Shown here: one piece after another, positions 1 through 64,000 of the stretch
How the letters are laid out: the number at the start of each line of letters is the position of its first letter
Numbering within the stretch: position 1 is the stretch's first letter
Source: Bacteroidia bacterium
Lineage (GTDB): Bacteria > Bacteroidota > Bacteroidia > Cytophagales > Cyclobacteriaceae
NCBI GenBank assembly: GCA_030426345.1
Contig: JAUHYU010000004.1
Coordinates: 1-64,000 of the forward strand
Reading direction: 5' to 3'
Length of the DNA stretch: 64,000 nt
Program-made: the position numbers and the translations under genes
Notes under the pieces: model-generated
Databases searched by the model: none
The model's input: only the letters and a program-made list of their open reading frames with translations
Told to the model about the DNA's origin: nothing

Positions 1-849
1 CAGACCGGCAGCTCCACGCCGAACGCCATGTGCCAGGTGAATCCAACCTTTTTCTGTTTTGATCGGCGGAGGACCTTGTCCGTTTTTCACTTCTTTCACA
101 GTATGGTAAGTCCGAGCATCCATCATGGTTTCTTCCCCGATCTCAGCATTTTCCATGGTTTCGGTAAATCCGACGCAGATGCCACTATCGCCCGTCTCGA
201 TAAAAGATGCCTGTGGACGGGTATAAAGCATGTATTTTCCATGAACAAACTCCGGGTGCAATACGCAATTGCGCTGCTGGGCCGCACTGGATTTGAGGTC
301 GGGAAGACGCTCCCATGTTTTAAGGTCTTTAGTTCGGGAAATCCCGCAACTTGCCAAGGCCGCCGAAGAATCATGAGGTTTGGATGTGTCTTTGCGCTCG
401 GCGCAAAATAGACCGTAAATCCATCCATCCTCATGTTGAGTCAACCGCATGTCATAGACATTCATTTCAGGATCATCATTGACAGGCATCACGATGGGAT
501 GGTCCCAAAATTTCCACTGATCAATACCATTGGGGCTTTCCGCCACACCAAATATCGACTTTACGTCAAAACCTTCCACACGCACGACCATGAGATATTT
601 TCCATCCAGTTTGATGGCTCCAGCATTGAACGTGGTATTGACACCGAGCCGTTTCATCAGGTGCGGATTCGTTTCGTAATTCAAGTCATATTCCCAAAAA
701 ACAGGAGTATGGTTGCGCGTAATGGCAGGGTTTACATAACGATCGTAAATGCCGTTTCCGCCGAGTTGCTTTGTGTTTTTTTGGTTAATTAATTGTGCGT
801 ATTCCGCAAAAAGCGATTTAACTTTCGCATCAAATTCTTTTCTCTCCAT
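1..849 (-). CDS. GH130 mannosyl-glucose phosphorylase-like protein (3' end outside window)
   Basis: The frame stays open from the ATG at 849 to the window edge, giving 283 residues and lacking the C-terminus. It begins MERKEFDAKV and carries the five-bladed-propeller pattern of glycoside hydrolase family 130: FNAGAIKLDGKYLMVVRVEG (about 81-100), the MNVYDMRLTQHEDGWIYGLF region (about 149-166) and the late HLAHGVRRGAAGL segment at the cut end. GH130 enzymes phosphorolyse beta-mannosides such as 4-O-beta-mannosyl-glucose or mannobiose to mannose-1-phosphate. No signal peptide is visible, so it is probably cytoplasmic. The symporter just upstream on the same strand fits import of the disaccharide before phosphorolysis. 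The exact substrate among GH130 subfamilies is inferred. Confidence 0.88.
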   Translation of the reverse strand, partial: MERKEFDAKVKSLFAEYAQLINQKNTKQLGGNGIYDRYVNPAITRNHTPVFWEYDLNYETNPHLMKRLGVNTTFNAGAIKLDGKYLMVVRVEGFDVKSIFGVAESPNGIDQWKFWDHPIVMPVNDDPEMNVYDMRLTQHEDGWIYGLFCAERKDTSKPHDSSAALASCGISRTKDLKTWERLPDLKSSAAQQRNCVLHPEFVHGKYMLYTRPQASFIETGDSGICVGFTETMENAEIGEETMMDARTYHTVKEVKNGQGPPPIKTEKGWIHLAHGVRRGAAGL

Positions 850-953
850 TGTTCTTGTTATGGTTCAACTGGTATCATCCCATTTTGGTCGCAAATATCC
901 ATATAATTTCCATGAAAATTTAAGTGGATTCCATTTATATCAGCAGCCATTAT

Positions 954-975
954 CCATGGATTTTCGATCCTTTTT
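954..975 (-). repeat. Dispersed AAAAGCC/AAAATCCATGG motif copy, intergenic
   Basis: This copy lies between the GH130 gene and the symporter. On the plus strand it reads CCATGGATTTT, four bases, then CCTTTTT, so the GCC half is imperfect. It is one of more than 20 copies in the window. The rest of the roughly 150-base gap shows nothing else identifiable. Confidence 0.6.
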
Positions 976-998
976 AAGGTTATTTTCACACAACTGCC

Positions 999-2834
999 CT
1001 AATCCTCCAGCTTATCATACCAATTCACTTTCAGGATTGCCATAGTAATAAACAGCACAACGATGGATATGGTCATGCTCGTATATTCGCGAATAACCAG
1101 ATAAACCGGAATCAGAATCAAGGTCATTTGCCAAACTACAGCCACCGCGCAATTGAACATATCCCTGCCAAAGGAAGTGTTCCGTTCAAATGTCGGATCA
1201 GCGGCTTTTACTTTTTTATAAATCGGATCCCAAAAACCCCAAGGACGTACATTTTTATAGAAGGCCATCAACACGTCTTCATCATCTGCCTTGGTCAGCC
1301 ATGTGCCCAATAGACACCCAAGTGTAGATATAGGCAAAATCACTAAAGGAAAAGCGTAAATAATCGACATATCGGGGAAAACTTTCGGAACCAGCAATGA
1401 ACCTGTCAATCCCGCAACCATCCCCCAAAAATATCCATAGCCATTAAATCGCCACCAAATCCACTTCAGGAAGTTAGCAGCGGCATACCCGCCAAATAAT
1501 GCCGCTGTAATCCATTGCAAAATATCATTGATGCTCGTCACAAAGAAACCAACCCCAATGCCAATTACTACCACGAGTACAGAAGCGGCATAGCTCATTT
1601 TGATGTAGGTGCTATTGGAGGCGGTCGGATTGATGAACCGCTTATAAATATCATTAACAATATAGGCTGGCCCCGCATTGACGTTGGCTGCAAAGGTGGA
1701 CATAAAAGCGGCGATCAATCCCGCCAAAATGATCCCCAATACGCCCGTTGGTATAAAGTTAGATAAAGCGAATGGAAGTATTTTTTCAAAATCAATTACC
1801 CCATTACTAAACAATGTTTCGGGATTGAAATACACCATTCCGATCACACCTAAACCAGCAATCATCAAGTATCTTGGAATAAATAATACCAACGAAACCA
1901 AACCACTCATCAATGCAGATTCCCTTGGGGTTTTGGCGGCAAGTACACGCTGCATATCATAACCGGGAGCCGGCCCGGCAATACTGACCAATATCCCGCG
2001 AAAGATCACGATCATCATAAAAATAGTAAAAAGCTCATAGCCATCTGTCGATAGTTTTTCATTTAATGCCTGATTGATTTGCTCAGGGAATTTTGTCCAT
2101 TCCAAATTGATTTCCCACCCAAAAGAAAGGCTTTTCCAACCTTCCGGAATCAAAGCATCAATCTGAGCACCTGACACCTGCTTCATGGCAATAACCCCGA
2201 TCACAATACATGCTATGGTCATGACGATAAACTGCAAAACCTCAGTAATTACCACGCTATACATCCCTCCTTTCACCACATATAAGGTTGTGAAACTCAT
2301 GATGATCAGCGCGTACATGTGTTCCGATGAAATGTCAACCCCGGCAAAATTAGTACTCAAATCCCATGGTAAAAACATGACCACAAACTTCCCTATCCCC
2401 TCAAAAGAATAGGCGATGAACCCGATCACTGCGACCAAAGCAAAAACCACTACACTGATATGGGAAAGCCTAGCTCCCAGCCCTTCTCCAAAACGTGTTT
2501 TGAGCCATTCTGCACCGGTGAGCACATTGGATCTGCGCATCCAAACTGCCAAAAAAACCATGAGAAATACCTGGTTCCAAACAGGCCACAGCCATGGTAA
2601 CAAGGTGCTTTTTACACCATACACGAATAGAATGGCCACCATCCACATGGTGCCGGTAATGTCAAACATGCCAGAAGCATTGGAAAGACCCAGTAAATAC
2701 CAAGGCATGGTTTTACCACCTAAAAAATAAGAATCCAGATTTTTACTCGCTCGTTTAGAAATCCAAAAACCAAGGACAATAGTGAGCACCAAATATGCAC
2801 AAATGATCGAAATATCTATGGGAGCTAATTGCAT
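999..2834 (-). CDS. Sodium:solute symporter (SSS family)
   Basis: About 611 residues with alternating long hydrophobic segments through the whole protein (roughly 13-15 membrane spans), typical of SSS/SGLT transporters that bring in sugars or organic solutes with sodium. The N-terminus MQLAPIDISIICAYLVLTIV followed by KNLDSYFLGGKTMPWYLLGL is the family hallmark around TM1-TM2. I start at the ATG at 2834 because an upstream in-frame ATG at 2870 would add a polar leader before TM1. The GH130 gene follows on the same strand, so the likely cargo is a beta-mannoside or another plant/algal disaccharide. That assignment rests on context only. Confidence 0.9.
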   Translation of the reverse strand: MQLAPIDISIICAYLVLTIVLGFWISKRASKNLDSYFLGGKTMPWYLLGLSNASGMFDITGTMWMVAILFVYGVKSTLLPWLWPVWNQVFLMVFLAVWMRRSNVLTGAEWLKTRFGEGLGARLSHISVVVFALVAVIGFIAYSFEGIGKFVVMFLPWDLSTNFAGVDISSEHMYALIIMSFTTLYVVKGGMYSVVITEVLQFIVMTIACIVIGVIAMKQVSGAQIDALIPEGWKSLSFGWEINLEWTKFPEQINQALNEKLSTDGYELFTIFMMIVIFRGILVSIAGPAPGYDMQRVLAAKTPRESALMSGLVSLVLFIPRYLMIAGLGVIGMVYFNPETLFSNGVIDFEKILPFALSNFIPTGVLGIILAGLIAAFMSTFAANVNAGPAYIVNDIYKRFINPTASNSTYIKMSYAASVLVVVIGIGVGFFVTSINDILQWITAALFGGYAAANFLKWIWWRFNGYGYFWGMVAGLTGSLLVPKVFPDMSIIYAFPLVILPISTLGCLLGTWLTKADDEDVLMAFYKNVRPWGFWDPIYKKVKAADPTFERNTSFGRDMFNCAVAVVWQMTLILIPVYLVIREYTSMTISIVVLFITMAILKVNWYDKLED

Positions 2835-3041
2835 GGTATTTAGGTTATAATGGTTTGGGATATTTATCAATCAAAGAAAATAGCATAATCGGGAACATCA
2901 AATTTAAAAGCTCTAATAATTCAGACAAATTTTGCGTTTCTTTGCGGAAGTTAAAAAAATCATAGTAAAATCTCTAAAATGGCTAAGGTGTCTTTTCAAG
3001 ATTAAACTATTAGTGCTATTTTTTAATGTGCATTGAATTCC

Positions 3042-4499
3042 ATGATTAAAAAGACACTTTCTGTTTTATTTTTATGCATCGTCGTTTTTATCGGCTATTT
3101 GCTCTTCAATACTTTTCAATTGAAATCTAAGCAAATACATGTTGCGGCTGTCGCCAAAATACAAATAGGTGATTCCGCAGTACACCATCTTTCCCAAGCT
3201 ATTGCTATAAAAACAATTTCGACTGAAAACCCCGAGGAGATGGACACTGTTCTGTTCTCACATTTCATGGATTTTATAGGCAATTCCTACCCTCTGGTTG
3301 ATTCAATACTAGAAAAAAAGATAATCAACCGATACAGTTTGCTTTACAAATGGCAGGGCAAAAATGAAGGTCTAAAACCTGTCGTGCTGGCTGCCCATCT
3401 CGATGTCGTACCCGTTCCAAATGAAGATTTGGCTGAATGGAATTATCCGCCTTTTTCAGGAAAAATTGCAGATGGGGCGATCTGGGGCAGAGGGGCAATG
3501 GACGACAAAGTGGGTATCATTGGTATTTTAGAAGCCGTTGAGCATTTGATGTCCGAGGGTTTTGTTCCTGATAGAACGATCTATCTGGCATTTGGCCATG
3601 ATGAAGAAGTAGGTGGAAAAAACGGCGCAAAATCCATAGCAGATCATTTAAAACAGTCGGGAGTTCAGCCAGAATTTGTGTTGGATGAAGGTTTTGCCAT
3701 TACTCGGGGATTAGTCCCCAATGTGCTCACAGATGTTGCCCTGATTGGGATTTCAGAAAAAGGATTCGCCACAATCAAACTAAGCGCTGAAATAGAAGGT
3801 GGCCACTCCTCCATGCCAAATGAAGAAACAGCCATTGAAGTGATTGCTCGGGCGATCAACAGTTTGGAAGACAATCCCTTTCCTCCAAAAATAACAAACC
3901 CGGTGCAGAAGTTTCTCGAATATGTGGGGCCGGAAATGCGCTTTCAGGATCAACTTGTTTTTGCCAACAATCACTTGTTCCGATCTGCAATAATTAGTGC
4001 CTATCAAAAAAGTGGGTCGGGCCGCGCAGTAGTCCAGACGACCATGGCTCCAACTTTGTTCAATGCCGGGATTAAAGAAAATATTATCCCTTCCAAAGCT
4101 TCTGCTACCCTAAATTTCAGGATATTGCCAGGAACATCGATTCAGGATGTCGTTCAAAAAGTAAAAAGCACCATTAAGGATGATAGGATTCAAATCACAC
4201 TTAGTGACTTTCGCAGCGAACCAAGCAAGATATCAGACACTAACTCGCCCGGCTACCACAAAATCACCCAAAGCATTTTGGAGATTTTTCCTGATGTTAT
4301 CACAGTCCCTAATCTCACAATTGCTGCAACAGACGGAAGATATTATGGTGAAATATGCGATGATATTTACCGTTTTTTACCGATTCGACTTCACCCTGAC
4401 AACATTCACGCTATGCATGGAATAAATGAGCATTTGCCAATAAATGAATTTCATGATGCCATCCGTTTTTACATCCAATTGCTAAAAAACTGTAATTAA
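3042..4499 (+). CDS. M20 family metallopeptidase (PM20D1/CPS1-like)
   Basis: About 485 residues with an N-terminal membrane anchor (MIKKTLSVLFLCIVVFIGYL). M20 zinc ligands and catalytic residues are visible: AAHLDVVPVPN (H119, D121), GRGAMDDKVG (D154), FGHDEEVGG (catalytic E188, ligand E189), VLDEGFA (D215) and a C-terminal histidine in HAMHGINE. The long insert and size match the carboxypeptidase S / PM20D1 branch, which cleaves or forms N-acyl amino acids or dipeptides. It is probably membrane-attached facing the periplasm. A TTG nine bases upstream is in frame, but the ATG is preferred. It diverges from the symporter across about 200 bases that should hold both promoters. Confidence 0.9.
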   Translation: MIKKTLSVLFLCIVVFIGYLLFNTFQLKSKQIHVAAVAKIQIGDSAVHHLSQAIAIKTISTENPEEMDTVLFSHFMDFIGNSYPLVDSILEKKIINRYSLLYKWQGKNEGLKPVVLAAHLDVVPVPNEDLAEWNYPPFSGKIADGAIWGRGAMDDKVGIIGILEAVEHLMSEGFVPDRTIYLAFGHDEEVGGKNGAKSIADHLKQSGVQPEFVLDEGFAITRGLVPNVLTDVALIGISEKGFATIKLSAEIEGGHSSMPNEETAIEVIARAINSLEDNPFPPKITNPVQKFLEYVGPEMRFQDQLVFANNHLFRSAIISAYQKSGSGRAVVQTTMAPTLFNAGIKENIIPSKASATLNFRILPGTSIQDVVQKVKSTIKDDRIQITLSDFRSEPSKISDTNSPGYHKITQSILEIFPDVITVPNLTIAATDGRYYGEICDDIYRFLPIRLHPDNIHAMHGINEHLPINEFHDAIRFYIQLLKNCN

Positions 4500-4611
4500 T
4501 CCATAAAATCTCCATAAAGTCAATATTGCACAAAAACATGATATTTAATACTAATCCATGTTCAAAAAATTTAAATAAAACTCTATATTGTATCCACAAA
4601 ACCACACTAAT

Positions 4612-5262
4612 ATGAACAAATTGACGAAAGTATTCTTAACAGCATTAATTTGCATTTGTACCCAAAATCTATTCGCCCAAATCGAAATAACGCCTTTTGG
4701 CGGATGGCACTGGACAGGCAAAGTCCCTGCATATCGGCAAAATATCAAGGTAAGTGACGAGGGAAATTATGGGATTCGAGTCGGCGCTACTGTTAGACCC
4801 CAGGTTGTTGCCGAGTTTGAGTGGAGTCACACAAGCAATGCTGCCATGGGAAGAGAATACCTGATTAATGGAAACCTTGGTGACTTTGTGACAGTCCCAC
4901 TTAGAATGAATTATTACATGCTCGGCATACAATATGAGTCAACTTTTGATGATGTATTGATCCCTTATGGTTTGGTTAATTTCGGCCTTATGAACATTGC
5001 GGCTGACAGCTTTAATAATTACGGAAGTGTAAGCGAAATTTTCTTTACAGCCGGCGTAGGCGGTGGGTTTAAATATTTCTTCTCTGAACATGTTGGCATA
5101 CGGCTGCAAGCCAGGCTATTGTTCCCTATGCAATTTGGCGGTGTAGGATTCGGTTGTGGCATCGGAACAGGTGGCGGTGGGTGTGGTGCTGGTGTGAGCA
5201 CTTATACCAGCATCATACAGGGAGATTTCACCGGAGGTATTGTACTCAAGTTTGGCGAATAA
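4612..5262 (+). CDS. Small outer-membrane beta-barrel protein
   Basis: About 216 residues starting MNKLTKVFLTALICICTQ with a signal peptide probably cleaved after LFAQ. The mature part has amphipathic beta-strands with alternating hydrophobic residues, a glycine-rich region with paired cysteines (GFGCGIGTGGGGCGAG), and ends GGIVLKFGE, which resembles the OmpA/OmpW-like eight-stranded barrel fold used for small porins. No specific function can be read. An in-frame TTG at 4588 is not favoured because it would put polar residues ahead of the signal peptide. A probable terminator follows. Confidence 0.7.
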   Translation: MNKLTKVFLTALICICTQNLFAQIEITPFGGWHWTGKVPAYRQNIKVSDEGNYGIRVGATVRPQVVAEFEWSHTSNAAMGREYLINGNLGDFVTVPLRMNYYMLGIQYESTFDDVLIPYGLVNFGLMNIAADSFNNYGSVSEIFFTAGVGGGFKYFFSEHVGIRLQARLLFPMQFGGVGFGCGIGTGGGGCGAGVSTYTSIIQGDFTGGIVLKFGE

Positions 5263-5288
5263 ACTCAAAGCACTTAGTGAGGAAATTT

Positions 5289-5317
5289 AAGGGAAGTCTT
5301 TGAGGCCTCCCTTTTTT
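5289..5317 (+). terminator. Probable intrinsic terminator
   Basis: AAGGGA pairs with TCCCTT around an imperfect loop and is followed by a run of T residues (5312-5317). It sits 27 bases after the stop of the beta-barrel gene. The stem is short and interrupted, so the call is moderate. Confidence 0.45.
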
Positions 5318-5338
5318 CATTGCAAAAATATTTACTCT

Positions 5339-5358
5339 AAAAGCATCATAAATCCATG
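5339..5358 (+). repeat. Dispersed motif copy, intergenic
   Basis: AAAAGCATCATAAATCCATG is a plus-orientation copy with one change in the ATCC half and an A in place of the second C of GCC. It lies in the 158-base gap between the barrel gene and the alpha/beta hydrolase. Confidence 0.6.
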
Positions 5359-5420
5359 ACTACAATTGTTCTCAAATGGATATAAATATTTAATTTAGAG
5401 TTCGATAGAAAAATATATCT

Positions 5421-6392
5421 ATGAAAAAAATCCTTATTACAGCTTCAGTTGTTATCATTTTCGTTGTAGTCTGTGCGTATATTTTTATTCCTATAGTCGT
5501 ACTCAATATGATCACCACTTATGAGCCATATACTTTTGAAACAGTCCTTGGAAATACTGAAATGCGAGCGGACTTTGCGATACCCCTCCAAAACAAACCG
5601 GAGGACTATGGTTTCAAAAGTGAGGAGATTGATTTCAAATCCCTTGACGATACGCAGTTGAACGGATGGTATATCCCGGCTAAAAAGCCAACTAACCATA
5701 GCTTGGTTTTGATCCATGGCAGGACTTCAAACCGTCTAAAAACCATGAAATATTTGGCACTCATTGACTCCTTGGAGCTCGATACTTGCTACAATGTATT
5801 TATTCCCGACCTTAGAAATTCCGGAAAATCAGAACCTTCTAAAACCTATATGGGATACAAATTTGGTGAGGATGTCACGGCATCTTTGCTCATGTTGCAT
5901 CATAAATACCAACAGGACACTTTCTTTTTGTATGGATTTTCCATGGGTGCCATGGCAGTGGCTAATGCTGTTGGCAGAGCCGAACTGGCTAAGCAGGAAC
6001 AAGCCGCAAATATTGTGATTGAAAAAATCATTTTGGATAGTCCTCTGGCTAATGTCAAGAAAACCTTGCAAAAGCAATCAGAGGAAGTGGCTATTGCCAA
6101 GCCGTTTTTCAAGGATATATTTTCAAAATATTCTGATGAAATCCATGGATTTGGAGAGCATATGAGACTATCAGAATTACTAGACGCAAATATTCCCACA
6201 CTTGTTTTACAAAGCGAAGACGACAAAACCACACTGGCAAAAATCTTGAAAGAAGAGGTTCTGGAAATGCCGCAATTTAACAAGCTAAAAGTGGTATATT
6301 TCCATGGGCCAGAGCATGTGAGGATATTTCAGGATCCTACCCTTAAAGTTGATTACATAAATGCTGTGGGCAATTTCGTAAGATCAAACTAA
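5421..6392 (+). CDS. Membrane-anchored alpha/beta hydrolase
   Basis: 323 residues with one N-terminal hydrophobic segment (residues 4-30) and an alpha/beta-hydrolase domain outside the membrane. Seen motifs: LIHGRTSNR (oxyanion region, about 97-105), nucleophile elbow YGFSMGAMA with S174, acid-loop LQSEDD near 269 and catalytic-histidine region GPEHVRIF near 301. The layout resembles BAAT/serine-aminopeptidase-like hydrolases (YfhR/Bem46 type). The substrate is unknown. The gene converges on glgX with only two bases between the stops, so transcription of the two must overlap. Confidence 0.85.
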   Translation: MKKILITASVVIIFVVVCAYIFIPIVVLNMITTYEPYTFETVLGNTEMRADFAIPLQNKPEDYGFKSEEIDFKSLDDTQLNGWYIPAKKPTNHSLVLIHGRTSNRLKTMKYLALIDSLELDTCYNVFIPDLRNSGKSEPSKTYMGYKFGEDVTASLLMLHHKYQQDTFFLYGFSMGAMAVANAVGRAELAKQEQAANIVIEKIILDSPLANVKKTLQKQSEEVAIAKPFFKDIFSKYSDEIHGFGEHMRLSELLDANIPTLVLQSEDDKTTLAKILKEEVLEMPQFNKLKVVYFHGPEHVRIFQDPTLKVDYINAVGNFVRSN

Positions 6393-6394
6393 CC

Positions 6395-8455
6395 TTACCG
6401 AGCCATTAGAACAACGATGGATCTGTTCGCCACTTTCATGGAATTTGACCCTATTTTTACTCCTTTTTCTATTGAATTAAAATCATCGGGAGATGCTGCC
6501 GCTGTGTCTACTACTTTGCACCAACTCATTTGATCCAACAAAGGCACTTGAAATTCTAATGGTTTCCAATAGGAATTTACCATTACGTGAATCTTTTCGT
6601 TTGCCTTAGGATGAAGAAGGGTAAACGCCAGACTCTGAGAATTGACTGACCAATCCGGTTTATTTAACTTCACCCCGTGCCAGGTAATGTGCGGTTCATC
6701 TATGTCTTCCGAAGTAGCCAGCAGATTCTCTATTCTGAATATTTCAAGGCCTTGTGTAAAACTGATCAATCCCTTAACAAATGACAACACATCTGCATTT
6801 TGATCAACCAGGTCCCAATTCATCCAACTCAGCTCATTATCCTGGCAGTACGCGTTATTATTGCCCTGCTGAGATCGACGCACTTCATCTCCCATCAACA
6901 ACATTGGAGTTCCCTGAGACAGAAAAGTCAAGGTCAAAAAGTTCTTTATCTGCTTTAATCTACGTTCATGGATTTTGGGATCATTTGTATCCCCTTCCTC
7001 ACCACAATTCCAACTATAGTTATCATTGGCACCATCCCTACTATTTTCCAGATTGCTTTCATTGTGTTTGTTATTGTAGCTCACCAAATCGTTCAACGTA
7101 AAGCCATCATGACAAGACACAAAATGTATGCTGCGGTTAGGCTCACGCATAGGATCCATATAGATATCGGGACTTGCCATGATTTTAGAAGCAAATTTAG
7201 ACACCATGCCTTTCTCCCCTTTCATAAATCTGCGGACATGATCCCTGTATTTCCCATTCCACTCTGCCCATCGATCGCCAATAAATGACCCTACCTGATA
7301 CAATCCGGCTGCATCCCAAGCTTCAGCGATAATCTTCGTTCCAGCCAAAACAGGATCAGATTCAATCTCCCAAAGTACCGGAGGGTTTTTGAGCGGTTCT
7401 CCATATTCATCTCTAGATAGCACTGATGCCAGATCAAAGCGAAATCCATCAATATGATATTCTGTCACCCAACTTCGCAGGCAATCCATGATCATCCTTT
7501 TGACAATGGAATGATTTGTATTCAGCGTATTGCCACAGCCTGAATAATCGAGATAATTAGTTTTATCATCATTCAGCATATAATATGCTTTATTTTCCAA
7601 CCCTCTGAAAGAATAAGTCGGGCCATCTAACCCGGCTTCCGCAGTATGGTTAAATACCACATCCAATATCACTTCAATCCCGGCTTGATGTAGTGCCTTG
7701 ACCATCTGCCGAAATTCAGTGGCTACTTCTAAAGGATCATCACTACTTCCATACCCAGCATAAGGAGCAAAAAAAGCCATCTGGCTATATCCCCAATAAT
7801 TAGTAAGCCCAGGTTGAGCATCTTGAGCATCAAAAAATTGAACAGGCATCAATTCTACAGCGGTGATTCCAAGTTCTTTCAGGTAAGGGATTTTCTCTAT
7901 CAACCCAAGATATGTACCCTGTTTAGATGCTTCTACTCCTGAGTTTTTATGTTTTGTAAATCCACCAACATGCATTTCATAGATGATGGACGATGAATAT
8001 GGGCGCTCAATGGGAGAATCCCCTTCCCAATCAAAATTATGTGGATCAATAACTACACATTTCATGGCTTTTCCATAGTTATTCCCCGGGCTCTTTGCAG
8101 CTTCCCTTGAATATATCTTATGACCCGCCAAGCCTCTTGTATAAGGGTCTATCAACAACTTATCCGAATCAAACATGTCGCCGGTAGTTGGATTTTTTGG
8201 CCCAAAAACCCGGTATCCATAAAGCTGTCCGGGCTTTAGATTTGGAATAAAAGTGTGCCAATAATAAAAAGTCCTGTTTTTGTCAGGATCCATAGAAATA
8301 ACTGATGACGGTGTGGCATCATCTTCATGATCAAACAATAGCAGGTCAACCCTCGTAGCATGCTTAGAAAAAATACTGAAATTTACCCCTTCAGGGTAAT
8401 ATGTCGCACCAAGCGGGTGACTTTTCCCATGAGGGATATTTACAAAACTTACCAT
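6395..8455 (-). CDS. glgX: Glycogen debranching enzyme GlgX (GH13 isoamylase type)
   Basis: 686 residues, full length. An N-terminal CBM48-like domain (GATYYPEGVNFSIFSKHATRVDLLLFD split over residues 17-42) precedes a GH13 barrel with DVVFNH (265-270), FRFDLAS with nucleophile D341, IIAEAWD with acid/base E378 and VSCHDGFTL with D450. It hydrolyses alpha-1,6 branches of glycogen or limit dextrin in the cytoplasm. No other glycogen gene is adjacent. It follows the sugar-kinase operon on the same strand after a 69-base gap and may be read through from it. Confidence 0.93.
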   Translation of the reverse strand: MVSFVNIPHGKSHPLGATYYPEGVNFSIFSKHATRVDLLLFDHEDDATPSSVISMDPDKNRTFYYWHTFIPNLKPGQLYGYRVFGPKNPTTGDMFDSDKLLIDPYTRGLAGHKIYSREAAKSPGNNYGKAMKCVVIDPHNFDWEGDSPIERPYSSSIIYEMHVGGFTKHKNSGVEASKQGTYLGLIEKIPYLKELGITAVELMPVQFFDAQDAQPGLTNYWGYSQMAFFAPYAGYGSSDDPLEVATEFRQMVKALHQAGIEVILDVVFNHTAEAGLDGPTYSFRGLENKAYYMLNDDKTNYLDYSGCGNTLNTNHSIVKRMIMDCLRSWVTEYHIDGFRFDLASVLSRDEYGEPLKNPPVLWEIESDPVLAGTKIIAEAWDAAGLYQVGSFIGDRWAEWNGKYRDHVRRFMKGEKGMVSKFASKIMASPDIYMDPMREPNRSIHFVSCHDGFTLNDLVSYNNKHNESNLENSRDGANDNYSWNCGEEGDTNDPKIHERRLKQIKNFLTLTFLSQGTPMLLMGDEVRRSQQGNNNAYCQDNELSWMNWDLVDQNADVLSFVKGLISFTQGLEIFRIENLLATSEDIDEPHITWHGVKLNKPDWSVNSQSLAFTLLHPKANEKIHVMVNSYWKPLEFQVPLLDQMSWCKVVDTAAASPDDFNSIEKGVKIGSNSMKVANRSIVVLMAR

Positions 8456-8524
8456 TTCCTATGAAAAAATTGTCATTAAACAGGGCAAGTTTCAAAAATT
8501 AAATGACTTATAAAACCCGAAAGG

Positions 8525-10021
8525 CTATATCAATGAAATGAATTTATGATAATAGTTTTCCAATCCACTAAGTTCATTCTTTGGTACTGGCCGCTGATCG
8601 ATGGAAAACAACGATCCGAGAGACAAAACATCAACCTGTTCCAAAGCTGCTTTCGCTGTAATTGCCGCACCAAACGCGGAAGCCTCTTTAAGATCTGTCA
8701 GGTAAAAATTAGATTCCGGATAAAATGAGGTCATCAATGTGTTGTACGAATCATTTCTACTGAATCCGCCTTCGGTGAATACATTCATCCCTTGTGTCAT
8801 GTCTGCTCGATCAAACGAAACTTTCGTTTGAATGGCCAATGATAAATTCAATACCGCTAGTGCCTTTTCATAGTCATCAAAAAACTCGGGAATTGCCTCT
8901 CCAGTTTCAATTTGCTCCAACTCGAAAACCTTTCCATGTTCCACTATACGAGGTAAGGAATCAGGAAACTGACCAATACCGCGTGCCACGCTTGGCAAAA
9001 TAAACAATGAATTATCATTCACAATTTGTTGCACCAGTTTCTGATTGAATACAGGAAAATCTGCCCTTCCATGGATTTTCCGTAGTATTCCGGCGTAGTG
9101 TTCAAACTCCATTCCGCCAAGGAAAATAGCCGTTTTGATGGGCTTCCAAAATGCATTCATGTTGTAAAACACTACTTTACCCAGTTCATCCTTTTCAAAT
9201 TTCACTTCCTCTTTTTCATTCATAATTACACACCACGTCCCGGTGGAATTGAGCAAAAAAGGTTCATTTTTCGAAATGATATATGGGAGCAACGAAGCGT
9301 TTGAATCGTGGATGCCCACTGTGACGATTGTGTCTTTTGAAAGGCCTGTGCGCTCGGCAATTTCCGGTTTAATGCTCCCCAGCGAATCCCATGGATTTTT
9401 GAAGCTTTTTGGCAATAGATGCCTAATATTTAGTCTATCGACAACATCAGACCATTTATTATTTTCAAAATCCCACAAGTAGGTATGGTTTCCCACATAA
9501 GTAGGATCTGCACAAGATTCTCCAGTCAACCAAAACCCAAATAGCTGTGCATAAAGCAACAAGTGCTTCACTTTGGAAAACTCATCGGGAAAGAGCTGCT
9601 GAGAAAAGCAAATCCCCTTGGCAGGATTGATCAATAAATTGAAATTTGGAGTTGCGGTTGACCTCTGCAAATCAACCGGATCACCACATTTTTCATAAAA
9701 CTGCTGATGAAATTCCTTTCCCGGATCGGTGGTATATGCCACTTGAGGCACAACATTATTGGCATCGTCGTCCACAAGCGAATAGGTGGCTCCATGGCCT
9801 GATGTGGCGATCACCTTGATATCGTATTGCCCCGAAAAATGCGATAATGCATCTAAAATCCATGACTTCAACGCATCAACATCATCGAACTCCACACCAT
9901 CTTTTATGATTTCAGGAATTCTTGTGAATTTCTCATCCACAAGTTTTAGATCCTGATCAAAAATCAGAATCTTTTTATTGGTTTTTCCAATATCAAGAAC
10001 AGCAATATGGTAATTTTCCAT
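8525..10021 (-). CDS. FGGY-family carbohydrate kinase
   Basis: 498 residues. N-terminal phosphate-1 motif AVLDIGKTNKKILIFD, central HDSNASLLPYI and STGTWCVIMN, and C-terminal EGGFSRNDSYNTLMTSFYP match the rhamnulokinase/L-fuculokinase side of the FGGY family, which phosphorylates ketoses or polyols with ATP. It is the last gene of the operon that runs down from the E2 gene at 19667. The ATG lies inside a copy of the dispersed motif (10018-10039), and two further copies sit inside the gene (9389-9410 and 9846-9864). The first of these encodes PKSFKNPWD. The sugar is not deducible; the aldolase upstream suggests that a ketose-1-phosphate is made. Confidence 0.87.
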   Translation of the reverse strand: MENYHIAVLDIGKTNKKILIFDQDLKLVDEKFTRIPEIIKDGVEFDDVDALKSWILDALSHFSGQYDIKVIATSGHGATYSLVDDDANNVVPQVAYTTDPGKEFHQQFYEKCGDPVDLQRSTATPNFNLLINPAKGICFSQQLFPDEFSKVKHLLLYAQLFGFWLTGESCADPTYVGNHTYLWDFENNKWSDVVDRLNIRHLLPKSFKNPWDSLGSIKPEIAERTGLSKDTIVTVGIHDSNASLLPYIISKNEPFLLNSTGTWCVIMNEKEEVKFEKDELGKVVFYNMNAFWKPIKTAIFLGGMEFEHYAGILRKIHGRADFPVFNQKLVQQIVNDNSLFILPSVARGIGQFPDSLPRIVEHGKVFELEQIETGEAIPEFFDDYEKALAVLNLSLAIQTKVSFDRADMTQGMNVFTEGGFSRNDSYNTLMTSFYPESNFYLTDLKEASAFGAAITAKAALEQVDVLSLGSLFSIDQRPVPKNELSGLENYYHKFISLI

Positions 10022-10039
10022 GGATTTTAGGGGCTTTTA
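10018..10039 (-). repeat. Dispersed motif copy overlapping the kinase start codon
   Basis: Read on the minus strand this is TAAAAGCCCCT followed by AAAATCCATGG, and the ATG inside CCATGG is the start codon of the FGGY kinase. Any constraint on the motif therefore coincides with translation initiation here. Confidence 0.7.
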
Positions 10040-10075
10040 CAGGCGACAAATCTATAAACAATTCCGCAGATCAAA

Positions 10076-11350
10076 TCACAACATCAACCCATGCTTTTCA
10101 GCATTATCGAGCAGATGTGCTTCTGCTTCTATCGACCACAAACCTCCATGTCGCTTGCATATTTCGTCCAACTCAGCAAAGATCGGCTGAGACTTTCCTT
10201 TTTCAGCGAAATCCTCAATATCCGTCAACTCAAAATTGAGATGCGTATAAATTAGTTTTTTACCACCAGGGATATTTGGCAAATTAAGCGTTGCTTCCGG
10301 CACAGTATTAAGTCCACCGATGTGCGTCACAAGCAGTGCCGGATTTACCAAACCTTTAGACATCAAATCCAATGACTCGATCATATCATCCGTATTACCA
10401 CCACTAGTTCCCACGATATGTGTGAATTGATAATGTGCATTATAAAAATTAAATTCTGCTTTGAAATTTGGATCAGAAGGGCCTGCAAAGAAATTCAAAC
10501 AACCGTCAAATCCGAGGATCGCATCTCCTTGCTCCACAACTGGCTTTACAGGGGCAAATACCAATACGTCATCATAACCTTTATCTTCTGTATATGATCT
10601 CAACTCAGCTGTCGGATCATCCATTTTTGCCGTGTTCAAATACTTGATCTCAACACCAAATTTCGATGCTTCTTCCTGACCAAGCAATGATTCTGCCCTG
10701 TTCAAACGATCATCGCTGATATCAGTAACTACTAAAAATTTCGGTCTTCTGTCACAGTGAATAATATAATCGATCGCCGCCAAACCCATCGGGCCAGCAC
10801 CTGCAAGAATAGCCATGTTACCTCCCTCTACAATTCCCATTTCATGGACATACGACCCATATTTTGTATGATAATGTGCGTGGAACGTCCCTGCAACGCA
10901 TGAATATGGCTCACTCAACGAAGCGGGAAAATATCCTTCGCCATCATACTGCAACAAGCAATTCATTTCCATCACTTCATTTGGAATGACGATGTAAGTT
11001 GCATCCCCACCTATGTTATGATAGGAATATCCCGGCGCGTCCAGACTTCCTTTATAATTCAAAGCCGGCTGAATGCTGAATTTTTTTCCCGGAGTAAATT
11101 TATCTTGCCATTTCTTACCCACCTGAAGAATCTCCCCAGCAAACTCGTGACCAACCATCACGGGTCTATCCGCAATGTCATTTGGTACACGCTTATGATC
11201 CGAACCTTGATTTGCCGCCTTATACGACGACATGCACAAACTATCACTCACCACTTTTGCCAATATTTCGTCATCGCCCATTACTGGAAGTTCGAATTCA
11301 TCCAGTCTCAGGTCATTTTTTCCGTGTAATCTTATCGCTTTTGTTTTCAT
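10076..11350 (-). CDS. Zn-dependent dehydrogenase, L-sorbose-1-phosphate reductase-like
   Basis: 424 residues of the medium-chain alcohol dehydrogenase superfamily. Seen: an N-terminal GroES-like domain with DSLCMSSYKAA and GHEFAGEIL (zinc/substrate region, about 36-76) and a Rossmann domain with LAGAGPMGLAAIDYI (about 180-195). The overall length and the long domain after the Rossmann fold are closer to SorE (sorbose-1-phosphate reductase) than to plain threonine or sorbitol dehydrogenases; this is recognition from memory of the family and is not certain. It would interconvert a ketose-phosphate and a polyol-phosphate with NAD(P)H. It lies 50 bases after the aldolase-SDR gene in the same operon. 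Confidence 0.75.
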   Translation of the reverse strand: MKTKAIRLHGKNDLRLDEFELPVMGDDEILAKVVSDSLCMSSYKAANQGSDHKRVPNDIADRPVMVGHEFAGEILQVGKKWQDKFTPGKKFSIQPALNYKGSLDAPGYSYHNIGGDATYIVIPNEVMEMNCLLQYDGEGYFPASLSEPYSCVAGTFHAHYHTKYGSYVHEMGIVEGGNMAILAGAGPMGLAAIDYIIHCDRRPKFLVVTDISDDRLNRAESLLGQEEASKFGVEIKYLNTAKMDDPTAELRSYTEDKGYDDVLVFAPVKPVVEQGDAILGFDGCLNFFAGPSDPNFKAEFNFYNAHYQFTHIVGTSGGNTDDMIESLDLMSKGLVNPALLVTHIGGLNTVPEATLNLPNIPGGKKLIYTHLNFELTDIEDFAEKGKSQPIFAELDEICKRHGGLWSIEAEAHLLDNAEKHGLML

Positions 11351-11400
11351 ATTTTTAGTTTCTTGTTTCTTAATGATATTAGGAACGTAACACCTTGTTC

Positions 11401-13374
11401 TTAGTTGAGCATCACCTGCCCACCTGACACAGGAACTGCTTGGCCGGTTTCATATTTCTGTTCGATGATATAGCTGATCGCCCGCATCACATCTTCTGGC
11501 TTGCAACCGCGATTCATTGGCACTTTACTTTCGTAGGCCGCTTTCATATCTTCCACAGTTTTGGCACCCGCTACTTTTCCTGCTTTCAGGTATTGTGCAA
11601 AAAGACCCCTTTCAGGATCTGACCACAAAGGTCCTTCAAAGAAATTGCCAGGACAAACAGCATTTACCTTGATATTCCAAGGCACTAATTCCAGTGCAAA
11701 AGATTGAGTCAGTCCTATACCACCAAATTTCCCTCCTGCATAAGCAAAATTCTTATTGCTGCCTTGCAAGCCTGATTTACTATTGACCTGAATCACATCC
11801 ATGTACATATTAGGATTGTAGTCATACTGCAATTTCATGGGTTTTATATAGTATTTCGTGGTGAGGTAGAAGCCTTTGTAATTGACTTCTGTAACCAAAT
11901 CAAAGTCCCTTTCTTCCAACTCGTGCAATGGCCCTGCACGCAATACTCCGGCATTGGAAATCAACAAATCCGACCCTCCAAATGCTTCAACCACCTCTTG
12001 AACAGACCGCTGCAAATCATCTGCGCTGGTAATATTCGCCTGGGTAAAAATCACTTTTCCTTTAAACCCATTGGCCTCTAGATTGCTGACAGTTTGGTTG
12101 CCAACTTCCGCATTCATGTCAATGACCTGAACGTGTGCCCCTTGTTGCAAAAGACCTTCCACAATACCTTTACCAAAACCCTGCGCTCCACCGGTTACGG
12201 TCGCAATTTTGTTTTCTATGGTAGCAGAAGCACCACTTTGATCTATCAAACCTTTTCGATATGATTCCACTTCCCATTCCTCAATGAACTTCACATCAGC
12301 AGGCTCCATAAAGTTTGGACCACCAAAATTCATGGAATAATGACCGATTTTAAGGATGTCTTCAAATACATCCAACGCAACATTTGCAGCATTGATGTTA
12401 TCGGCAGGGGCAATTACTCCTAGTCCTCTCACCACAATAATCTTCGGGTCATATCCGGAATTCTTACGAAATGCTTCCAATTTATGAGTGAAATCCTTGA
12501 GTACATTAGCAGGATTATTTCCTCCTTCAACCACCAAAGGTCTCGGCCCGCAAAACACGATGCCGTCTGGCGTAAATGGATTGATCAAATGCCCCATTTT
12601 TTCATCACTTTTGAGAAAGGCATCGATCAGGGTATTGTTGCGAATTTTAGCAAGTTTTAATTTCTTTACCGACAAGGCTGCACGAATCGCCGGAACAATC
12701 TCTGTAAAACTTTCGTGCAAGGGAAGTTCTTCAACTTTTATATCATTGGCGATCTTCTCTCTAATCTTCCCAATGATGGAATCGTATATTTCCCTGACCT
12801 CTTCGGTCGTCTCTGCTCCCACAAATAATCCATGGTTTTGCAAAAAGAATACCTGTGGGTATTTTCCGTGAATGGCGTGATATTTATCGTTCAGGTTTTC
12901 TATTTCCTTATATAAAATATAACCAGGAGTAATGTAAGGCACAAAAACCACCTCATTGCCAAACAAATCTTCTATGGATTTTTGGGCCTTTTTGGCACAA
13001 GTCACGGCATTGACGATCGTAGGGTGCATATGAACCACAAACTTATACTTGACAGCATGATGAACCGATGCCTCGACAGATGGACGCTGATTTAATTCAG
13101 GATGCAAGCGACTTTTGAGTAAATCAGATTTTACTTCGGCCTCGCGCTCAGCATCTATTTCACTATATTTTTTAATCTTCAGTTTGTCTAGTAATATCCG
13201 ATCCATGGCCACGTAGCCTTCTTCGCCGATTTTTCCCAATTCAAAACCACTGGCCTTCACGTGCATCACCTCGTTGTTTTTCACAGAAGTGTTGCCTCCG
13301 CTGGCAATGGTCAACTCCTTATTGCGTCCGTATTCTTGGGATATCGCTATTAAATCCTTTAATGCCTCTTTCAT
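11401..13374 (-). CDS. Bifunctional class II aldolase / short-chain dehydrogenase (RhaD-E/YuxG type)
   Basis: About 657 residues. The N-terminal class II aldolase/adducin domain has IASGGNTSVK and the zinc-binding VHMHPTIVNA plus FFLQNHGLFVG. The C-terminal SDR domain has VTGGAQGFGKGI (NAD binding), ISNAGVLR and the catalytic pattern S...YAGGKFG. In YuxG-like fusions the aldolase cleaves rhamnulose-1-phosphate to DHAP and lactaldehyde, and the SDR oxidises the aldehyde. The start is taken at the ATG at 13374, one base after the TAA of the PHP gene; a longer reading to 13464 would overlap it by 30 codons. A motif copy at 12972-12993 encodes KKAQKSIED inside the aldolase half. Confidence 0.88.
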   Translation of the reverse strand: MKEALKDLIAISQEYGRNKELTIASGGNTSVKNNEVMHVKASGFELGKIGEEGYVAMDRILLDKLKIKKYSEIDAEREAEVKSDLLKSRLHPELNQRPSVEASVHHAVKYKFVVHMHPTIVNAVTCAKKAQKSIEDLFGNEVVFVPYITPGYILYKEIENLNDKYHAIHGKYPQVFFLQNHGLFVGAETTEEVREIYDSIIGKIREKIANDIKVEELPLHESFTEIVPAIRAALSVKKLKLAKIRNNTLIDAFLKSDEKMGHLINPFTPDGIVFCGPRPLVVEGGNNPANVLKDFTHKLEAFRKNSGYDPKIIVVRGLGVIAPADNINAANVALDVFEDILKIGHYSMNFGGPNFMEPADVKFIEEWEVESYRKGLIDQSGASATIENKIATVTGGAQGFGKGIVEGLLQQGAHVQVIDMNAEVGNQTVSNLEANGFKGKVIFTQANITSADDLQRSVQEVVEAFGGSDLLISNAGVLRAGPLHELEERDFDLVTEVNYKGFYLTTKYYIKPMKLQYDYNPNMYMDVIQVNSKSGLQGSNKNFAYAGGKFGGIGLTQSFALELVPWNIKVNAVCPGNFFEGPLWSDPERGLFAQYLKAGKVAGAKTVEDMKAAYESKVPMNRGCKPEDVMRAISYIIEQKYETGQAVPVSGGQVMLN

Positions 13375-13375
13375 A

Positions 13376-14593
13376 TTAATTAGAAAAATAATGGTTAAAA
13401 ACTGCTGCACCAAGTGTCCTGAAATCTTCGATTTGATCGCGTTTGGCATTGCCCTTCGCATCAATATATCCTTCCTCCCCTTTTGCTCTTAAATATTGGT
13501 GCGCAGCAATGACACAGGCACCTAGATAAGAAATCTCTTTCAAATCATCATCGAGATCAATATGTCCTCGAGTATCCACTTTTAGTGGAATTAGTTCGGG
13601 TGTATTGTGCTCCGTTCCAAGTGTTATCACAAATCCATCTTCATGGAAAACTTGCACAAATTTCTTGAGTATGTGCAAGTCATTCCGCCCGGGAATCAGC
13701 TCTATTGAAAATATGTTTTTTGCTTTTAGCGTATCTCGCAATTTCTCAAAATCGCCTTCAAACTCTGTACAATTTCCATTTTTATCATCAAGTAAAACCG
13801 GATAACATGGAATCCCTCCCATGTTGATGATCACATCCATTACCTTGCTAATTTCCCAAAAAGCCGCATCACTTTCAGGCACGAAAGCCTTGCCGCCAGA
13901 CTTGAGCAACTTTCCACGAATTTCATTATCCAACGAATTTGTATCGTCCAGTGGAGACTCAACTGGTTTTCCGTAGAATATTTTTACCAACATATCTCTA
14001 CGCCCTTGATCCGATTCAAAAGTTGCGAACACCATTTCTCGTAATGCCTTGGCAATGTGTCGCTCACGAACCAGATCCTCAGCATACTTATCTTTAATTT
14101 CCTGATAGGAAAACCCAAATGGCGCATCGATTTCTTTCATAAATGCATTGAGTTTCTCCACCATCTGCTCCGTCTGTTTGTTACTTTCATCCTTTACGCT
14201 TTTCAGCAATTCTGCCGTAGATGCATCAGGATTTGATGGAAAATCAAGGCCTTTTCCACTAAAATAAGTCCGTCCGGGGTTGTTGGGATCATTGACACGG
14301 ATGCCATTCGCCTGCTCTTCTTTGAGCAATCCCATAAATTCTATATTGAAAAGTGGAAAAACATTGGAACCAACAGCAGCATCGTGAAATGGCTTGTGCC
14401 CGTCTGTCACGATAAAATCGTTAATGCCCACAGCGCGGATGTTTTCTTCCTTTGCCATAGCAAATATCTGTGGAATGCTATCAAAAGCGCTAAACGAAAA
14501 CGGAGTGTGGATGTGCCCATTGAGGTCATAAACCTTCCTACTTGCGTTTTTCAATAATGTTTCCTCATCGGGAAATGCTGTCAAAAAATTCAT
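13376..14593 (-). CDS. PHP-domain protein of unknown substrate
   Basis: 405 residues. Residues 23-36 read YDLNGHIHTPFSFS, the first metal motif of the PHP fold (HxH), and GTEHNTPE near residue 325 gives a late histidine. PHP proteins are metal-dependent phosphoesterases (histidinol phosphatase, YciV) or nucleases. Embedded in a sugar-phosphate operon it is more likely a sugar phosphatase or cyclic-phosphate hydrolase than a nuclease; that is inference. It is about 150 residues longer than typical stand-alone PHP phosphatases, with a charged helical middle region (140-200). It is packed one base upstream of the aldolase-SDR gene. Confidence 0.75.
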   Translation of the reverse strand: MNFLTAFPDEETLLKNASRKVYDLNGHIHTPFSFSAFDSIPQIFAMAKEENIRAVGINDFIVTDGHKPFHDAAVGSNVFPLFNIEFMGLLKEEQANGIRVNDPNNPGRTYFSGKGLDFPSNPDASTAELLKSVKDESNKQTEQMVEKLNAFMKEIDAPFGFSYQEIKDKYAEDLVRERHIAKALREMVFATFESDQGRRDMLVKIFYGKPVESPLDDTNSLDNEIRGKLLKSGGKAFVPESDAAFWEISKVMDVIINMGGIPCYPVLLDDKNGNCTEFEGDFEKLRDTLKAKNIFSIELIPGRNDLHILKKFVQVFHEDGFVITLGTEHNTPELIPLKVDTRGHIDLDDDLKEISYLGACVIAAHQYLRAKGEEGYIDAKGNAKRDQIEDFRTLGAAVFNHYFSN

Positions 14594-14605
14594 ATTATAT
14601 CTTAT

Positions 14606-15790
14606 TTATGTTTTTATCGAATTAGCAACTTCATGGATTTTGAGGCCTTTTTTCATGCTAATTTCACACACATACCCTAAGACGTGTGATACACCCTTGG
14701 CGGCTTCCTTACTGAATTCCTTGTCGGAATCACTTCTATTTCCATAGTCATCTGTAGCCTCAAACTTGGTGGCAGCAACAATGATTTTCAAAATATTATC
14801 ATACGGCAAATCATATTTACACGCCAGCTTCAACGCCCCGGCGAGCCTATCGTCGGGACTCAACTTGCGATAAAGATCCTGCCCCACCCGAAAAACTGTA
14901 TCTCCAAGTGCTTTGTTAGAAAATCTATAGAGCAAGTCGTCTATATGCAAAGTCAAATCCTCCTGGGTAAATTCCCCGGGATATTGTCTCAAAAGCGCAG
15001 CTGCAGCCTGCTCCATGGCAGCTCTGGCAGCATCATACACTTCCTTGTGAGCAATCGCCTCATTGATGTATTTCAAATCAGGCAACTTGGCAAAACCAAA
15101 ATATGCCACCGCCGCATGTCCCAGATTTTGAATGAACAATTTACGATCAACCCATGCTTTTATGTTTTCCTTTGGTGCCAATCCTTGCACTTCTGGAATT
15201 GGATTTCTAAAACCCTTTTTATCTAAAATCAAAGTGTTGTATGGCTCCGTGACAAGCACAAGCGGGTCATCCTTCAAAAGGTCTTCCGAAACTTCCGGTA
15301 CCGTTTTGCCGATATTGGTTTCTACAAGACCAACATATTTGTGAATGTCGAAAGAAGTAGAAAGATGCTTCTTTAGCTCCATTTCCATAAGTTGGCTTGC
15401 ATCCTTTAGGTTTTCAGCCAAAATTATGTCCAATGGATTTTGAGGCCTTTTACGCGCCCTTTCTTCCAAGCCAAGTGCCAATACCACAGCAACATCGGAT
15501 AATGATCTTTTACCTACAGAAGTAGCCAAAACATCTGCTGAGGCAATTTCATTGGCTACAGCATCACTGCTTTCCGAATACATTGCCCTTACATTTTTCA
15601 CCAATATTTCTGAATCGTTATCTTCACTTTTCACCAATATCTTGTACTGCCCTTTTTGATTGAGCAAATCAACCAGGTCTTGTTTGATGTCCAAAAAAAC
15701 CACCTCGTAGCCAGATCTGCTAAAAAGCTGAGCAACAAAAGCCCGACCGATTTTCCCGGCCCCAAACAACACCAGTTTCTTAGACCCCAA
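14606..15790 (-). CDS. Mannitol-1-phosphate 5-dehydrogenase-like protein
   Basis: 394 residues. The N-terminal Rossmann motif LVLFGAGKIGRAF (6-18), VGLVETNIGK and the helical C-terminal domain with LFIQNLGHAAVAYFG match the MtlD / polyol-phosphate dehydrogenase family, which oxidises a hexitol-phosphate to a ketose-phosphate with NAD. The only usable start is a TTG at 15790, because a TGA lies five codons upstream in frame. The gene overlaps the end of the E1 gene by 11 bases, so it is probably translationally coupled. Two motif copies lie inside (14631-14653 encoding KKGLKIHE, 15430-15452 encoding KRPQNPLD). No mannitol PTS or transporter is present in the window. Confidence 0.85.
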   Translation of the reverse strand: MGSKKLVLFGAGKIGRAFVAQLFSRSGYEVVFLDIKQDLVDLLNQKGQYKILVKSEDNDSEILVKNVRAMYSESSDAVANEIASADVLATSVGKRSLSDVAVVLALGLEERARKRPQNPLDIILAENLKDASQLMEMELKKHLSTSFDIHKYVGLVETNIGKTVPEVSEDLLKDDPLVLVTEPYNTLILDKKGFRNPIPEVQGLAPKENIKAWVDRKLFIQNLGHAAVAYFGFAKLPDLKYINEAIAHKEVYDAARAAMEQAAAALLRQYPGEFTQEDLTLHIDDLLYRFSNKALGDTVFRVGQDLYRKLSPDDRLAGALKLACKYDLPYDNILKIIVAATKFEATDDYGNRSDSDKEFSKEAAKGVSHVLGYVCEISMKKGLKIHEVANSIKT

Positions 15791-18248
15791 GCCTGCTTCT
15801 TCTCAAATGTTCTTTTGTAGAAAAATCGTTGGTTGGGGTATATCCTTCCAAAGGCAAAATCTTGGTATGAAAAGCATCCAAAATCCATGACTTCTGTGGA
15901 AAAAAGAATTCCTCCATTTCATAAGCCGGCGTAATCCAGTTTCTTGAACCAACCACAACAGGTGGCGCGTCAAGATAATCAAATGCATATTCTGAAATGC
16001 TTTGTGCCATTTCGTTCAAAACAGATCCACGCTCGCAAGCATCGCTTGCCAAAATAATCCTTCCGGTTTTCTTTACAGAATCGATCACCTTATCATAGTT
16101 AAAAGGAACAATGCTTCGCGCATCAATCACCTCTGCTTCTATTCCATGCTTTTCTTTCAGCTCTTTGGCTGCATCAATTGCCGTGTAAAGCGTTGACCCA
16201 ATCGTAAGGATCGTTACATCCTTGCCGGTCACTTTCACATCCGGATCACCGATTTCTATTTCATAATATCCTTCCGGAACCCCTGCTTCATGGAAAAGTT
16301 CGCCTTTGTCATACAATCTCTGACTCTCAAAAACGATCACAGGATCAGTGCCCTGCAAAGCCGAATTGAGCAATCCTTTGGCATCGTAAGGAGTTACTGG
16401 AAAAATAACTTTCAATCCAGGAATGTGCGCCACAAGCGAAGACCAATCTTGCGAGTGCTGAGCTCCATATTTCGATCCTACAGACACGCGCATCACTACA
16501 GGCAACTTCAGCAAGCCGCCACTCATCGATTGCCATTTGGCCAGTTGATTGAACACCTCATCGCCACAACGGCCCAAGAAATCGCAATACATGATCTCGG
16601 GAATTACCCGGCCGCCACACATGGCGTATCCTACAGCAGTTCCCATGATCGCCGCTTCAGATATCGGACTGTTGAATAATCGATTATAAGGCAATGCCTC
16701 AGTCAGACCACGATAAACTGCAAATGCTCCACCCCAATCCCTGTTTTCCTCGCCGTAGGCGATACAGGTTGGATCTTTATAAAAGCGATCAGCAATGGCC
16801 TCAAACAAGCCATCGCGCAATTGATAAGCTTTCATTTTTGAAACCTCCTTGCCATCTGGTGTCAGGCCAAATCGCTCCTTCTTGGCAATTTGTTGCACAC
16901 GGAGGTTTTCTTCATAAGGCATGTTGACTTCCGGCTCACGATCGTCAAATTTTTCCACTGAGCCATTCGAGAACATCACATCTTCAATTCCTTTAGGATT
17001 GGTATGAAGGTTCATGATCGGAGAAATCTCATCGCTCGAAGCCAACTTCAATGCTTTTTCAATCTTGACTACTGTTGCGGCCTTGATCTCATCTAAATCC
17101 GCTTGTGTACAGATTCCTGAAATCACCAACGAATGTCCATAATCCTTGATACTATCCACATTCTGCCATGCATCAATTTCCTCTTTGCTTCTGTAAGAAG
17201 AAGCATCTGATGGAGAATGACCGCTAAAACGATATGTCAAGGTATCTAAAAGAACAGGACCTTTCTTTTCTTCCAGAATTTGCTTTTTCCTTCTAAAGGC
17301 ATCGATCATTGCTAATGGATTGTAGCCATCAACGCGCTCAGCATGCATCTGGTGAGGTGCGAAAGCCGCCCCAACCCTTGCCAACACATCGTAGCCCATG
17401 GTTTCGCCACGTGTCTGACCGCCCATTCCGTATTGGTTGTTCATGAAATTGAAAATGATCGGAAGACCGCCTTGAAATTCACCTTCCCACAACATCCTGA
17501 ACTGATCCATGGAAGAAAATACCATTCCTTCCCAAACAGGACCACAACCCATGGAAGCGTCACCAATATTGGCAACGACAATCCCAGGTTTTTTATTTAC
17601 TTTCTTATACAATGCCCCACCTACAGCAATATCTCCAGAACCACCCACAAGGGCATTGTTTGGATACACCCCAAAAGGTGTGAAGAAGGCGTGCATCGAG
17701 CCGCCAAGGCCTTTGTTAAATCCATTTTCACGAGCAAATATTTCTGCCAAAGTTCCATAAAGCAAAAAATCTATGGCCAGATCATTAACTGATCCTTTAT
17801 GATCTTTCTCCACAGGTTTCAGGGTAGCGCCATCCCAATAACTTTGCATCACATCCATCAGCTGGCTGTCATTCCATTTATTGATGACAGAAAGTCCTTT
17901 GGCCAAAATTTCACCATGACTTCTGTGTGATCCGAATATGTAGTCATTCTCATCCAAGAGATACGCCATACCAACCGCAGAAGCTTCCTGTCCGATCGAA
18001 AGGTGTGCTGGGCCAGGGTGGTTGTAGGAAATCCCATTGTATTCGTTGCTGATCTTGATATCGTTGATCATACTTTCAAACTCACGGATGATCACCATGT
18101 GGCGATAGATGTTCATAAACTCATCTTTGGTATAGTTGAGTTTTTCGTCTTCAATAGATTTGTTGTATTGATTGACAGGAATTGGGTCCAATTTAATTAC
18201 ACTGGCTTTCCGTTCTACAGCGGGATCAATAAAGGTTACTTTTGGCAT
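15780..18248 (-). CDS. Fused alpha-beta 2-oxoacid dehydrogenase E1
   Basis: 822 residues. Residues 40-400 form the E1-alpha half (HRSHGEILAKG, NGFNKGLGGSMHAFF, FNFMNNQYGMGGQ), and from about 470 the transketolase-like beta half follows (YGEENRDWGGAF, SPISEAAIMGTAVGYA, RVSVGSKYGAQHSQD). The thiamine-diphosphate motif, normally GDG followed about 25 residues later by N, reads GDASMG at 229-234, with the expected FMNNQ at 268-272. The enzyme would decarboxylate a 2-oxoacid or acetoin-like compound and load the acyl group on the E2 encoded upstream. No E3 is encoded here, so a shared lipoamide dehydrogenase must be used. A motif copy sits at 15870-15890. Confidence 0.87.
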   Translation of the reverse strand: MPKVTFIDPAVERKASVIKLDPIPVNQYNKSIEDEKLNYTKDEFMNIYRHMVIIREFESMINDIKISNEYNGISYNHPGPAHLSIGQEASAVGMAYLLDENDYIFGSHRSHGEILAKGLSVINKWNDSQLMDVMQSYWDGATLKPVEKDHKGSVNDLAIDFLLYGTLAEIFARENGFNKGLGGSMHAFFTPFGVYPNNALVGGSGDIAVGGALYKKVNKKPGIVVANIGDASMGCGPVWEGMVFSSMDQFRMLWEGEFQGGLPIIFNFMNNQYGMGGQTRGETMGYDVLARVGAAFAPHQMHAERVDGYNPLAMIDAFRRKKQILEEKKGPVLLDTLTYRFSGHSPSDASSYRSKEEIDAWQNVDSIKDYGHSLVISGICTQADLDEIKAATVVKIEKALKLASSDEISPIMNLHTNPKGIEDVMFSNGSVEKFDDREPEVNMPYEENLRVQQIAKKERFGLTPDGKEVSKMKAYQLRDGLFEAIADRFYKDPTCIAYGEENRDWGGAFAVYRGLTEALPYNRLFNSPISEAAIMGTAVGYAMCGGRVIPEIMYCDFLGRCGDEVFNQLAKWQSMSGGLLKLPVVMRVSVGSKYGAQHSQDWSSLVAHIPGLKVIFPVTPYDAKGLLNSALQGTDPVIVFESQRLYDKGELFHEAGVPEGYYEIEIGDPDVKVTGKDVTILTIGSTLYTAIDAAKELKEKHGIEAEVIDARSIVPFNYDKVIDSVKKTGRIILASDACERGSVLNEMAQSISEYAFDYLDAPPVVVGSRNWITPAYEMEEFFFPQKSWILDAFHTKILPLEGYTPTNDFSTKEHLRRSRLGV

Positions 18249-18332
18249 TTTATTCTTTGTTTAATATGCTAATCTTATTTTTTTTAAATAACTGCATGGC
18301 ATCGCAAATCTATGCTGCGATCAAACACCAGT

Positions 18333-19667
18333 TTATTCTATAGTAATTTTTTCAATTTCATTTTTTATATCCTGCAAAAATCGCGCTGCAGGAGCACCAT
18401 CCAATGCCCTATGATCGAAAGAGAGCGACAATCCAATTTTAGGTATAAACCCAAAAATACCGCCTTCCAACTGCGCTGGTTGCTGTGTGATGGTATTCAC
18501 ACCGAGTATTCCTGCTTGTGGTGGATTTAGCACAGGAGTAAACATTTCAATTCCGAATCCCCCTAAATTGGTCATGGTAAACGTCGCCCCTTGCATTTTT
18601 TCAGGATCCAAATTTCCCTTTTGACACGCATTGGCCAATTCCTTGGCATTGGCAGACAAGCCTTCTATGGTTAGGTGATTGGCATTTTTAATTGTAGGCA
18701 CCATCAATCCGCGAGGTGTATCAACCGCAAAACCAAGATGTACATTGCTAAATGAACGAATGCTATCGCCCATGAAGTGGATGTTAATTTCCGGATTATT
18801 CATCAATGCCTTGACGGTCGCATAAGTTACCATATCGTTGATGGTAATATTATAGGCATACCCTTCAGCCATTTTCGCCTTGACAGCCTTACGGGCAGCC
18901 ATCATCTTCCTGGCATCGGCGCTGGTGTGCAAGGTCAACTGAGCCGTGTTGGCCAATGACTCGTACATGTTTTGTGCGATGATCTTTCTGATGTTCGAAA
19001 TCTTCTTATCTGTGAAATCATCAGCTAAAGTCACCGAAGGCATTTGTTTGACATCAGCAGCCAATATTTTACCTCCTGCTCCCGATCCTTTTGATGGTAG
19101 GGCAATATTTTCTTCAGCGGCAATTGCCCTGGCTAGTGGTGTCGCTTTTGGTTGGCTGGTAATTGCAGACTGCACATCACGCTCGATGATCCTTCCTTCT
19201 GGCCCACTGCCCGTTATTCCATCTATAGATATGCTTGCTTTATTGGCAAGGTTTTTTGCCCTTGGCGAAATTCCTGCACCCGAAACAGCAGTAGATACTT
19301 GCTGTGCTGCAACAGTTGTACTGCTTTCCTCCTTGCCTACCGACGAGGCATGGATTTCAGGGGCTTTTTCCTCAGTAGTTTCGCTACTAGGAGCTGAACC
19401 CCTAGGCAAGAAACCTTCAATCGACTCTCCTTCTGCCCCGATTACGGCGATGACATCCAATACCGGAATCTCGTCACCTTCTTCTGCAAATGTCGCCAAC
19501 AAAATCCCGTCAGCAGGCGCTTCTTGTTCAAAAGCTGCCTTGTCCGTTTCGTAAGAAAACAACAAATCACCTTTGTTGACTTTTTCGCCCTTCTGCACAA
19601 ACCATTCAGAAAAAATACAACTCTCAACTGATTGCCCTTGTCGGGGCATTATTACCGCTTCGGCCAT
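18333..19667 (-). CDS. Dihydrolipoamide acyltransferase E2
   Basis: 444 residues in three blocks: an N-terminal lipoyl domain with the lipoylated lysine in SYETDKAAFE (about residue 44), a linker rich in Ala/Ser/Glu, an E3-binding domain (ISPRAKNLANKASISI, about 130-165), and a catalytic CoA-acyltransferase core ending in SFDHRALDGAPAARFL with the HxxxDG active site. It accepts the acyl group from the E1 encoded next in the operon. It is the first gene of the operon and faces the GntR gene. A motif copy at 19348-19369 falls in the linker and encodes KAPEIHA. Confidence 0.92.
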   Translation of the reverse strand: MAEAVIMPRQGQSVESCIFSEWFVQKGEKVNKGDLLFSYETDKAAFEQEAPADGILLATFAEEGDEIPVLDVIAVIGAEGESIEGFLPRGSAPSSETTEEKAPEIHASSVGKEESSTTVAAQQVSTAVSGAGISPRAKNLANKASISIDGITGSGPEGRIIERDVQSAITSQPKATPLARAIAAEENIALPSKGSGAGGKILAADVKQMPSVTLADDFTDKKISNIRKIIAQNMYESLANTAQLTLHTSADARKMMAARKAVKAKMAEGYAYNITINDMVTYATVKALMNNPEINIHFMGDSIRSFSNVHLGFAVDTPRGLMVPTIKNANHLTIEGLSANAKELANACQKGNLDPEKMQGATFTMTNLGGFGIEMFTPVLNPPQAGILGVNTITQQPAQLEGGIFGFIPKIGLSLSFDHRALDGAPAARFLQDIKNEIEKITIE

Positions 19668-19715
19668 AATATTTGATTATAGATTTAAATATTGAGTGTA
19701 AAGCTAATTACATAT

Positions 19716-19731
19716 ACTTGTATTTACAAGT
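19716..19731. promoter_or_regulatory. Probable GntR/HutC operator 1
   Basis: ACTTGTATTTACAAGT has perfect 7-base arms around a two-base centre. It is 49 bases upstream of the E2 start. HutC-family GntR regulators commonly bind TTGTA-type palindromes near their own genes. Confidence 0.65.
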
Positions 19732-19810
19732 TAAATACAAAAAATTAATAATCATTTAACATACAACTTAAAATATACTTATTGTAAAGTCATCACTTTT
19801 ACCATAAGTA

Positions 19811-19826
19811 ACTTGTATTTACATGT
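19811..19826. promoter_or_regulatory. Probable GntR/HutC operator 2
   Basis: ACTTGTATTTACATGT differs from operator 1 by one base and lies 39 bases before the regulator's start. The two sites are 95 bases apart, about nine helical turns, which would allow both divergent promoters to be controlled by one protein, possibly by looping. Confidence 0.62.
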
Positions 19827-19864
19827 TAATATGTTGTTATTTGTAAAAAACCAACGATTACAAT

Positions 19865-20587
19865 TTGACAATAACCAAAATAAATAAGATCCCCCAGCAT
19901 CGCAAACTATACGAATTATTGCGAAAGCACATCGTAGAGGGTGCCTATCCAGAAGGTAGCTTATTGCCTTCTGAAAACGAATTATGCCTCACTCATGAGG
20001 TAACACGGCCCACGGTGCGCCAGGCACTTTCTCGTTTGGCAGCTGAGGGATACATATTGAAACATCAGGGAAAAGGGAGCATCGTCCGATCTTTACCAAA
20101 AGGTATTGGCATTTTATCCATACATGGTACTACTTCGGGAATAGGCAAACATAATTTGGAGACAAAACCCGTCACCAAACCATACATTGGGAAATGGCCA
20201 GAGGACTTTCCTTTCGAATTGAGTGATTTGGAATTGGAATCAGGTTGTATATTATTGGAGAGAACCCGGATTGTAGATGGTTCACCGGTATTGTACGACA
20301 TCAGTTTTATACCAAACATCAACTTACCCAGGTTTACACAGAAAAATTTTGAAAATAAATCACTTTTTGACGTAATGCGCAAAAATTACGCTATTGAGAT
20401 AATGGGCGGAAAGCAAAAAATAATGGCAATCCGGGCTAGCAAAGAGATAAGCTCTCATCTTGAGATCAATGCGGGCGATCCCATACTGAGGCTGGAGCGC
20501 AAAATGGAAACGAACAGGTCTGGATACTGTTTTTATTCCTCTATTTATTGTAATACTGACAATTTCCACTTAGAGGGTAATTTCTGA
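19865..20587 (+). CDS. GntR family regulator, HutC/UTRA subfamily
   Basis: 240 residues. N-terminal winged helix with the GntR signature LRKHIVEGAYPEGSLLPSEN and TRPTVRQALSRLAAEGYI (about 14-64), then a UTRA effector domain with ILLERTRIVDGSPVLYDISF. UTRA domains bind small metabolites, often sugar phosphates. The only in-frame start is the TTG at 19865, since a TAA lies seven codons upstream. Position and operator sites make it the likely repressor of the divergent E2-to-kinase operon and of itself. Confidence 0.9.
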   Translation: MTITKINKIPQHRKLYELLRKHIVEGAYPEGSLLPSENELCLTHEVTRPTVRQALSRLAAEGYILKHQGKGSIVRSLPKGIGILSIHGTTSGIGKHNLETKPVTKPYIGKWPEDFPFELSDLELESGCILLERTRIVDGSPVLYDISFIPNINLPRFTQKNFENKSLFDVMRKNYAIEIMGGKQKIMAIRASKEISSHLEINAGDPILRLERKMETNRSGYCFYSSIYCNTDNFHLEGNF

Positions 20588-20613
20588 ATAATAAAATCTT
20601 TGTGGTTATATTA

Positions 20614-20644
20614 TTGGATAAAGAATTTGCTTTACTTATCTTTA
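20614..20644 (+). promoter_or_regulatory. Probable promoter of the cold-shock gene
   Basis: TTG at 20614-20616, 20 bases, then TATCTTTA at 20637-20644 approximates the Bacteroidota -33/-7 pattern (TTG and TAnnTTTG) with a mismatch in the last base. It would give a 5' leader of about 150 bases, a usual length for thermosensitive csp leaders. Confidence 0.4.
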
Positions 20645-20799
20645 CGGCGTTTATAAGTCTTAAGAGTAAAAAATGCTTATCCTTTAAAGTCACAGTCTTT
20701 CGTTTCAATTCTGAAACAAATAATAATCAAGATCGTTTCTGGTAAATATTTAAAGCCCAAGAGCTTAGAACAAGAAAAATTTATAATAAATAATTAACA

Positions 20800-20991
20800 A
20801 TGCAAGGAACAGTAAAATTCTTTAATGGAACCAAAGGTTTTGGATTCATTACTCCAGACGATTCAAGTGAAGACATCTTCGTACACTCATCAGGTCTAAT
20901 CGACGAAATTCGTGAAAACGACAAAGTAGAGTACGACACAGAAAGAGGAAGAAAAGGCATGAATGCCGTGAACGTTAAAGTGATAGACTAA
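20800..20991 (+). CDS. Cold-shock domain protein (CspA family)
   Basis: 63 residues, a complete cold-shock OB fold. RNP1 is KGFGFITP (13-20) and RNP2 is DIFVHSS (25-31). It binds single-stranded RNA/DNA and prevents RNA structure at low temperature. A long leader and a strong terminator surround it, so it is monocistronic. Confidence 0.95.
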   Translation: MQGTVKFFNGTKGFGFITPDDSSEDIFVHSSGLIDEIRENDKVEYDTERGRKGMNAVNVKVID

Positions 20992-21015
20992 GGTTTATTA
21001 TTTTTAAAAAGCTTG

Positions 21016-21044
21016 AAGCCACCTAAAAGGTGGCTTTTTTTATG
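21016..21044 (+). terminator. Intrinsic terminator after the cold-shock gene
   Basis: AAGCCACCT and AGGTGGCTT form a perfect 9-bp stem with a 3-base loop (21016-21036) followed by a T run. It starts 25 bases after the stop codon. Confidence 0.9.
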
Positions 21045-21319
21045 TCTGATTTATTTTGCTTACTTTCATACTATCAGTCAGCCCAAATCATCGAAAAGCA
21101 GATAAAGGCTAATAAACCATGATATTTCCATGGTTTTTAATTGGCAATGAAAAGTACCATTCCACAAAAATAAAATCCTCAAATTGTTCCCCTCACTTTG
21201 CCACAAATTAAACCCTTTTTTATTAAGTTGGCTTTTCATGCAAATAGACATGCTTTTTAGGCATTCTAGCAAGAATTAGAGATAAAGACTTAAGCTTATT
21301 AATGTATAAAAACCCAAAA

Positions 21320-22375
21320 ATGAAAAAAACATCAAAACAGGGAAACGTATTTTCTCGTCGCCAGTTTATCTGTGCATCAGCAACTTTGGTTGCTGGATTA
21401 TCTACCGGCATCCATCATGCGTTTGGAGCACCTGCCATTATTAAAAATTATGGCAAGCCAAATTCTAAAATCAATGGTGTTCAGATAGGTGCCATCACCT
21501 ATTCATTCCGAAGTTTACCTGATCAGAGTGCCGAGGCAACTTTGAAATATATTACAGAATCAGGGTTGAGTGCGGTAGAATTGATGGGTGGCCCGGCAGA
21601 AAGTTTTGCCGGCATACCACAAAGCAATGTTGACAGAGGAGCATATAACCAATTGAATAAAAAGTCCAAATCCGCTGAAGGATTAACGAATTCAGAAAAG
21701 AAGGAATTTGCTGAAATAAAAGAACAAATGGAAGCTCATAGTAAAAAAGTAGCTGACTGGAGGGCATCTGTTTCCATGGATAAATTCGTGGAATTTAGAA
21801 AAATGTATGCCAGTGCCGGTGTAAAAATTTATGCATTCAAACCATCAGCATTTGACAGACAAAGTACAGATGCAGAATTGGACTATGGATTTCGGGCAGC
21901 AAAGGCCTTGGGGGCAACTCACGGCACATTGGAATATCCAAGGGATGAACAGCGAACCAAAAAACTTGCCGACATTGCCGGCAGTCATAAAATGTTTGTC
22001 GCCTATCACGGACATACCCAACAAACACCAACATTATGGGATGCAGCTTTGCAAGAGTCAAAGTACAATGCTGTAAACCTTGATGCGGGACATTATGTCG
22101 CTGCGGGCAACCCAAGTGTGATTGATTTTATCAACGTCAAACATGATAGAATCAAAAGCATGCATGTAAAAGACCGACAAACAAAAGAGCATGGGCAGGC
22201 CAATTTACCATGGGGACAGGGGGACACTCCGATCAAGGAAATACTGCAAACGCTACGCGATAAAAAATATAAATTTCCAGCATCAATCGAACTGGAATAC
22301 CAAATTCCACAAGGATCTAATGCCATAAAAGAGGTTCAAAACTGTCTTGAATACTGTCGAAAGGCCTTGGGGTAA
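21320..22375 (+). CDS. Tat-exported sugar phosphate isomerase/epimerase-like TIM-barrel protein
   Basis: About 351 residues. The leader holds a twin-arginine motif (SRRQFICASA) and a hydrophobic stretch ending HHAFGAPA. The mature part is an AP-endonuclease-2/xylose-isomerase-like TIM barrel with VQIGAITYSFRSLPD, GATHGTLEYPRD, FVAYHGHTQ, VNLDAGHYVAAG, IKSMHVKDRQ and IELEYQI, which together supply the usual Glu/Asp/His metal site. Periplasmic members are common next to Bacteroidota sugar-utilisation genes, but this copy stands alone. I start at the second ATG because it directly precedes the lysine-rich leader; 21302 is also possible. Confidence 0.85.
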   Translation: MKKTSKQGNVFSRRQFICASATLVAGLSTGIHHAFGAPAIIKNYGKPNSKINGVQIGAITYSFRSLPDQSAEATLKYITESGLSAVELMGGPAESFAGIPQSNVDRGAYNQLNKKSKSAEGLTNSEKKEFAEIKEQMEAHSKKVADWRASVSMDKFVEFRKMYASAGVKIYAFKPSAFDRQSTDAELDYGFRAAKALGATHGTLEYPRDEQRTKKLADIAGSHKMFVAYHGHTQQTPTLWDAALQESKYNAVNLDAGHYVAAGNPSVIDFINVKHDRIKSMHVKDRQTKEHGQANLPWGQGDTPIKEILQTLRDKKYKFPASIELEYQIPQGSNAIKEVQNCLEYCRKALG

Positions 22376-22677
22376 TTTTGGAACACTAAGAATAAGATCA
22401 TGAAATGCCTTCTTGTATTAAATGTAAGAAGGCTTTTCCATGGAATTTTGATGCTTTTAGTTACATTTTTGAGAATGCCCGACAGGGCAGGTATATTAAG
22501 CTTGTCGGCACCAAGGAAATCAATAATGCAAATTAAATCTCTATAACCGAGATTAAGGTTCTGTCGGGGCATTCATTAGATGGCTTATGTTTGTCTGCTT
22601 TATTATGGATTTTTCGGGATAATTCGACAGAATAATGAATTGGTTTCCGAATGAAGCTAACTTGAACAGTATGGAAG
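22376..22677. other. Convergent intergenic region with motif copy and structured inverted repeat
   Basis: No gene is seen in these 302 bases. A copy of the dispersed motif lies at 22438-22459, and a weaker one (ATGGATTTTTCGGGA) near 22603. At 22473-22574 arms GAATGCCCGACAG and CTGTCGGGGCATTC enclose about 75 bases that contain two smaller stems (CTTG/CAAG and AATCTC/GAGATT). The region separates the plus-strand TIM-barrel gene from the minus-strand ATPase gene. Confidence 0.6.
22473..22574. repeat. Structured inverted repeat, possible mobile or REP-like element
   Basis: Terminal arms of 13-14 bases differ by one extra G. Between them are a CTTG/CAAG hairpin and an AATCTC/GAGATT hairpin, giving a possible three-way fold. 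The GACAGGGCAGG core resembles GACAGGCAGG found inside the copA gene at 55772. No transposase is near. Confidence 0.45.
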
Positions 22678-24591
22678 CTACGCACTCTTCACATTCTTGG
22701 GCTTGACAATAATCTTATCCATTATTTTCTTTAGCGATAAGGGAGGTTTTTCACAATTAAACTGGTCAAGTAAAAGATTTTTGAATTGTATATATTCTAT
22801 GTTGTTTTTACCACAGAAGGCTTTTAACAGTTCTCTACCTTTGCATTTTTCTTTCCAAGTATTGTTTTTTATTGCGGCCTTCATTAGTTCAAAAGCTTCT
22901 TTTTCAGCTACTTGAAACTCTGGTCTTTTAAACTTTAATGAAACTTCTAATTCCTTTGATTGAAATATTTCTTTTTCAACTTCATTTTTAAGAGAGGCAA
23001 TTTTAGCGTCATAGATTGCTTTACCTAAAGAAGCTAAATGGTGAGAATCTGTTAATAGTTTTTTTAATTCATTAGTTATATCTAATGCAGATTTATAAGT
23101 ACAACTCTTTCTTTTTATTTTAGAGATTAAAGAAAATATAATGGCTTCATCAATAATATAATTTTCTACATGATAGACTGGTAATCGAAATAATCTTTTA
23201 CCTCCTGTTGGATCATCTACTATTCTTTGATAATCGCCATCTACAATACTATAAAAATGTTCATATCCAATACTTGATGTCAGTAATTCATTAACTTTTT
23301 CGGATGTTTTTCTAACTGTACCTGAATTACCTGCTGGAATATAACTGACTTGATTTTCATTTGATGGAAAAAAGGTTTCGTAAATCTCAATATCAGAAGA
23401 AGATGTTTCTCCCTCAATAAAAATAATCTTTCGATTTAAACTAACAAACCCTTTGTTACCCATTAATTCTGATAACAGAACATACTTGTCCTTATCATCC
23501 GTTATTTTTGTAAATTGGTTTTCGTCTAATTTTGGGTGTTTAATTAATGTATACAAGGATTCTGTGCCAGATTCAATCATCATATTCGGTGAATGAGTAG
23601 TAATAAAGAATTGGTTCCCTTCGCTTAATTCCTTTAATGACTTTAAATAGCTTGTTTCTAACTCAGGATGTAGGTGAGCATCAGGCTCGTCGAATAAAAT
23701 AACGGAATCTCTAGTACCAAATTTTTTAAAATGAACATATGTAAACAAAATTTCCTTCTCTCCAGAACTCAATCCATTTATGTCAATTTCACCCCTGGGT
23801 GTATTTATAATAAACCTAAATGGTGAAACAGTCAAATCAATATCTATAAACTCCATAGGAGCTAAAAATTTTTTGAAAAAATCTTTTATAGCGTTTAGAG
23901 AGTCGATATTGTAAGAATTTCCGTTTTTTTGAGCTAGCTGAATTCTCCGCAAGTCATCAATTTTAATACCTAATAAATATTGCTTTATATTATTGTATTT
24001 ATTACTTCCTCGAATTAGTATTTGTTTTTGACTATCACGGTTTAGAAAACTAGTACTCCAACTATTCACTTCTTGCTTTTGGTATTCTCTATTTGAACTA
24101 AAATAGTCAAAAACGCTCACTCCAGCTTTGTGCTCATATAGCAATTGAAATACAGCTGCATCAGATCCTTCAATTTGATCTAAATAACTTTTGTTATCAT
24201 TAATAAATGTGTCATCAATATCATTTGGGTCATGTTTTAGATTAGGGTCATCATTTCTTTTTAATATAACTTTAATAGTATGTTCCTCCGGAAGGCTATG
24301 CCTACCTGCAAATTTCTTATTAATATATTCAATCTCTTCGATTGTAAATTGAAAAGTTACTTGGATTGACGTGTTTTGGCTATCAGCAGAAATCACACTA
24401 GTATCGAATTGAAATCGTTGTTTTTTGTCAACCTGATGTGCTAAAAAATTTCTAATCGTCAACAAAGCTTCTAAAATAGAACTTTTACCGCTGCCATTTC
24501 CTCCACAGATAACAACAAAATCTGGAAGATTGGCAACTTCAGCCAATTGAATATTTTTATAATTTTCAATTCTGAATGCCTTAATTCTCAT
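22678..24591 (-). CDS. AAA ATPase with C-terminal TOPRIM/DUF4435-like domain (fused PARIS-like or OLD-like)
   Basis: 637 residues. ABC/SMC-type ATPase: Walker A GGNGSGKSS (30-38), signature LSSGEKE (274-280), Walker B VILFDEPDAHLHPEL (297-311) and switch histidine in TTHSPNM (333). After residue 385 comes a TOPRIM-like block with IFIEGETSSSD (E393) and YSIVDGDYQ (D451, D453), the E...DxD pattern of OLD nucleases and DUF4435/AriB proteins. PARIS defence systems pair an ATPase (AriA) with DUF4435 (AriB), and fused forms are known. The gene is clearly more AT-rich than its neighbours, carries none of the dispersed motif and is isolated, which fits acquisition by transfer. OLD-family endonuclease is the alternative. 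Confidence 0.75.
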   Translation of the reverse strand: MRIKAFRIENYKNIQLAEVANLPDFVVICGGNGSGKSSILEALLTIRNFLAHQVDKKQRFQFDTSVISADSQNTSIQVTFQFTIEEIEYINKKFAGRHSLPEEHTIKVILKRNDDPNLKHDPNDIDDTFINDNKSYLDQIEGSDAAVFQLLYEHKAGVSVFDYFSSNREYQKQEVNSWSTSFLNRDSQKQILIRGSNKYNNIKQYLLGIKIDDLRRIQLAQKNGNSYNIDSLNAIKDFFKKFLAPMEFIDIDLTVSPFRFIINTPRGEIDINGLSSGEKEILFTYVHFKKFGTRDSVILFDEPDAHLHPELETSYLKSLKELSEGNQFFITTHSPNMMIESGTESLYTLIKHPKLDENQFTKITDDKDKYVLLSELMGNKGFVSLNRKIIFIEGETSSSDIEIYETFFPSNENQVSYIPAGNSGTVRKTSEKVNELLTSSIGYEHFYSIVDGDYQRIVDDPTGGKRLFRLPVYHVENYIIDEAIIFSLISKIKRKSCTYKSALDITNELKKLLTDSHHLASLGKAIYDAKIASLKNEVEKEIFQSKELEVSLKFKRPEFQVAEKEAFELMKAAIKNNTWKEKCKGRELLKAFCGKNNIEYIQFKNLLLDQFNCEKPPLSLKKIMDKIIVKPKNVKSA

Positions 24592-24658
24592 ATGTATTAT
24601 ACATTAAGCCTATAATCTGCCTATTCAACCTACTCAGACCATCCAGCACCGCTAATCT

Positions 24659-24679
24659 AATGGAATTTTAATGCCTTTG
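24659..24679 (-). repeat. Dispersed motif copy, intergenic
   Basis: ATGGAATTTTAATGCCTTTG carries an extra A in the TGGATT half, as in the copies at 22438 and 38242. It lies between the ATPase gene and the lipoprotein gene. Confidence 0.55.
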
Positions 24680-24709
24680 AAATGAATTCTCAACTTCCAA
24701 TTGAGTGGA

Positions 24710-26323
24710 TTAAAAAACCACCAACTTCTTACCATCCGTAATTTCCAAATCAACACCATCGATCAACTGATTTCCTCCATATTGCTTTTGTTCTTGCTTG
24801 TCGAAATCCACCAACTGATATTGCGCGGCTTTATCGGCGGTAAACCATTCCGGAAATTGGTTAATTCTAGGCCAGTCGATGGGCAGTTTCATGTTTTCTT
24901 TATACCTCGGTTTATCAAAATACAGCTTGCCTGTCCATGGTTTTTTGGCACTTATTGAGATCAGCAAGCTGTCTCCATTTTGCTCTGCCCCAAGGATAAG
25001 GTCTTCCCGCCATGGCTGCACGTACAATCCTTTGCTTTTCCATAAGTTGTACATGATAGTCGTCCTGGCAAAATTACCATCTCCGTGCCAGCCCTCAATG
25101 ATGCCACTTTCCAGCTGCTTGCCCCACATCACTTTTATTTCGCTGTCCATCCATTTGGGAACTTCAGAATTGGGAATGCGGTTATACAAATTCAAGGCAC
25201 TTTCTATCGCATCTGCATAGCCGTCGGAACTTCCTCCCTCCCAATCATGGTTGGTGTATTTGTGCAGATTAGAAAATATTTTCAGGATCGCTTCTTTGTA
25301 TTCCGGGGTATGGTCCAACAGAAATACGTCATAATATCCATTAAGTGTGTATCCCCAAGTGTCAGCAATACGCTCTTGCTCAATCTCCCCTGTTTGCGGA
25401 TTGATTGCATCATAAAACATCCCATCCTCATTTCTACCCACTTCCAGAATTCTGTCTAGCATTTCATGCAATGGTTTTTGATAGGCTTTTTTCTTATCCG
25501 GCTTGGCATAACTTGTAGCAACGTACAACTCGCAAAGCCCCGAAATCAGTTCGCAACCATGATCGCGTAACCTGAGATAATCTAAGTCCCGTGTTGGAAA
25601 ATGATCGCCAAGCAGATAATAATCGCCAATTTTTATGGCCCAATCCAGCAACTGCTCATCGCCTGTCATCCAATAAACTCTGGAAAGAGTCTGTAGCATT
25701 TCACCATTTACTTCTTCACGCGTAGAGTTTTTCTTTCCTCCTCTATGGATTTGATCAGCAATATCTATTTCATTTTTCAAATCATACAACATCTCAATCA
25801 TCCGCTCAGACCATGGGCTCTGCCCCAACCATTCCGTCAGAGGCAGCAACCCATCTTTGATATATTCTGAAGTACCAAACACAATCTTAGCTATATCAAC
25901 TTTTTCATTTTCAAAGCCCTTTTTGGAAAATGAATATGTGTCCGGTAAACTATTTACCCTAGAAGTTAGCCGCTTTTCCGTATGCAGCATGTCCAACATT
26001 CTGCCATTGAACATTTGCTGATCCACAAAAAAGGATGTGAGCACCATGAAGGGGTAATTGTCGGCTGCGGCATCCTGTGCGTTCCAAATGTCTTTGGAAG
26101 CTTCGAGGTTTCTGGGGATAAGTCCTGTTTCCGGATCGCTTTGATCCAACCAGCCTTGAACGAAATTTTGACAGCGAACAAAACCTTCATTGGCTTCAAT
26201 GCCATTTTCATGCGCTTTGGCAAAAAGGAGACCATCCTGAGCAGAAACCTGAAATGTAGGCTGCGGACTACCGCAAGAGGAAATGATAAAAAAAACTAAA
26301 GCAATAGATGAGAATGTCTTCAT
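24710..26323 (-). CDS. Exported lipoprotein with predicted alpha-barrel, function unknown
   Basis: 537 residues starting MKTFSSIALVFFIISSCGSP; the lipobox ISSC predicts a lipoprotein. The body is helical and rich in Trp/Tyr (VYWMTGDEQLLDWAIKIGDY, ESALNLYNRIP, EGWHGDGNFARTT), resembling the (alpha/alpha)6 toroids of glycosidases and lyases, and the end is beta-rich (SLLISISAKKPWTGKLYFD). I do not recognise the family. Acidic residues around GGSSDGYADAIES and IIEGWHGDGN are candidates for a catalytic site. It heads toward the same direction as ThuA and an esterase upstream, so a role in surface glycan breakdown is plausible but unproved. Confidence 0.6.
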   Translation of the reverse strand: MKTFSSIALVFFIISSCGSPQPTFQVSAQDGLLFAKAHENGIEANEGFVRCQNFVQGWLDQSDPETGLIPRNLEASKDIWNAQDAAADNYPFMVLTSFFVDQQMFNGRMLDMLHTEKRLTSRVNSLPDTYSFSKKGFENEKVDIAKIVFGTSEYIKDGLLPLTEWLGQSPWSERMIEMLYDLKNEIDIADQIHRGGKKNSTREEVNGEMLQTLSRVYWMTGDEQLLDWAIKIGDYYLLGDHFPTRDLDYLRLRDHGCELISGLCELYVATSYAKPDKKKAYQKPLHEMLDRILEVGRNEDGMFYDAINPQTGEIEQERIADTWGYTLNGYYDVFLLDHTPEYKEAILKIFSNLHKYTNHDWEGGSSDGYADAIESALNLYNRIPNSEVPKWMDSEIKVMWGKQLESGIIEGWHGDGNFARTTIMYNLWKSKGLYVQPWREDLILGAEQNGDSLLISISAKKPWTGKLYFDKPRYKENMKLPIDWPRINQFPEWFTADKAAQYQLVDFDKQEQKQYGGNQLIDGVDLEITDGKKLVVF

Positions 26324-26409
26324 GGTTTTTCAACTGTTATTTAGGTATAATTTTATTGTAAGGGGTGGTGTGGTTAAGTTCTTATGATCATTAGCACAAA
26401 ATAGCTATA

Positions 26410-27261
26410 TCATTCATTTTTCACTACCCATTTTATTCCTTCTATAAGATGTTGTCTTCCAAAATCTGTATCCAATGAGCGAATGTCGTGGCCTAATTCT
26501 GTATAGAAAAACCTTCCACCACCCCAATCCCTAGTCCAGGCTATAGGATGGTCCTTTCCCATTGGCACTCCTCCTCTGGTCTTAAAATATTCCCTAACTG
26601 GTTCGTATGTCGATTCGTCCACCCTGAGTAAAACCTGTAACCCCGGCAAGCCGGTTACAGCCCTTGTGTGATTGGTCCAATCCGCTTCATACCAAAACTC
26701 TTTGCCCATTCCTGCAACTGCAGGATGATTCGTGGCCGCGGGGTCAACGACCAATTTAGCTTTAAGAAATTCAGAATCACTATTGAAATCACAACCTCCC
26801 AATTCCAACAGCCATGGCCAATTTTCCTGATGTACTAATAACGCATGCAAACCAACAATTGCTCCCCCATCTTTATACCATTCTTCAATGGCATTGCGCT
26901 GTTCTTCATTAAAGACTTTATCCAGAACATTTGCATTGTTAAACAGCAAGACGTCGTAATAACTTAATTTCTCCTTCGATATATCATCTCCTGTCTCACT
27001 AACATCTACCTGCATATTGTGTTCTGCTCCCAACCTCACAATCCATCCATTTACTACAGGAATGCCCGGATGACGAAACCAACCTGTGCCGGAAAAAAGC
27101 AAAATTTTTAGTGTGGCTTCATTTCCCATCGCATTTTGCTCATGAGTTTTCTTTTGATGATTGACATCCAGATGCTCCTGAGCAATTAATTGAAAGCTTG
27201 ATAAAAAAATTAACGATAGGAGAATAGACTTAACAATTCGGGTTCTGTTACTTTTCATCAT
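26410..27261 (-). CDS. ThuA domain-containing exported protein
   Basis: 283 residues with a signal peptide (ILLSLIFLSSFQLIAQ) and a class I glutamine-amidotransferase-like ThuA domain: LLFSGTGWFRHPGIPV, YDVLLFNNANV, GGAIVGLHA, WTRDWGGGRFFYTELGHD. ThuA was named from rhizobial trehalose utilisation; the catalytic role is unsettled. In Bacteroidota ThuA proteins are often exported and sit with sugar oxidoreductases or esterases, as here. The gene lies 41 bases downstream of the tandem esterase gene on the same strand. Confidence 0.88.
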   Translation of the reverse strand: MMKSNRTRIVKSILLSLIFLSSFQLIAQEHLDVNHQKKTHEQNAMGNEATLKILLFSGTGWFRHPGIPVVNGWIVRLGAEHNMQVDVSETGDDISKEKLSYYDVLLFNNANVLDKVFNEEQRNAIEEWYKDGGAIVGLHALLVHQENWPWLLELGGCDFNSDSEFLKAKLVVDPAATNHPAVAGMGKEFWYEADWTNHTRAVTGLPGLQVLLRVDESTYEPVREYFKTRGGVPMGKDHPIAWTRDWGGGRFFYTELGHDIRSLDTDFGRQHLIEGIKWVVKNE

Positions 27262-27302
27262 TCGTAGTTAGTTAATAATTCCATCTGAGCCTATTGAAGG
27301 AG

Positions 27303-29486
27303 CTACCACATTTTATCTATAAAATCCATCCAATTTCCATGAGATCCTGCTGGGATAATAGTAAAATTATTTTCCTTATTCATGGATTTATAATGCTTTT
27401 TCACCAAATCATAAGCGTTCATATCATCAAGGTCCGCATCATTTCCGTTAGCATTTTCAGCATGATAAATCACCAAATTTTCCGGGGCAACTGCCGCTGA
27501 TAAATCCGGTAAATCATAGGACGGCAAAGCTCTTGCTACTGTAAAAGGAATATATTCTGATTTATATTCTTTGGTAGAAACTATGGATTCAAAGGACATT
27601 ATTGGGTCAATAAACACCATGCCATCGAAATGCACTCCAGCCACAGACGCATGCAACAAGCTCGAATTAAAGCCACCTTTAGTCATGCCAATTATTCTTT
27701 TATCGTCTAATTCCAACTCATCATTGCAAAAATGCAAAAGCGTAGCTATGTCCTCCGCGTGAATCGCTACCGTGCTTTTGCCATTTAAAATTCCGGCAAA
27801 CCACTGATTGTATGATGTATTTCCAAAATACGCATCACCTTTTAGATATCCGGGCCCCAATGCACCATATCCCGGCAAATCCGGTGCTATTACCGTCATT
27901 CCTTTTTTCACCAATTGAATCGGAATACTATAGGTTTCATCAGATTTTTTATCAACCAAATTATCCAAATAAAGAACTGCTTGATTCTTCGCTTGTTTTG
28001 GCAAAAATACCACAAATGGGATAACCTGATCGTTTGCCTGCTCGATTAAATATTTGTTTATAAAGTAGTCATCAAATTCTGTCTGACCTGAAAAGACCAA
28101 TTTCCCTTGTCCGATGCTCCCCTTGTCAATGCCAGTTATCTCCATGGCCTTCGCTTTCACTTCCGTTAAATGTCGCTCCAAATCCTTCCTTTTTCCATGC
28201 AACATATCCATATTTGATTTTGTCAGCTCCGAATTAATATCAAATAAAAATTTACTTTGAATGGATGTGGAAAGCTGTCCTGTTTCTGTCACATACAATT
28301 CCTCAACTGGGAATTTTTCTACGTCTTCATCTTGGGCATTGCCTGGGTTTTCCAAATGTTTTTGAAAAAAGGCATACATGGCTTCCCGATTTTTCAAAGT
28401 GGATTGATGGCCTGCATTATCTTCCACCATGGTTAAATTACCCTTTTCACCAAAAACGGCATAAGCTTGTCCTGCTTCATGATAAGTATCCCTCGCTCCC
28501 TGAATACTGAAAATATCCCTAGTTGTCGTGATCATCAAAGTCGGCTTGGGTGCTCTTACCTCTAGGAGGTCTGCTTGATCCAAACCAAGGCCGATCCAAT
28601 TCATGAAATTTTGTTCTGCATCTTGAGGGCCTCTAGTTTTTAATTGATATTCCAGCGAAGTGATATAACATTCCGGTGCAGATGCTTTGATTCTTGGGTC
28701 AAATGCCGCAATATGGCTACTTTGCGTACCACCACCAGATCTTCCTGTAATTCCAATGCGATCTTTGTCCACTTCCTTACGGGTCAATAGATAATCTACT
28801 GTGCGAATGCCATCCCAAATCATGTATCGAGCTGAGGACGCCCCATTGATAAAAAGTTGTGCTCCGGGATAAGAATGCTCTTTCGTTGGTGGAAAACGAG
28901 ATTCACCCTCTTTCTCATCAAAATATTGTGCTCGTTCTCCCTGGCCATAAGGGTCAAAAGCTAAAACAGCAAAACCTTTCTTGACCAAATTAAGAACCAT
29001 TTGCTGGTAACCATCACTTCTAAAGGCCAAACTACTGTGACCGCTGCAATAAATAATTGTTGGCAAGTTTTTTTTCTTTCCATCCGGAATGAAAAAAGCA
29101 GCCGTGACTTTAACACCCGGCATAGATTCGAAATACAATTTTTCAACGCTATACCCGTCCTTTTTAATTTTCTTAACAATTACTGGATTTAGAGGCGTTT
29201 TTTCAGGAAAAGGCCCTACAGCTTCAAGTAGTTTTTCTCTTACCAATTGTTGTCGTTGCAGCCAATCACTTTCCGTTTTAAGCTGTGCAATTTCCTTTTT
29301 CCTTTCAATTAGGCTTTGAAAAGAAATAGCACACTGCTGTTTGTACAGAGTATTTTCAGCATCAGAATAATAATCCCAAAAACCCAACACTGAATAATCT
29401 GTTTGAGCCAAACTCAAGATCGGACTGAAAGCAAGTGTTATAAGAATTCCAATCATGGAAAAATAGTGGCTTTTTGTTTTATGCAT
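27303..29486 (-). CDS. Exported tandem alpha/beta hydrolase, acetylxylan-esterase-like
   Basis: 727 residues with a signal peptide (IGILITLAFSPILSLAQ). The first domain has IYCSGHSS, AFDPYGQGER, nucleophile elbow ITGRSGGGT with S250 and a DNAGHQST histidine near 363, typical of abhydrolase_7/acetylxylan esterase. The second domain (about 470-727) repeats the fold: IAPDLPGYGALG, then GMTKGG where threonine replaces the nucleophile serine, and a final AGSHGNW histidine. The second copy is therefore probably non-catalytic or altered. A motif copy lies at 27379-27401. Confidence 0.8.
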   Translation of the reverse strand: MHKTKSHYFSMIGILITLAFSPILSLAQTDYSVLGFWDYYSDAENTLYKQQCAISFQSLIERKKEIAQLKTESDWLQRQQLVREKLLEAVGPFPEKTPLNPVIVKKIKKDGYSVEKLYFESMPGVKVTAAFFIPDGKKKNLPTIIYCSGHSSLAFRSDGYQQMVLNLVKKGFAVLAFDPYGQGERAQYFDEKEGESRFPPTKEHSYPGAQLFINGASSARYMIWDGIRTVDYLLTRKEVDKDRIGITGRSGGGTQSSHIAAFDPRIKASAPECYITSLEYQLKTRGPQDAEQNFMNWIGLGLDQADLLEVRAPKPTLMITTTRDIFSIQGARDTYHEAGQAYAVFGEKGNLTMVEDNAGHQSTLKNREAMYAFFQKHLENPGNAQDEDVEKFPVEELYVTETGQLSTSIQSKFLFDINSELTKSNMDMLHGKRKDLERHLTEVKAKAMEITGIDKGSIGQGKLVFSGQTEFDDYFINKYLIEQANDQVIPFVVFLPKQAKNQAVLYLDNLVDKKSDETYSIPIQLVKKGMTVIAPDLPGYGALGPGYLKGDAYFGNTSYNQWFAGILNGKSTVAIHAEDIATLLHFCNDELELDDKRIIGMTKGGFNSSLLHASVAGVHFDGMVFIDPIMSFESIVSTKEYKSEYIPFTVARALPSYDLPDLSAAVAPENLVIYHAENANGNDADLDDMNAYDLVKKHYKSMNKENNFTIIPAGSHGNWMDFIDKMW

Positions 29487-29743
29487 AACAATATTTTGGT
29501 TAGAGAATCTGACAAAAAATTAAAACCCCTAATATAAAAGTTTATCTTTCACGATATGTGAAAACAGTTGTTTTTCCACAGTTGAGATGCCTTGTTGGGA
29601 TCAAGGATATTTTCCTATTAAAAAAAGCCTTGTAAATCCATGAAATTACCCTGACTTGAAAATTCATGGGATAAATTCATAAACAATTATTTCTAAATTT
29701 GTAAGAATTAAATAATTCACCATAAACAACTTTTTCAACGGAA
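29487..29743. promoter_or_regulatory. Divergent promoter region of esterase and Fur-family genes
   Basis: These 257 bases separate two divergent genes and must carry both promoters. TAAATTTG at 29694-29701 matches the -7 box for the Fur gene, but no TTG lies at the expected spacing. A motif copy is at 29621-29642 (AAAAAAGCCTTG then TAAATCCATG). Confidence 0.4.
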
Positions 29744-30145
29744 ATGAATTTTGAGAAAAAGCTCAACTCGCGAAACATAAAACCTACCAACATGCGCTTG
29801 TTGGTTTTACAGCAACTGGTTGAAAGCGAAGCAGCCTTGAGTTTGACAGACCTTGAAGGAAAATTTCACCGAGCCGACAAAGCGACTCTATACCGCACGT
29901 TAAAAACATTCGAAGAGAAAAAACTAATTCACAGCATAGAAGGCAAAGGCTCTGTCAAATATGCACTTTGTGAAGAAGGTTGTGAATGCGCTCCACAAGA
30001 TCAGCACGTTCATTTCAATTGCGAAAAGTGTGCTGAAACCTTCTGTTTCACCCAGACAAAAGTCCCTTCATTAAAAATCCCTAATGGCTTTAAAGCCAAA
30101 TCTGCCAACATGGTTTACCATGGAATTTGTGCCAATTGTTCCTAA
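29744..30145 (+). CDS. Fur-family transcriptional regulator
   Basis: 133 residues. Winged helix with RLLVLQQLVESEAALSLTD and KATLYRTLKTFEEKKLIH, then a dimerisation domain with DQHVHFNCEKCAETFCF and a C-terminal CANC, forming the structural zinc site of two CxxC pairs. The cluster CEEGCEC at about 84-90 is extra and may contribute to metal sensing. Fur-family members sense Fe, Zn, Mn or peroxide. Its place at the head of the metal-efflux genes suggests control of that operon, perhaps as a zinc sensor. Confidence 0.88.
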   Translation: MNFEKKLNSRNIKPTNMRLLVLQQLVESEAALSLTDLEGKFHRADKATLYRTLKTFEEKKLIHSIEGKGSVKYALCEEGCECAPQDQHVHFNCEKCAETFCFTQTKVPSLKIPNGFKAKSANMVYHGICANCS

Positions 30146-30189
30146 AACTTTGCAAATAGGTTGCATGGATTTCTTGTTATGTTTGTACT

Positions 30190-30489
30190 GTGAAAATGAT
30201 CGCAGCAATATTATCCCTTTATGTATTTGCGCTAGTTCTTTGGCCATGTGCTGATATTGTATCAGTTGATGAATATCAAATAGAGTCTGCTCAAGAGCAC
30301 AATCATGATGATATTGCAGATATGTGTTCTCCGCTATGTCATTGCCATTGCTGCCACGTTCATGTGCAACTAAATCCCACCCTATTTCCCATTTCTAATA
30401 TTTCTTTACATTCAGTTTATAATTCGAATTTTCTGGATTTCTTGCCAGATATGTCACTCTTATCCCTATTTCGGCCACCTAGGTGTTAA
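30190..30489 (+). CDS. Small Cys/His-rich exported protein (DUF6660-like)
   Basis: 99 residues with a hydrophobic leader (MKMIAAILSLYVFALVLWPC) and a dense metal-binding stretch EHNHDDIADMCSPLCHCHCC then HVHV (about 38-59). The starting codon is GTG at 30190 or ATG at 30196. Small proteins of this kind precede CzcA/CusA operons in Bacteroidota. Periplasmic metal capture or sensing is the natural guess. Spacing to the RND gene is 74 bases. Confidence 0.7.
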   Translation: MKMIAAILSLYVFALVLWPCADIVSVDEYQIESAQEHNHDDIADMCSPLCHCHCCHVHVQLNPTLFPISNISLHSVYNSNFLDFLPDMSLLSLFRPPRC

Positions 30490-30563
30490 TTCAACATTTT
30501 TCTTAGGAGGGGTCTGCCCTCCCACTTTTATTTTTTCTCATCGTTGAATTTAATACAAGTATT

Positions 30564-33500
30564 ATGATAGATAATGTCATTGCTTATTCTGTAAAGAATA
30601 AGCTGATCATTGCTCTGTTCACCCTCTCGATTGTAGCAGCGGGGATTTGGAGCATGACAAAAGTTCCCATTGATGCCGTACCTGACATCACAAATAATCA
30701 GGTTCAAGTCATTACTCAAGCTCCAAATTTAGGCACAGAAGATATAGAGCAGTTTGTAACCTATTCTGTAGAATTGGCTATGGCCAATTTACCAGGAGTC
30801 AAAGAGATTCGCTCGGTTTCCCGCTTTGGGTTATCTGTGGTGACCATTGTATTTGAAGATGATATGGGTACATATCTTCCTCGCCAGTTGGTTGCAGAAA
30901 AATTAACCGAAGTCAAAAACGAAATACCCAAAGGATTTGGAGAGCCAACCATTGGCCCCATTTCTACAGGCTTAGGGGAGATTTATCAATATACCTTAGA
31001 TGTTGCCCCAGAGTTTGAGAATACGTATTCAGCCTCTGATTTACGCACCATGCAAGACTGGATTATCAAAAGGCAAATGGCCATGGTTCCGGGAGTGGTT
31101 GAAGTCAATGCGTTCGGAGGTGATGTGAAGCAATATGAAGTGGCCATTAGCCCAGATGAACTGAAAGCAAGCGGACTTACCATCAATGATATTTTCAATG
31201 CTTTGGAAAAGAATAATAAGAATACCGGTGGGGCTTATATCGAAAAAGACCATCATGCCAATTTTATTCGTGGTGAAGGATTGGCAAGAAGCATTGAGGA
31301 CATTGAAAATATGTTGGTTAAAAACTCCAGTGGAATTCCGATCACGATCAAAAATGTGGCCAAAGTCCAGTTTGGAAAAGCCGTAAGATATGGTGCGCTC
31401 ACCAAAGATGGCAAAGGTGAAGCTGTTGGTGGAATGATTCTGATGCTCAAGGGTGGCAACTCAAATGACGTAATCAAGGCGGTAAAAAACAGGGTAGATG
31501 AAATACAGAAATCGCTTCCAGAGGGAATCAGCATAGAACCTTTTCTTGACCGTAGTTCCTTGATTGCCGAAACCACAGGAACGGTAAGCAACAATCTCGT
31601 CGAAGGGGCTCTTATCGTGATTTTTGTTTTGGTTTTTCTGCTAGGAAATTGGCGTGGGGGGATCATCGTAGCTTCCACCATCCCGCTTTCCCTCCTATTT
31701 GCTTTCATTATGATGAATGTATTCGATGTGTGGGCCAACCTCATGAGTTTGGGAGCTATTGATTTCGGAATCATCATTGACGGGGCTGTAATCATAGTAG
31801 AAGGAACGGTTTTTACCATACATCAACGGATCCTTAAACATAAGAATATCACATCAGCTGACCGAGATAATATTGCAGTAAAATCTGCATCAAAAATGAT
31901 GAGCTCAGCCTTTTTTGGTCAGTTAATTATTTTAATAGTATTCATACCTATACTGGTATTGCAAGGTGTGGAAGGAAAAATGTTCCAACCAATGGCACTA
32001 ACGTTTATGTTTGCCATGATTGGGGTCATGATTCTATGCCTCACTTATGTACCCATGATGTCGGCATGGTTTCTTCGTGCGAAAAAAAATGAAAAACTTT
32101 CCTGGGGTGACAAAGTAGTTCATTGGATAGAAGATGTTTATGTAAAAGCATTAGATCAAGTGCTAAAGAAAACCAAGTTGGTTTTGGCCTCAGCAGTGAT
32201 TCTATTAGGGCTGGCTATTTTCGCTTTCTCCCGAATGGGTGGTGAGTTTATCCCACAATTGGATGAAGGTGATATTGCTTTTCATGCCATTCTCAAACCA
32301 GGTAGCTCACTTTCTGAAACCATTGCTACAACTACAGAAATAGAGAAAATTATAAAAGCAGAATTTCCGGAAGTCATACACGTACTGAGCCGCATAGGTG
32401 TGGCAGATGTTCCCACTGACCCCATGCCCATGGATATTGCAGATTCTTTTATCATACTAAAACCTAAAGATGAATGGGTTTCGGCTTCATCTAAAGAAGA
32501 ATTGGTGGATAAAATAAAAGCAGCTATAAGCCGTGTCCCGGGAGTAAATTTAGAATTTACACAACCTATTGAAATGCGCTTTAATGAATTGCTCACTGGG
32601 GTAAGAGAAGATATCGCTGTAAAACTCTTTGGTGAAGATTTGGATGTTTTGGCTACCAAGGCTGAAGAAATGGGAAAAATCATTTCCACAGTTGAGGGAG
32701 TGGCCGATATGAAAGTAGAAGCCACCAGCGGCTTACCGCAGATTACGGTCAACTACAACCGCTCCAAACTGGCTCAGTATGGTCTTATTATTGCTGATTT
32801 AAACACTATTGTACAATCAGCCTTTGCTGGAGCAGAAGCCGGAGTTATTTTTGAGGGTGAGAAACGCTTTGACCTTGTAGTCAGACTCGATCAGAAACAT
32901 CGAAAGAGCATAGAAGACATCAAAGGCATCTATATTAACCTTGCCAATGGAGCGCAAATTCCCCTCAAGGAAGTCGCTGAAATAAGCTATCAGTCTGGCC
33001 CCATGCAAATTAGCAGGGACAATACCAATCGCAGGACCTATGTCGGAATAAACGTTCGTGGGAGAGATATTAAATCTCTTGTGACCGAGGTTCAACAAAA
33101 ATTGGATGCAGAATTGGATTTATCACCAGGCTATTACATCAGATATGGAGGTGCTTTTGAAAACCTAGAGCGTGCTACCAAACAATTGAAAGTGGTAGTT
33201 CCCGTAGCACTTGGCCTCATATTCATTTTCATATTTTTTGCATTAAAATCCCTGAAACAAACTGTGATGATTTATATAGCCATTCCCTTAGCGGCAATTG
33301 GTGGTATATTTTCATTGTGGATTAGGGACATGCCTTTCAGTATTTCGGCAGGCGTTGGCTTCATTGTCCTTTTTGGTGTTGCTGTTCTCAATGGACTGGT
33401 GCTCATTAGTGGCTGGAATGAATTGAAAGAGGAAGGCTCCACAGACCTTGGTGAACGTATCAGGAATGGCGCCAAAAGAAGAATAAGGCCAATACTGTTA

Positions 33501-34946
33501 ACAGCTCTTACGGATATTTTAGGGTTTTTGCCAATGGCCATATCCACTTCTGCCGGAGCCGAAGTTCAGCAGCCTTTGGCTACAGTGGTGATTGGCGGCA
33601 TGATCACAGCTACATTGCTTACTTTATTTATTCTACCCATACTTTATAGATCAGTCGAAATGAGAAGCAATAAAGCATTACGTCCCAGTATCTTATCAGT
33701 AATAACTTTACTGTGTCTTGTCTCTTTTTTCTCAACTTCTGGAGTGAGAGCGCAAGATTCATCTAGCAAAAATATTTCCGAATTGTCGCAAGCTTTGGAA
33801 ATTGGCCTTGCTAATAATGGTTATGTGAGATCTGCCAAATCGAACATTGAACTACAAGAGCATGGAAAAAAGAGGGCTTTTAACCCACAGAAAACAGATG
33901 TGGGGGTTCAGTATGGTCAGTACAGTAGCTTTGAAGATGATTTTGCATTTAACATTAGTCAAAATTTTGAATTTCCTACTGTTTACTCCAAGCGGCGAAA
34001 ATTAGCTGATGAGAAAATATCTGGTAGAGAGCAGCAGCTCGCAGTGGCTGAAAATGAGCTGACAATGAATATTCAGCAAGCTTGGTTCCAATTAGCCTTT
34101 CTAATGGAAAAAGAAAAATTGCTTAGCTATCAGGATAGCATTTACAGACGTTTTTTGCATGCAGCCACAATTCGGTATGAAACGGAAGCAACGAGCTATT
34201 TGGAAAAGGCATCTGCTGAAACAAGCGTTCTGGATATTCAAAACGAACAAAAGATGGTTGAAGCTGATATTGCCATTCAGCAAAATCAGCTTCGCATTTT
34301 ATTGAATGACACCATTGACCGGAAATTCATACCAAAATCCATGGAAAAAAAGCCCATTATTGACTTAACAGAGCAGTTAGAGATAGTTAATAATCCATCA
34401 CTAGCACTGATAAAACAGCAAATCAAAATTGAAAACGCCAAAAAGGAAGTTACCTCGGCTAAAATGCTCCCCGATATTTCAATTGGATACTATAACCAGT
34501 CCCTCATTGGAAATCGCACGTCTGACGGTGGTTTTGCCACTTCATCCGACAGGTTCAACAGCATTCAGGCAGGCATAAGCATTCCACTGTTTTTTGGCGC
34601 TTACAAGGCTGATATCAATACCGCTAAAATCAAAACAGACATTGCTGAGACTAATGCAAAATACTTTGAAACCGTCATTAGAGGAAAGCATGATCAACAA
34701 TTGCAAAATGTGCTGAAGTTCAAAAGCAGCTTGGACTATTACCGCGAAAAAGCGGTACCACAGGCTGACCTGATTATTAGAAATGCACAAAAAAGTTTTG
34801 AAAATGGCGCTATTAGCTACGTAGAATATTTTCAAAATCTCAATCAGGCTTTGGACTTAAAATTCAACTATCTAAATACACAAAACGGATATAATCAGGC
34901 ACTTATCAGCCTTGAATACCTAATTGGAAATACCACTTATAATTAA
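30564..34946 (+). CDS. CzcA-type heavy-metal RND pump fused to a TolC-like outer-membrane factor
   Basis: 1460 residues. Residues 1-1035 are a complete CzcA/CusA pump: VPIDAVPDITNNQVQ at the N-terminus, proton-relay DFGIIIDGAVIIVE near 400, periplasmic loops and twelve membrane spans. Residues about 1063-1460 are a full-length outer-membrane factor with long amphipathic helices. Between them, at 1040-1063, sits a signal-peptide-like stretch (ILSVITLLCLVSFFS then SGVRAQ). The loop NELLTGVREDIAVKLFG lacks the Cu-type methionines, pointing to Zn/Co/Cd/Ni. RND-OMF fusions of this length are common in Bacteroidota. Six bases separate its stop from the adaptor gene. Confidence 0.92.
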   Translation: MIDNVIAYSVKNKLIIALFTLSIVAAGIWSMTKVPIDAVPDITNNQVQVITQAPNLGTEDIEQFVTYSVELAMANLPGVKEIRSVSRFGLSVVTIVFEDDMGTYLPRQLVAEKLTEVKNEIPKGFGEPTIGPISTGLGEIYQYTLDVAPEFENTYSASDLRTMQDWIIKRQMAMVPGVVEVNAFGGDVKQYEVAISPDELKASGLTINDIFNALEKNNKNTGGAYIEKDHHANFIRGEGLARSIEDIENMLVKNSSGIPITIKNVAKVQFGKAVRYGALTKDGKGEAVGGMILMLKGGNSNDVIKAVKNRVDEIQKSLPEGISIEPFLDRSSLIAETTGTVSNNLVEGALIVIFVLVFLLGNWRGGIIVASTIPLSLLFAFIMMNVFDVWANLMSLGAIDFGIIIDGAVIIVEGTVFTIHQRILKHKNITSADRDNIAVKSASKMMSSAFFGQLIILIVFIPILVLQGVEGKMFQPMALTFMFAMIGVMILCLTYVPMMSAWFLRAKKNEKLSWGDKVVHWIEDVYVKALDQVLKKTKLVLASAVILLGLAIFAFSRMGGEFIPQLDEGDIAFHAILKPGSSLSETIATTTEIEKIIKAEFPEVIHVLSRIGVADVPTDPMPMDIADSFIILKPKDEWVSASSKEELVDKIKAAISRVPGVNLEFTQPIEMRFNELLTGVREDIAVKLFGEDLDVLATKAEEMGKIISTVEGVADMKVEATSGLPQITVNYNRSKLAQYGLIIADLNTIVQSAFAGAEAGVIFEGEKRFDLVVRLDQKHRKSIEDIKGIYINLANGAQIPLKEVAEISYQSGPMQISRDNTNRRTYVGINVRGRDIKSLVTEVQQKLDAELDLSPGYYIRYGGAFENLERATKQLKVVVPVALGLIFIFIFFALKSLKQTVMIYIAIPLAAIGGIFSLWIRDMPFSISAGVGFIVLFGVAVLNGLVLISGWNELKEEGSTDLGERIRNGAKRRIRPILLTALTDILGFLPMAISTSAGAEVQQPLATVVIGGMITATLLTLFILPILYRSVEMRSNKALRPSILSVITLLCLVSFFSTSGVRAQDSSSKNISELSQALEIGLANNGYVRSAKSNIELQEHGKKRAFNPQKTDVGVQYGQYSSFEDDFAFNISQNFEFPTVYSKRRKLADEKISGREQQLAVAENELTMNIQQAWFQLAFLMEKEKLLSYQDSIYRRFLHAATIRYETEATSYLEKASAETSVLDIQNEQKMVEADIAIQQNQLRILLNDTIDRKFIPKSMEKKPIIDLTEQLEIVNNPSLALIKQQIKIENAKKEVTSAKMLPDISIGYYNQSLIGNRTSDGGFATSSDRFNSIQAGISIPLFFGAYKADINTAKIKTDIAETNAKYFETVIRGKHDQQLQNVLKFKSSLDYYREKAVPQADLIIRNAQKSFENGAISYVEYFQNLNQALDLKFNYLNTQNGYNQALISLEYLIGNTTYN

Positions 34947-34952
34947 AATGTT

Positions 34953-36128
34953 ATGAAAATCAATATATATATACTTTTAGGAGTAGTTGCGTTATTCGCC
35001 GCATCCTGCAGTAATTCCGAACAAGAAAGCAACACTCATCAGGAAGAGCCACAAGCTCATGATGCTCATAAGCAGGAGGTTCACTTTTCTAAACAACAGT
35101 TTGAGAGTATGGACATGAAAATCGATACTTTGCAAAAACGGGATATGGGATCATACGTTGCGGCAAATGGCGAACTAGAAGTTCCCCCTCAAAATGAAGC
35201 AGCGGTAACGGCCATCATCGGCGCCAACATCACCAAAATAATGGTGATAGAGGGTGAGAAAATCACCAAAGGAGAAGTATTGGCCTATATAAGCCATCCA
35301 GATTTAATACAATTACAAACTAATTATGCTAATAAATGGAATGAGTTGCAATATTTGAAACAAGAATATAACCGCCAAAAAAGGCTATATGAAGAGAAAG
35401 TAGGATCGGGCAAAGAATTCCAAAAAATAAAGGCAGATTATCAATCCATGAAATCGACCGTCAATGGGCTTACCGCACAGCTAAAGCTTTTACACCTTTC
35501 AGCTGAAACGATCCGAAATGGAAATATCATAGAGCATATTGGCATCAGGTCTCCGATTAATGGATATGTTCGTTTGGTAGAAATAAAAACAGGACAATAT
35601 GTATCTCCACAAACTGAACTATTTGAGATTGTCAATATCGATCATATCCATGCCGATCTGATGGTTTTTGAAAAGGATATCCACAAGGTAAAAGAGGGCC
35701 AAAAAGTAAGGTTTAGATTAGAAGCCGCAGAAGATGTCGAACTAGAAGCAGAAATATATACGGTGGGTAAGAACTTTGAAAGTGACCCAAAAGCCATTCA
35801 TCTCCATGCCGAAATTGAAAACAAAGTAGGCTTGTTATTGCCTGGAATGTATGTACGCGGTGAGATTTTGATAGATAATGTGTCAACTTATGCATTACCG
35901 GAGTCGGCTGTAGTGAGCGAAGGTGGAAAATATTTTATATTCACAGCAACAGCCGAAAATTCTGAATGGGCATTCCAGCCTATTGAGGTAAAAACAGGAA
36001 TTAAAGATAATGGATGGGTAGAAATAAAACTCTTAGAACCGATTGACAACCAGACTCAATTAGCATGGAATAATGCTTATTATCTTATGGCTGAAATGAA
36101 AAAAGGTGAAAACGAGCACAGTCATTAA
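34953..36128 (+). CDS. RND periplasmic adaptor (CzcB/CusB family), lipoprotein
   Basis: 391 residues with lipobox AASC at about residue 19. The layout is the membrane-fusion-protein order: a His-rich N-terminus (HQEEPQAHDAHKQEVHF), lipoyl-like halves (ILAYISHPDLIQLQ and IRSPINGYVRLVEIKTGQYV) flanking a coiled-coil hairpin (about 125-170), then beta-barrel and membrane-proximal domains. It joins the RND pump to the outer-membrane factor. The order pump, adaptor, CDF suggests one efflux operon. Confidence 0.92.
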   Translation: MKINIYILLGVVALFAASCSNSEQESNTHQEEPQAHDAHKQEVHFSKQQFESMDMKIDTLQKRDMGSYVAANGELEVPPQNEAAVTAIIGANITKIMVIEGEKITKGEVLAYISHPDLIQLQTNYANKWNELQYLKQEYNRQKRLYEEKVGSGKEFQKIKADYQSMKSTVNGLTAQLKLLHLSAETIRNGNIIEHIGIRSPINGYVRLVEIKTGQYVSPQTELFEIVNIDHIHADLMVFEKDIHKVKEGQKVRFRLEAAEDVELEAEIYTVGKNFESDPKAIHLHAEIENKVGLLLPGMYVRGEILIDNVSTYALPESAVVSEGGKYFIFTATAENSEWAFQPIEVKTGIKDNGWVEIKLLEPIDNQTQLAWNNAYYLMAEMKKGENEHSH

Positions 36129-36182
36129 TTTTTATTTTATCCGGTAGTGTAATTACATTACCGGATATTTTACGGTTACAAT

Positions 36183-37058
36183 ATGGGACACGATCATGCT
36201 CATCATCATTCAGGCAAGAACCTGAAAATTGCCTTTTTCCTCAACCTTGGATTTACCATACTGGAATTTTTTGGTGGGGTATATGTGAACAGTATTGCGA
36301 TTATTTCCGATGCCGTTCATGATCTGGGCGATAGCCTATCGCTCGGCCTGTCTTGGTATTTGGACAAAAAATCGAAGCAAGGAGCTACGTCAAAATTCAG
36401 TTTTGGGTATTCCCGATTTTCCCTTCTCGGAGCATTGATCAATTCATTGGTGCTTATTGGCGGTTCGGTTTATGTGATGAGCGAGGCCATTCGCAGGATT
36501 ATGGCACCAGAGGCATCAGATGCCAATGGGATGATTGTATTTGCCATCATTGGGGTATTGGTCAATGGATACGCAGCATATAAACTCAGCGGTGGTAAAT
36601 CCCTGAATGAAAAAGTGGTTTCGTGGCATTTGATAGAAGATGTTTTGGGCTGGGCCGCAGTTTTGGTGGTGGCGATTATCCTGAAATTTTATAACAATCT
36701 TTATCTCGATCCTGCGCTTTCCCTGCTCATCACGGTATATATTCTTTGGAACGTCACCAAGCGATTGAAAGAAACGCTTTTCGTTTTCTTGCAAGGTGTT
36801 CCGGAAGGTGTAAGTCTGAATTCCATCGAAAAGGAACTGCTCTCTATTGAGCATATAGATTCTTTGCACCACAGCCACATCTGGTCACTTGATGGAGAAC
36901 AGCATGTTTTTACAACTCATGTTAAGCTTAAGTCAATCAATGACTTAAACGAACTATTGAAAATAAAGAATGAGATAAAATCCACCCTGAAACTATACCA
37001 CTTTGAGCATTACACGGTAGAAGTAGAACTGGACAAAGAAACATGTGGGTTAGCTTGA
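36183..37058 (+). CDS. Cation diffusion facilitator (CzcD/ZitB-like)
   Basis: 291 residues, six membrane spans, His-rich N-terminus (GHDHAHHHSGK). Metal-transport residues: IISDAVHDLGDSLSLG (HxxxD in TM2) and HLIEDVLGWAAVL (HxxxD in TM5), the pattern of Zn/Cd/Co exporters of the CDF family. The C-terminal cytoplasmic domain contains HHSHIWSLDGEQHVFTTHV. It exports zinc-like ions by proton exchange into the periplasm, from which the RND system can complete removal. Confidence 0.93.
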   Translation: MGHDHAHHHSGKNLKIAFFLNLGFTILEFFGGVYVNSIAIISDAVHDLGDSLSLGLSWYLDKKSKQGATSKFSFGYSRFSLLGALINSLVLIGGSVYVMSEAIRRIMAPEASDANGMIVFAIIGVLVNGYAAYKLSGGKSLNEKVVSWHLIEDVLGWAAVLVVAIILKFYNNLYLDPALSLLITVYILWNVTKRLKETLFVFLQGVPEGVSLNSIEKELLSIEHIDSLHHSHIWSLDGEQHVFTTHVKLKSINDLNELLKIKNEIKSTLKLYHFEHYTVEVELDKETCGLA

Positions 37059-37065
37059 GCAGCTA

Positions 37066-37101
37066 AAAAGCCTTTAAAATCCATGGATTTTAAAGGCTTT
37101 T
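37066..37101. terminator. Perfect 36-bp palindrome made of two opposed motif copies; bidirectional terminator candidate
   Basis: Two copies of the dispersed motif meet head to head at CCATGG. Each arm is AAAAGCCTTTAAAATCCA. It lies 7 bases after the CDF stop and 36 bases from the stop of the convergent esterase gene. T runs flank the stem in both directions, which fits termination of both transcripts. Confidence 0.75.
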
Positions 37102-37137
37102 ATGGGCTTCGTGATTCATTTATGCATAATTGTTCCG

Positions 37138-38049
37138 CTATCCCATTTCAGAATGAGTTTCAATAAAATTTATAATTATTTCTCGATATACACTTTTTTC
37201 GGAGAAAGACATATCCCTCCACAGCCCTCCATGTGAAAGGTTGTAGGAATAAACCACTTGCACATCTCTAAACTCGGTTTCCCGAATTCGCTCTTCGAAA
37301 AGTTTTGTGTAATTATATAAATCATTGTCGCAGACGACTAGCATTGGAATGGATAGATTGTCAAGATAAGCTATCGGTGATGCTCCTTTGAAACCATCTA
37401 CTCTATCTCCAAAAACGGCTTCTACATGTAATTTGGCGAGTTCCGGTCTGCCTCCATTTAAGAGTACATCATGATAATTTACTATATCATACGTCCCTGA
37501 AATCGGAATAACGCCTTTGAATATTTTAGTAGTAAGCCCTACTTTGTTCAAGTAGGTACTATCCAAACAAATCAACGCCGATAAATGTCCTCCTGAGGAA
37601 AAGCCGCCAATGAAAATATTATGCTTATCATACCCATACTTCGAAGCATTTTCATTTAGCCACCTAACAGATGCCGCCACATCTTCGATATGTTTGGGAT
37701 GTTGAATTCCCGAATTCAAAGTCGAATCCCTCCATATTGCCGGACTCAGCCTATGTCCGACGCTCGCAAAGGCTATTCCTTTCGCTGCAAACTTCCTAGC
37801 GAGATCCATTTCTTGATTTTTGTCGCCATAGGACCAAGCTCCCCCGCCAATCCAGATCAAGAGTGGCACTTCATCATTCTTGATCGGCAATACTAAGTTT
37901 AATCTTTGGAGGCTGTTATCAGAAATTAAATCCTTGCTCAAATAGGTCAGGTCGTTATATTCAACTATATCGTACCCGTCTTTCGTTTGACAAAATGAAT
38001 AATTTGAAATGAGAAACAAGGCAATTGATAAGAATATAATTTTATTCAT
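37138..38049 (-). CDS. Exported alpha/beta hydrolase (carboxylesterase type)
   Basis: About 303 residues with a signal peptide (IIFLSIALFLISNYSFCQ). Catalytic features: oxyanion region WIGGGAWSYGDK, GHRLSP, nucleophile elbow IGGFSSGGHLSAL, acid VVCDNDLYN and a histidine in SHGGLWRD. This is the BD-FAE/esterase_lipase fold used to remove acyl groups from polysaccharides or small esters. The start is the ATG at 38049; a longer reading adds a leader before the signal peptide. Confidence 0.85.
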   Translation of the reverse strand: MNKIIFLSIALFLISNYSFCQTKDGYDIVEYNDLTYLSKDLISDNSLQRLNLVLPIKNDEVPLLIWIGGGAWSYGDKNQEMDLARKFAAKGIAFASVGHRLSPAIWRDSTLNSGIQHPKHIEDVAASVRWLNENASKYGYDKHNIFIGGFSSGGHLSALICLDSTYLNKVGLTTKIFKGVIPISGTYDIVNYHDVLLNGGRPELAKLHVEAVFGDRVDGFKGASPIAYLDNLSIPMLVVCDNDLYNYTKLFEERIRETEFRDVQVVYSYNLSHGGLWRDMSFSEKSVYREIIINFIETHSEMG

Positions 38050-38385
38050 AATATCTATTTTAGTTGCATAAAAAGCATTATCGACCCAATTGCGCATAAA
38101 TATGTAATAGCGGCATCATGGATTTTTGATGGCTGTTCTTCAATTTCCAACTACAAAATACAGCAATGTGCTAACATATCCAATTTGTCCGAAATGCTAT
38201 TTGCCGTAAGTTTTTTGATATGGAGGGTATATGTTCAAAATCCATGGAATTTAGGGGCTTTTCCCTATTCAGATTTTCCCATAAGCACAAGAGAACCAAC
38301 GTTTGCATTTGGATACTAGCTAAAAGCTCGCACTAACTGTGATTTTTTCAGGCAACTGATGCCAATACTTTGAGGGTTCTTTTGA
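38050..38385. repeat. Intergenic region with diverged long repeat (family member C) and motif copies
   Basis: No gene is seen. A motif copy at 38116-38137 starts a segment of about 145 bases that ends at AAAATCCATGG (38236-38246), itself the start of another motif copy at 38242-38262. The segment has the same architecture as the repeats at 46877 and 48458 and sits 67 bases upstream of a minus-strand gene, as they do. Confidence 0.5.
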
Positions 38386-39588
38386 TTAGATTCCCAGTTC
38401 TACTTGGAATCGCGGTCTCCAATAATCCGCAGTAGTATCTGTTTCTTTGTTTGTAGTCATTCCATAGGTAAGATCAAACTGCAATTTAACCCGGTGTTTA
38501 CGCAAATATTTGGTTGCCCCAATGGCGACTTCTTCAAGCTGTGGCTGATAGGAATACACCTTTTTATTTGGTACTGAAACTGCATATCGACCGGCAATTT
38601 CAAAATTGTTTCTAAAAATGTAACTCGTCTGAAAAAGATTGCCGCGACCAATTACTGCTGTTCTGATTTCACCATCATTGTTGGTAGTGATGGGGTTATC
38701 CGTGTTCCGGGTTAAGTATTCTGAAGAAAATGCCCAACCATAATATTTAAAAACCATATCAATTAATATAGATTCTAAATCACGCGATTCATAAAGATCT
38801 GATCCTGTTGTTCCACGAGTCCTTCTTGCTTTTGCGTTGTAGGAATACCCTCCTGCAATTGAAAGTTTCGGCGTTTGCTCCCGTTCAAGATCACCTTCAA
38901 AATAATCACCTTTGTTGGTGAATGCACCAAACGGAAGAAACTCAACGCGCCCTGTGTAGGCCAATCCATTGTCTGAAATTAGGGAGTTTCTACCTTCACC
39001 TGTACTGACAGCTCCTTTTAATAAATAAACCATGCTGGAAATTTCACCATTATAAGTTCCAAATAAACCAAAATCACGATCGACAGTATAAATCGCATTG
39101 GTCAATGCTCGATCAGGAAACTGAAGTTCACCTGAAGAAACCTTACGCTGACGATTTCCAGGAAGTTTTGTTTGGCCAAAACCAAGCGTAAATCGCTTCG
39201 AGAATTTATAGTTAAGAACTGCGTCGCGCACAACATTAGGACTTGAGTTGTAGACGGAATTATCAATACCATTCCAATCCATATCTCCCCGAGAAAACGA
39301 AAGCTGAATGTAATACGTTAACCTTGGGCTCAACATAAAACCTGCGAAACGAAGGCGCATTCTTCTGATACGCGCCTCAACACTTTCTATCTCTAAGTTT
39401 TCTCCGGAATACGTTGTAAATGCAGCTCTTGCCTGAAGCCGAAATCTGAAATTTAAAGAGAAAAGACTATCTGGGTGAATTATACCAACTCCATTATTAA
39501 ATGTAACCTTGGGCTTTTTCTCTTCTTGCGCAAATACATTTGATAAGAAAAGTACCAATAGCAAACACGCTGAAATGAAAATTTTCAT
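38386..39588 (-). CDS. Porin O/P-type outer-membrane protein
   Basis: About 400 residues, signal peptide (KIFISACLLLVLFLSNVFAQ), then an 16-stranded-like beta barrel with alternating aromatic strands (LNFRFRLQARAAFTTYSG, RMRLRFAGFMLSPRLTYYIQL) ending in VELGI. It matches phosphate-selective porin O and P, which forms anion-conducting channels. Phosphate selectivity is only a family label. Two 18-bp direct repeats lie just upstream (39631-39670). Confidence 0.85.
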   Translation of the reverse strand: MKIFISACLLLVLFLSNVFAQEEKKPKVTFNNGVGIIHPDSLFSLNFRFRLQARAAFTTYSGENLEIESVEARIRRMRLRFAGFMLSPRLTYYIQLSFSRGDMDWNGIDNSVYNSSPNVVRDAVLNYKFSKRFTLGFGQTKLPGNRQRKVSSGELQFPDRALTNAIYTVDRDFGLFGTYNGEISSMVYLLKGAVSTGEGRNSLISDNGLAYTGRVEFLPFGAFTNKGDYFEGDLEREQTPKLSIAGGYSYNAKARRTRGTTGSDLYESRDLESILIDMVFKYYGWAFSSEYLTRNTDNPITTNNDGEIRTAVIGRGNLFQTSYIFRNNFEIAGRYAVSVPNKKVYSYQPQLEEVAIGATKYLRKHRVKLQFDLTYGMTTNKETDTTADYWRPRFQVELGI

Positions 39589-39630
39589 AAACTGACTTTT
39601 TTTAATGTGCAACAGAACGAAAAGATGTCA

Positions 39631-39670
39631 AGGGAATATGACGGCAATTTTAAGGGAATATGATGGCAAT
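39631..39670. promoter_or_regulatory. Two 18-bp direct repeats upstream of porin
   Basis: AGGGAATATGACGGCAAT (39631-39648) and AGGGAATATGATGGCAAT (39653-39670) differ at one base and are spaced 22 bp, two helical turns. They start 43 bases upstream of the porin ATG. Tandem same-face boxes are typical of response-regulator binding. Confidence 0.5.
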
Positions 39671-40017
39671 ACAAATTTATTCTATTCCTTATACCCATCA
39701 TCCAAACCTAAGCCTTTCAGGATCAGCAGAATATTTTTTTTTACAAATGGTTATTCCTCATCATTTCCTGCTTAGCCCGGAAATATAATCAGCAACTTCC
39801 TGCTGTTTCCCAAGAGGGAACTATTTAATGCTTTTTTCAAATCCGTATCTCAATTCAGCGTATTTCATATTTTGATATGATTCCAACTTTTCCTTTCTCT
39901 GGATTTAAGAGGCTTTTTATTGGAAAATCATGACTTTTAATTGTTTAAACGGAATACCGCTAAACTTTAGAACATTCTTGATTTAGTTTTCATTTTATTC
40001 ATTTATGACTATTCAAA

Positions 40018-40044
40018 TTGTTATAGATGAACTTATTATATTTG
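40018..40044 (+). promoter_or_regulatory. Possible promoter of the sigma-factor gene
   Basis: TTG (40018-40020), 16 bases, TATATTTG (40037-40044). The -7 box is an exact match to TAnnTTTG; the spacing is slightly short. The leader to the GTG start would be about 57 bases. Confidence 0.4.
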
Positions 40045-40107
40045 GTTGGCGAATTGGAAAAACGAACATTCAATTCACTTTTTGTTAAAATTTAAGGTAG
40101 ACGCCCA

Positions 40108-40656
40108 GTGAATGAAGAGATTGTTTCTGGAATAAATTCAGGAAATAAAAAAGCCTTTGACAAAGTTTTTGATTTATATTTTAATGCGCTCTGTGCTTTT
40201 AGTTACAAATATATTAATGACCAGTCTGATGTAGAAGATATCATTCAAGATGTCTTTGTTTCATTTTGGGAGCACCAGAAGGAATTTAGTCATATCAACG
40301 AAATCAAGGCTTTTCTATATACCTCTGCAAGAAATAAATGCCTCAATTATCTCAAACACAAGACAGTATTGAAGAAACATCAGGCCGATCTCATATATGA
40401 ATTGGAATCTGAGCAGTTTTTCACACAACATATAATTGAAGAAGAAGCATTTAATCAGCTTTATTCAGAAATCAATCAATTGCCCACTTCCGCACAAAAA
40501 ATAATGCTCTTAGCATTGAAGGGATTGAAAAATCGTGAGATCGCCAGTGAGCTAGATATTTCTGAAAATACCGTAAAGACTCAAAAGAAAATCGCTTACG
40601 CAAAATTAAAAAGCAAGCTTAATCCTGTGATAAACGGCATTTTATTGAGCCTTTGA
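40108..40656 (+). CDS. ECF RNA polymerase sigma factor (FecI-like)
   Basis: 182 residues with sigma region 2 (NALCAFSYKYINDQSDVED then IIQDVFVSFWE) and region 4 (LKGLKNREIASELDISENTVKTQKK). The start is GTG at 40108; the nearby ATG is out of frame. With the downstream FecR and TonB-receptor genes it forms a cell-surface signalling set in which ligand binding at the receptor frees the sigma factor. Confidence 0.92.
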   Translation: MNEEIVSGINSGNKKAFDKVFDLYFNALCAFSYKYINDQSDVEDIIQDVFVSFWEHQKEFSHINEIKAFLYTSARNKCLNYLKHKTVLKKHQADLIYELESEQFFTQHIIEEEAFNQLYSEINQLPTSAQKIMLLALKGLKNREIASELDISENTVKTQKKIAYAKLKSKLNPVINGILLSL

Positions 40657-40722
40657 TTATTTTCAAAAAATAAAATCATTTTCTCTTCACCCTGTTTTAG
40701 CCTCTTGTTGTTTTAGTTACGA

Positions 40723-41919
40723 ATGGAAAATAAAGACATGGACAAGCATTTTTATATATCGGAGCTGATCGTCAAAAAGAACAAAGGAATTCTTTCTGAA
40801 AAAGAAGAGAATGAATTGCAGGATTGGGCAAATGAAAAAGACGAACACCAAATAATAATTGAAAAGGCAACAGATAATAAATATCTATTCAATAAACTTG
40901 ACGTCTATCAATTATTTCAAAAGAATGATGTCAGAACTAATCTTGAAAAAGAACTATTCAATACCAAAACTGTTCGATTCTTTCCTCAATCGTTCTTGCG
41001 CTATGCAGCTATTTTAGTTCCAATGATCATGTTGACAGGTATTTTATGGTATTTTTTCAGTACCCCAACATCCCGAGACTTTGCTCAACTCGATAATGTA
41101 GTTGTTCCAGGGTCTCAAAGAGCTACCCTTGTATTGTCAGATGGAGGTATTGTCGATTTAGAAGATAAATCAATTGCAACAGAAATGAAACAAGGCAATA
41201 CTAAGATAAATAATCGACAAAACTCTTTGACCTATTCTGAAGATGTAGCGGATGAACAACACCAAGCTTTGATCTATAACGAACTCATTACGCCAAATGG
41301 GGGCAATTATAGTTTAGTCATGGCCGATGGCACTGAGGTAACATTAAACGCAGGTTCATCTCTAAAATACCCCGTATCGTTCTCAGATAGTGTAAGAAAA
41401 GTTTATCTCAAAGGACAGGCATACTTTGACGTCAGTCATAATGGCAAACCGTTTATCGTGTCAAGTGATGAGATGGACGTCAGGGTATTAGGAACCAGAT
41501 TCGATGTGTCAGCCTATCCAGATGATTTAGCGGCCAAGACAACTCTTGTGGAAGGCAAGGTAATGGTTTATTCAAATCATCAAACTGATGCCGACGAAGG
41601 ACATATACTAAAACCCAACGATCAGGCAATTTTAAACAAGAACGAATCAAGGTTTGAAGTTGTTGAAGTCAGCACATCTCAATATACTTCTTGGACGCAG
41701 GGAAAAATTGAGTTTAGTCAGGCAAATCTTGAAGTGGTAATGAGGCGATTAGCTAGGTGGTATGACTTTAAGTATGAGTTCGAAAATGAATCGGCAAAGG
41801 ACTATCATTTTACTGCCAGATTAAATAATGATCAAAGCATCTCTTCCATTCTTGAAATGCTTGAAATGACCACAGATGTGAAATTTAATATCCGAGGCCA
41901 TACAATTGTGATCTTATAA
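40723..41919 (+). CDS. FecR-type anti-sigma factor
   Basis: 398 residues. Cytoplasmic N-terminal anti-sigma part (HFYISELIVKKNKGILSEKE), one membrane span (RYAAILVPMIMLTGILWYFF, about 88-107), then a periplasmic FecR domain (NGGNYSLVMADGTEVTLNAG, SLKYPVSFSDSVRKVYLKGQ, FIVSSDEMDVRVLGTRFDVS) and a C-terminal STN-like domain. It relays the signal from the receptor's STN domain to the sigma factor. The order sigma, FecR, receptor is conserved in Bacteroidota. Confidence 0.93.
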   Translation: MENKDMDKHFYISELIVKKNKGILSEKEENELQDWANEKDEHQIIIEKATDNKYLFNKLDVYQLFQKNDVRTNLEKELFNTKTVRFFPQSFLRYAAILVPMIMLTGILWYFFSTPTSRDFAQLDNVVVPGSQRATLVLSDGGIVDLEDKSIATEMKQGNTKINNRQNSLTYSEDVADEQHQALIYNELITPNGGNYSLVMADGTEVTLNAGSSLKYPVSFSDSVRKVYLKGQAYFDVSHNGKPFIVSSDEMDVRVLGTRFDVSAYPDDLAAKTTLVEGKVMVYSNHQTDADEGHILKPNDQAILNKNESRFEVVEVSTSQYTSWTQGKIEFSQANLEVVMRRLARWYDFKYEFENESAKDYHFTARLNNDQSISSILEMLEMTTDVKFNIRGHTIVIL

Positions 41920-41920
41920 G

Positions 41921-41940
41921 CTACCCGGGTGCGGCCGCAT
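41921..41940. other. GC-rich imperfect palindrome between fecR and TonB-receptor genes
   Basis: CTACCCGGGTGCGGCCGCAT stands out sharply from AT-rich surroundings and holds CCCGGG and GCGGCCGC. With the following CCC it can form a GGGTGCGG/CCGCATCCC stem. It could attenuate expression between anti-sigma and receptor. A sequencing or linker artefact is possible but has no other support. Confidence 0.35.
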
Positions 41941-41995
41941 CCCTAATCAAATATCATCTTAATTAAACTTGAAATTCTTAATAACTATTAAGCAG

Positions 41996-44665
41996 ATGGA
42001 AATATATTGCATAAACAAACCGAAACAAAGCACACTTCACATAATGAATAAAGTGCTCAAATATTGTCTTCTCATAGCAGCAACAGCATTGTTGTTGGCT
42101 GAAACAGCGCAAGCTCAATCTGATTTGATAAGTCTTAATTTACAGGATACCACCATTGAGGCAGCAATCAATGATTTAAGAAATCAGACAGACATCAGCT
42201 TTATTTATAACAATGAAGAGCTGAGTGCTGCTCCTAAGTTTTCACTGAATTTATCAAAAGTAACATTAGAAGAAGCTTTAGATAAGTTACTAAAAAACAC
42301 AGGTTTAACTTACGAAAAAGTAAATACGACAATCGTAATCAAACCAATTAATAAGACAAGTATAGATCAGCCTAAAGACACCAATGTCTTCCGGCAAACT
42401 GTGCGCGGTCAGGTTTTTGACAAGGATTCAAAGTCACCTCTACCCTTTGCCACCGTACAAATCATGAACACCAATCCTTCCGTGGGCACAACAACAGATA
42501 TAGATGGCGATTTCATTATAAAAAACATACCTGTTGGCCGCTATACCATTAAGGTTTCATTTGTAGGGTATACCGATGCATTTGTTCCAGAACTTCTCTT
42601 GGGATCTGCCAAAGAGGCCGTTTTAAGAGTGGAATTAACGGAAAAAATTCAATCGCTCGGAGGAGTTACTATCAACGGATCAAATGGAGAACCTGTAAAT
42701 GACATGGCAATTATCGGGGCAAAGTCTTTTGATGCTGAAGAGACCAAAAGATATGCAGCTACGATAGGTGATCCGGCCAGGATGGCTCAAGTATTTGCTG
42801 GAGTTTCCGGGACAGATGATGCTTCAAATGAAATTGTCATTCGTGGTAATTCTCCCTATTGGTTGCAATGGAGGTTGGAAGGTGTCGAAATCCCAAGTCC
42901 AAATCACTTTGCTGAGGAAGGGTACACATCAGGTGCAGTAAGTATTCTAAGTGTTAATATGCTAGGAAACTCTGATTTTTATACGGGAGCTTTTCCAGCA
43001 GAATATGGTAATGCGATCTCAGGGGTATTTGACATTAACCTTCGCAATGGCAATAACGAGGAAAATGAATATACCTTTCAAGTGGGTGTACTTGGTATTG
43101 ATTTGTCAGCTGAAGGGCCTTTTAAGAAAGGTTACGATGGTTCATTCCTATTTAATTATCGCTATTCGACCCTGTCATTGTTAAACGATCTGAATATCAG
43201 TGTTTCGGAAAATGCATTGCCGAGTTATCAGGACCTCTCTTTTAAAATAAATTTGCCAACAAAAAAAGCGGGTAATTTTTCTATCTGGGGAATTGGAGGC
43301 CTTTCTAAGGCTGATGAGAAATATATGCCGGATACAACCACAAATGGAGATTTTGAAGATGGGTACATTGATCTCACCAAGACGGGAATGTATGCTGCTG
43401 GTTTAAGCCACACATTATTTACAGATAAAAAATCATATATATACACCGTTGTCTCATCATCATCATCATACAGTTCACAAAATTTTGAAGAGATGGACAG
43501 CATTGGAAAGTTTGAAGGAACGTTTTTTGATGAACTAGAGAATAAGAACATTCGGGTTAGCTCTTACTACAATAGGAAACTATCTAATCGATTGAGCATG
43601 CGTACAGGTGTTGTATTGAACAATCTTAGATATAAATTTTATACACGTAGTCGCGAAGATGGCACAGAAGATTGGGATACATACATCAATAGCACTGGAC
43701 AAACCAATTTATATCAAGGTTATGTACAGACAAAGTATAAGTTTTCTGATAACGTCATATTAAGTGGAGGATTGAATTATTCACATTTCAATTTGAGTAA
43801 TGATAATTCCTTAGAGCCTAGACTTGGCCTTGTTGTAGGATTGCCTAATAATCAAAAGCTGGGTTTTGGATACGGAAAACATAGCAAACACGAAAACCTA
43901 CCTGTCTATTTTGTCGAAAATGAATTGCCTGATGGCACTGCTTATTTGCCAAACAAGTCTTTGAAATTGTCAAGGGCACAACATTTTGTAGCCTCTTATG
44001 AAAAAATTATTGGAAAGGATATTTTGTTCAAAACAGAAGCATACTATCAGTACATGGGTAATTTACCAGTTCCGACAAATCCCGACAAATACTGGTCACC
44101 GATATTTGGTGGAACTAACCGTGACGACACACTGGCCAATATTGGTAAAGGTAGAAACTATGGATTAGAGATTACAGTTCAGAAATCCTTTAGCAATAAC
44201 TATTATTTCTTGGTCAACACTTCTTTGTTTGATTCTAAATACAAGCCCGCCGACGGAAAATGGCATGATACTCAATACAATATTGGCTATATCAACAATT
44301 TTGTTGGAGGCAAAGAGTACAAATGGGGAGATAATAAAATGTTAGGGCTAAATGCCAAAGCAGTATGGTCAGGCGGTAAAAGACAAACCCCAATAGATCT
44401 GGAAGCATCCATAATTGAAGGTGAAGCTATATATAAAGAAGATCAAATCTACTCTACAAATAATAAGGACTATATAAGATTAGATATCGGTGCGAGCCTG
44501 CATTTTTATAAAAAGAAATCCGAGCATGTTCTTTCTTTGAATATCCAAAACGTCACCAACAGATTGAATACGTGGACTCAAGAATATGATTCAAAAAATG
44601 AATCAATTCTTGACTACCCAATGGCTGGCCTTATTCCCATATTAAATTATCGAATAGAGTTTTAA
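41996..44665 (+). CDS. TonB-dependent receptor with STN and carboxypeptidase-like domains
   Basis: About 889 residues. Leader MEIYCINKPKQSTLHIMNKV and hydrophobic stretch to ETAQAQ, then STN domain (ISLNLQDTTIEAAINDLRNQ, about 45-125), a carboxypeptidase-regulatory-like beta-sandwich (VRGQVFDKDSKSPLPFATVQ, about 135-215), plug (DPARMAQVFAGVSGTDDASN and IVIRGNSPYWLQWRLEGVEI) and a beta-barrel ending PILNYRIEF. The STN domain marks it as a signalling receptor partner of the FecR upstream. No SusD follows, so it is not a classic glycan-uptake pair; the ligand is unknown. Start chosen at 41996 because Bacteroidota receptors often begin with this M-x-x-YC-NKPK style leader. Confidence 0.9.
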   Translation: MEIYCINKPKQSTLHIMNKVLKYCLLIAATALLLAETAQAQSDLISLNLQDTTIEAAINDLRNQTDISFIYNNEELSAAPKFSLNLSKVTLEEALDKLLKNTGLTYEKVNTTIVIKPINKTSIDQPKDTNVFRQTVRGQVFDKDSKSPLPFATVQIMNTNPSVGTTTDIDGDFIIKNIPVGRYTIKVSFVGYTDAFVPELLLGSAKEAVLRVELTEKIQSLGGVTINGSNGEPVNDMAIIGAKSFDAEETKRYAATIGDPARMAQVFAGVSGTDDASNEIVIRGNSPYWLQWRLEGVEIPSPNHFAEEGYTSGAVSILSVNMLGNSDFYTGAFPAEYGNAISGVFDINLRNGNNEENEYTFQVGVLGIDLSAEGPFKKGYDGSFLFNYRYSTLSLLNDLNISVSENALPSYQDLSFKINLPTKKAGNFSIWGIGGLSKADEKYMPDTTTNGDFEDGYIDLTKTGMYAAGLSHTLFTDKKSYIYTVVSSSSSYSSQNFEEMDSIGKFEGTFFDELENKNIRVSSYYNRKLSNRLSMRTGVVLNNLRYKFYTRSREDGTEDWDTYINSTGQTNLYQGYVQTKYKFSDNVILSGGLNYSHFNLSNDNSLEPRLGLVVGLPNNQKLGFGYGKHSKHENLPVYFVENELPDGTAYLPNKSLKLSRAQHFVASYEKIIGKDILFKTEAYYQYMGNLPVPTNPDKYWSPIFGGTNRDDTLANIGKGRNYGLEITVQKSFSNNYYFLVNTSLFDSKYKPADGKWHDTQYNIGYINNFVGGKEYKWGDNKMLGLNAKAVWSGGKRQTPIDLEASIIEGEAIYKEDQIYSTNNKDYIRLDIGASLHFYKKKSEHVLSLNIQNVTNRLNTWTQEYDSKNESILDYPMAGLIPILNYRIEF

Positions 44666-44862
44666 AACTCATACTTCAAAAACATCAGCTGTCAATTCGA
44701 TACTGATTATCTCAAACTAAATATTAATATATCTTCTTCTGGATATCCAGAGGATCTAACAAAATTTTATTGTCATGAAACCGGCTTGGCCGGGGCAAAT
44801 TAATACACTCAGGAGCATGATGCTGTGCCTTGATAACCAATAACTTATAAAAATATAGAAAC

Positions 44863-45525
44863 ATGAAATATCTATTAATAATCTCAATATTTGCTTTACT
44901 TTTTTCTCAAGGTTGTAATGAAGAAAACCTTTGTCTAACTGGATCAGGACCAGTAAATGAATACGAACTTTCCATGCCTAACTTCAAACATGTGAAACTT
45001 TATGGGCCAATCAATTTGAAAATCAAGCAAGGTCCTGAAATCAATGTGCAGGTGAAAGCCGAATCTGACATATTCTCACATATGTCCTACGAAGTCAAGA
45101 GTGAAAAATTAGAAATTGGCTTCAAGGATAATATAAGGTGCTTTGAAACTGACTATGGTGTCTGGGTAAATATCACCGTACCAAATTTGGAATCTATTAA
45201 TAGCTCAGGAATTAGCGAAATCATATCTGATGGAAGCCTGGATTTCGCCAAGCTAGAAATAGACATTTCCGGCAAGGCGAGCATTGAGCTATTGGGAGAA
45301 ATAGATGAGCAGACCATTCGTTCATCCGGCACCATCAAGGTCGAAAATTTTCAGCTTGAGACAGAGTCGACAACAATTAATGTATCCGGGTCTGGTGACA
45401 TTGAGGTGTCCTGCATTGATGTGTTAAATATAGATGTATCTGGTTCTGCTACGATTGCCCATACCGGAAATCCTTCCATTACCCAAAAATCATCAGGAAG
45501 CCTCACCCTAATCAATGCCAATTAA
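44863..45525 (+). CDS. GIN-domain lipoprotein (DUF2807)
   Basis: 220 residues, lipobox in LLFSQGC. The rest is a right-handed beta-helix-like GIN domain with repeating LEIDISGKASIELLGE, TTINVSGSGDIEVSC, LNIDVSGSATIAHTG strands. GIN-domain proteins are Bacteroidota surface or periplasmic proteins of unclear role. It lies 197 bases after the receptor gene on the same strand and may belong to the same regulon. Confidence 0.8.
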   Translation: MKYLLIISIFALLFSQGCNEENLCLTGSGPVNEYELSMPNFKHVKLYGPINLKIKQGPEINVQVKAESDIFSHMSYEVKSEKLEIGFKDNIRCFETDYGVWVNITVPNLESINSSGISEIISDGSLDFAKLEIDISGKASIELLGEIDEQTIRSSGTIKVENFQLETESTTINVSGSGDIEVSCIDVLNIDVSGSATIAHTGNPSITQKSSGSLTLINAN

Positions 45526-45554
45526 GAAATGCACCAATAAACCATCCTAAACCC

Positions 45555-45770
45555 ATGAAAACGATGACAACGCAGTATAAGCAAGCTATAGAAAGCCTGG
45601 AGAAAAATAAAATTTCCAACTTCATGGAAGATGTGAGCATTGACATCTTCCATGAGAATATCGCCGAATACCTACATAAACTGAAAGCTGCATCATTGGG
45701 TAGGTATGAACTGGATGATTACGACCTGCAAGTAATCTCCATAGCCTTGGAGCAAAACAGTGCTAGATAA
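45555..45770 (+). CDS. Small hypothetical protein
   Basis: 71 residues, mostly helical and acidic (MKTMTTQYKQAIESLEKNKI, EDVSIDIFHENIAEYLHKL). No signal peptide or known motif. It starts 29 bases after the GIN gene and ends 4 bases before the 40-bp palindrome, which supports it as the last real gene of this transcript. Confidence 0.5.
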   Translation: MKTMTTQYKQAIESLEKNKISNFMEDVSIDIFHENIAEYLHKLKAASLGRYELDDYDLQVISIALEQNSAR

Positions 45771-45774
45771 CTCC

Positions 45775-45814
45775 AAAAAATCCTTTAAAATCCATGGATT
45801 TTAAAGGATTTTTT
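45775..45814. terminator. Perfect 40-bp palindrome made of two opposed motif copies; bidirectional terminator candidate
   Basis: Each arm is AAAAAATCCTTTAAAATCCA, joined at CCATGG with no loop. It lies 4 bases after the last plus-strand gene and about 100 bases from the stop of the convergent SGNH gene. Here the GCC of the motif is replaced by TCC in both arms, so the symmetry has been kept by matched changes. Confidence 0.72.
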
Positions 45815-45918
45815 TGTGAAAATTTAATTGGCTATTAACGCTAAATATTTGAGTGGTGGCTTTGCTTTGTGCGGCAATGATTTCATACATGTTATTAGTG
45901 GTCTTTAGTTTTAATGAC

Positions 45919-46797
45919 CTATTTAGGTCTCGTTGTATAATAAAGCCAGACCTGTTCTTTAATCCACTTTGTGTCTTCCTCTGCTGCAATTAAATCAGTT
46001 TTATCAGGAATGATTCCCCAAGCACCGGTAAGCTCTGTGAGTCTGTTGAATGCATTCATTCTTGGATCCTTACCGGTTAGGTAGGTATAGAGCATGCAAG
46101 CACTGGAATAACGGGCCAGTGCGTTACCATGTGACTCATCGGCATACCATCCTTCAACTCCATAATGTTTGAGTGCATCCAGCCATAAAAACAGTGCCGG
46201 CACCAGAATAACCTCATGCTGCTTACCATTGATTTCCATTTTCTCAAGATCTGAATGAAGCGTTTGATAGATTTGGGCTAGAGGGTGCTTGATATCTACA
46301 GTTGAGTGCAATCCCGGGTGCATATAGAGGACTGTTTGGGCACCAGACTGCACGATTGTGCGGTGAAGCGAGCTCAATGCCTCAAGGTTCCGTTCATAAG
46401 GGATATGTTCACCACGATTGTCTGGAAGCTCTACCTGGTTTGGAAGCAAATATCCAGATCGTCTCCCTTCCAGAATTACGAAATCAAAATTACCTGAACG
46501 AATTAAATCATGGATTTTATTGTCAGCGGCAATTTCTGGTAGGTTCAATGGGATTCGCCCGTAATCTAAAAACTCCACTCCGAGAGGATTGGCAGGTGTA
46601 TTCATTTGGCTGATGGCTTGGTAATCTAGTCCGGCCTCATTGCAGAATCCTTCAAACGATGGACATAGGCCACCTCGATGGTAGAAAACACTATTACCAA
46701 GAAAGAGAACGCGATAGGTGTTAGTGTCCTGACCATAGCTTATTGAAGTTCCAACCAAGAGTAACGCAAGAACTATAATTTTAACTAAGTATTTCAT
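45919..46797 (-). CDS. SGNH/GDSL-like exported hydrolase
   Basis: About 292 residues with signal peptide (YLVKIIVLALLLVGTSISYG). Block I is VLFLGNSVFYHRGG, with the serine in GNS, FVILEGRRSG resembles block III, and WYADESHGNALARY supplies the C-terminal DxxH. These fit an SGNH hydrolase acting on acyl esters, although the GDS serine context is changed to GNS as in several bacterial members. Start at 46797; an in-frame ATG three codons upstream is also present. Confidence 0.65.
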   Translation of the reverse strand: MKYLVKIIVLALLLVGTSISYGQDTNTYRVLFLGNSVFYHRGGLCPSFEGFCNEAGLDYQAISQMNTPANPLGVEFLDYGRIPLNLPEIAADNKIHDLIRSGNFDFVILEGRRSGYLLPNQVELPDNRGEHIPYERNLEALSSLHRTIVQSGAQTVLYMHPGLHSTVDIKHPLAQIYQTLHSDLEKMEINGKQHEVILVPALFLWLDALKHYGVEGWYADESHGNALARYSSACMLYTYLTGKDPRMNAFNRLTELTGAWGIIPDKTDLIAAEEDTKWIKEQVWLYYTTRPK

Positions 46798-47100
46798 AAG
46801 TAGCAATTCAATCTTTGTATCATCATTATATTTTGTGGAAATATGCGCAATCGCGAATATTTCAGTTATTACTACCTCATGGATTTTAAACGCTTTTTAC
46901 TCATCTCTCTGATAAACATACCGCAAAGCCCTAACTTTTCCAATTCGCTCAGACATGCTTTTTGACATAGGTTTTATAGGGAGGGTTTGTGCCGAAATTC
47001 ATGGGAAAATAAGATTCTTTTGATCAAGGAATTTTAGGCTTGCTTCTTGGCATCAAGCATGTATTAAATTCGGATTATGCATCTGATCTTGCCCCTCCTT
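46798..47100. other. Intergenic region containing long-repeat copy A
   Basis: No gene seen. The region includes the SGNH gene's promoter area (46798-46876), the long repeat copy A (46877-46998), and about 100 bases before the M1 peptidase stop in which nothing was recognised. Confidence 0.55.
46877..46998. repeat. Long dispersed repeat, copy A
   Basis: It starts with a motif copy (TCATGGATTTTAAACGCTTT) and continues with CTGATAAACATACCGCAAAG, which is also in copy B. About 100 bases align with copy B at 48458. It is 80 bases upstream of a minus-strand gene start. Confidence 0.75.
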
Positions 47101-48399
47101 TCAATATATCCACTCATGAAAAAAAGCATTCAGGTTTTTGCCGCTCGACGCTTCCATGGATTTTTGAAAATCAAGTGTATTGACCGATTTTCCAAAATAC
47201 TTTTGACTGTAGTATTTAATGCCATTCCAAAACCCTTCTTCACCTAATTCTGTTCTCAGTAAATGCAACACATAGGCTCCTTTGAAGTAAACTAAGTTTC
47301 TGTCGTCCCTGCTTGGATTTGACCAATCTGTAAATACAAGTGGCTTGTCTTTCCCGCTATTTTTGATTGAATTATAGACTTCAAAATATGAGTTTATATC
47401 GCTGTCATATTTGCGCTGCCCAAATCTATGACCATTATATGCAGCAGACATGAAAGTAGCAAACCCTTCATTTAGCCAGAAATGATTCCAATTTTCACAG
47501 GTAATCATATTTCCCCACCATTGATGAGCCAATTCGTGGGAAATGAGATTTGTTTCAGTAGTATCTTTTAATACAAGCTCACCATAAGAATTCTTTAACA
47601 CCGCCAATCCAGCCATCTCTTGATAATGATTTCCAATCAGAATTTGAGAGTAGCTGTTTTGAACATACCGGATACCGGACCTTTCTTCCAAAAAATCCAT
47701 CATATCACTGGTTTTATCAAAAATGGTTTCTACATCTTTGGCACTATAATTTGCAGCATAGTAATTCAGCGAAATATCCCTGTGCATTTCCTGATATTCC
47801 TTAAAATCACCAACAGCAAATCCGTAAGTATAGGTTGGGGTTTGATAATCCTGAACCCATGAATACTTGATTTTGTCACCTTGATCCATTTTTTGCACCA
47901 ATGTGCCACTGGCAACACAAATCTTATCTGATGGGATTATTATATCCAATTTGAATTTTGCTCTGTCACTTGGTGAGTTGTTACAGATCATCCATTCACT
48001 CGTTGAAAAAGCAGTATAAATTTCTTCCGTTTCATGTATAAAAAACATTCCCACAGTTGGATTTCCTTTATATATTATTTGAATTCGATTTTCTGGATCT
48101 TTCCTATCTCTCAGCGATATAATTATTTTTTGATCTTTGCACTCATAAGATAAAACATTTTCACCTGCGACTTTTATAATCTGAAGCTTTCCGCTGTTGA
48201 AAGCAACAGTAGCAGCATCTGTTTGAAAAGCAATATCTACACTCCCTTCGATTTGCTCTTTTTCGATGTTTAGTTCGAGTACTGCTTCATAGCTCATAAC
48301 ATCAAGGGTAGATATTTTGTCCTTTGATTGGGAAAAGACACTACCTAATATAGAACATACCAATAATGTGATCACACTAATTACCTGAAGAGTATACAT
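47101..48399 (-). CDS. M1 family metallopeptidase, short form
   Basis: About 432 residues with a hydrophobic leader (VISVITLLVCSILGSVFSQ). The zinc site is SHELAHQWWGN and NEGFATF (HExxH with downstream E). YQEMAGLAVLKNS replaces the usual GAMEN exopeptidase motif. M1 aminopeptidases normally exceed 600 residues; this one keeps the N-terminal beta domain and catalytic domain but lacks the long C-terminal helical domain. Probably a periplasmic or surface peptidase. Start chosen at 48399, just before the leader. Confidence 0.87.
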   Translation of the reverse strand: MYTLQVISVITLLVCSILGSVFSQSKDKISTLDVMSYEAVLELNIEKEQIEGSVDIAFQTDAATVAFNSGKLQIIKVAGENVLSYECKDQKIIISLRDRKDPENRIQIIYKGNPTVGMFFIHETEEIYTAFSTSEWMICNNSPSDRAKFKLDIIIPSDKICVASGTLVQKMDQGDKIKYSWVQDYQTPTYTYGFAVGDFKEYQEMHRDISLNYYAANYSAKDVETIFDKTSDMMDFLEERSGIRYVQNSYSQILIGNHYQEMAGLAVLKNSYGELVLKDTTETNLISHELAHQWWGNMITCENWNHFWLNEGFATFMSAAYNGHRFGQRKYDSDINSYFEVYNSIKNSGKDKPLVFTDWSNPSRDDRNLVYFKGAYVLHLLRTELGEEGFWNGIKYYSQKYFGKSVNTLDFQKSMEASSGKNLNAFFHEWIY

Positions 48400-48457
48400 T
48401 GTTTTTAAATAATAATAATTGTACACACAAGAGGGGAAATATCTGCAATAGACAACA

Positions 48458-48590
48458 TCATGGATTTTAATGCCTTTTTACCCATCTCCCTGATAAACAT
48501 ACCGCAAAGCCTTAACTTTTCCAACCAATCAGAAAAGGCCTTTTGGTATAAGTTTTTAATGGAGAGGAATTGTATTAAAAATCCCTGAAA
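48458..48590. repeat. Long dispersed repeat, copy B
   Basis: It starts with a motif copy (TCATGGATTTTAATGCCTTT), shares CTGATAAACATACCGCAAAG with copy A, and ends near AAAAATCCCTG. It is 59 bases upstream of the M1 peptidase start. Confidence 0.75.
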
Positions 48591-48623
48591 CACAATTGAC
48601 AAATTCTTCGTACATTTGAATGT

Positions 48624-49043
48624 TTGAAAAAAATCATCGCCATATCGTTTGCAGCGCTCATGCTTATTTCCAACTTGGGAATTGCTATGAACACGCATTA
48701 TTGTGGTGGATTGGCGGTTGAAAATTCTGTTTCCATTGGTGCCGGTCACTTAGACTGCGGTATGGCCAACATGGAGACAATGTGTGAAACCAGCAAAAAT
48801 CAGGGGACACAGATCCTTCCAGAACCTTGCTGCCAAAACACACATCAGGTGTTACAGCTAGACGACAATGTGGATGTCAAAGCATCCAAGATTGAGCTGA
48901 ACCATGATTTTGTAATTGCCTTCGTGCAAACATTCATGGATTTATTGCCCTTTTCGCAAGAAACCCAAACCCAATACGCTTACTATTCCCCTCCCCTGCT
49001 GCATCAGGACATTCCGGTCTTGTTCCAGTCTTTTCTTATTTAG
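48624..49043 (+). CDS. HYC_CC_PP family small exported protein
   Basis: 139 residues with leader KKIIAISFAALMLISNLGIA, then NTHYCGG, a cysteine at 45, PCCQN near 68, and YYSPPLL near 122, the ordered HYC, CC and PP elements for which this Bacteroidota family is named. It is encoded just before the copper-type CusA pump. A metal-binding role in the periplasm is inferred from the cysteines, histidines and context. The only in-frame start is TTG at 48624. A motif copy at 48933-48954 encodes FMDLLPF. Confidence 0.75.
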   Translation: MKKIIAISFAALMLISNLGIAMNTHYCGGLAVENSVSIGAGHLDCGMANMETMCETSKNQGTQILPEPCCQNTHQVLQLDDNVDVKASKIELNHDFVIAFVQTFMDLLPFSQETQTQYAYYSPPLLHQDIPVLFQSFLI

Positions 49044-49080
49044 TCGATACTTCAATTTGATGCACTCTGCATGAGCGCAT

Positions 49081-49099
49081 AAAGGCATTTCATGCCTTT
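49081..49099. other. Hairpin between HYC_CC_PP gene and cusA
   Basis: AAAGGCAT, TTC, ATGCCTTT gives a perfect 8-bp stem with a 3-base loop. It is 38 bases after one stop and 38 bases before the cusA start. No T run follows, so attenuation or processing is more likely than termination. Confidence 0.4.
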
Positions 49100-49136
49100 G
49101 AATGAATTATTCTATTCTTTCGAACTCATTAGTATC

Positions 49137-52100
49137 ATGTTAAATAAGATTATCAAGTATTTCCTTGAGAACCGGTTAATCACCGTCCTCCTTTTGATTA
49201 CCATCGTTGCATGGGGCATTTCCACTTCTCCGTTCAACTGGAACACAGGATTTATACCCAAAGACCCCGTACCGGTAGATGCCATTCCTGACATTGGCGA
49301 AAACCAGCAAATTGTTTTTTCGCAGTGGCCGGGCAGATCCCCGCAGGATATTGAAGACCAAATCTCCTATCCATTGACCACCTACTTATTGGGAATACCG
49401 GGCGTAAAGTCCATTAGGAGTTCGTCTGTTTTCGGCTTTTCCATGATCAACATCATTTTTGATGAAAGCATCGAGTTTTATTGGTCTCGGTCTCGAATCC
49501 TTGAAAAACTCAGTTCACTTCCTTCAGGCCTATTGCCCGACAACGTACAACCCACTCTTGGTCCAGATGCAACAGCACTGGGACAAGTCTATTGGTACAC
49601 CCTGGAGGGAAGAGATAAAGACCGAAATGCCACAGGTGGCTGGGATCTGCACGAAATACGGACTGTCCAGGACTTTTACGTAAAGTATGGGCTGAACGCT
49701 GCAGAAGGCGTATCAGAAGTTTCTTCCATAGGTGGTTTTGTTCAAGAATACCAAATTGATGTAAACCCGGATGCCCTGAAAGCATACAATATTCCATTGT
49801 ACAAAGTGATGCAGGCAGTGCAAAAATCCAACAGGGATGTGGGTGCCAAAACTATTGAGATAAATAAAGCAGAATATTTGGTTCGTGGCTTGGGCTACAT
49901 CAAAAAAGCAGAAGACATCGAAAAGGCCGTGGTGGCCGTACAGGATAATGTCCCAATCCGCATCAAAGATATTGCTGTGGTTGCACTAGGCCCCGCAACC
50001 AGAAGAGGGCTTCTGGACAAGGGAGGAGCAGAAGTAGTTGGAGGCGTCGTGGTGGCACGTTATGGGTCCAACCCATTGGAAGTCATTAACAATATCAAAA
50101 AGAAGATTGATGAAATCGCCCCGGGGCTGCCCAAAAAGACCTTGTCCAATGGAGTGGAAAGCCAGTTGACCATTGTTCCGTTTTATGATCGGACCCAGCT
50201 CATTCACGAAACCATTGGCACACTCGAAACCGCACTTTCCCATGAAGTATTGATCAGTATTATTGTAGTGCTCATCCTATTGCTAAATCTAAGGGCTTCC
50301 ATCATTATCTCAAGTTTGCTGCCAGTAGGTGTTTTGATGACTTTCATCATTATGCGTTATACAGGTGTAGATGCCAATGTGGTCGCCCTTTCGGGAATTG
50401 CAATTGCCATTGGGGTGATGGTGGATGTTGGGATTGTGTTTGTAGAAAATATCATCCGGCACATGGAGATGCCAAAAAACCATGGAGCAAAAGGAAAGAA
50501 ACTCTTAGCGGTAATCTACGAAGGAACGGTCGAAGTAGCCTCTGCCATCACCACAGCACTAGCTACTACAGTCGTGAGCTTTGTCCCTGTGTTTGCAATG
50601 CAATCAGCAGAAGGCAAGTTGTTCAGGCCTTTAGCCTTCACCAAAACTTATGCCCTATTGGGTTCATTTGCTTTGGGACTTGTTGTGCTTCCAACGCTCG
50701 CCTATTTTGTTTTTGGGATTAAGTATAACAAAAAGAAAGTCCGTCGAATCTGGAATTTCTCCTTTATCATCTTTGGAATCGCACTAGCCATTTATGCAAA
50801 AATGATGTTGCCTTTGGTCATCTGTTTGATTGGAATAAATAACCTCTTGGCATACCAGTGGAAGGAACAATTTCAAGACATCCCAAATTATATCAATATC
50901 ATATTAACCGTTTTTATCGCCAGTTTTTTCCTCACCGAAGAATGGATGCCACTTGGAGTGGAAAATTCACTTATCATCAACTACCTGTTTGTGGTAATCC
51001 TGTTGGGTTTTATCCTTACCATGCTTATGAGCATTGTCCATTTCTACGAACCCGTGTTGAAGTGGTGTCTGGCTAATAAGGGCAAGTTCCTCTTGCTGCC
51101 CATATTCACCATTCTATTTGGTATCGTGATATGGCTTGGGTTTGATCGTGTATTTGGTTTTGTCGGAAATACCGTCAAAAATACAAATGCCTATCAATCC
51201 ATTGCTTCTACATTCCCGGGTATTGGTTCTGAATTTATGCCATCACTCAATGAGGGCAGCTACTTGCTGATGCCTACCTCTATGCCCCATGCAGGGATGG
51301 AGCAAAACCGGGAAGTAGTCGGCCAATTGGACATGATGGTTAGTGGCATTCCTGAAGTGGATATGGTAGTCGGCAAAATGGGGAGAACAGAATCCGCATT
51401 GGATCCGGCACCCATCTCTATGTACGAAAACATCATCAATTACAAACCAGAGTACATTTTAGACGAAGGGGGTCACAGGGTAAGATTTAAATCTGATAAA
51501 AGAAAACGCTTTATTCTGATCAACGGCGATACTGTTTCCAATCAAGAAGCCCTTCAACAGGGAATTAAATCGGAAGATTTAATCCAAGATAACAATGGCC
51601 AATATTTTAGGAACTGGCGCGCCCATATCCAATCTCCTGACGACATCTGGGATGAAATAGTGAAAGCTACCAAAATACCCGGAGTCACCTCAGCACCAAA
51701 GCTTCAGCCAATAGAAACGCGCCTTGTTATGCTACAAACAGGAATGCGTGCGCCCATGGGAATTAAGGTATATGGCCCTGATTTATCAACCATAGAAAAA
51801 TTTGGGCTTGAACTTGAAGCTATTCTAAAGGAAGTGCCTTCGGTAAAAACGGAAGCTGTTTTTGCAGATAGAATAGTGGGAAAACCCTACATACATTTAA
51901 ATATCAACAGGGACGAAATTTCCCGATATGGCTTGAATGTTGAAGATGTTCAACAAGCCATCGAGACGGCCATTGGTGGCATGCAGATTACTTCCACGGT
52001 AGAAGGCCGGGAGCGCTTTCCTGTTCGGGTTCGCTACCCACGGGAATTAAGGGACGACCCAGAAGCCATGGGCAAAATACTGATTCCTACACCCACAGGA

Positions 52101-52934
52101 GCTCAAATCCCGCTCAATCAATTGGTGGACTTCGAATATATCCAAGGGCCACAGATGATCAAAAGTGAAGAAACTTTTTTGGTGGGATATGTCCTTTTTG
52201 ACAAGAAAAAAGATTTGGCAGAGGTTGATGTGGTGAATGATGCGCGGGCAGCCATTCAACAGAAAATTGTTTCAGGGGAGTTAGTTGTTCCGGCTGGAAT
52301 CAGCTACAAATTTTCTGGCAACTACGAAAACCAGATAAGGGCAGTGAAAAGATTATCCGTTGTTATCCCAATAAGTTTAATGGTGATTTTCCTTCTACTT
52401 TATTTCCAATTCAAAACTGTCATTGCATCGTCAATTCACTTTTCAGGGGTATTTGTGGCCTTTGCCGGTGGTTTTATTATGCTCTGGCTTTATGGCCAAG
52501 ATTGGTTTTTGAATTTTTCTATAGCTGATATGAATATGAGGCATTTGTTTCAAATGCACAACATCAACTTGAGTGTCGCGGTTTGGGTTGGGTTTATTGC
52601 CCTTTTTGGAATTGCCACTGATGATGGGGTGATCATGGGGACATACATACATCAGGTATTTGAAGAAAAAAAACCGACAACAATCCATGGCGTTCGGGAG
52701 GCAGTATTGGAAGCCGGCAAGAAAAGAGTCAGGCCGGCAATGATGACCGCAGCAGTTGCCATCATTGCCCTGCTACCGGTGCTGTCTTCAACAGGCAAGG
52801 GCTCAGATATCATGGTACCCATGGCCATCCCAACTTTTGGAGGCATGACCATTCAGATCATGACCATGTTCGTCGTCCCTGTGCTTCAAGCCTTTTGGCG
52901 TGAAACAGTTATTAATAATCAAAACAAGAAATAA
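49137..52934 (+). CDS. cusA: CusA-type copper/silver RND pump
   Basis: About 1265 residues, some 220 longer than E. coli CusA. N-terminal DPVPVDAIPDIGENQQIVF, mid-membrane SGIAIAIGVMVDVGIVFVEN (proton relay), and periplasmic RLVMLQTGMRAPMGIKVYGP, where the methionines fit Cu/Ag coordination. Two insertions stand out: about 125 residues with extra membrane spans (about 545-670) between TM6 and the second porter domain, and a soluble insert near 770-845 (ILDEGGHRVRFKSDKRKRF). Start at 49137, in front of LNKIIKYFLENRLI; upstream residues are not conserved. One base separates its stop from the TolC gene. Confidence 0.92.
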   Translation: MLNKIIKYFLENRLITVLLLITIVAWGISTSPFNWNTGFIPKDPVPVDAIPDIGENQQIVFSQWPGRSPQDIEDQISYPLTTYLLGIPGVKSIRSSSVFGFSMINIIFDESIEFYWSRSRILEKLSSLPSGLLPDNVQPTLGPDATALGQVYWYTLEGRDKDRNATGGWDLHEIRTVQDFYVKYGLNAAEGVSEVSSIGGFVQEYQIDVNPDALKAYNIPLYKVMQAVQKSNRDVGAKTIEINKAEYLVRGLGYIKKAEDIEKAVVAVQDNVPIRIKDIAVVALGPATRRGLLDKGGAEVVGGVVVARYGSNPLEVINNIKKKIDEIAPGLPKKTLSNGVESQLTIVPFYDRTQLIHETIGTLETALSHEVLISIIVVLILLLNLRASIIISSLLPVGVLMTFIIMRYTGVDANVVALSGIAIAIGVMVDVGIVFVENIIRHMEMPKNHGAKGKKLLAVIYEGTVEVASAITTALATTVVSFVPVFAMQSAEGKLFRPLAFTKTYALLGSFALGLVVLPTLAYFVFGIKYNKKKVRRIWNFSFIIFGIALAIYAKMMLPLVICLIGINNLLAYQWKEQFQDIPNYINIILTVFIASFFLTEEWMPLGVENSLIINYLFVVILLGFILTMLMSIVHFYEPVLKWCLANKGKFLLLPIFTILFGIVIWLGFDRVFGFVGNTVKNTNAYQSIASTFPGIGSEFMPSLNEGSYLLMPTSMPHAGMEQNREVVGQLDMMVSGIPEVDMVVGKMGRTESALDPAPISMYENIINYKPEYILDEGGHRVRFKSDKRKRFILINGDTVSNQEALQQGIKSEDLIQDNNGQYFRNWRAHIQSPDDIWDEIVKATKIPGVTSAPKLQPIETRLVMLQTGMRAPMGIKVYGPDLSTIEKFGLELEAILKEVPSVKTEAVFADRIVGKPYIHLNINRDEISRYGLNVEDVQQAIETAIGGMQITSTVEGRERFPVRVRYPRELRDDPEAMGKILIPTPTGAQIPLNQLVDFEYIQGPQMIKSEETFLVGYVLFDKKKDLAEVDVVNDARAAIQQKIVSGELVVPAGISYKFSGNYENQIRAVKRLSVVIPISLMVIFLLLYFQFKTVIASSIHFSGVFVAFAGGFIMLWLYGQDWFLNFSIADMNMRHLFQMHNINLSVAVWVGFIALFGIATDDGVIMGTYIHQVFEEKKPTTIHGVREAVLEAGKKRVRPAMMTAAVAIIALLPVLSSTGKGSDIMVPMAIPTFGGMTIQIMTMFVVPVLQAFWRETVINNQNKK

Positions 52935-52935
52935 T

Positions 52936-54162
52936 ATGAAATACATATTAGTCATATCAATATTGTTCGTCTATTGCATTTCAAATGGGCAAAGTATAGA
53001 CGATTATTTTGAAATAGCCTCAGCACAAAATCCAGGCCTTCAGGCCAAATACAAAAATTTTGAAGCTGCCTTGGAAAAAGTATCTCAGGTGAATAGTCTC
53101 CCTGATCCGAACTTTGCTTTTGGCTATTTTATTTCTCCTGTAGAAACACGGGTGGGTCCACAGAAGGCGAAATTTTCGTTGACACAAATATTACCGTGGT
53201 TTGGCACCTTGCAAGCTCAGGAAGACGTTTCCTCAATATTGGCGGAAGCCAAATATCAGGAATTTTTGGATGCGAGAAACAAACTCTACTATCAGGTGTC
53301 TGCCGCTTATTATCCATTGTACGAGCTCCAGAGATGGCAAGATATTGAGCGAGAGAATATCCAGATTCTCGAAACATATAAAACAATTGCTACCAAGAAG
53401 TTCGAAAACAACCAAAGTTCCATGGTCGATGTGCTGCGCGTAGACATCATGCTGAAAGACGCGACCACCAACCTGATCATCCTGGAGAAACAGCAAAAAC
53501 CACTTCAAATCCGCTTTAACAATATTTTGAACCGACCAGCCCTTGAGCCTATTTTCGTTGAATACACGCTCATAATGCCTCAAATTTCCATGGAATATCG
53601 CAAAGATTCATTGCTAATATCCAACCCAATGCTGGATGAAATAGACCTCAAAATCAAAGCAAGTGAATCCAGTGAATATGCCATCAATCGACAGAGCCTT
53701 CCCAAGATAGGGCTTGGTTTGGATTATGTCATTGTAGGAAAACGTACCGATATGACCATGGAAGACAATGGCAAAGATGTGCTCATGCCGATGGTCAGCG
53801 CCAGCATTCCCATCTTCAGAAAGAAATATAAATCAGCTCAAAAAGAAGCCCAACTGATGCAGGAATCATATGCATTTCAAAAAATAGAACTCGCCAATCA
53901 ATTGACAAGTTCTTATGAAATGGCCTGGTTTGGAATCCAAAAACAACAAGAACTGATCAAACTATATGACGCACAGATCATGGAATCTGAGCAATCTCTC
54001 AACCTCCTTTTCAGTGCTTATGGCAATTCGGGAAAGGAATTTGAAGAAGTATTGCGCATGCAACAGCAATTATTGAAATACGAAAAAATGAAAGCGACGG
54101 CATTGGCAGCATTTCAAATTGCCCTCGCCGAACTGGATTATTTAACTGCTAAAACACGATAA
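52936..54162 (+). CDS. TolC family outer-membrane protein
   Basis: About 408 residues with signal peptide (YILVISILFVYCISNGQS). Long heptad-patterned helices in two repeats (SIDDYFEIASAQNPGLQAKY ... and LLISNPMLDEIDLKIKAS ...) give the TolC/CusC alpha-barrel. It is the outer-membrane exit for the CusA pump next door. The other RND system in this window instead carries its outer-membrane factor as a fusion. Confidence 0.9.
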   Translation: MKYILVISILFVYCISNGQSIDDYFEIASAQNPGLQAKYKNFEAALEKVSQVNSLPDPNFAFGYFISPVETRVGPQKAKFSLTQILPWFGTLQAQEDVSSILAEAKYQEFLDARNKLYYQVSAAYYPLYELQRWQDIERENIQILETYKTIATKKFENNQSSMVDVLRVDIMLKDATTNLIILEKQQKPLQIRFNNILNRPALEPIFVEYTLIMPQISMEYRKDSLLISNPMLDEIDLKIKASESSEYAINRQSLPKIGLGLDYVIVGKRTDMTMEDNGKDVLMPMVSASIPIFRKKYKSAQKEAQLMQESYAFQKIELANQLTSSYEMAWFGIQKQQELIKLYDAQIMESEQSLNLLFSAYGNSGKEFEEVLRMQQQLLKYEKMKATALAAFQIALAELDYLTAKTR

Positions 54163-54164
54163 AC

Positions 54165-55469
54165 ATGAGCAGCTACAAAAAAAATAGTTTTAGCCTCATG
54201 GGAACACTTGCCCTGGGAACTGGCGTGATGATTGGAGCTGGTATTTTTGCCCTTTTGGGGCAGGTAGCAGAACTGTCCGGCGAGTGGTTTCCATACATTT
54301 TTCTTATCGGAGCAGTCATATCTGGGTTCAGCGCATATTCCTATATCAAAGTTTCAAATGAATATCCATCTGCCGGAGGCATCGCCATGATCCTCGAAAA
54401 GGCGTATGGAAAAACACTCATAACGGCTGCCGCCTCAGTTTTGATGGCACTTTCTATGGTAATCAACGAGAGCTTGGTGGCGAGAACATTTGGTTCCTAT
54501 ACCATGCAGTTGTTCGATGTTTCTAAAGGTAGTTTGTGGATTCCCGGTCTGGGGGTTGGCATACTGGTTGTTGCTTTTATAATCAATATTTCAGGCAATG
54601 AAATTATAGGCAAAACCTCACAAGTGATGGCCTTTGTGAAAATCGGCGGCATCATGATTTTTGCAATCGGGGCACTTTGGGCATCCGGATTCGCTTTTGA
54701 CGACATTGTTCCGGAAACTTCTTCCTCATCAAAACAGTCCGTATTCAATTATATAGGAGCAATAGCGCTTTCTATTCTTGCTTACAAGGGTTTTACGACT
54801 ATTACAAATAGCGGTGATGAAATTACCGAACCTCATAAAAACATTGGAAAGGCCATCATTATTTCCTTGTTGATCTGCACTGTTGTCTATCTCCTGGTGG
54901 CCTTTGCGGTAAGTAGTAGCCTGTCCATTTCTGAAATCGTTGAGGCCAAAGATTACTCCCTCGCCGAAGCAGCAAAGCCTGCATTCGGAAATTATGGGCT
55001 TTATTTTACAGTTGGCATCGCAATTATAGCAACGATTTCGGGCCTGATTGCAAGTGTCTTTGCCGTTTCGCGCATGACGGCCATGCTCACAAAAATGGAA
55101 CTCATTCCTCACAACCACTTGGGCATGTCGGGAAGTATTCAGCGGCACATGCTGGTGTATGTCGTGGTCATAGCAATTGTTCTTGCTATTTTCTTTGACT
55201 TATCCAGGATTGCTTCACTAGGAGCCATTTTCTACATAGTCATGGATATCATCATTCATTGGGGTGTTTTAAAGAAATTAAGAAAAGAAGTAAAGGCCAA
55301 CAAGGCAATTTTGATCACAGCAATATTACTCGATGCCATTGTTTTGACAGCCTTCGTTTGGGTAAAATTCAGCACAGACAGCTTTGTTGTTTATGCTTCC
55401 CTTATAGGAATTGTATTGGTTTTTGCCCTTGAAAAATGGTTCCTAAACAGCAAAAAAGAAACTTCATAA
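54165..55469 (+). CDS. APC-family amino acid permease
   Basis: 434 residues, about twelve membrane spans. TM1 motif GTLALGTGVMIGAGIFALLG and AYSYIKVSNEYPSAGGIAMI identify the amino acid-polyamine-organocation superfamily. It follows the TolC gene by two bases and its end overlaps upstream reading of copA, so it belongs to the copper operon. The substrate is unknown; a copper-chelating amino acid (His, Cys) would make sense but is speculation. Confidence 0.88.
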   Translation: MSSYKKNSFSLMGTLALGTGVMIGAGIFALLGQVAELSGEWFPYIFLIGAVISGFSAYSYIKVSNEYPSAGGIAMILEKAYGKTLITAAASVLMALSMVINESLVARTFGSYTMQLFDVSKGSLWIPGLGVGILVVAFIINISGNEIIGKTSQVMAFVKIGGIMIFAIGALWASGFAFDDIVPETSSSSKQSVFNYIGAIALSILAYKGFTTITNSGDEITEPHKNIGKAIIISLLICTVVYLLVAFAVSSSLSISEIVEAKDYSLAEAAKPAFGNYGLYFTVGIAIIATISGLIASVFAVSRMTAMLTKMELIPHNHLGMSGSIQRHMLVYVVVIAIVLAIFFDLSRIASLGAIFYIVMDIIIHWGVLKKLRKEVKANKAILITAILLDAIVLTAFVWVKFSTDSFVVYASLIGIVLVFALEKWFLNSKKETS

Positions 55470-55510
55470 CCATACAATCTAATTATTCAATAAAACTAAA
55501 AGTACCAATT

Positions 55511-58030
55511 ATGAAACATACATATAAAATAAGTGGGATGACATGCAATGGATGTCGCTCGCATGTAGAAGACATCTTGAACAGCACAGAAGGAGTTGCT
55601 AAGGCAACGGTCAATCTGGAAGAGGCAACGGCTACCATAGAAATGGAAAATCATATTCCGATAGAAACTTTCCAAAAAAGATTGAAAGATGATGGAGGCA
55701 CATACAGCATCCATCTACCTGATGAACACATTCCTGAAGCCAAAAAGCCCTCAAAATCCATGTCTGCCGGACAGGCAGGCATGAATTCTCAGCATGGGGT
55801 TTTCTATTGTCCCATGCATTGCGAAGGGGATAAAACATACAATAAACCGGGAGATTGCCCGGTTTGTGGAATGAACCTGGTAGAGGAAGTTCCTATGAAG
55901 GCAGCCTCAACAGCAGGGAAATATACCTGCCCCATGCACCCGGAGGTGATAAGCGACAAACCGGGTTCTTGTCCGAAATGCGGGATGGACTTGGTGCCGG
56001 CCGAGCCTGATGTGAGCGCTGAGGAAAAGACTTATAAAGCTTTGCTCTCAAAATTTTGGATTGCTTTGGCCTTTACCGCCCCAATCTTTCTGATTGCCAT
56101 GTCGGAAATGATACCTGAAAATCCGCTGTATAAAATTTTAGACTTGAAACATTGGAATTGGATTCAGTTTGGACTTTCCATTCCGGTGGTATTTTATGCT
56201 ACTTGGATGTTTTTTGAAAGGGCATATCGCTCCATTGTCACATGGAATCTCAACATGTTTACACTTATTGGCATTGGTGCCGGAGTGGCTTGGTTGTTCA
56301 GTTTATTTGGCTTGCTGTTTCCGGATTTTTTCCCGGATCAGTTCAAAACCGAATCAGGAACGGTGCATGTCTATTTTGAAGCGGCCACCGTTATTTTGAC
56401 ATTGGTGCTTTTGGGACAATTACTTGAAGCAAGAGCGCACAGCAAGACTAGCGATGCCGTCAAAGAACTACTCAAATTGGCACCAAATAAAGCCATTCGC
56501 GTAAAGGATGGCCAAGAGCAGGAAATTTCTGTTGATGAAATACAAGTAGGCGATATTCTGCGTGTGAAACCGGGAGATAAGATTCCAGTAGATGGAATCA
56601 TCACTGAAGGCCATTCGACCATAGATGAGTCTATGATCACCGGAGAACCCGTGCCTGTAGAAAAATCCGAGGATGACAAAATCAGCAGTGGAACCATCAA
56701 TGGCAATCAATCTTTCCTGATGAAGGCAGAAAAAGTGGGCGCTGACACGCTATTGTCGCAAATCATTCAGATGGTCAACAATGCCAGCAGAAGCAAGGCT
56801 CCCATCCAAAAAATCGCAGATCAGGTGTCAGGATATTTCGTTCCGATTGTGGTAATCATATCAGTCATCACTTATGCTGTCTGGGCTATTTGGGGGCCAG
56901 AGCCTGCTTATGTTTATGCTTTGGTCAATGCCATTGCAGTGCTGATCATTGCCTGTCCGTGTGCTTTGGGGCTGGCCACTCCAATGTCTGTGATGGTTGG
57001 CGTGGGCAAGGGCGCACAATCGGGCGTGTTGATCAAAAATGCCGAGGCACTCGAAAAAATGAATAAAACAGATGTATTGATCATTGATAAAACCGGAACG
57101 ATTACGGAAGGAAAACCAACCGTAGAAACTGTAGAATCCTTTATTGATGATTATACAGAAAAACAAGTCTTGCAGCTGATTGTATCCATCAATCAAAATA
57201 GTGAGCATCCTCTCGCCCAGGCAACTGTAAACTATGGGAAAGAAAAGGAAATAGAAATTCTAAAAGCAGATGGCTTTAGTGCTGAAACCGGCAAAGGTGT
57301 AGAAGCTAAGATCGAAGGCAAAAAAGTGGCACTTGGCAATGACAAAATGATGGAATATGCCAACGTCGACCTCACAGACAAAGCAAAATCTGCTGCTGAA
57401 GCATATCAAAAGAAAGGAAAAACAGTGTCCTATTTATCTGTGGGAAATGAAGTCGTTGGTTGCGTGGTGATCGGGGACAAAATCAAAGCTACCAGCGCCA
57501 AGGCCATCAAAGAATTGCAGGAATCGGGCATTGCTGTGTACATGCTCACAGGTGATAATCAAAACACTGCCAAAGCCGTAGCTGATGAGCTTAACCTCGA
57601 CAATTTTAAATCAGGCATGCTGCCAAAAGATAAATTGGATGAAGTGGAAAAACTACAAGCTGAAGGAAAAGTCGTGGCCATGGCCGGTGACGGCATCAAT
57701 GACGCCCCTGCCCTCGCTCAGAGCGATATTGGAATTGCTATGGGCACCGGGACAGATGTGGCCATTCAAAGCGCAGCCATCACTTTGGTGAAGGGTGATT
57801 TGCACGGCATAGTGAAGGCCAGAAACCTGAGCCGCAACGTCATGAAAAACATCAAACAGAATTTATTCTTTGCCTTGATATACAATTCATTGGGCATCCC
57901 GCTGGCTGCAGGGGTATTATTTCCATTTTTTGGAATCTTGCTTTCGCCAATGATCGCGGCATTAGCCATGAGCTTCAGCTCTGTATCCGTAATCGCCAAT
58001 GCCTTAAGGTTGAGAACACAAGATATTTAA
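55511..58030 (+). CDS. copA: Copper/silver P1B-type ATPase CopA
   Basis: About 839 residues. N-terminal HMA domain with GMTCNGC (about 9-15); a linker; two small heavy-metal-binding domains (YCPMHCEG...CPVCGMN and YTCPMHPE...CPKCGMD); then eight spans with the IIACPCALGLATP Cu motif, phosphorylation IDKTGTITEGKP and hinge AGDGINDAPALA. It exports Cu(I)/Ag(I) from the cytoplasm. Start at 55511, directly before the HMA domain. The HMA linker (about 78-95, KKPSKSMSAGQAGMN) is built from a motif copy at 55742-55762 followed by another repeat, CTGCCGGACAGGCAGGCA. Confidence 0.95.
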   Translation: MKHTYKISGMTCNGCRSHVEDILNSTEGVAKATVNLEEATATIEMENHIPIETFQKRLKDDGGTYSIHLPDEHIPEAKKPSKSMSAGQAGMNSQHGVFYCPMHCEGDKTYNKPGDCPVCGMNLVEEVPMKAASTAGKYTCPMHPEVISDKPGSCPKCGMDLVPAEPDVSAEEKTYKALLSKFWIALAFTAPIFLIAMSEMIPENPLYKILDLKHWNWIQFGLSIPVVFYATWMFFERAYRSIVTWNLNMFTLIGIGAGVAWLFSLFGLLFPDFFPDQFKTESGTVHVYFEAATVILTLVLLGQLLEARAHSKTSDAVKELLKLAPNKAIRVKDGQEQEISVDEIQVGDILRVKPGDKIPVDGIITEGHSTIDESMITGEPVPVEKSEDDKISSGTINGNQSFLMKAEKVGADTLLSQIIQMVNNASRSKAPIQKIADQVSGYFVPIVVIISVITYAVWAIWGPEPAYVYALVNAIAVLIIACPCALGLATPMSVMVGVGKGAQSGVLIKNAEALEKMNKTDVLIIDKTGTITEGKPTVETVESFIDDYTEKQVLQLIVSINQNSEHPLAQATVNYGKEKEIEILKADGFSAETGKGVEAKIEGKKVALGNDKMMEYANVDLTDKAKSAAEAYQKKGKTVSYLSVGNEVVGCVVIGDKIKATSAKAIKELQESGIAVYMLTGDNQNTAKAVADELNLDNFKSGMLPKDKLDEVEKLQAEGKVVAMAGDGINDAPALAQSDIGIAMGTGTDVAIQSAAITLVKGDLHGIVKARNLSRNVMKNIKQNLFFALIYNSLGIPLAAGVLFPFFGILLSPMIAALAMSFSSVSVIANALRLRTQDI

Positions 58031-58076
58031 TGATTTGATTATATGATAGTTCGATGGTTTGATTAAAAAATGAAAG
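58031..58076. repeat. TGATTTGAT-type low-complexity tract before the S23 gene
   Basis: TGATTTGATTATATGATAG and TCGATGGTTTGATT form the kind of imperfect GAT/TTG tract that surrounds many Bacteroidota four-helix-bundle (S23) genes. The complementary tract appears after the gene at 58501-58596. Confidence 0.5.
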
Positions 58077-58430
58077 ATGGAAAAGAGAAATGAAATATTG
58101 GAATTAAGTTTTGAGTTTGCGCTCAAAATCATAGCGTATTCTGAAGCTTTGGAAGAAAAGAGAAAGTATGTGATTGCCAGACAACTGCTTAAATCGGGAA
58201 CGTCTGTTGGTGCAAATATCAGGGAAGCTCAAAATGCGCACAGTCGAAAAGATTTTATAGCCAAATGCATCATTGCTGCCAAAGAAGCTGATGGAACTGA
58301 GTATTGGTTGCTGCTCTGTGAAAAAAGTCCGGGCTACCCAAATCCGGGAATACTCTTGGAAAATATACTATCCCTAAAAAAACTGCTTTCTAAAAGCATT
58401 TCATCATCGATCAAAAACATTCAAAAATGA
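58077..58430 (+). CDS. Four-helix-bundle protein (23S rRNA intervening-sequence/S23 family)
   Basis: 117 residues: EILELSFEFALKIIAYSEAL, VIARQLLKSGTSVGANIREA, KCIIAAKEADGTEYWLLL are the conserved blocks. S23 proteins were first found encoded within spirochaete 23S rRNA insertions and are scattered singly in Bacteroidota genomes; the function is unknown. It interrupts the copper operon between copA and the adaptor gene and overlaps the adaptor start by 4 bases (ATGA). Flanking low-complexity tracts suggest that it arrived as a unit. Confidence 0.9.
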   Translation: MEKRNEILELSFEFALKIIAYSEALEEKRKYVIARQLLKSGTSVGANIREAQNAHSRKDFIAKCIIAAKEADGTEYWLLLCEKSPGYPNPGILLENILSLKKLLSKSISSSIKNIQK

Positions 58431-60232
58431 AAAAGATATTAAACAATAAATATATCCGATTCGGCCTAGCGCTGAGTGTCGGAATGCTTCTCGGTTGGTT
58501 CATCAAACCATCAAATCATCGCACCATTACATCATCAGCACATCAGCACATCGACGAATCAAACCATCATACCATCATACCATCAAATAATCAATCATGG
58601 ACTTGTTCCATGCATCCCCAAATCAAGAGAAATGAACCGGGGCAATGCCCGATCTGTGGCATGGAATTAATACCACTTTCTGCTGACGAAAAGGGTCAAA
58701 ATCCCATGGCCGTGAGTATGTCGTCAACTGCTATGAAATTAGCAAACGTGCAAACGATGATCGTGAGCAGCGGGGACGCTGAAAAATCAATCCGGCTGAA
58801 TGGAAAAATCCAAGCAGACGAAAGGATGCTTTTCACGCAATCGACACATATTCCCGGAAGGATTGAAGAGTTAAGAGTCAATTTTACTGGCGAATATGTG
58901 TCGAAAGGACAGGTAATTGCCAAGGTCTATTCACCTGATCTAGTCACAGCACAGAAGGAATTATTTGAAGCACAAAAAATCCAAGAATCCCAGCCGGCCC
59001 TTTATAATGCCGCAAAAGGAAAGTTAAAAAACTGGAAACTCTCGGATCAACAAATCAACAATATTTTAACTTCAGGAAAATCGATTGACCAATTTCCTGT
59101 TTTGGCCAATGCCTCAGGATACGTCACACAAAAACTAGTCAACCTTGGTGATTATATCAAACTTGGACAGCCCATCTATGAAATTGCAGATTTCTCTAAA
59201 GTATGGATTCTGTTCGATGTGTATGAATCTGACATGCGTTGGATCCACAAAGGCGATAAAATAACGTTTGAGATCCAATCCCTTCCCGGGGAAGCGTTTC
59301 ATGGAAATATCAGCTATTTGGATCCGGTAATCGATCTTAAAACAAGAGTTGCCAAGGCGAGGGTTGAAGTCAGAAATACGGAACAAAAATTGAAACCTGA
59401 GATGTTTGTGAGCGGTATTTTGGCAACGGCTCCTAAAGGAAAAGGAAATTCCATTGTCGTTCCAAAATCTGCGGTGATGTGGACAGGAAAGCGGTCTGTG
59501 GTTTACGTCAAAAACACCACTGACCAAGGCATAAGTTTCATGATGCAGGAGGTAACTTTGGGGGCTGAATTAGGAGATGGGTTTGTGATCAAATCCGGTC
59601 TGCAGTCAGGGGAAGAAATAGCTATCAACGGCACATTCAGCATCGATGCCGCTGCACAGCTCGATGGCAAACCCAGCATGATGAACCCCGAAGGCGGTGT
59701 GGCCATGACCGGTCACAACCATGGAAAAATGTTCGATAATTCCATGAAAAAACCATCGACTGAATCCGTTCAAAAAACTGAAATTAGTTCGGAAGCAAAA
59801 ATGGCTTTGACACCGATATTTCAATCCTATTTTGAAATGAAAAACGCCTTGACGGCTGATGATTTTGCGAAAGCGCAAAACTCAGGAAAATCCATGCGCA
59901 AAGAATTGGCCACAATCAACATGTCATTGTTCACAGGGAACTCTCATGGAATTTGGATGGATTATTCATCCAAACTAAGTAATGCTCTGCAGCACATTGA
60001 TCATCTGACAACTATAGATGCATTGAGGAAGGATTTTATGTCCGTTTCTACTGCGATGATTGGCATTTCTGAATCTTTCCATCCTATGAATGAAATATTA
60101 TATGTCCAACATTGCCCGATGGCAAATACCAACAAAGGGGCAGATTGGCTGAGCGAAGAAAAGGAAATTATCAACCCATATTTTGGCCAGGCCATGTTGA
60201 GTTGTGGGGAAACTACCAAAACCATCCAATGA
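58427..60232 (+). CDS. cusB: CusB-type adaptor with heavy-metal-binding and DUF3347 domains
   Basis: 601 residues. One membrane anchor (YIRFGLALSVGMLLGWFI), a Ser/His/Thr/Ile-rich spacer (about 26-58), HMBD domain WTCSMHPQ...CPICGMELIP (about 58-85), adaptor core (KVYSPDLVTAQKELFEAQ, ASGYVTQKLVNLGDYIKLGQ) and a C-terminal DUF3347 domain (about 465-600) with VQHCPMANTNKGADWLS. The DUF3347 part probably binds copper. The spacer is encoded by the low-complexity tract 58501-58596. Next gene overlaps by ATGA. Confidence 0.92.
   Translation: MKKILNNKYIRFGLALSVGMLLGWFIKPSNHRTITSSAHQHIDESNHHTIIPSNNQSWTCSMHPQIKRNEPGQCPICGMELIPLSADEKGQNPMAVSMSSTAMKLANVQTMIVSSGDAEKSIRLNGKIQADERMLFTQSTHIPGRIEELRVNFTGEYVSKGQVIAKVYSPDLVTAQKELFEAQKIQESQPALYNAAKGKLKNWKLSDQQINNILTSGKSIDQFPVLANASGYVTQKLVNLGDYIKLGQPIYEIADFSKVWILFDVYESDMRWIHKGDKITFEIQSLPGEAFHGNISYLDPVIDLKTRVAKARVEVRNTEQKLKPEMFVSGILATAPKGKGNSIVVPKSAVMWTGKRSVVYVKNTTDQGISFMMQEVTLGAELGDGFVIKSGLQSGEEIAINGTFSIDAAAQLDGKPSMMNPEGGVAMTGHNHGKMFDNSMKKPSTESVQKTEISSEAKMALTPIFQSYFEMKNALTADDFAKAQNSGKSMRKELATINMSLFTGNSHGIWMDYSSKLSNALQHIDHLTTIDALRKDFMSVSTAMIGISESFHPMNEILYVQHCPMANTNKGADWLSEEKEIINPYFGQAMLSCGETTKTIQ
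58501..58596. repeat. Low-complexity ACCATCAT-type tract inside the cusB coding sequence
   Basis: About 95 bases of CATCAAACCATC, CATCAGCACATCAGCACATC and ACCATCATACCATC units. Read on the minus strand they are GATGGTTTGATG-like, the same pattern as the tract before the S23 gene. In cusB they encode a spacer without obvious fold. Confidence 0.7.
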
Positions 60233-60360
60233 AAGCATGTTGCAAAACCGAAGAAGATAATCCATCAAAATTAAAAAAGTGGATTAGCCGATTTGTCTGG
60301 AGCATTGTCATTTTGCTTCTGACGAGCATCATTATAATTCAAATAATTTCTAACCAATAA
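60229..60360 (+). CDS. 43-residue single-span membrane peptide
   Basis: It starts MKACCKTEEDNPSKLKKW and continues with one hydrophobic span (FVWSIVILLLTSIIIIQII). The ATG overlaps the cusB stop as ATGA, which indicates translational coupling, and the next gene begins 12 bases later. The CC pair at the cytoplasmic end could hold Cu(I). It is short enough to be missed by many annotations. Confidence 0.65.
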   Translation: MKACCKTEEDNPSKLKKWISRFVWSIVILLLTSIIIIQIISNQ

Positions 60361-60372
60361 AAACTATTTATC

Positions 60373-60969
60373 ATGAAAAGAGTAATCTTATTTTCCACAC
60401 TATTTGCCTTTACCTTGGCAGCTTGCAACAGCAAATCTTCCAATCAAAGCAATAGCGAGCATGAGCACGCCGAAGGCCATGACCATAGCTCAATGCCCTC
60501 AAAATCCATGAAAAACGAGTCATCAGCCCAAAAGAGCAACAATACAACTGTGATTCTGGATGCCTATCTGTCTATAAAAAATGCTTTGGTAAAAGATGAC
60601 CAGGGTGCAGCACGCAAAGCCGGAGCAGCACTGGCTGCCAGCATTGACAATTTTGATATTAGTTCTTTCAAGGCTTCTGAGCAACAAGAATTGAAAGACA
60701 TCCTGGAAGTAGCCAAGGAACACAGAGAGCATATTTCCAACAGCAAAATCGACCACCAACGCGAACATTTCGAAGCTCTTAGCAAAGACATCAAGGATTT
60801 GGTGACAATAGCAGGAGCTGACCGCACGCTTTACCAACAATATTGCCCTATGTACGACGGCAATAAAGGAGGCATGTGGCTAAGTGCTTCTGATGAAGTA
60901 ATGAACCCACTTTTTGGTAGCAAAATGCCAAAATGTGGTTCTGTAAAAGAAACCATTTCGATGAAATGA
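60373..60969 (+). CDS. DUF3347 lipoprotein
   Basis: 198 residues, lipobox in FTLAAC at about 17. A His/Met-rich segment (EHEHAEGHDHSSMPSKSMKN) precedes a DUF3347 domain (ILDAYLSIKNALVKDD...YQQYCPMYDGNKGGMW) that is homologous to the C-terminus of the CusB encoded two genes upstream. A periplasmic copper-binding role is likely from composition and context. A motif copy at 60492-60510 encodes MPSKSMK within the His/Met-rich linker. The stop overlaps the next ATG (ATGA). Confidence 0.85.
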   Translation: MKRVILFSTLFAFTLAACNSKSSNQSNSEHEHAEGHDHSSMPSKSMKNESSAQKSNNTTVILDAYLSIKNALVKDDQGAARKAGAALAASIDNFDISSFKASEQQELKDILEVAKEHREHISNSKIDHQREHFEALSKDIKDLVTIAGADRTLYQQYCPMYDGNKGGMWLSASDEVMNPLFGSKMPKCGSVKETISMK

Positions 60970-61421
60970 TAAAAGTGCTGAAAATATCTATTGGGGTATT
61001 TATAGTTGCCTTGGTGGGGATCCAGTTTTTCCCCATCCAGCGCAACGAAAGTAGCAAGCCTCCCGGCACAGGTTTTATAGAATTGTATAAGCCCACACCA
61101 GCCGTTAAAAACATATTGGCTAATTCCTGTTTGGATTGTCACAGCAATCAAACAAAATATCCGTGGTACAGCCATGTTCAACCAGTGGGTTTGCTTTTGC
61201 AATACCACATTGAGCAGGGCAAATCAGAACTAAACCTTTCCGAATTTGGCGATTACTCAGACAGAATGAAAAAGGATAAGCTAAGATCTATGATCAGTCA
61301 GATTGAAGATGAGGAAATGCCGTTGCCATCCTATTTGCTTATCCATAAGGAAGCAAAGCTTACCGTAAACAATAAGGAGGTATTACTTGAATTCCTGACA
61401 AAATTGAAAAGTACTTTCTAA
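60966..61421 (+). CDS. Haem-binding domain protein (c-type)
   Basis: About 151 residues, N-terminal membrane anchor (VLKISIGVFIVALVGIQFF) and one CxxCH haem motif CLDCHSNQTKYPWYSHVQPV at about 58-77. This is the Haem_bd family seen in Bacteroidota, where it often accompanies DUF3347 and copper genes. It probably carries electrons in the periplasm. It is the last gene of the copper island, coupled to the DUF3347 gene by an ATGA overlap. Confidence 0.85.
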   Translation: MIKVLKISIGVFIVALVGIQFFPIQRNESSKPPGTGFIELYKPTPAVKNILANSCLDCHSNQTKYPWYSHVQPVGLLLQYHIEQGKSELNLSEFGDYSDRMKKDKLRSMISQIEDEEMPLPSYLLIHKEAKLTVNNKEVLLEFLTKLKSTF

Positions 61422-61536
61422 ATTTCCCTTTCCTAGTAACATAATATATCAATACCATTAGGCCATTAAGATTATTAAATTATGATGTGCTGATTTATTT
61501 TTCTAATAAGATTCATTAAAGTCTTATCTTGCGTTT

Positions 61537-62133
61537 TTGATCAGAAAAGTGCCAAAAAGTCAAGGTGAATTGGAAGAAAATCAAAATCATATTGAAGACA
61601 ATCAGTTATGGCAGAGGATAATTCAAAATGATCCATCCGCAATTTCTATTCTTTACAAAAGGCACTTCCAGGTTTTGTACAGTTTTGGATTTAAAATAAG
61701 CCAGGACGAGGAGCTGAGCAAGGACAGCATTCATGATGTTTTTATATATCTCTGGGAGCATCGCGAAAATCTCCATGATGTACGCAATGTCAGGTCGTAC
61801 TTATTGAAATCGGTGAAAAACCGTGCATTAAAATCGCTCAACAAGCAAATCAGAACTATACATATCGACAACCATGAAGACTTTCCTGTAGAACTGGTAT
61901 TTTCAGAAGAAAGCTATATGATTAAAAATCAGGAAGATGTAAAACTCAAAGAACGTCTGAATGAGGCTATTAGCCAGCTTACCAAACGGCAGAAAGAACT
62001 TATATATCTGTACTACTATGAGGGAATGACTCCAATGGAAATTCAAGAAGTTACTTCCTTACAATACCAATCAGTTAAGAACCACATATTCAAGGCATTA
62101 TCAACGATCAGAAAAGTTTTCAATAAAAAATAA
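61537..62133 (+). CDS. ECF sigma-70 family RNA polymerase sigma factor
   Basis: 198 residues. Region 2 is LYKRHFQVLYSFGFKISQDE and HDVFIYLWEH; region 4 is QLTKRQKELIYLYYYEGMTP and SVKNHIFKALSTIRK. The start is TTG at 61537 or GTG at 61549; no ATG is available. With the following FecR and SusC-like genes this is a second surface-signalling locus. Confidence 0.9.
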   Translation: MIRKVPKSQGELEENQNHIEDNQLWQRIIQNDPSAISILYKRHFQVLYSFGFKISQDEELSKDSIHDVFIYLWEHRENLHDVRNVRSYLLKSVKNRALKSLNKQIRTIHIDNHEDFPVELVFSEESYMIKNQEDVKLKERLNEAISQLTKRQKELIYLYYYEGMTPMEIQEVTSLQYQSVKNHIFKALSTIRKVFNKK

Positions 62134-62144
62134 AAATTATTATT

Positions 62145-62168
62145 AAAAAAAAGAGTACTAAATCCATG
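62145..62168 (+). repeat. Dispersed motif copy, intergenic
   Basis: AAAAAAAAGAGTACTAAATC then CATG is a diverged plus-orientation copy, between the sigma-factor and FecR genes. Confidence 0.45.
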
Positions 62169-62197
62169 AAGCTGGGTCATATAAGAAATGACCCAAA

Positions 62198-63241
62198 ATG
62201 GAAAAGACTCCTGATTATATAAATTTTCATGCAGAAGAGTTTGCCTACGACCCTTCTTTCCAATCGTATGTATTGGCTTCAAAAGAGAGTGATATTGCCT
62301 TTTGGAAAAATTGGATATCCGACCACCCCGAGAAACAAACAGAAATAACCGAGGCTATTCAAATAATAGATGCGATTTATGCGCGTCTTCCACAAGGTAA
62401 AATGGACTCGGAGATTAATAGAATTACTGCTGCAGTCCATGCAGAATTTCAAAACCCGCCTCAAAAGCATATCCATTCATGGAAAAACAAGCCTTTTTAT
62501 AAGTATGCTGCGGCAGCAGTCTTCTTAATCATTTCGACATTTGTCGTTCTATCACTTTTCAATAACCAAAGCACGGACAGCAAGCAACTTGTCACAAACC
62601 ATGTGGTTGAAAAGTCAACTGGCAAAGGTCAAAAACTGACCATAACCCTTAAAGACGGAACCCAAATAAAATTGAATGCGGAAAGCAAAATCACCTATCC
62701 TGAAAACTTCAGTGATAGCGTGCGTTGGGTAACATTGGATGGTGAAGCCTATTTCGAAGTTGCCAAGAACCCCGATCAACCATTCATTGTAAAATGTGGG
62801 GACTTTCATACTCAAGTACTTGGTACTTCATTCAACATCAACGCCTATCCTGAAATTAATAATATTGAAGTTTCATTGGTAGAGGGCAAGGTGAAAACCT
62901 ATATACAAGGCCAAAAATCTTCCGATCTTTATTTGGAGCCTGAAGAAATGGCCTCTTATAACATAACGAATAGAAGCATTGCAAAATCTGCATTTGATAC
63001 ACAAAAAAACATCGCATGGAAAGATGGCATTATTCACTTTGAAAAAGCTTCTTTCGATCAAATGAAACTCACCCTCGAAAGATGGTATGATGTTAAATTT
63101 GTAGTTGCCAAAACCCCCGGCATAAAGGGATTTACAGGGGAATTCAAAAATCAAAGCCTCGAAGATGTCTTGGACGGGATTTCCTTTTCAGTTGGTTTTA
63201 AGTTTGAAATAAGCGGTAAGAAAGTGTATATAAACAATTAA
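62198..63241 (+). CDS. FecR-type anti-sigma factor
   Basis: 347 residues. Short cytoplasmic part (FHAEEFAYDPSFQSYVLASK), span YAAAAVFLIISTFVVLSLF (about 104-122), FecR domain (ITLKDGTQIKLNAESKITYP, VTLDGEAYFEVAKNPDQPFI, VLGTSFNINAYPE) and a C-terminal STN-like module (VLDGISFSVGFKFEISGKKV). It controls the sigma factor encoded just upstream and is expected to contact the receptor that follows. Confidence 0.93.
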   Translation: MEKTPDYINFHAEEFAYDPSFQSYVLASKESDIAFWKNWISDHPEKQTEITEAIQIIDAIYARLPQGKMDSEINRITAAVHAEFQNPPQKHIHSWKNKPFYKYAAAAVFLIISTFVVLSLFNNQSTDSKQLVTNHVVEKSTGKGQKLTITLKDGTQIKLNAESKITYPENFSDSVRWVTLDGEAYFEVAKNPDQPFIVKCGDFHTQVLGTSFNINAYPEINNIEVSLVEGKVKTYIQGQKSSDLYLEPEEMASYNITNRSIAKSAFDTQKNIAWKDGIIHFEKASFDQMKLTLERWYDVKFVVAKTPGIKGFTGEFKNQSLEDVLDGISFSVGFKFEISGKKVYINN

Positions 63242-63390
63242 CCTCCAACTCATGAAAAATATAATTGACACAGGATAAAAACAGCAATAAAATAAAAGGG
63301 CCGAACAACGATAGATGTTTTGGCGAACTGCGATCGATGCCCGACCCTAAATCTAATGAAAACAATGTTTCACTATAATTAATTAAAATT

Positions 63391-64000
63391 ATGAAATTGA
63401 ATCTATTACGACAAATTAAAACCATGTCAAAATTCACCTTTTATGGTTTGGTTCTACAGTTGCTCTTTACAGGATTGATTCTTGCATCTGATGGCCTCGC
63501 GCAAAAACAGGAGAGCATTGAAGACATTTTCCTTAGCGTAAACCTTGATAATGCTACTTTGGAACAAGTCTTCAAAGACGTTTCCAAAAAGACAGAATTC
63601 AAATTTGCTTTTGAGCATGGCAGAGTTCATGTTAAGCAAAGAATTACAATTGAGGCCAATAATGAATCACTGGCTGACATTCTCAGAGTAGTCTCTGAAA
63701 GTACAAATCTCAAATTTCGGAGAGTTAACCAAAACATCTTTGTAAATAAGAAAGATGGCAGTGTTGTTATTGAAAAAGAAGTTATACAGCCTGAATCTCT
63801 TCAAGGAATAACAATTAACGGAAGGGTCACTTCTACAGAAGACTCCGATGGGCTTCCGGGCGTAAACGTAGTTGTAAAAGGATCTTCACTTGGAACTGTT
63901 ACTGATATTTCTGGTAATTATAGCCTAGTAGTTCCTGGTACAGAAGCAATATTGGTTTTTAGCTCTGTTGGTTTTATCACCGAAGAACAAGTAGTTGGTA
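63391..64000 (+). CDS. SusC/RagA-type TonB-linked receptor (3' end outside window)
   Basis: The first 203 residues are present. Leader FTFYGLVLQLLFTGLILASD and probable cleavage after GLAQ, then STN domain (FLSVNLDNATLEQVFKDVSK ... NIFVNK, about 45-115) and a carboxypeptidase-like domain with NGRVTSTEDSDGLPGVNVVV and GTVTDISGNYSL, the standard SusC/RagA opening. A SusD partner would be expected beyond the window. The STN domain and the preceding sigma/FecR pair indicate ligand-induced expression. Confidence 0.92.
   Translation, partial: MKLNLLRQIKTMSKFTFYGLVLQLLFTGLILASDGLAQKQESIEDIFLSVNLDNATLEQVFKDVSKKTEFKFAFEHGRVHVKQRITIEANNESLADILRVVSESTNLKFRRVNQNIFVNKKDGSVVIEKEVIQPESLQGITINGRVTSTEDSDGLPGVNVVVKGSSLGTVTDISGNYSLVVPGTEAILVFSSVGFITEEQVVG

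Follow-up and report, generated by a model that had tools for sequence, protein, structure and literature searches.

A fused AriAB gene that probably encodes a single-chain PARIS-type abortive-infection protein in a Bacteroidia bacterium

The minus-strand gene at positions 22678 to 24591 of the window, the 64,000 nt stretch of DNA that was analysed, probably encodes a single-chain PARIS-type abortive-infection protein. It is a distant member of the fused PARIS kind that has already been described. Our analysis adds that the gene is not a recent fusion of one of the sampled split AriA-AriB pairs, and that the assembly holds, as a second system, a two-gene PARIS located next to an AbiE pair.

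The gene is intact, with an ATG start, 637 codons and no internal stops. A sequence-only reading of this DNA had placed complete ABC-ATPase motifs, a glutamate E393 and a DxD motif at residues 451–453 in one chain of 637 residues, and all were found at those positions. The features of the gene are as follows:

22678–24591, minus strand: fused AriAB (PARIS-type) gene, 637 aa (ORF, Pfam, PADLOC)
23536–24591, minus strand: ABC-type sensor ATPase (AAA_15/AAA_21), residues about 1–352 (Pfam; structure model)
24481–24504, minus strand: Walker A, GGNGSGKS, residues 30–37 (sequence; invariant positions in the 47-row alignment)
23758–23772, minus strand: ABC signature, LSSGE, residues 274–278 (sequence; 47-row alignment)
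23686–23703, minus strand: Walker B, VILFDE, residues 297–302 (sequence; 47-row alignment)
23437–23535, minus strand: short connector, residues about 353–385, with one strand, one helix and few disordered residues (model; H333–E393 spacing)
22681–23436, minus strand: AriB-like TOPRIM/DUF4435 nuclease domain, residues 386–637 (Pfam DUF4435; AriB is the best fold match)
23413–23415, minus strand: TOPRIM glutamate E393 (invariant in 47 rows)
23233–23241, minus strand: TOPRIM D451-G-D453 (both Asp invariant in 47 rows)
23158–23175, minus strand: YHVENY motif, residues 473–478 (47-row alignment; conservation partly by construction)

The alignment of 47 rows consists of the window protein and 46 of 77 fetched loci, hand-picked for intact ORFs; the other 31, which were truncated, frameshifted, over-extended or similar to rows already kept, were left out by hand. 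Residues G30, N32, G33, G35, K36, R168, G277, E278, D301, E302 and H333 are invariant in the ATPase part, as are E393, G394, D400, D451 and D453 in the TOPRIM part. H474, E476 and N477 are invariant too, partly by construction, because the search pattern for most of the loci contained HxEN.

PARIS has been defined by the combination of AAA_15/AAA_21 with DUF4435, in two-gene and single-gene forms, and reported in 5.2% of genomes (Rousset 2022, PMC9122126); the single-gene forms described there bear out the statement of the sequence-only reading that the AriA-AriB pair is known as fusions. According to the same account, fusions were detected with profiles of the authors' own making, and the two-gene form with thresholds of 27 bits for AAA_21, 32 for AAA_15 and 27 for DUF4435. 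The window protein scored 86.5, 81.5 and 38.2 bits with these three Pfam models, above the curated cut-off in each case and above the corresponding two-gene thresholds, which by this domain definition makes the window gene a PARIS of the single-gene form. A PADLOC search, which the earlier reading had proposed, returned the fused-PARIS model AriAB (PDLC02981) across the whole chain (273.8 bits, 9e-82, profile positions 1–691 of 694), followed by PtuA PDLC00271 (113 bits), AriA PDLC02979 (92 bits) and mad3 (92 bits). The name of a PADLOC model is in itself no proof of function. Each of the 47 rows, that of the window protein among them, has a match to the AriAB model, and DUF4435 is recognised in 25 of the 47 family members, the close relative L040 not being among them.

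The C-terminal half is predicted to be an AriB-like TOPRIM domain with conserved acidic catalytic residues. Modelled alone (pLDDT 85, pTM 0.83), it was compared with solved structures, as the earlier reading had suggested, and VIA-align placed AriB highest: AriB chain 8ux9_A of the PARIS complex gave Z 12.5 (rmsd 5.0, 212 residues aligned) and AriB chain 8v46_D gave Z 12.2, above OLD (8.2), GajA (6.1) and retron Eco2 (5.1). With the same model, a Foldseek search of the PDB yielded nothing that reached E 0.001, and the top of its list consisted mostly of RadA chains with low TM-scores. Sequence comparison did not recover AriB either: at E 10 the C-terminal sequence profile matched nothing in the PDB, not even AriB; the split AriB of a Lichenicola plasmid had no PDB match; the host's own split AriB had three weak matches, all to chains other than AriB; and a profile comparison of the C-terminal domain with the host's split AriB gave a probability of 11%. 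Because the Foldseek matches are non-significant and sequence profiles miss AriB, the grounds for assigning the domain to AriB are DUF4435, the PADLOC profile and the VIA-align comparison of structures. Together, the full-length AriAB match, DUF4435 above its cut-off and the best structural fit of the C-terminal domain, which is to AriB, favour the fused PARIS option that the sequence-only reading had put forward.

The ATPase half scores no lower against PtuA than against AriA, whether profiles or folds are compared. In the full-length model (mean pLDDT 81), the best fold matches of the ABC ATPase (residues 1–380) were PtuA chains at Z 24, with AriA at Z 18, a difference that may arise because AriA is larger and carries insertions. 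To place this domain, we built an ATPase tree of 45 domains: 20 of the 47 fused rows, 3 rows of a second fused model, 7 AriA (6 of 9 loci, three frames shorter than 350 aa being left out, and the Lichenicola plasmid copy) and 15 PtuA (from 30 loci; 16 were tried, one lacking a usable ORF). This unrooted tree joins PtuA with split AriA (96/97) and keeps both separate from the fused proteins; the split AriA proteins form a single group (88/83). Constraining split AriA to group with the window subclade was rejected (p-AU 0.0075), the group having been named after the tree was seen. With no root and a small AriA sample (7), the tree is silent on whether PtuA or AriA is nearer. The ATPase half is, in any case, not nested among split AriA, and the window gene is therefore no recent fusion of a sampled AriA-AriB pair.

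Relatives of the protein are scattered. Single-sequence scans of genome contigs and viral contigs found no relative; a query built from an alignment, with most weight on the C-terminal half and its conserved motifs, found 74 loci in a search of one genome per species and a further 3 in viral contigs. The tree of 47 shows the fused AriAB family scattered across many phyla, and within it the window protein, a Riflebacteria protein (40% identical to the window protein, the nearest) and a protein from a Promethearchaeota MAG (38%) form a separate subclade (100/100); since both of these relatives come from metagenome bins, their host labels are unsure. The three proteins are 601–637 aa long, compared with about 700 aa for the nearest large group. 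The Riflebacteria gene lies near genes for a DpnII-MboI-type endonuclease and a protein kinase. Identity to most of the family is about 20–26%, including the plasmid copies of Kovacikia and Lichenicola, and full-length relatives about 25% identical are found on one cyanobacterial and one alphaproteobacterial plasmid. Within the phylum, the AriAB profile at 1e-20 matched 4 of 296 sampled genomes, the window's own included, and at E 1e-10 it matched none of 6 other genomes of the genus.

The composition of the gene sets it apart from its surroundings. Its GC content (0.303) is the lowest of any of the window's 38 ORFs that reach 150 aa, the others averaging 40.7%, and its GC3 is 0.221, corresponding to z-scores of −3.8 and −4.1 on the same set; the gene is thus as AT-rich as the sequence-only reading held. 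The description of the gene as isolated also stands, for both flanks consist of metabolic genes or genes without a Pfam match. The neighbours are a TIM-barrel sugar-isomerase-like gene, which lies downstream and is convergent, a gene without a Pfam match, a ThuA-domain gene and a hydrolase; no defence gene is found among the immediate neighbours. The flanking gene at 24710–26323 was found in 3 of the 6 other genomes of the genus and that at 21302–22375 in 2 of the 6. In the four stretches compared within the genus the flanking genes are non-adjacent, and no empty insertion site could be demonstrated. The window holds no tRNA gene. Between 22300 and 24800, promoter-like sites are at chance level and there are two terminator-like sites (0.7 in shuffles), of which that at 22407–22433, just past the neighbouring plus-strand gene, is the only one outside the AriAB gene. 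Patchy spread, absence from the 6 other genomes of the genus and outlying GC content fit the reading of a mobile defence gene.

Direct repeats at 22440–22458 and 24660–24678 flank the AriAB gene and resemble a motif dispersed through the window; they may be due to chance, since the same repeat list holds other two-copy matches that are at least as good. The dispersed motif, its core taken as AATCCATG, occurs 37 times in the window (6.1 expected from shuffles), with 22 copies within ORFs and 15 between them, and with palindromic double copies at 37078–37089 and 45789–45800; many copies resemble AAAAAGC followed some five bases later by AAATCCATG. No copy of AATCCATG lies between 19356 and 27381, in line with the earlier remark that the gene lacks the motif. 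This absence says little, because a gene of 1.9 kb would be expected to hold about one copy.

The assembly also contains a two-gene PARIS, on contig C119 at about 60366–62530, where AriA overlaps AriB by 4 bases. AriA (429 aa) scores 128 bits with the PADLOC AriA profile, and its best solved relative is AriA (1.6e-16); AriB (292 aa) scores 43 bits with PADLOC AriB and 40 bits with DUF4435. The pair directly follows AbiEi and AbiEii, the whole stretch spanning about 58490–62530 of the contig (L134:6491-10531). The assembly is a draft with an estimated contamination of 1.57%, and C119 may come from the same organism as the window gene. Three N6_Mtase genes are also present in the host assembly (C111:24686-25597, C164:5539-6447 and C127:2748-3725); that on C111 is type-I-like, with 517 bits to a type I methyltransferase model. 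On the Lichenicola plasmid (L038, NZ_CP053715.1), a fused AriAB gene at 1947–4109 is followed, 2.6 kb on, by an ATPase/DUF4435 pair at 6712–8567, with a MazE/MazF-family pair between the two. Near the fused genes, 3562 stop-to-stop frames of at least 100 aa at the 77 loci were searched for split AriA/AriB with two weak query pairs, and none matched AriB. Fused and split PARIS together are documented in two cases, which do not establish a trend.

The resemblance of the ATPase to PtuA raises the possibility that a Septu- or retron-type PtuA-like ATPase has captured an AriB-like nuclease that replaces its HNH partner and retains a PtuA-style trigger and assembly. Besides the fold scores, the PtuA profile favours this account, with 113 bits against 66 for AriA PDLC04164, the best profile for the host's own split AriA, which itself shows the reverse (128 bits against at most 81 for PtuA). 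However, the ATPase tree groups PtuA with AriA (96/97) rather than with the fused proteins, no HNH nuclease gene (PtuB) adjoins the AriAB gene, and the gap in Z may reflect the larger size and insertions of AriA; we consider such a capture, which partly overlaps with the PARIS-type explanation, unlikely. Quite unlikely, in our view, is a distinct single-chain nuclease of the OLD superfamily, with an AriB-like fold but with DNA nicking like that of GajA and OLD instead of tRNA cleavage, which would be PARIS by domain make-up only. An ATPase-TOPRIM order in one chain is that of OLD classes 1–3, the ATPase tree separates the fused proteins from split AriA, 11 uncharacterised OLD clades have been reported (PMC12796447), and a review regards it as unsettled whether the fused AriAB proteins make up an OLD class of their own (PMC10568477). 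Against this, AriB beats OLD by 4 Z units for the C-terminal domain, and the OLD-like TOPRIM family PF20469 does not match the window protein even at E 1 and matches only 1 of the 47 family members. OLD-class proteins, the alternative named by the sequence-only reading, thus come out as the weaker option.

The same reading held that closest relatives of a housekeeping RecF/SMC type, without a nuclease domain, would speak against a role in phage defence. A RecF/SMC/Rad50-type repair protein has some similarity on its side, since SMC_N matches the window protein at 55.9 bits and SMC heads reach Z 20 in the ATPase fold list. Yet the relatives found are not of this kind, all 47 rows matching AriAB; the TOPRIM catalytic residues are invariant and the gene is absent from the 6 other genomes of the genus, which makes a housekeeping role highly improbable.

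The PARIS-type reading carries with it a question of mechanism. In two-gene PARIS, an AriA hexamer is reported to hold AriB until a trigger such as Ocr causes AriB release, upon which AriB dimerises and cleaves tRNA-Lys and others (PMC12409363, PMC11455837). Whether the fused form works differently is a question raised by review PMC10568477, and our literature search, which had two 2024 structure papers outside its scope, found no experimental study of fused PARIS. By analogy with the two-gene system, the ATPase module would form a ring or other oligomer that keeps the nuclease inactive, and would sense a phage protein, typically a restriction inhibitor; the TOPRIM domain would then cleave host tRNAs with two metal ions, and translation would stop. 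The distance from the H-loop histidine (H333) to the TOPRIM glutamate (E393) is 58–67 residues in all 47 rows, and the corresponding tails of two split AriA/AriB pairs sum to 47 and 51 residues. The connector is mostly ordered in the model, with residues 380–384 disordered. Because the tether is short and has few flexible residues, release of a free nuclease is unlikely, and we therefore infer activation in place. This is the most likely mode predicted for fused AriAB: rearrangement of the ATPase would unite two tethered TOPRIM domains where they stand, a switch that would be nearer to GajA/OLD than to split AriA-AriB.

More tentatively, and with somewhat less confidence than doubt, we propose that fused AriAB represents more than a two-gene PARIS whose stop codon has disappeared, namely a separate, old lineage of tethered sensor-nucleases, in which a different ATPase branch is joined to an AriB-like tRNase, activation occurs in place and different triggers allow coexistence with two-gene PARIS. 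The published account of PARIS consists of AriB release and dimerisation, which a fused chain cannot simply follow, and with this chain and its relatives it could thus be tested directly which step activates the nuclease. Where one genome holds both forms of PARIS, it is natural to ask whether the phage proteins that they sense differ.

Among known systems, the window protein is most like single-gene PARIS (AriAB PDLC02981; Rousset 2022, PMC9122126), with which it shares the ATPase-DUF4435 order, a full-length match, the catalytic residues and a patchy distribution, but it is only about 20–26% identical to most of the fused family and lies in a separate subclade. With two-gene PARIS (8ux9, 8v46; PMC12409363) it has in common the AriB fold (Z 12.5), an AriA-like ATPase fold (Z 18) and the order of the parts, whereas it is one chain without simple AriB release and its ATPase falls outside split AriA in the tree. 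AriA has been placed among OLD-type ABC ATPases (PMC12839542), and IbfA and HEC-04 are described as single-chain ATPase-TOPRIM phage-defence proteins (PMC12111858). OLD proteins of classes 1 and 2 (P2 Old, GajA) likewise combine an ABC ATPase and TOPRIM in one chain; the C-terminal domain of the window protein, however, prefers AriB (12.5 against 8.2 and 6.1), has no OLD-like TOPRIM Pfam match, and no GajB UvrD-like helicase gene lies among the four neighbours checked. PtuA (Septu, retron I-A) provides the closest ATPase fold (Z 24), but its partner is an HNH nuclease, whereas the nuclease of the window protein is a fused TOPRIM domain.

Follow-up and report, generated by a model that had tools for sequence, protein, structure and literature searches.

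A palindrome between convergent genes as a predicted bidirectional terminator built from an uptake-sequence-like motif in a Bacteroidota genome

Terminators that contain uptake sequences are well known in the Neisseriaceae (DUS) and the Pasteurellaceae (USS) (PMC1852404, PMC13020248). The uptake sequence is present in 54-57% of the strong terminators of Neisseria and in 22-23% of those of H. influenzae (PMC1852404). The ordinary inverted DUS pairs of Neisseria lie without overlap, and overlapping dyads have been reported in Simonsiella muelleri (PMC3630211). Within the Bacteroidota, according to the portions of the reports available to us, Riemerella can be transformed although pilus genes have not been detected in it, and a preference for its own DNA is described for R. 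columbina (PMC8459023, PMC7965970); these portions describe no uptake motif as having been found. That is, self-preference is known in the Bacteroidota, and in our partial literature search neither an uptake-type motif nor uptake-sequence terminators turned up for this phylum.

In the present study we describe a palindrome from a member of the Bacteroidota which resembles the Neisseriaceae system (PMC1852404, PMC3630211, PMC13020248) in several respects; the organism was placed in this phylum by the relatives of its proteins. A motif is dispersed at about one copy per kb, its inverted pairs form predicted hairpin terminators, the pairs are enriched between convergent genes, and species or clade dialects exist around a common core. 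The system is unlike that of the Neisseriaceae in that the motif is unrelated in sequence, is longer (about 20 bp) and belongs to another phylum. It also differs from that of Neisseria in that the paired copies overlap by CATG and that the search for a type IV pilus ATPase was negative here.

The palindrome at 37066-37101 and its flanking genes

The window, that is, the whole stretch of DNA that was analyzed, is 64,000 nucleotides long. The features of the locus are as follows.

36183..37058, plus strand: cation diffusion facilitator (CDF) gene, assigned by Pfam as a cation-efflux protein (PF01545); its predicted transcript end is the palindrome
37066..37101, no strand: palindrome, predicted bidirectional intrinsic terminator, 36 bp, exact; sequence AAAAGCCTTTAAAATCCATGGATTTTAAAGGCTTTT
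37066..37085, plus strand: motif copy, 20 bp, AAAAGCCNNNAAAATCCATG, the left half of the palindrome
37082..37101, minus strand: second motif copy; CATG (37082-37085) is common to both copies
37138..38097, minus strand: esterase-like gene, assigned by Pfam as an alpha/beta hydrolase (PF20434/PF07859), convergent with the CDF gene
45777..45812, no strand: second motif-pair palindrome, between convergent genes

The first-pass annotation had described a perfect 36-bp palindrome, made from two motif copies, lying between convergent genes, with the CDF stop 7 bases and the esterase stop 36 bases away. The palindrome is indeed exact, and the ORF ends at 37058 and 37138 agree with both distances. The second palindrome, at 45777-45812, differs from it by a compensated change in the arms, from G-C to T-A, and by a longer T run. 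When we searched the window for the palindrome arm allowing up to 3 mismatches, 18 matches were obtained, compared with 0.25 expected. A scan of viral contigs for the palindrome gave 0 matches. Among congeners, the sole closer homologue of the CDF protein was in one genome (G006, 51%), and the origin of the exact palindrome is therefore not traceable via synteny. In the same part of the window, a 1460-aa ORF (30564-34946) looks, to judge by its sequence, like an RND heavy-metal efflux pump that carries a fused outer-membrane-factor-like domain, and it adjoins the CDF gene and a gene for an adaptor.

The RNA of 37066-37101 is predicted to fold into a stem of 16 bp closed by a CAUG loop, with a tail of 4-5 U in each direction. 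For the 55-nt segment the fold energy is -21 to -23 kcal/mol, at a z-score of about -5.3. A stable hairpin followed by a U tract is the form of an intrinsic terminator. The hairpin had been considered loopless and hence unusual as a terminator, but this description has to be corrected, because the RNA has a tetraloop on a 16-bp stem, which is ordinary for terminators. The T tail of 37066-37101 is 4-5 bases long, and the site was not picked up by a generic terminator scan that set its threshold at 5 T behind the stem. From its sequence, we think that the palindrome probably stops transcription from both sides; the hairpin and U tail formed in either direction would cause RNA polymerase to stop.

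The dispersed motif in the genome

The motif has the form (A)AAAAGCC-NNN-AAAATCCATG-RA and is about 20 bp long. Its matrix was obtained from 530 kb of sequence in whole blocks of 14-20 kb (the window and 24 loci); these were drawn from contigs for which the first listing had already given motif matches, but each block was taken entire, and the gene calls were made with a home-made hexamer scorer. The matrix consists of A, AAAA, GCC, three nearly free bases, AAAA, TCCATG, R and A, and the flanks carry no information. The two A-tracts of the motif sit 10 bp apart. In this respect the motif is like the USS of H. influenzae (AAGTGCGGT; PMC12616744), in which a core is accompanied by two discontinuous, helically phased AT-rich tracts. 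It is unlike the Pasteurellaceae USS in that its core differs (CATGGA in the USS direction) and in that it is far less conserved beyond one species.

In the 530 kb, sites scoring at least 11 bits numbered 640 (1.2/kb), compared with 11 for the reversed matrix. Coding sequence contained 457 of the 640 sites (71%), in all frames and on both strands; a protein-level motif was dropped as an explanation, since the sites fall in all reading frames. Per kb, the number of sites was lowest in coding sequence (0.97) and highest in convergent gaps (6.4), with divergent gaps (1.7) and tandem gaps (3.1) in between. In the whole genome, about 280 exact copies of AAAAGCCNNNAAAATCCATG were counted, with 0 for the reversed control, and the centre AAATCCATGGATTT and the half-site AAAAGCCNNNAAAATCCA had 136 and 299 copies, respectively. 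A copy number in the hundreds or thousands, far above chance, on both strands and at about 1/kb, is characteristic of uptake sequences and was found for the motif.

The spacing of the sites along the chromosome is near random, roughly following a Poisson distribution. The longest motif-free stretch exceeds the prediction of random spacing. The motif-free stretches, which are 5.6-7.7 kb long, are L068 2071-9784, L054 5200-12270, L108 2965-9512 and 39895-45525 of the window, and they are candidates for recently acquired DNA.

We also aligned motif sites with fetched stretches of G002, G003 and other congeners, several of the comparison genomes being fragmented and partly masked. In this small sample, 20 of the 25 alignments had no gaps, and at many of the aligned sites the sequence of the relative scores as non-motif. 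Since the alignments are mostly gap-free, the motif sites appear to come and go mostly by substitution. Uptake sequences likewise lie in both coding and intergenic sequence and arise by point mutation rather than insertion, and the motif agrees with this, as far as the small sample of alignments goes. In its behavior the parent motif resembles an uptake sequence, and by analogy with the known systems an uptake function is predicted. Transformation would then favor motif-carrying DNA, and the motif would be kept common in this way.

Motif-pair palindromes and gene ends

Across the genome, which comprises 5.1 Mb in 182 contigs, the full palindrome has 42 copies with up to 3 mismatches, and its reversed control has 0. 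In the 530 kb, the sole sharp spacing between paired motifs is a head-to-head arrangement at an offset of 15 with CATG in common, which was observed in 43 cases. We defined a strict palindrome as one with at least 16 of 18 pairs. By this definition, the unbiased 530 kb held 13 strict motif-centred palindromes, and coding sequence contained 0 of them.

The palindrome might be regarded as an ordinary bidirectional terminator that resembles the other sites by chance or through compositional bias. Indeed, AAAAGCC...GGCTTTT is a common terminator shape, and two further long palindromes of the unbiased 530 kb are centred differently. We consider this explanation very improbable, however, because the CCATGG centre and the motif arms occur in 13 of the 15 strict 36-bp palindromes of the 530 kb, and because hundreds of single motif sites lie outside terminators whereas the reversed control is zero. 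That is, the genome-wide motif statistics contradict it.

From all fetched loci we collected 53 non-redundant strict palindromes: 21 between convergent genes, 24 between tandem genes, 6 between divergent genes and 2 at edges. The set of 53 includes loci picked by their similarity to the palindrome at 37066-37101, and the block set, with its 13 palindromes, is therefore the fairer sample. The convergent share was 5 of 11 among the unbiased intergenic cases (p=0.007) and 21 of 51 in the combined set (p=2e-7); the enrichment is significant because convergent gaps make up only 12% of the intergenic length. The convergent palindromes have the nearest stop 16-63 bases away. For the tandem palindromes, the median distance is 53 bases to the upstream stop and 162 to the next start, and 20 of the 24 are nearer to the upstream stop (p=0.0008). 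Thus the strict palindromes are placed as terminators are placed, that is, just past stops, with enrichment between convergent genes and with none in coding sequence. The first-pass interpretation as a terminator, for which this comparison had been proposed as a test, therefore survived it. The likeness to the paired-motif terminators of Neisseria stands as regards the convergent enrichment and the uptake-like parent motif; it does not extend to the arrangement of the copies, which overlap by 4 bases (CATG), nor to the placement as a whole, about half of which is tandem.

The three nearly free bases (NNN) bear on the hairpin itself. In pairs that had not been selected on complementarity, these bases were complementary at 53 of 78 positions when the pair was intergenic, compared with 16 of 51 when it was coding (p=4e-5); complementarity counts within the strict-palindrome set (n=53) are conditional on the selection of palindromes. 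As judged from sequence, this intergenic-only complementarity indicates that the hairpin is under selection outside genes alone.

These results can also be considered with regard to mobile repeats, that is, REP/BIME-like or MITE-like elements spread by transposition. Like REP/BIME, the palindromes are short, dispersed, intergenic and near gene ends; there are dozens of near-identical copies, and the strict ones are all intergenic. Unlike REP/BIME, most single copies of the motif lie in coding sequence and arise mostly by substitution. Furthermore, conservation ends at the motif, the arms vary between copies and yet remain complementary, the half-sites in coding sequence occur in all frames, and most of the alignments with relatives are gap-free and not missing a block. 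We therefore give mobile repeats very little credence, and the insertion of REP/BIME or MITE blocks was rejected in view of the coding sites, the gap-free alignments and the unconserved flanks.

With a simple scorer, 40 strong terminator-like hairpins were found behind 247 gene ends, compared with 1 in shuffled sequence. The motif was present in 15 of the 40 (37%), and within convergent gaps in 12 of 18. In being part of such hairpins the motif is like the Pasteurellaceae USS, although the 37% comes from a simpler scan than the figures for Neisseria and H. influenzae and the percentages thus differ in method (PMC1852404). At L070, four intergenic imperfect motif pairs (5587, 6708, 8034 and 9943) lie within 5 kb; their right halves are alike (e.g., GGAAATTTGATGCTTTTTCAAGA), possibly owing to local duplication.

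Taken together, we regard it as fairly probable that the palindrome is a bidirectional intrinsic terminator recruited from a species-specific, DUS/USS-like motif in the form of two overlapping head-to-head copies. The dispersed motif of about 20 bp, with the architecture and genomic behavior of DUS and USS, would be the raw material, and its two copies would have been recruited as the terminator of the convergent CDF and hydrolase genes.

Dialects, competence genes and a possible uptake system

The exact 20-mer pattern had about 280 copies here, 4 in G002, 1 in G003 and 0 in the rest of the 390 sampled genomes of the family. A looser pattern gave 1254 here, 125 in G002, 94 in G004, 68 in G003, 42 in G005 and 12-14 in G001 and G006, with 0-2 in the controls. 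The motif signal is thus almost confined to one species.

A de novo search in G004, which belongs to the same genus, revealed an abundant motif of its own with a matching layout, AAAAATnGCC...TTTTTCATGG. This motif has 288 sites in 155 kb (1.85/kb), compared with 20 for the reversed matrix, and its exact core AAAATnGCnnnTTTTTCATG has 54 copies in G004 and 0-1 in the other genomes of the genus. The motifs of this genome and of G004 both contain two A/T-tracts at a spacing of 10 bp. Uptake sequences are known for lineage-specific dialects with a common core, and the same was found here; by analogy with the Neisseriaceae (PMC3630211), the motif variants of this genome and G004 are species dialects. 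A weaker signal of the matching type is present in G002 and G003; the top seeds of the de novo search in G002 reflected codon structure. In the small samples of G001 and G006 that were searched de novo, a clear motif of the uptake type was not found, and an order-wide search with the G004-type pattern gave single matches only. In G004, tail-to-tail overlapping pairs of the dialect motif were observed (e.g., C439:8993-9018), and no long head-to-head palindromes were found in the 155 kb. Like the short T tail at 37066-37101 and the confinement of the strong motif to one species, this last result weighs against our reading.

The main rival holds that a nucleoid-associated or chromosome-organizing protein binds the motif, and that the palindromes are double sites which also serve as terminators. 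The phased A-tracts with the CATGG core are consistent with this, since A/T-tracts 10 bp apart, as in both dialects, suggest bent DNA. The higher density in intergenic than in coding sequence, the roughly Poisson spacing over the chromosome and the failure to find a type IV pilus ATPase point in the same direction. In contrast, some 70% of the sites are coding at about 1/kb, and the dialects of two congeners are sharply different; such coding density and dialects are unusual for nucleoid proteins and typical of uptake sequences. In addition, protein binding does not need the motif-free bases to be complementary. We therefore consider a nucleoid protein possible but unlikely.

To return to the uptake-like reading, ComEC and DprA are present in this organism. 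Both are widespread, including in bacteria without uptake sequences. A search for PF00437 (type IV pilus/secretion ATPase) gave none above the cut-off in the genomes examined. To our knowledge, all known receptors of DUS and USS, or candidates for them, are type IV minor pilins. Here, in view of the PF00437 result, an uptake receptor, if any, is not to be presumed a pilin, unlike in the Pasteurellaceae, where the USS receptor candidates are pilins. Pilus dependence holds in the two known families and may not be required for uptake sequences as such. According to the available portions of the reports, our organism is like Riemerella columbina, another member of the Bacteroidota with ComEC and DprA and without detected pilus genes; it is unlike it in that self-DNA preference has been observed in R. 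columbina (PMC7965970, PMC8459023), whereas the present case is known from sequence alone.

That this genus of the Bacteroidota, apparently without type IV pili, possesses a DUS-type system with species dialects which has been co-opted for termination is a proposal to which we give about even chances. The known uptake sequences and their terminators belong to the Neisseriaceae and the Pasteurellaceae, both proteobacterial and both type IV pilus-dependent. If the proposal is true, a dialect-forming, USS-shaped motif in this genus would mean an independent origin, that is, a third, independently evolved system of self-DNA recognition with a non-pilin receptor, and the co-option of uptake sequences as terminators would be a recurring event. 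The motif would also offer a direct sequence handle on the DNA receptor of transformation in the Bacteroidota.
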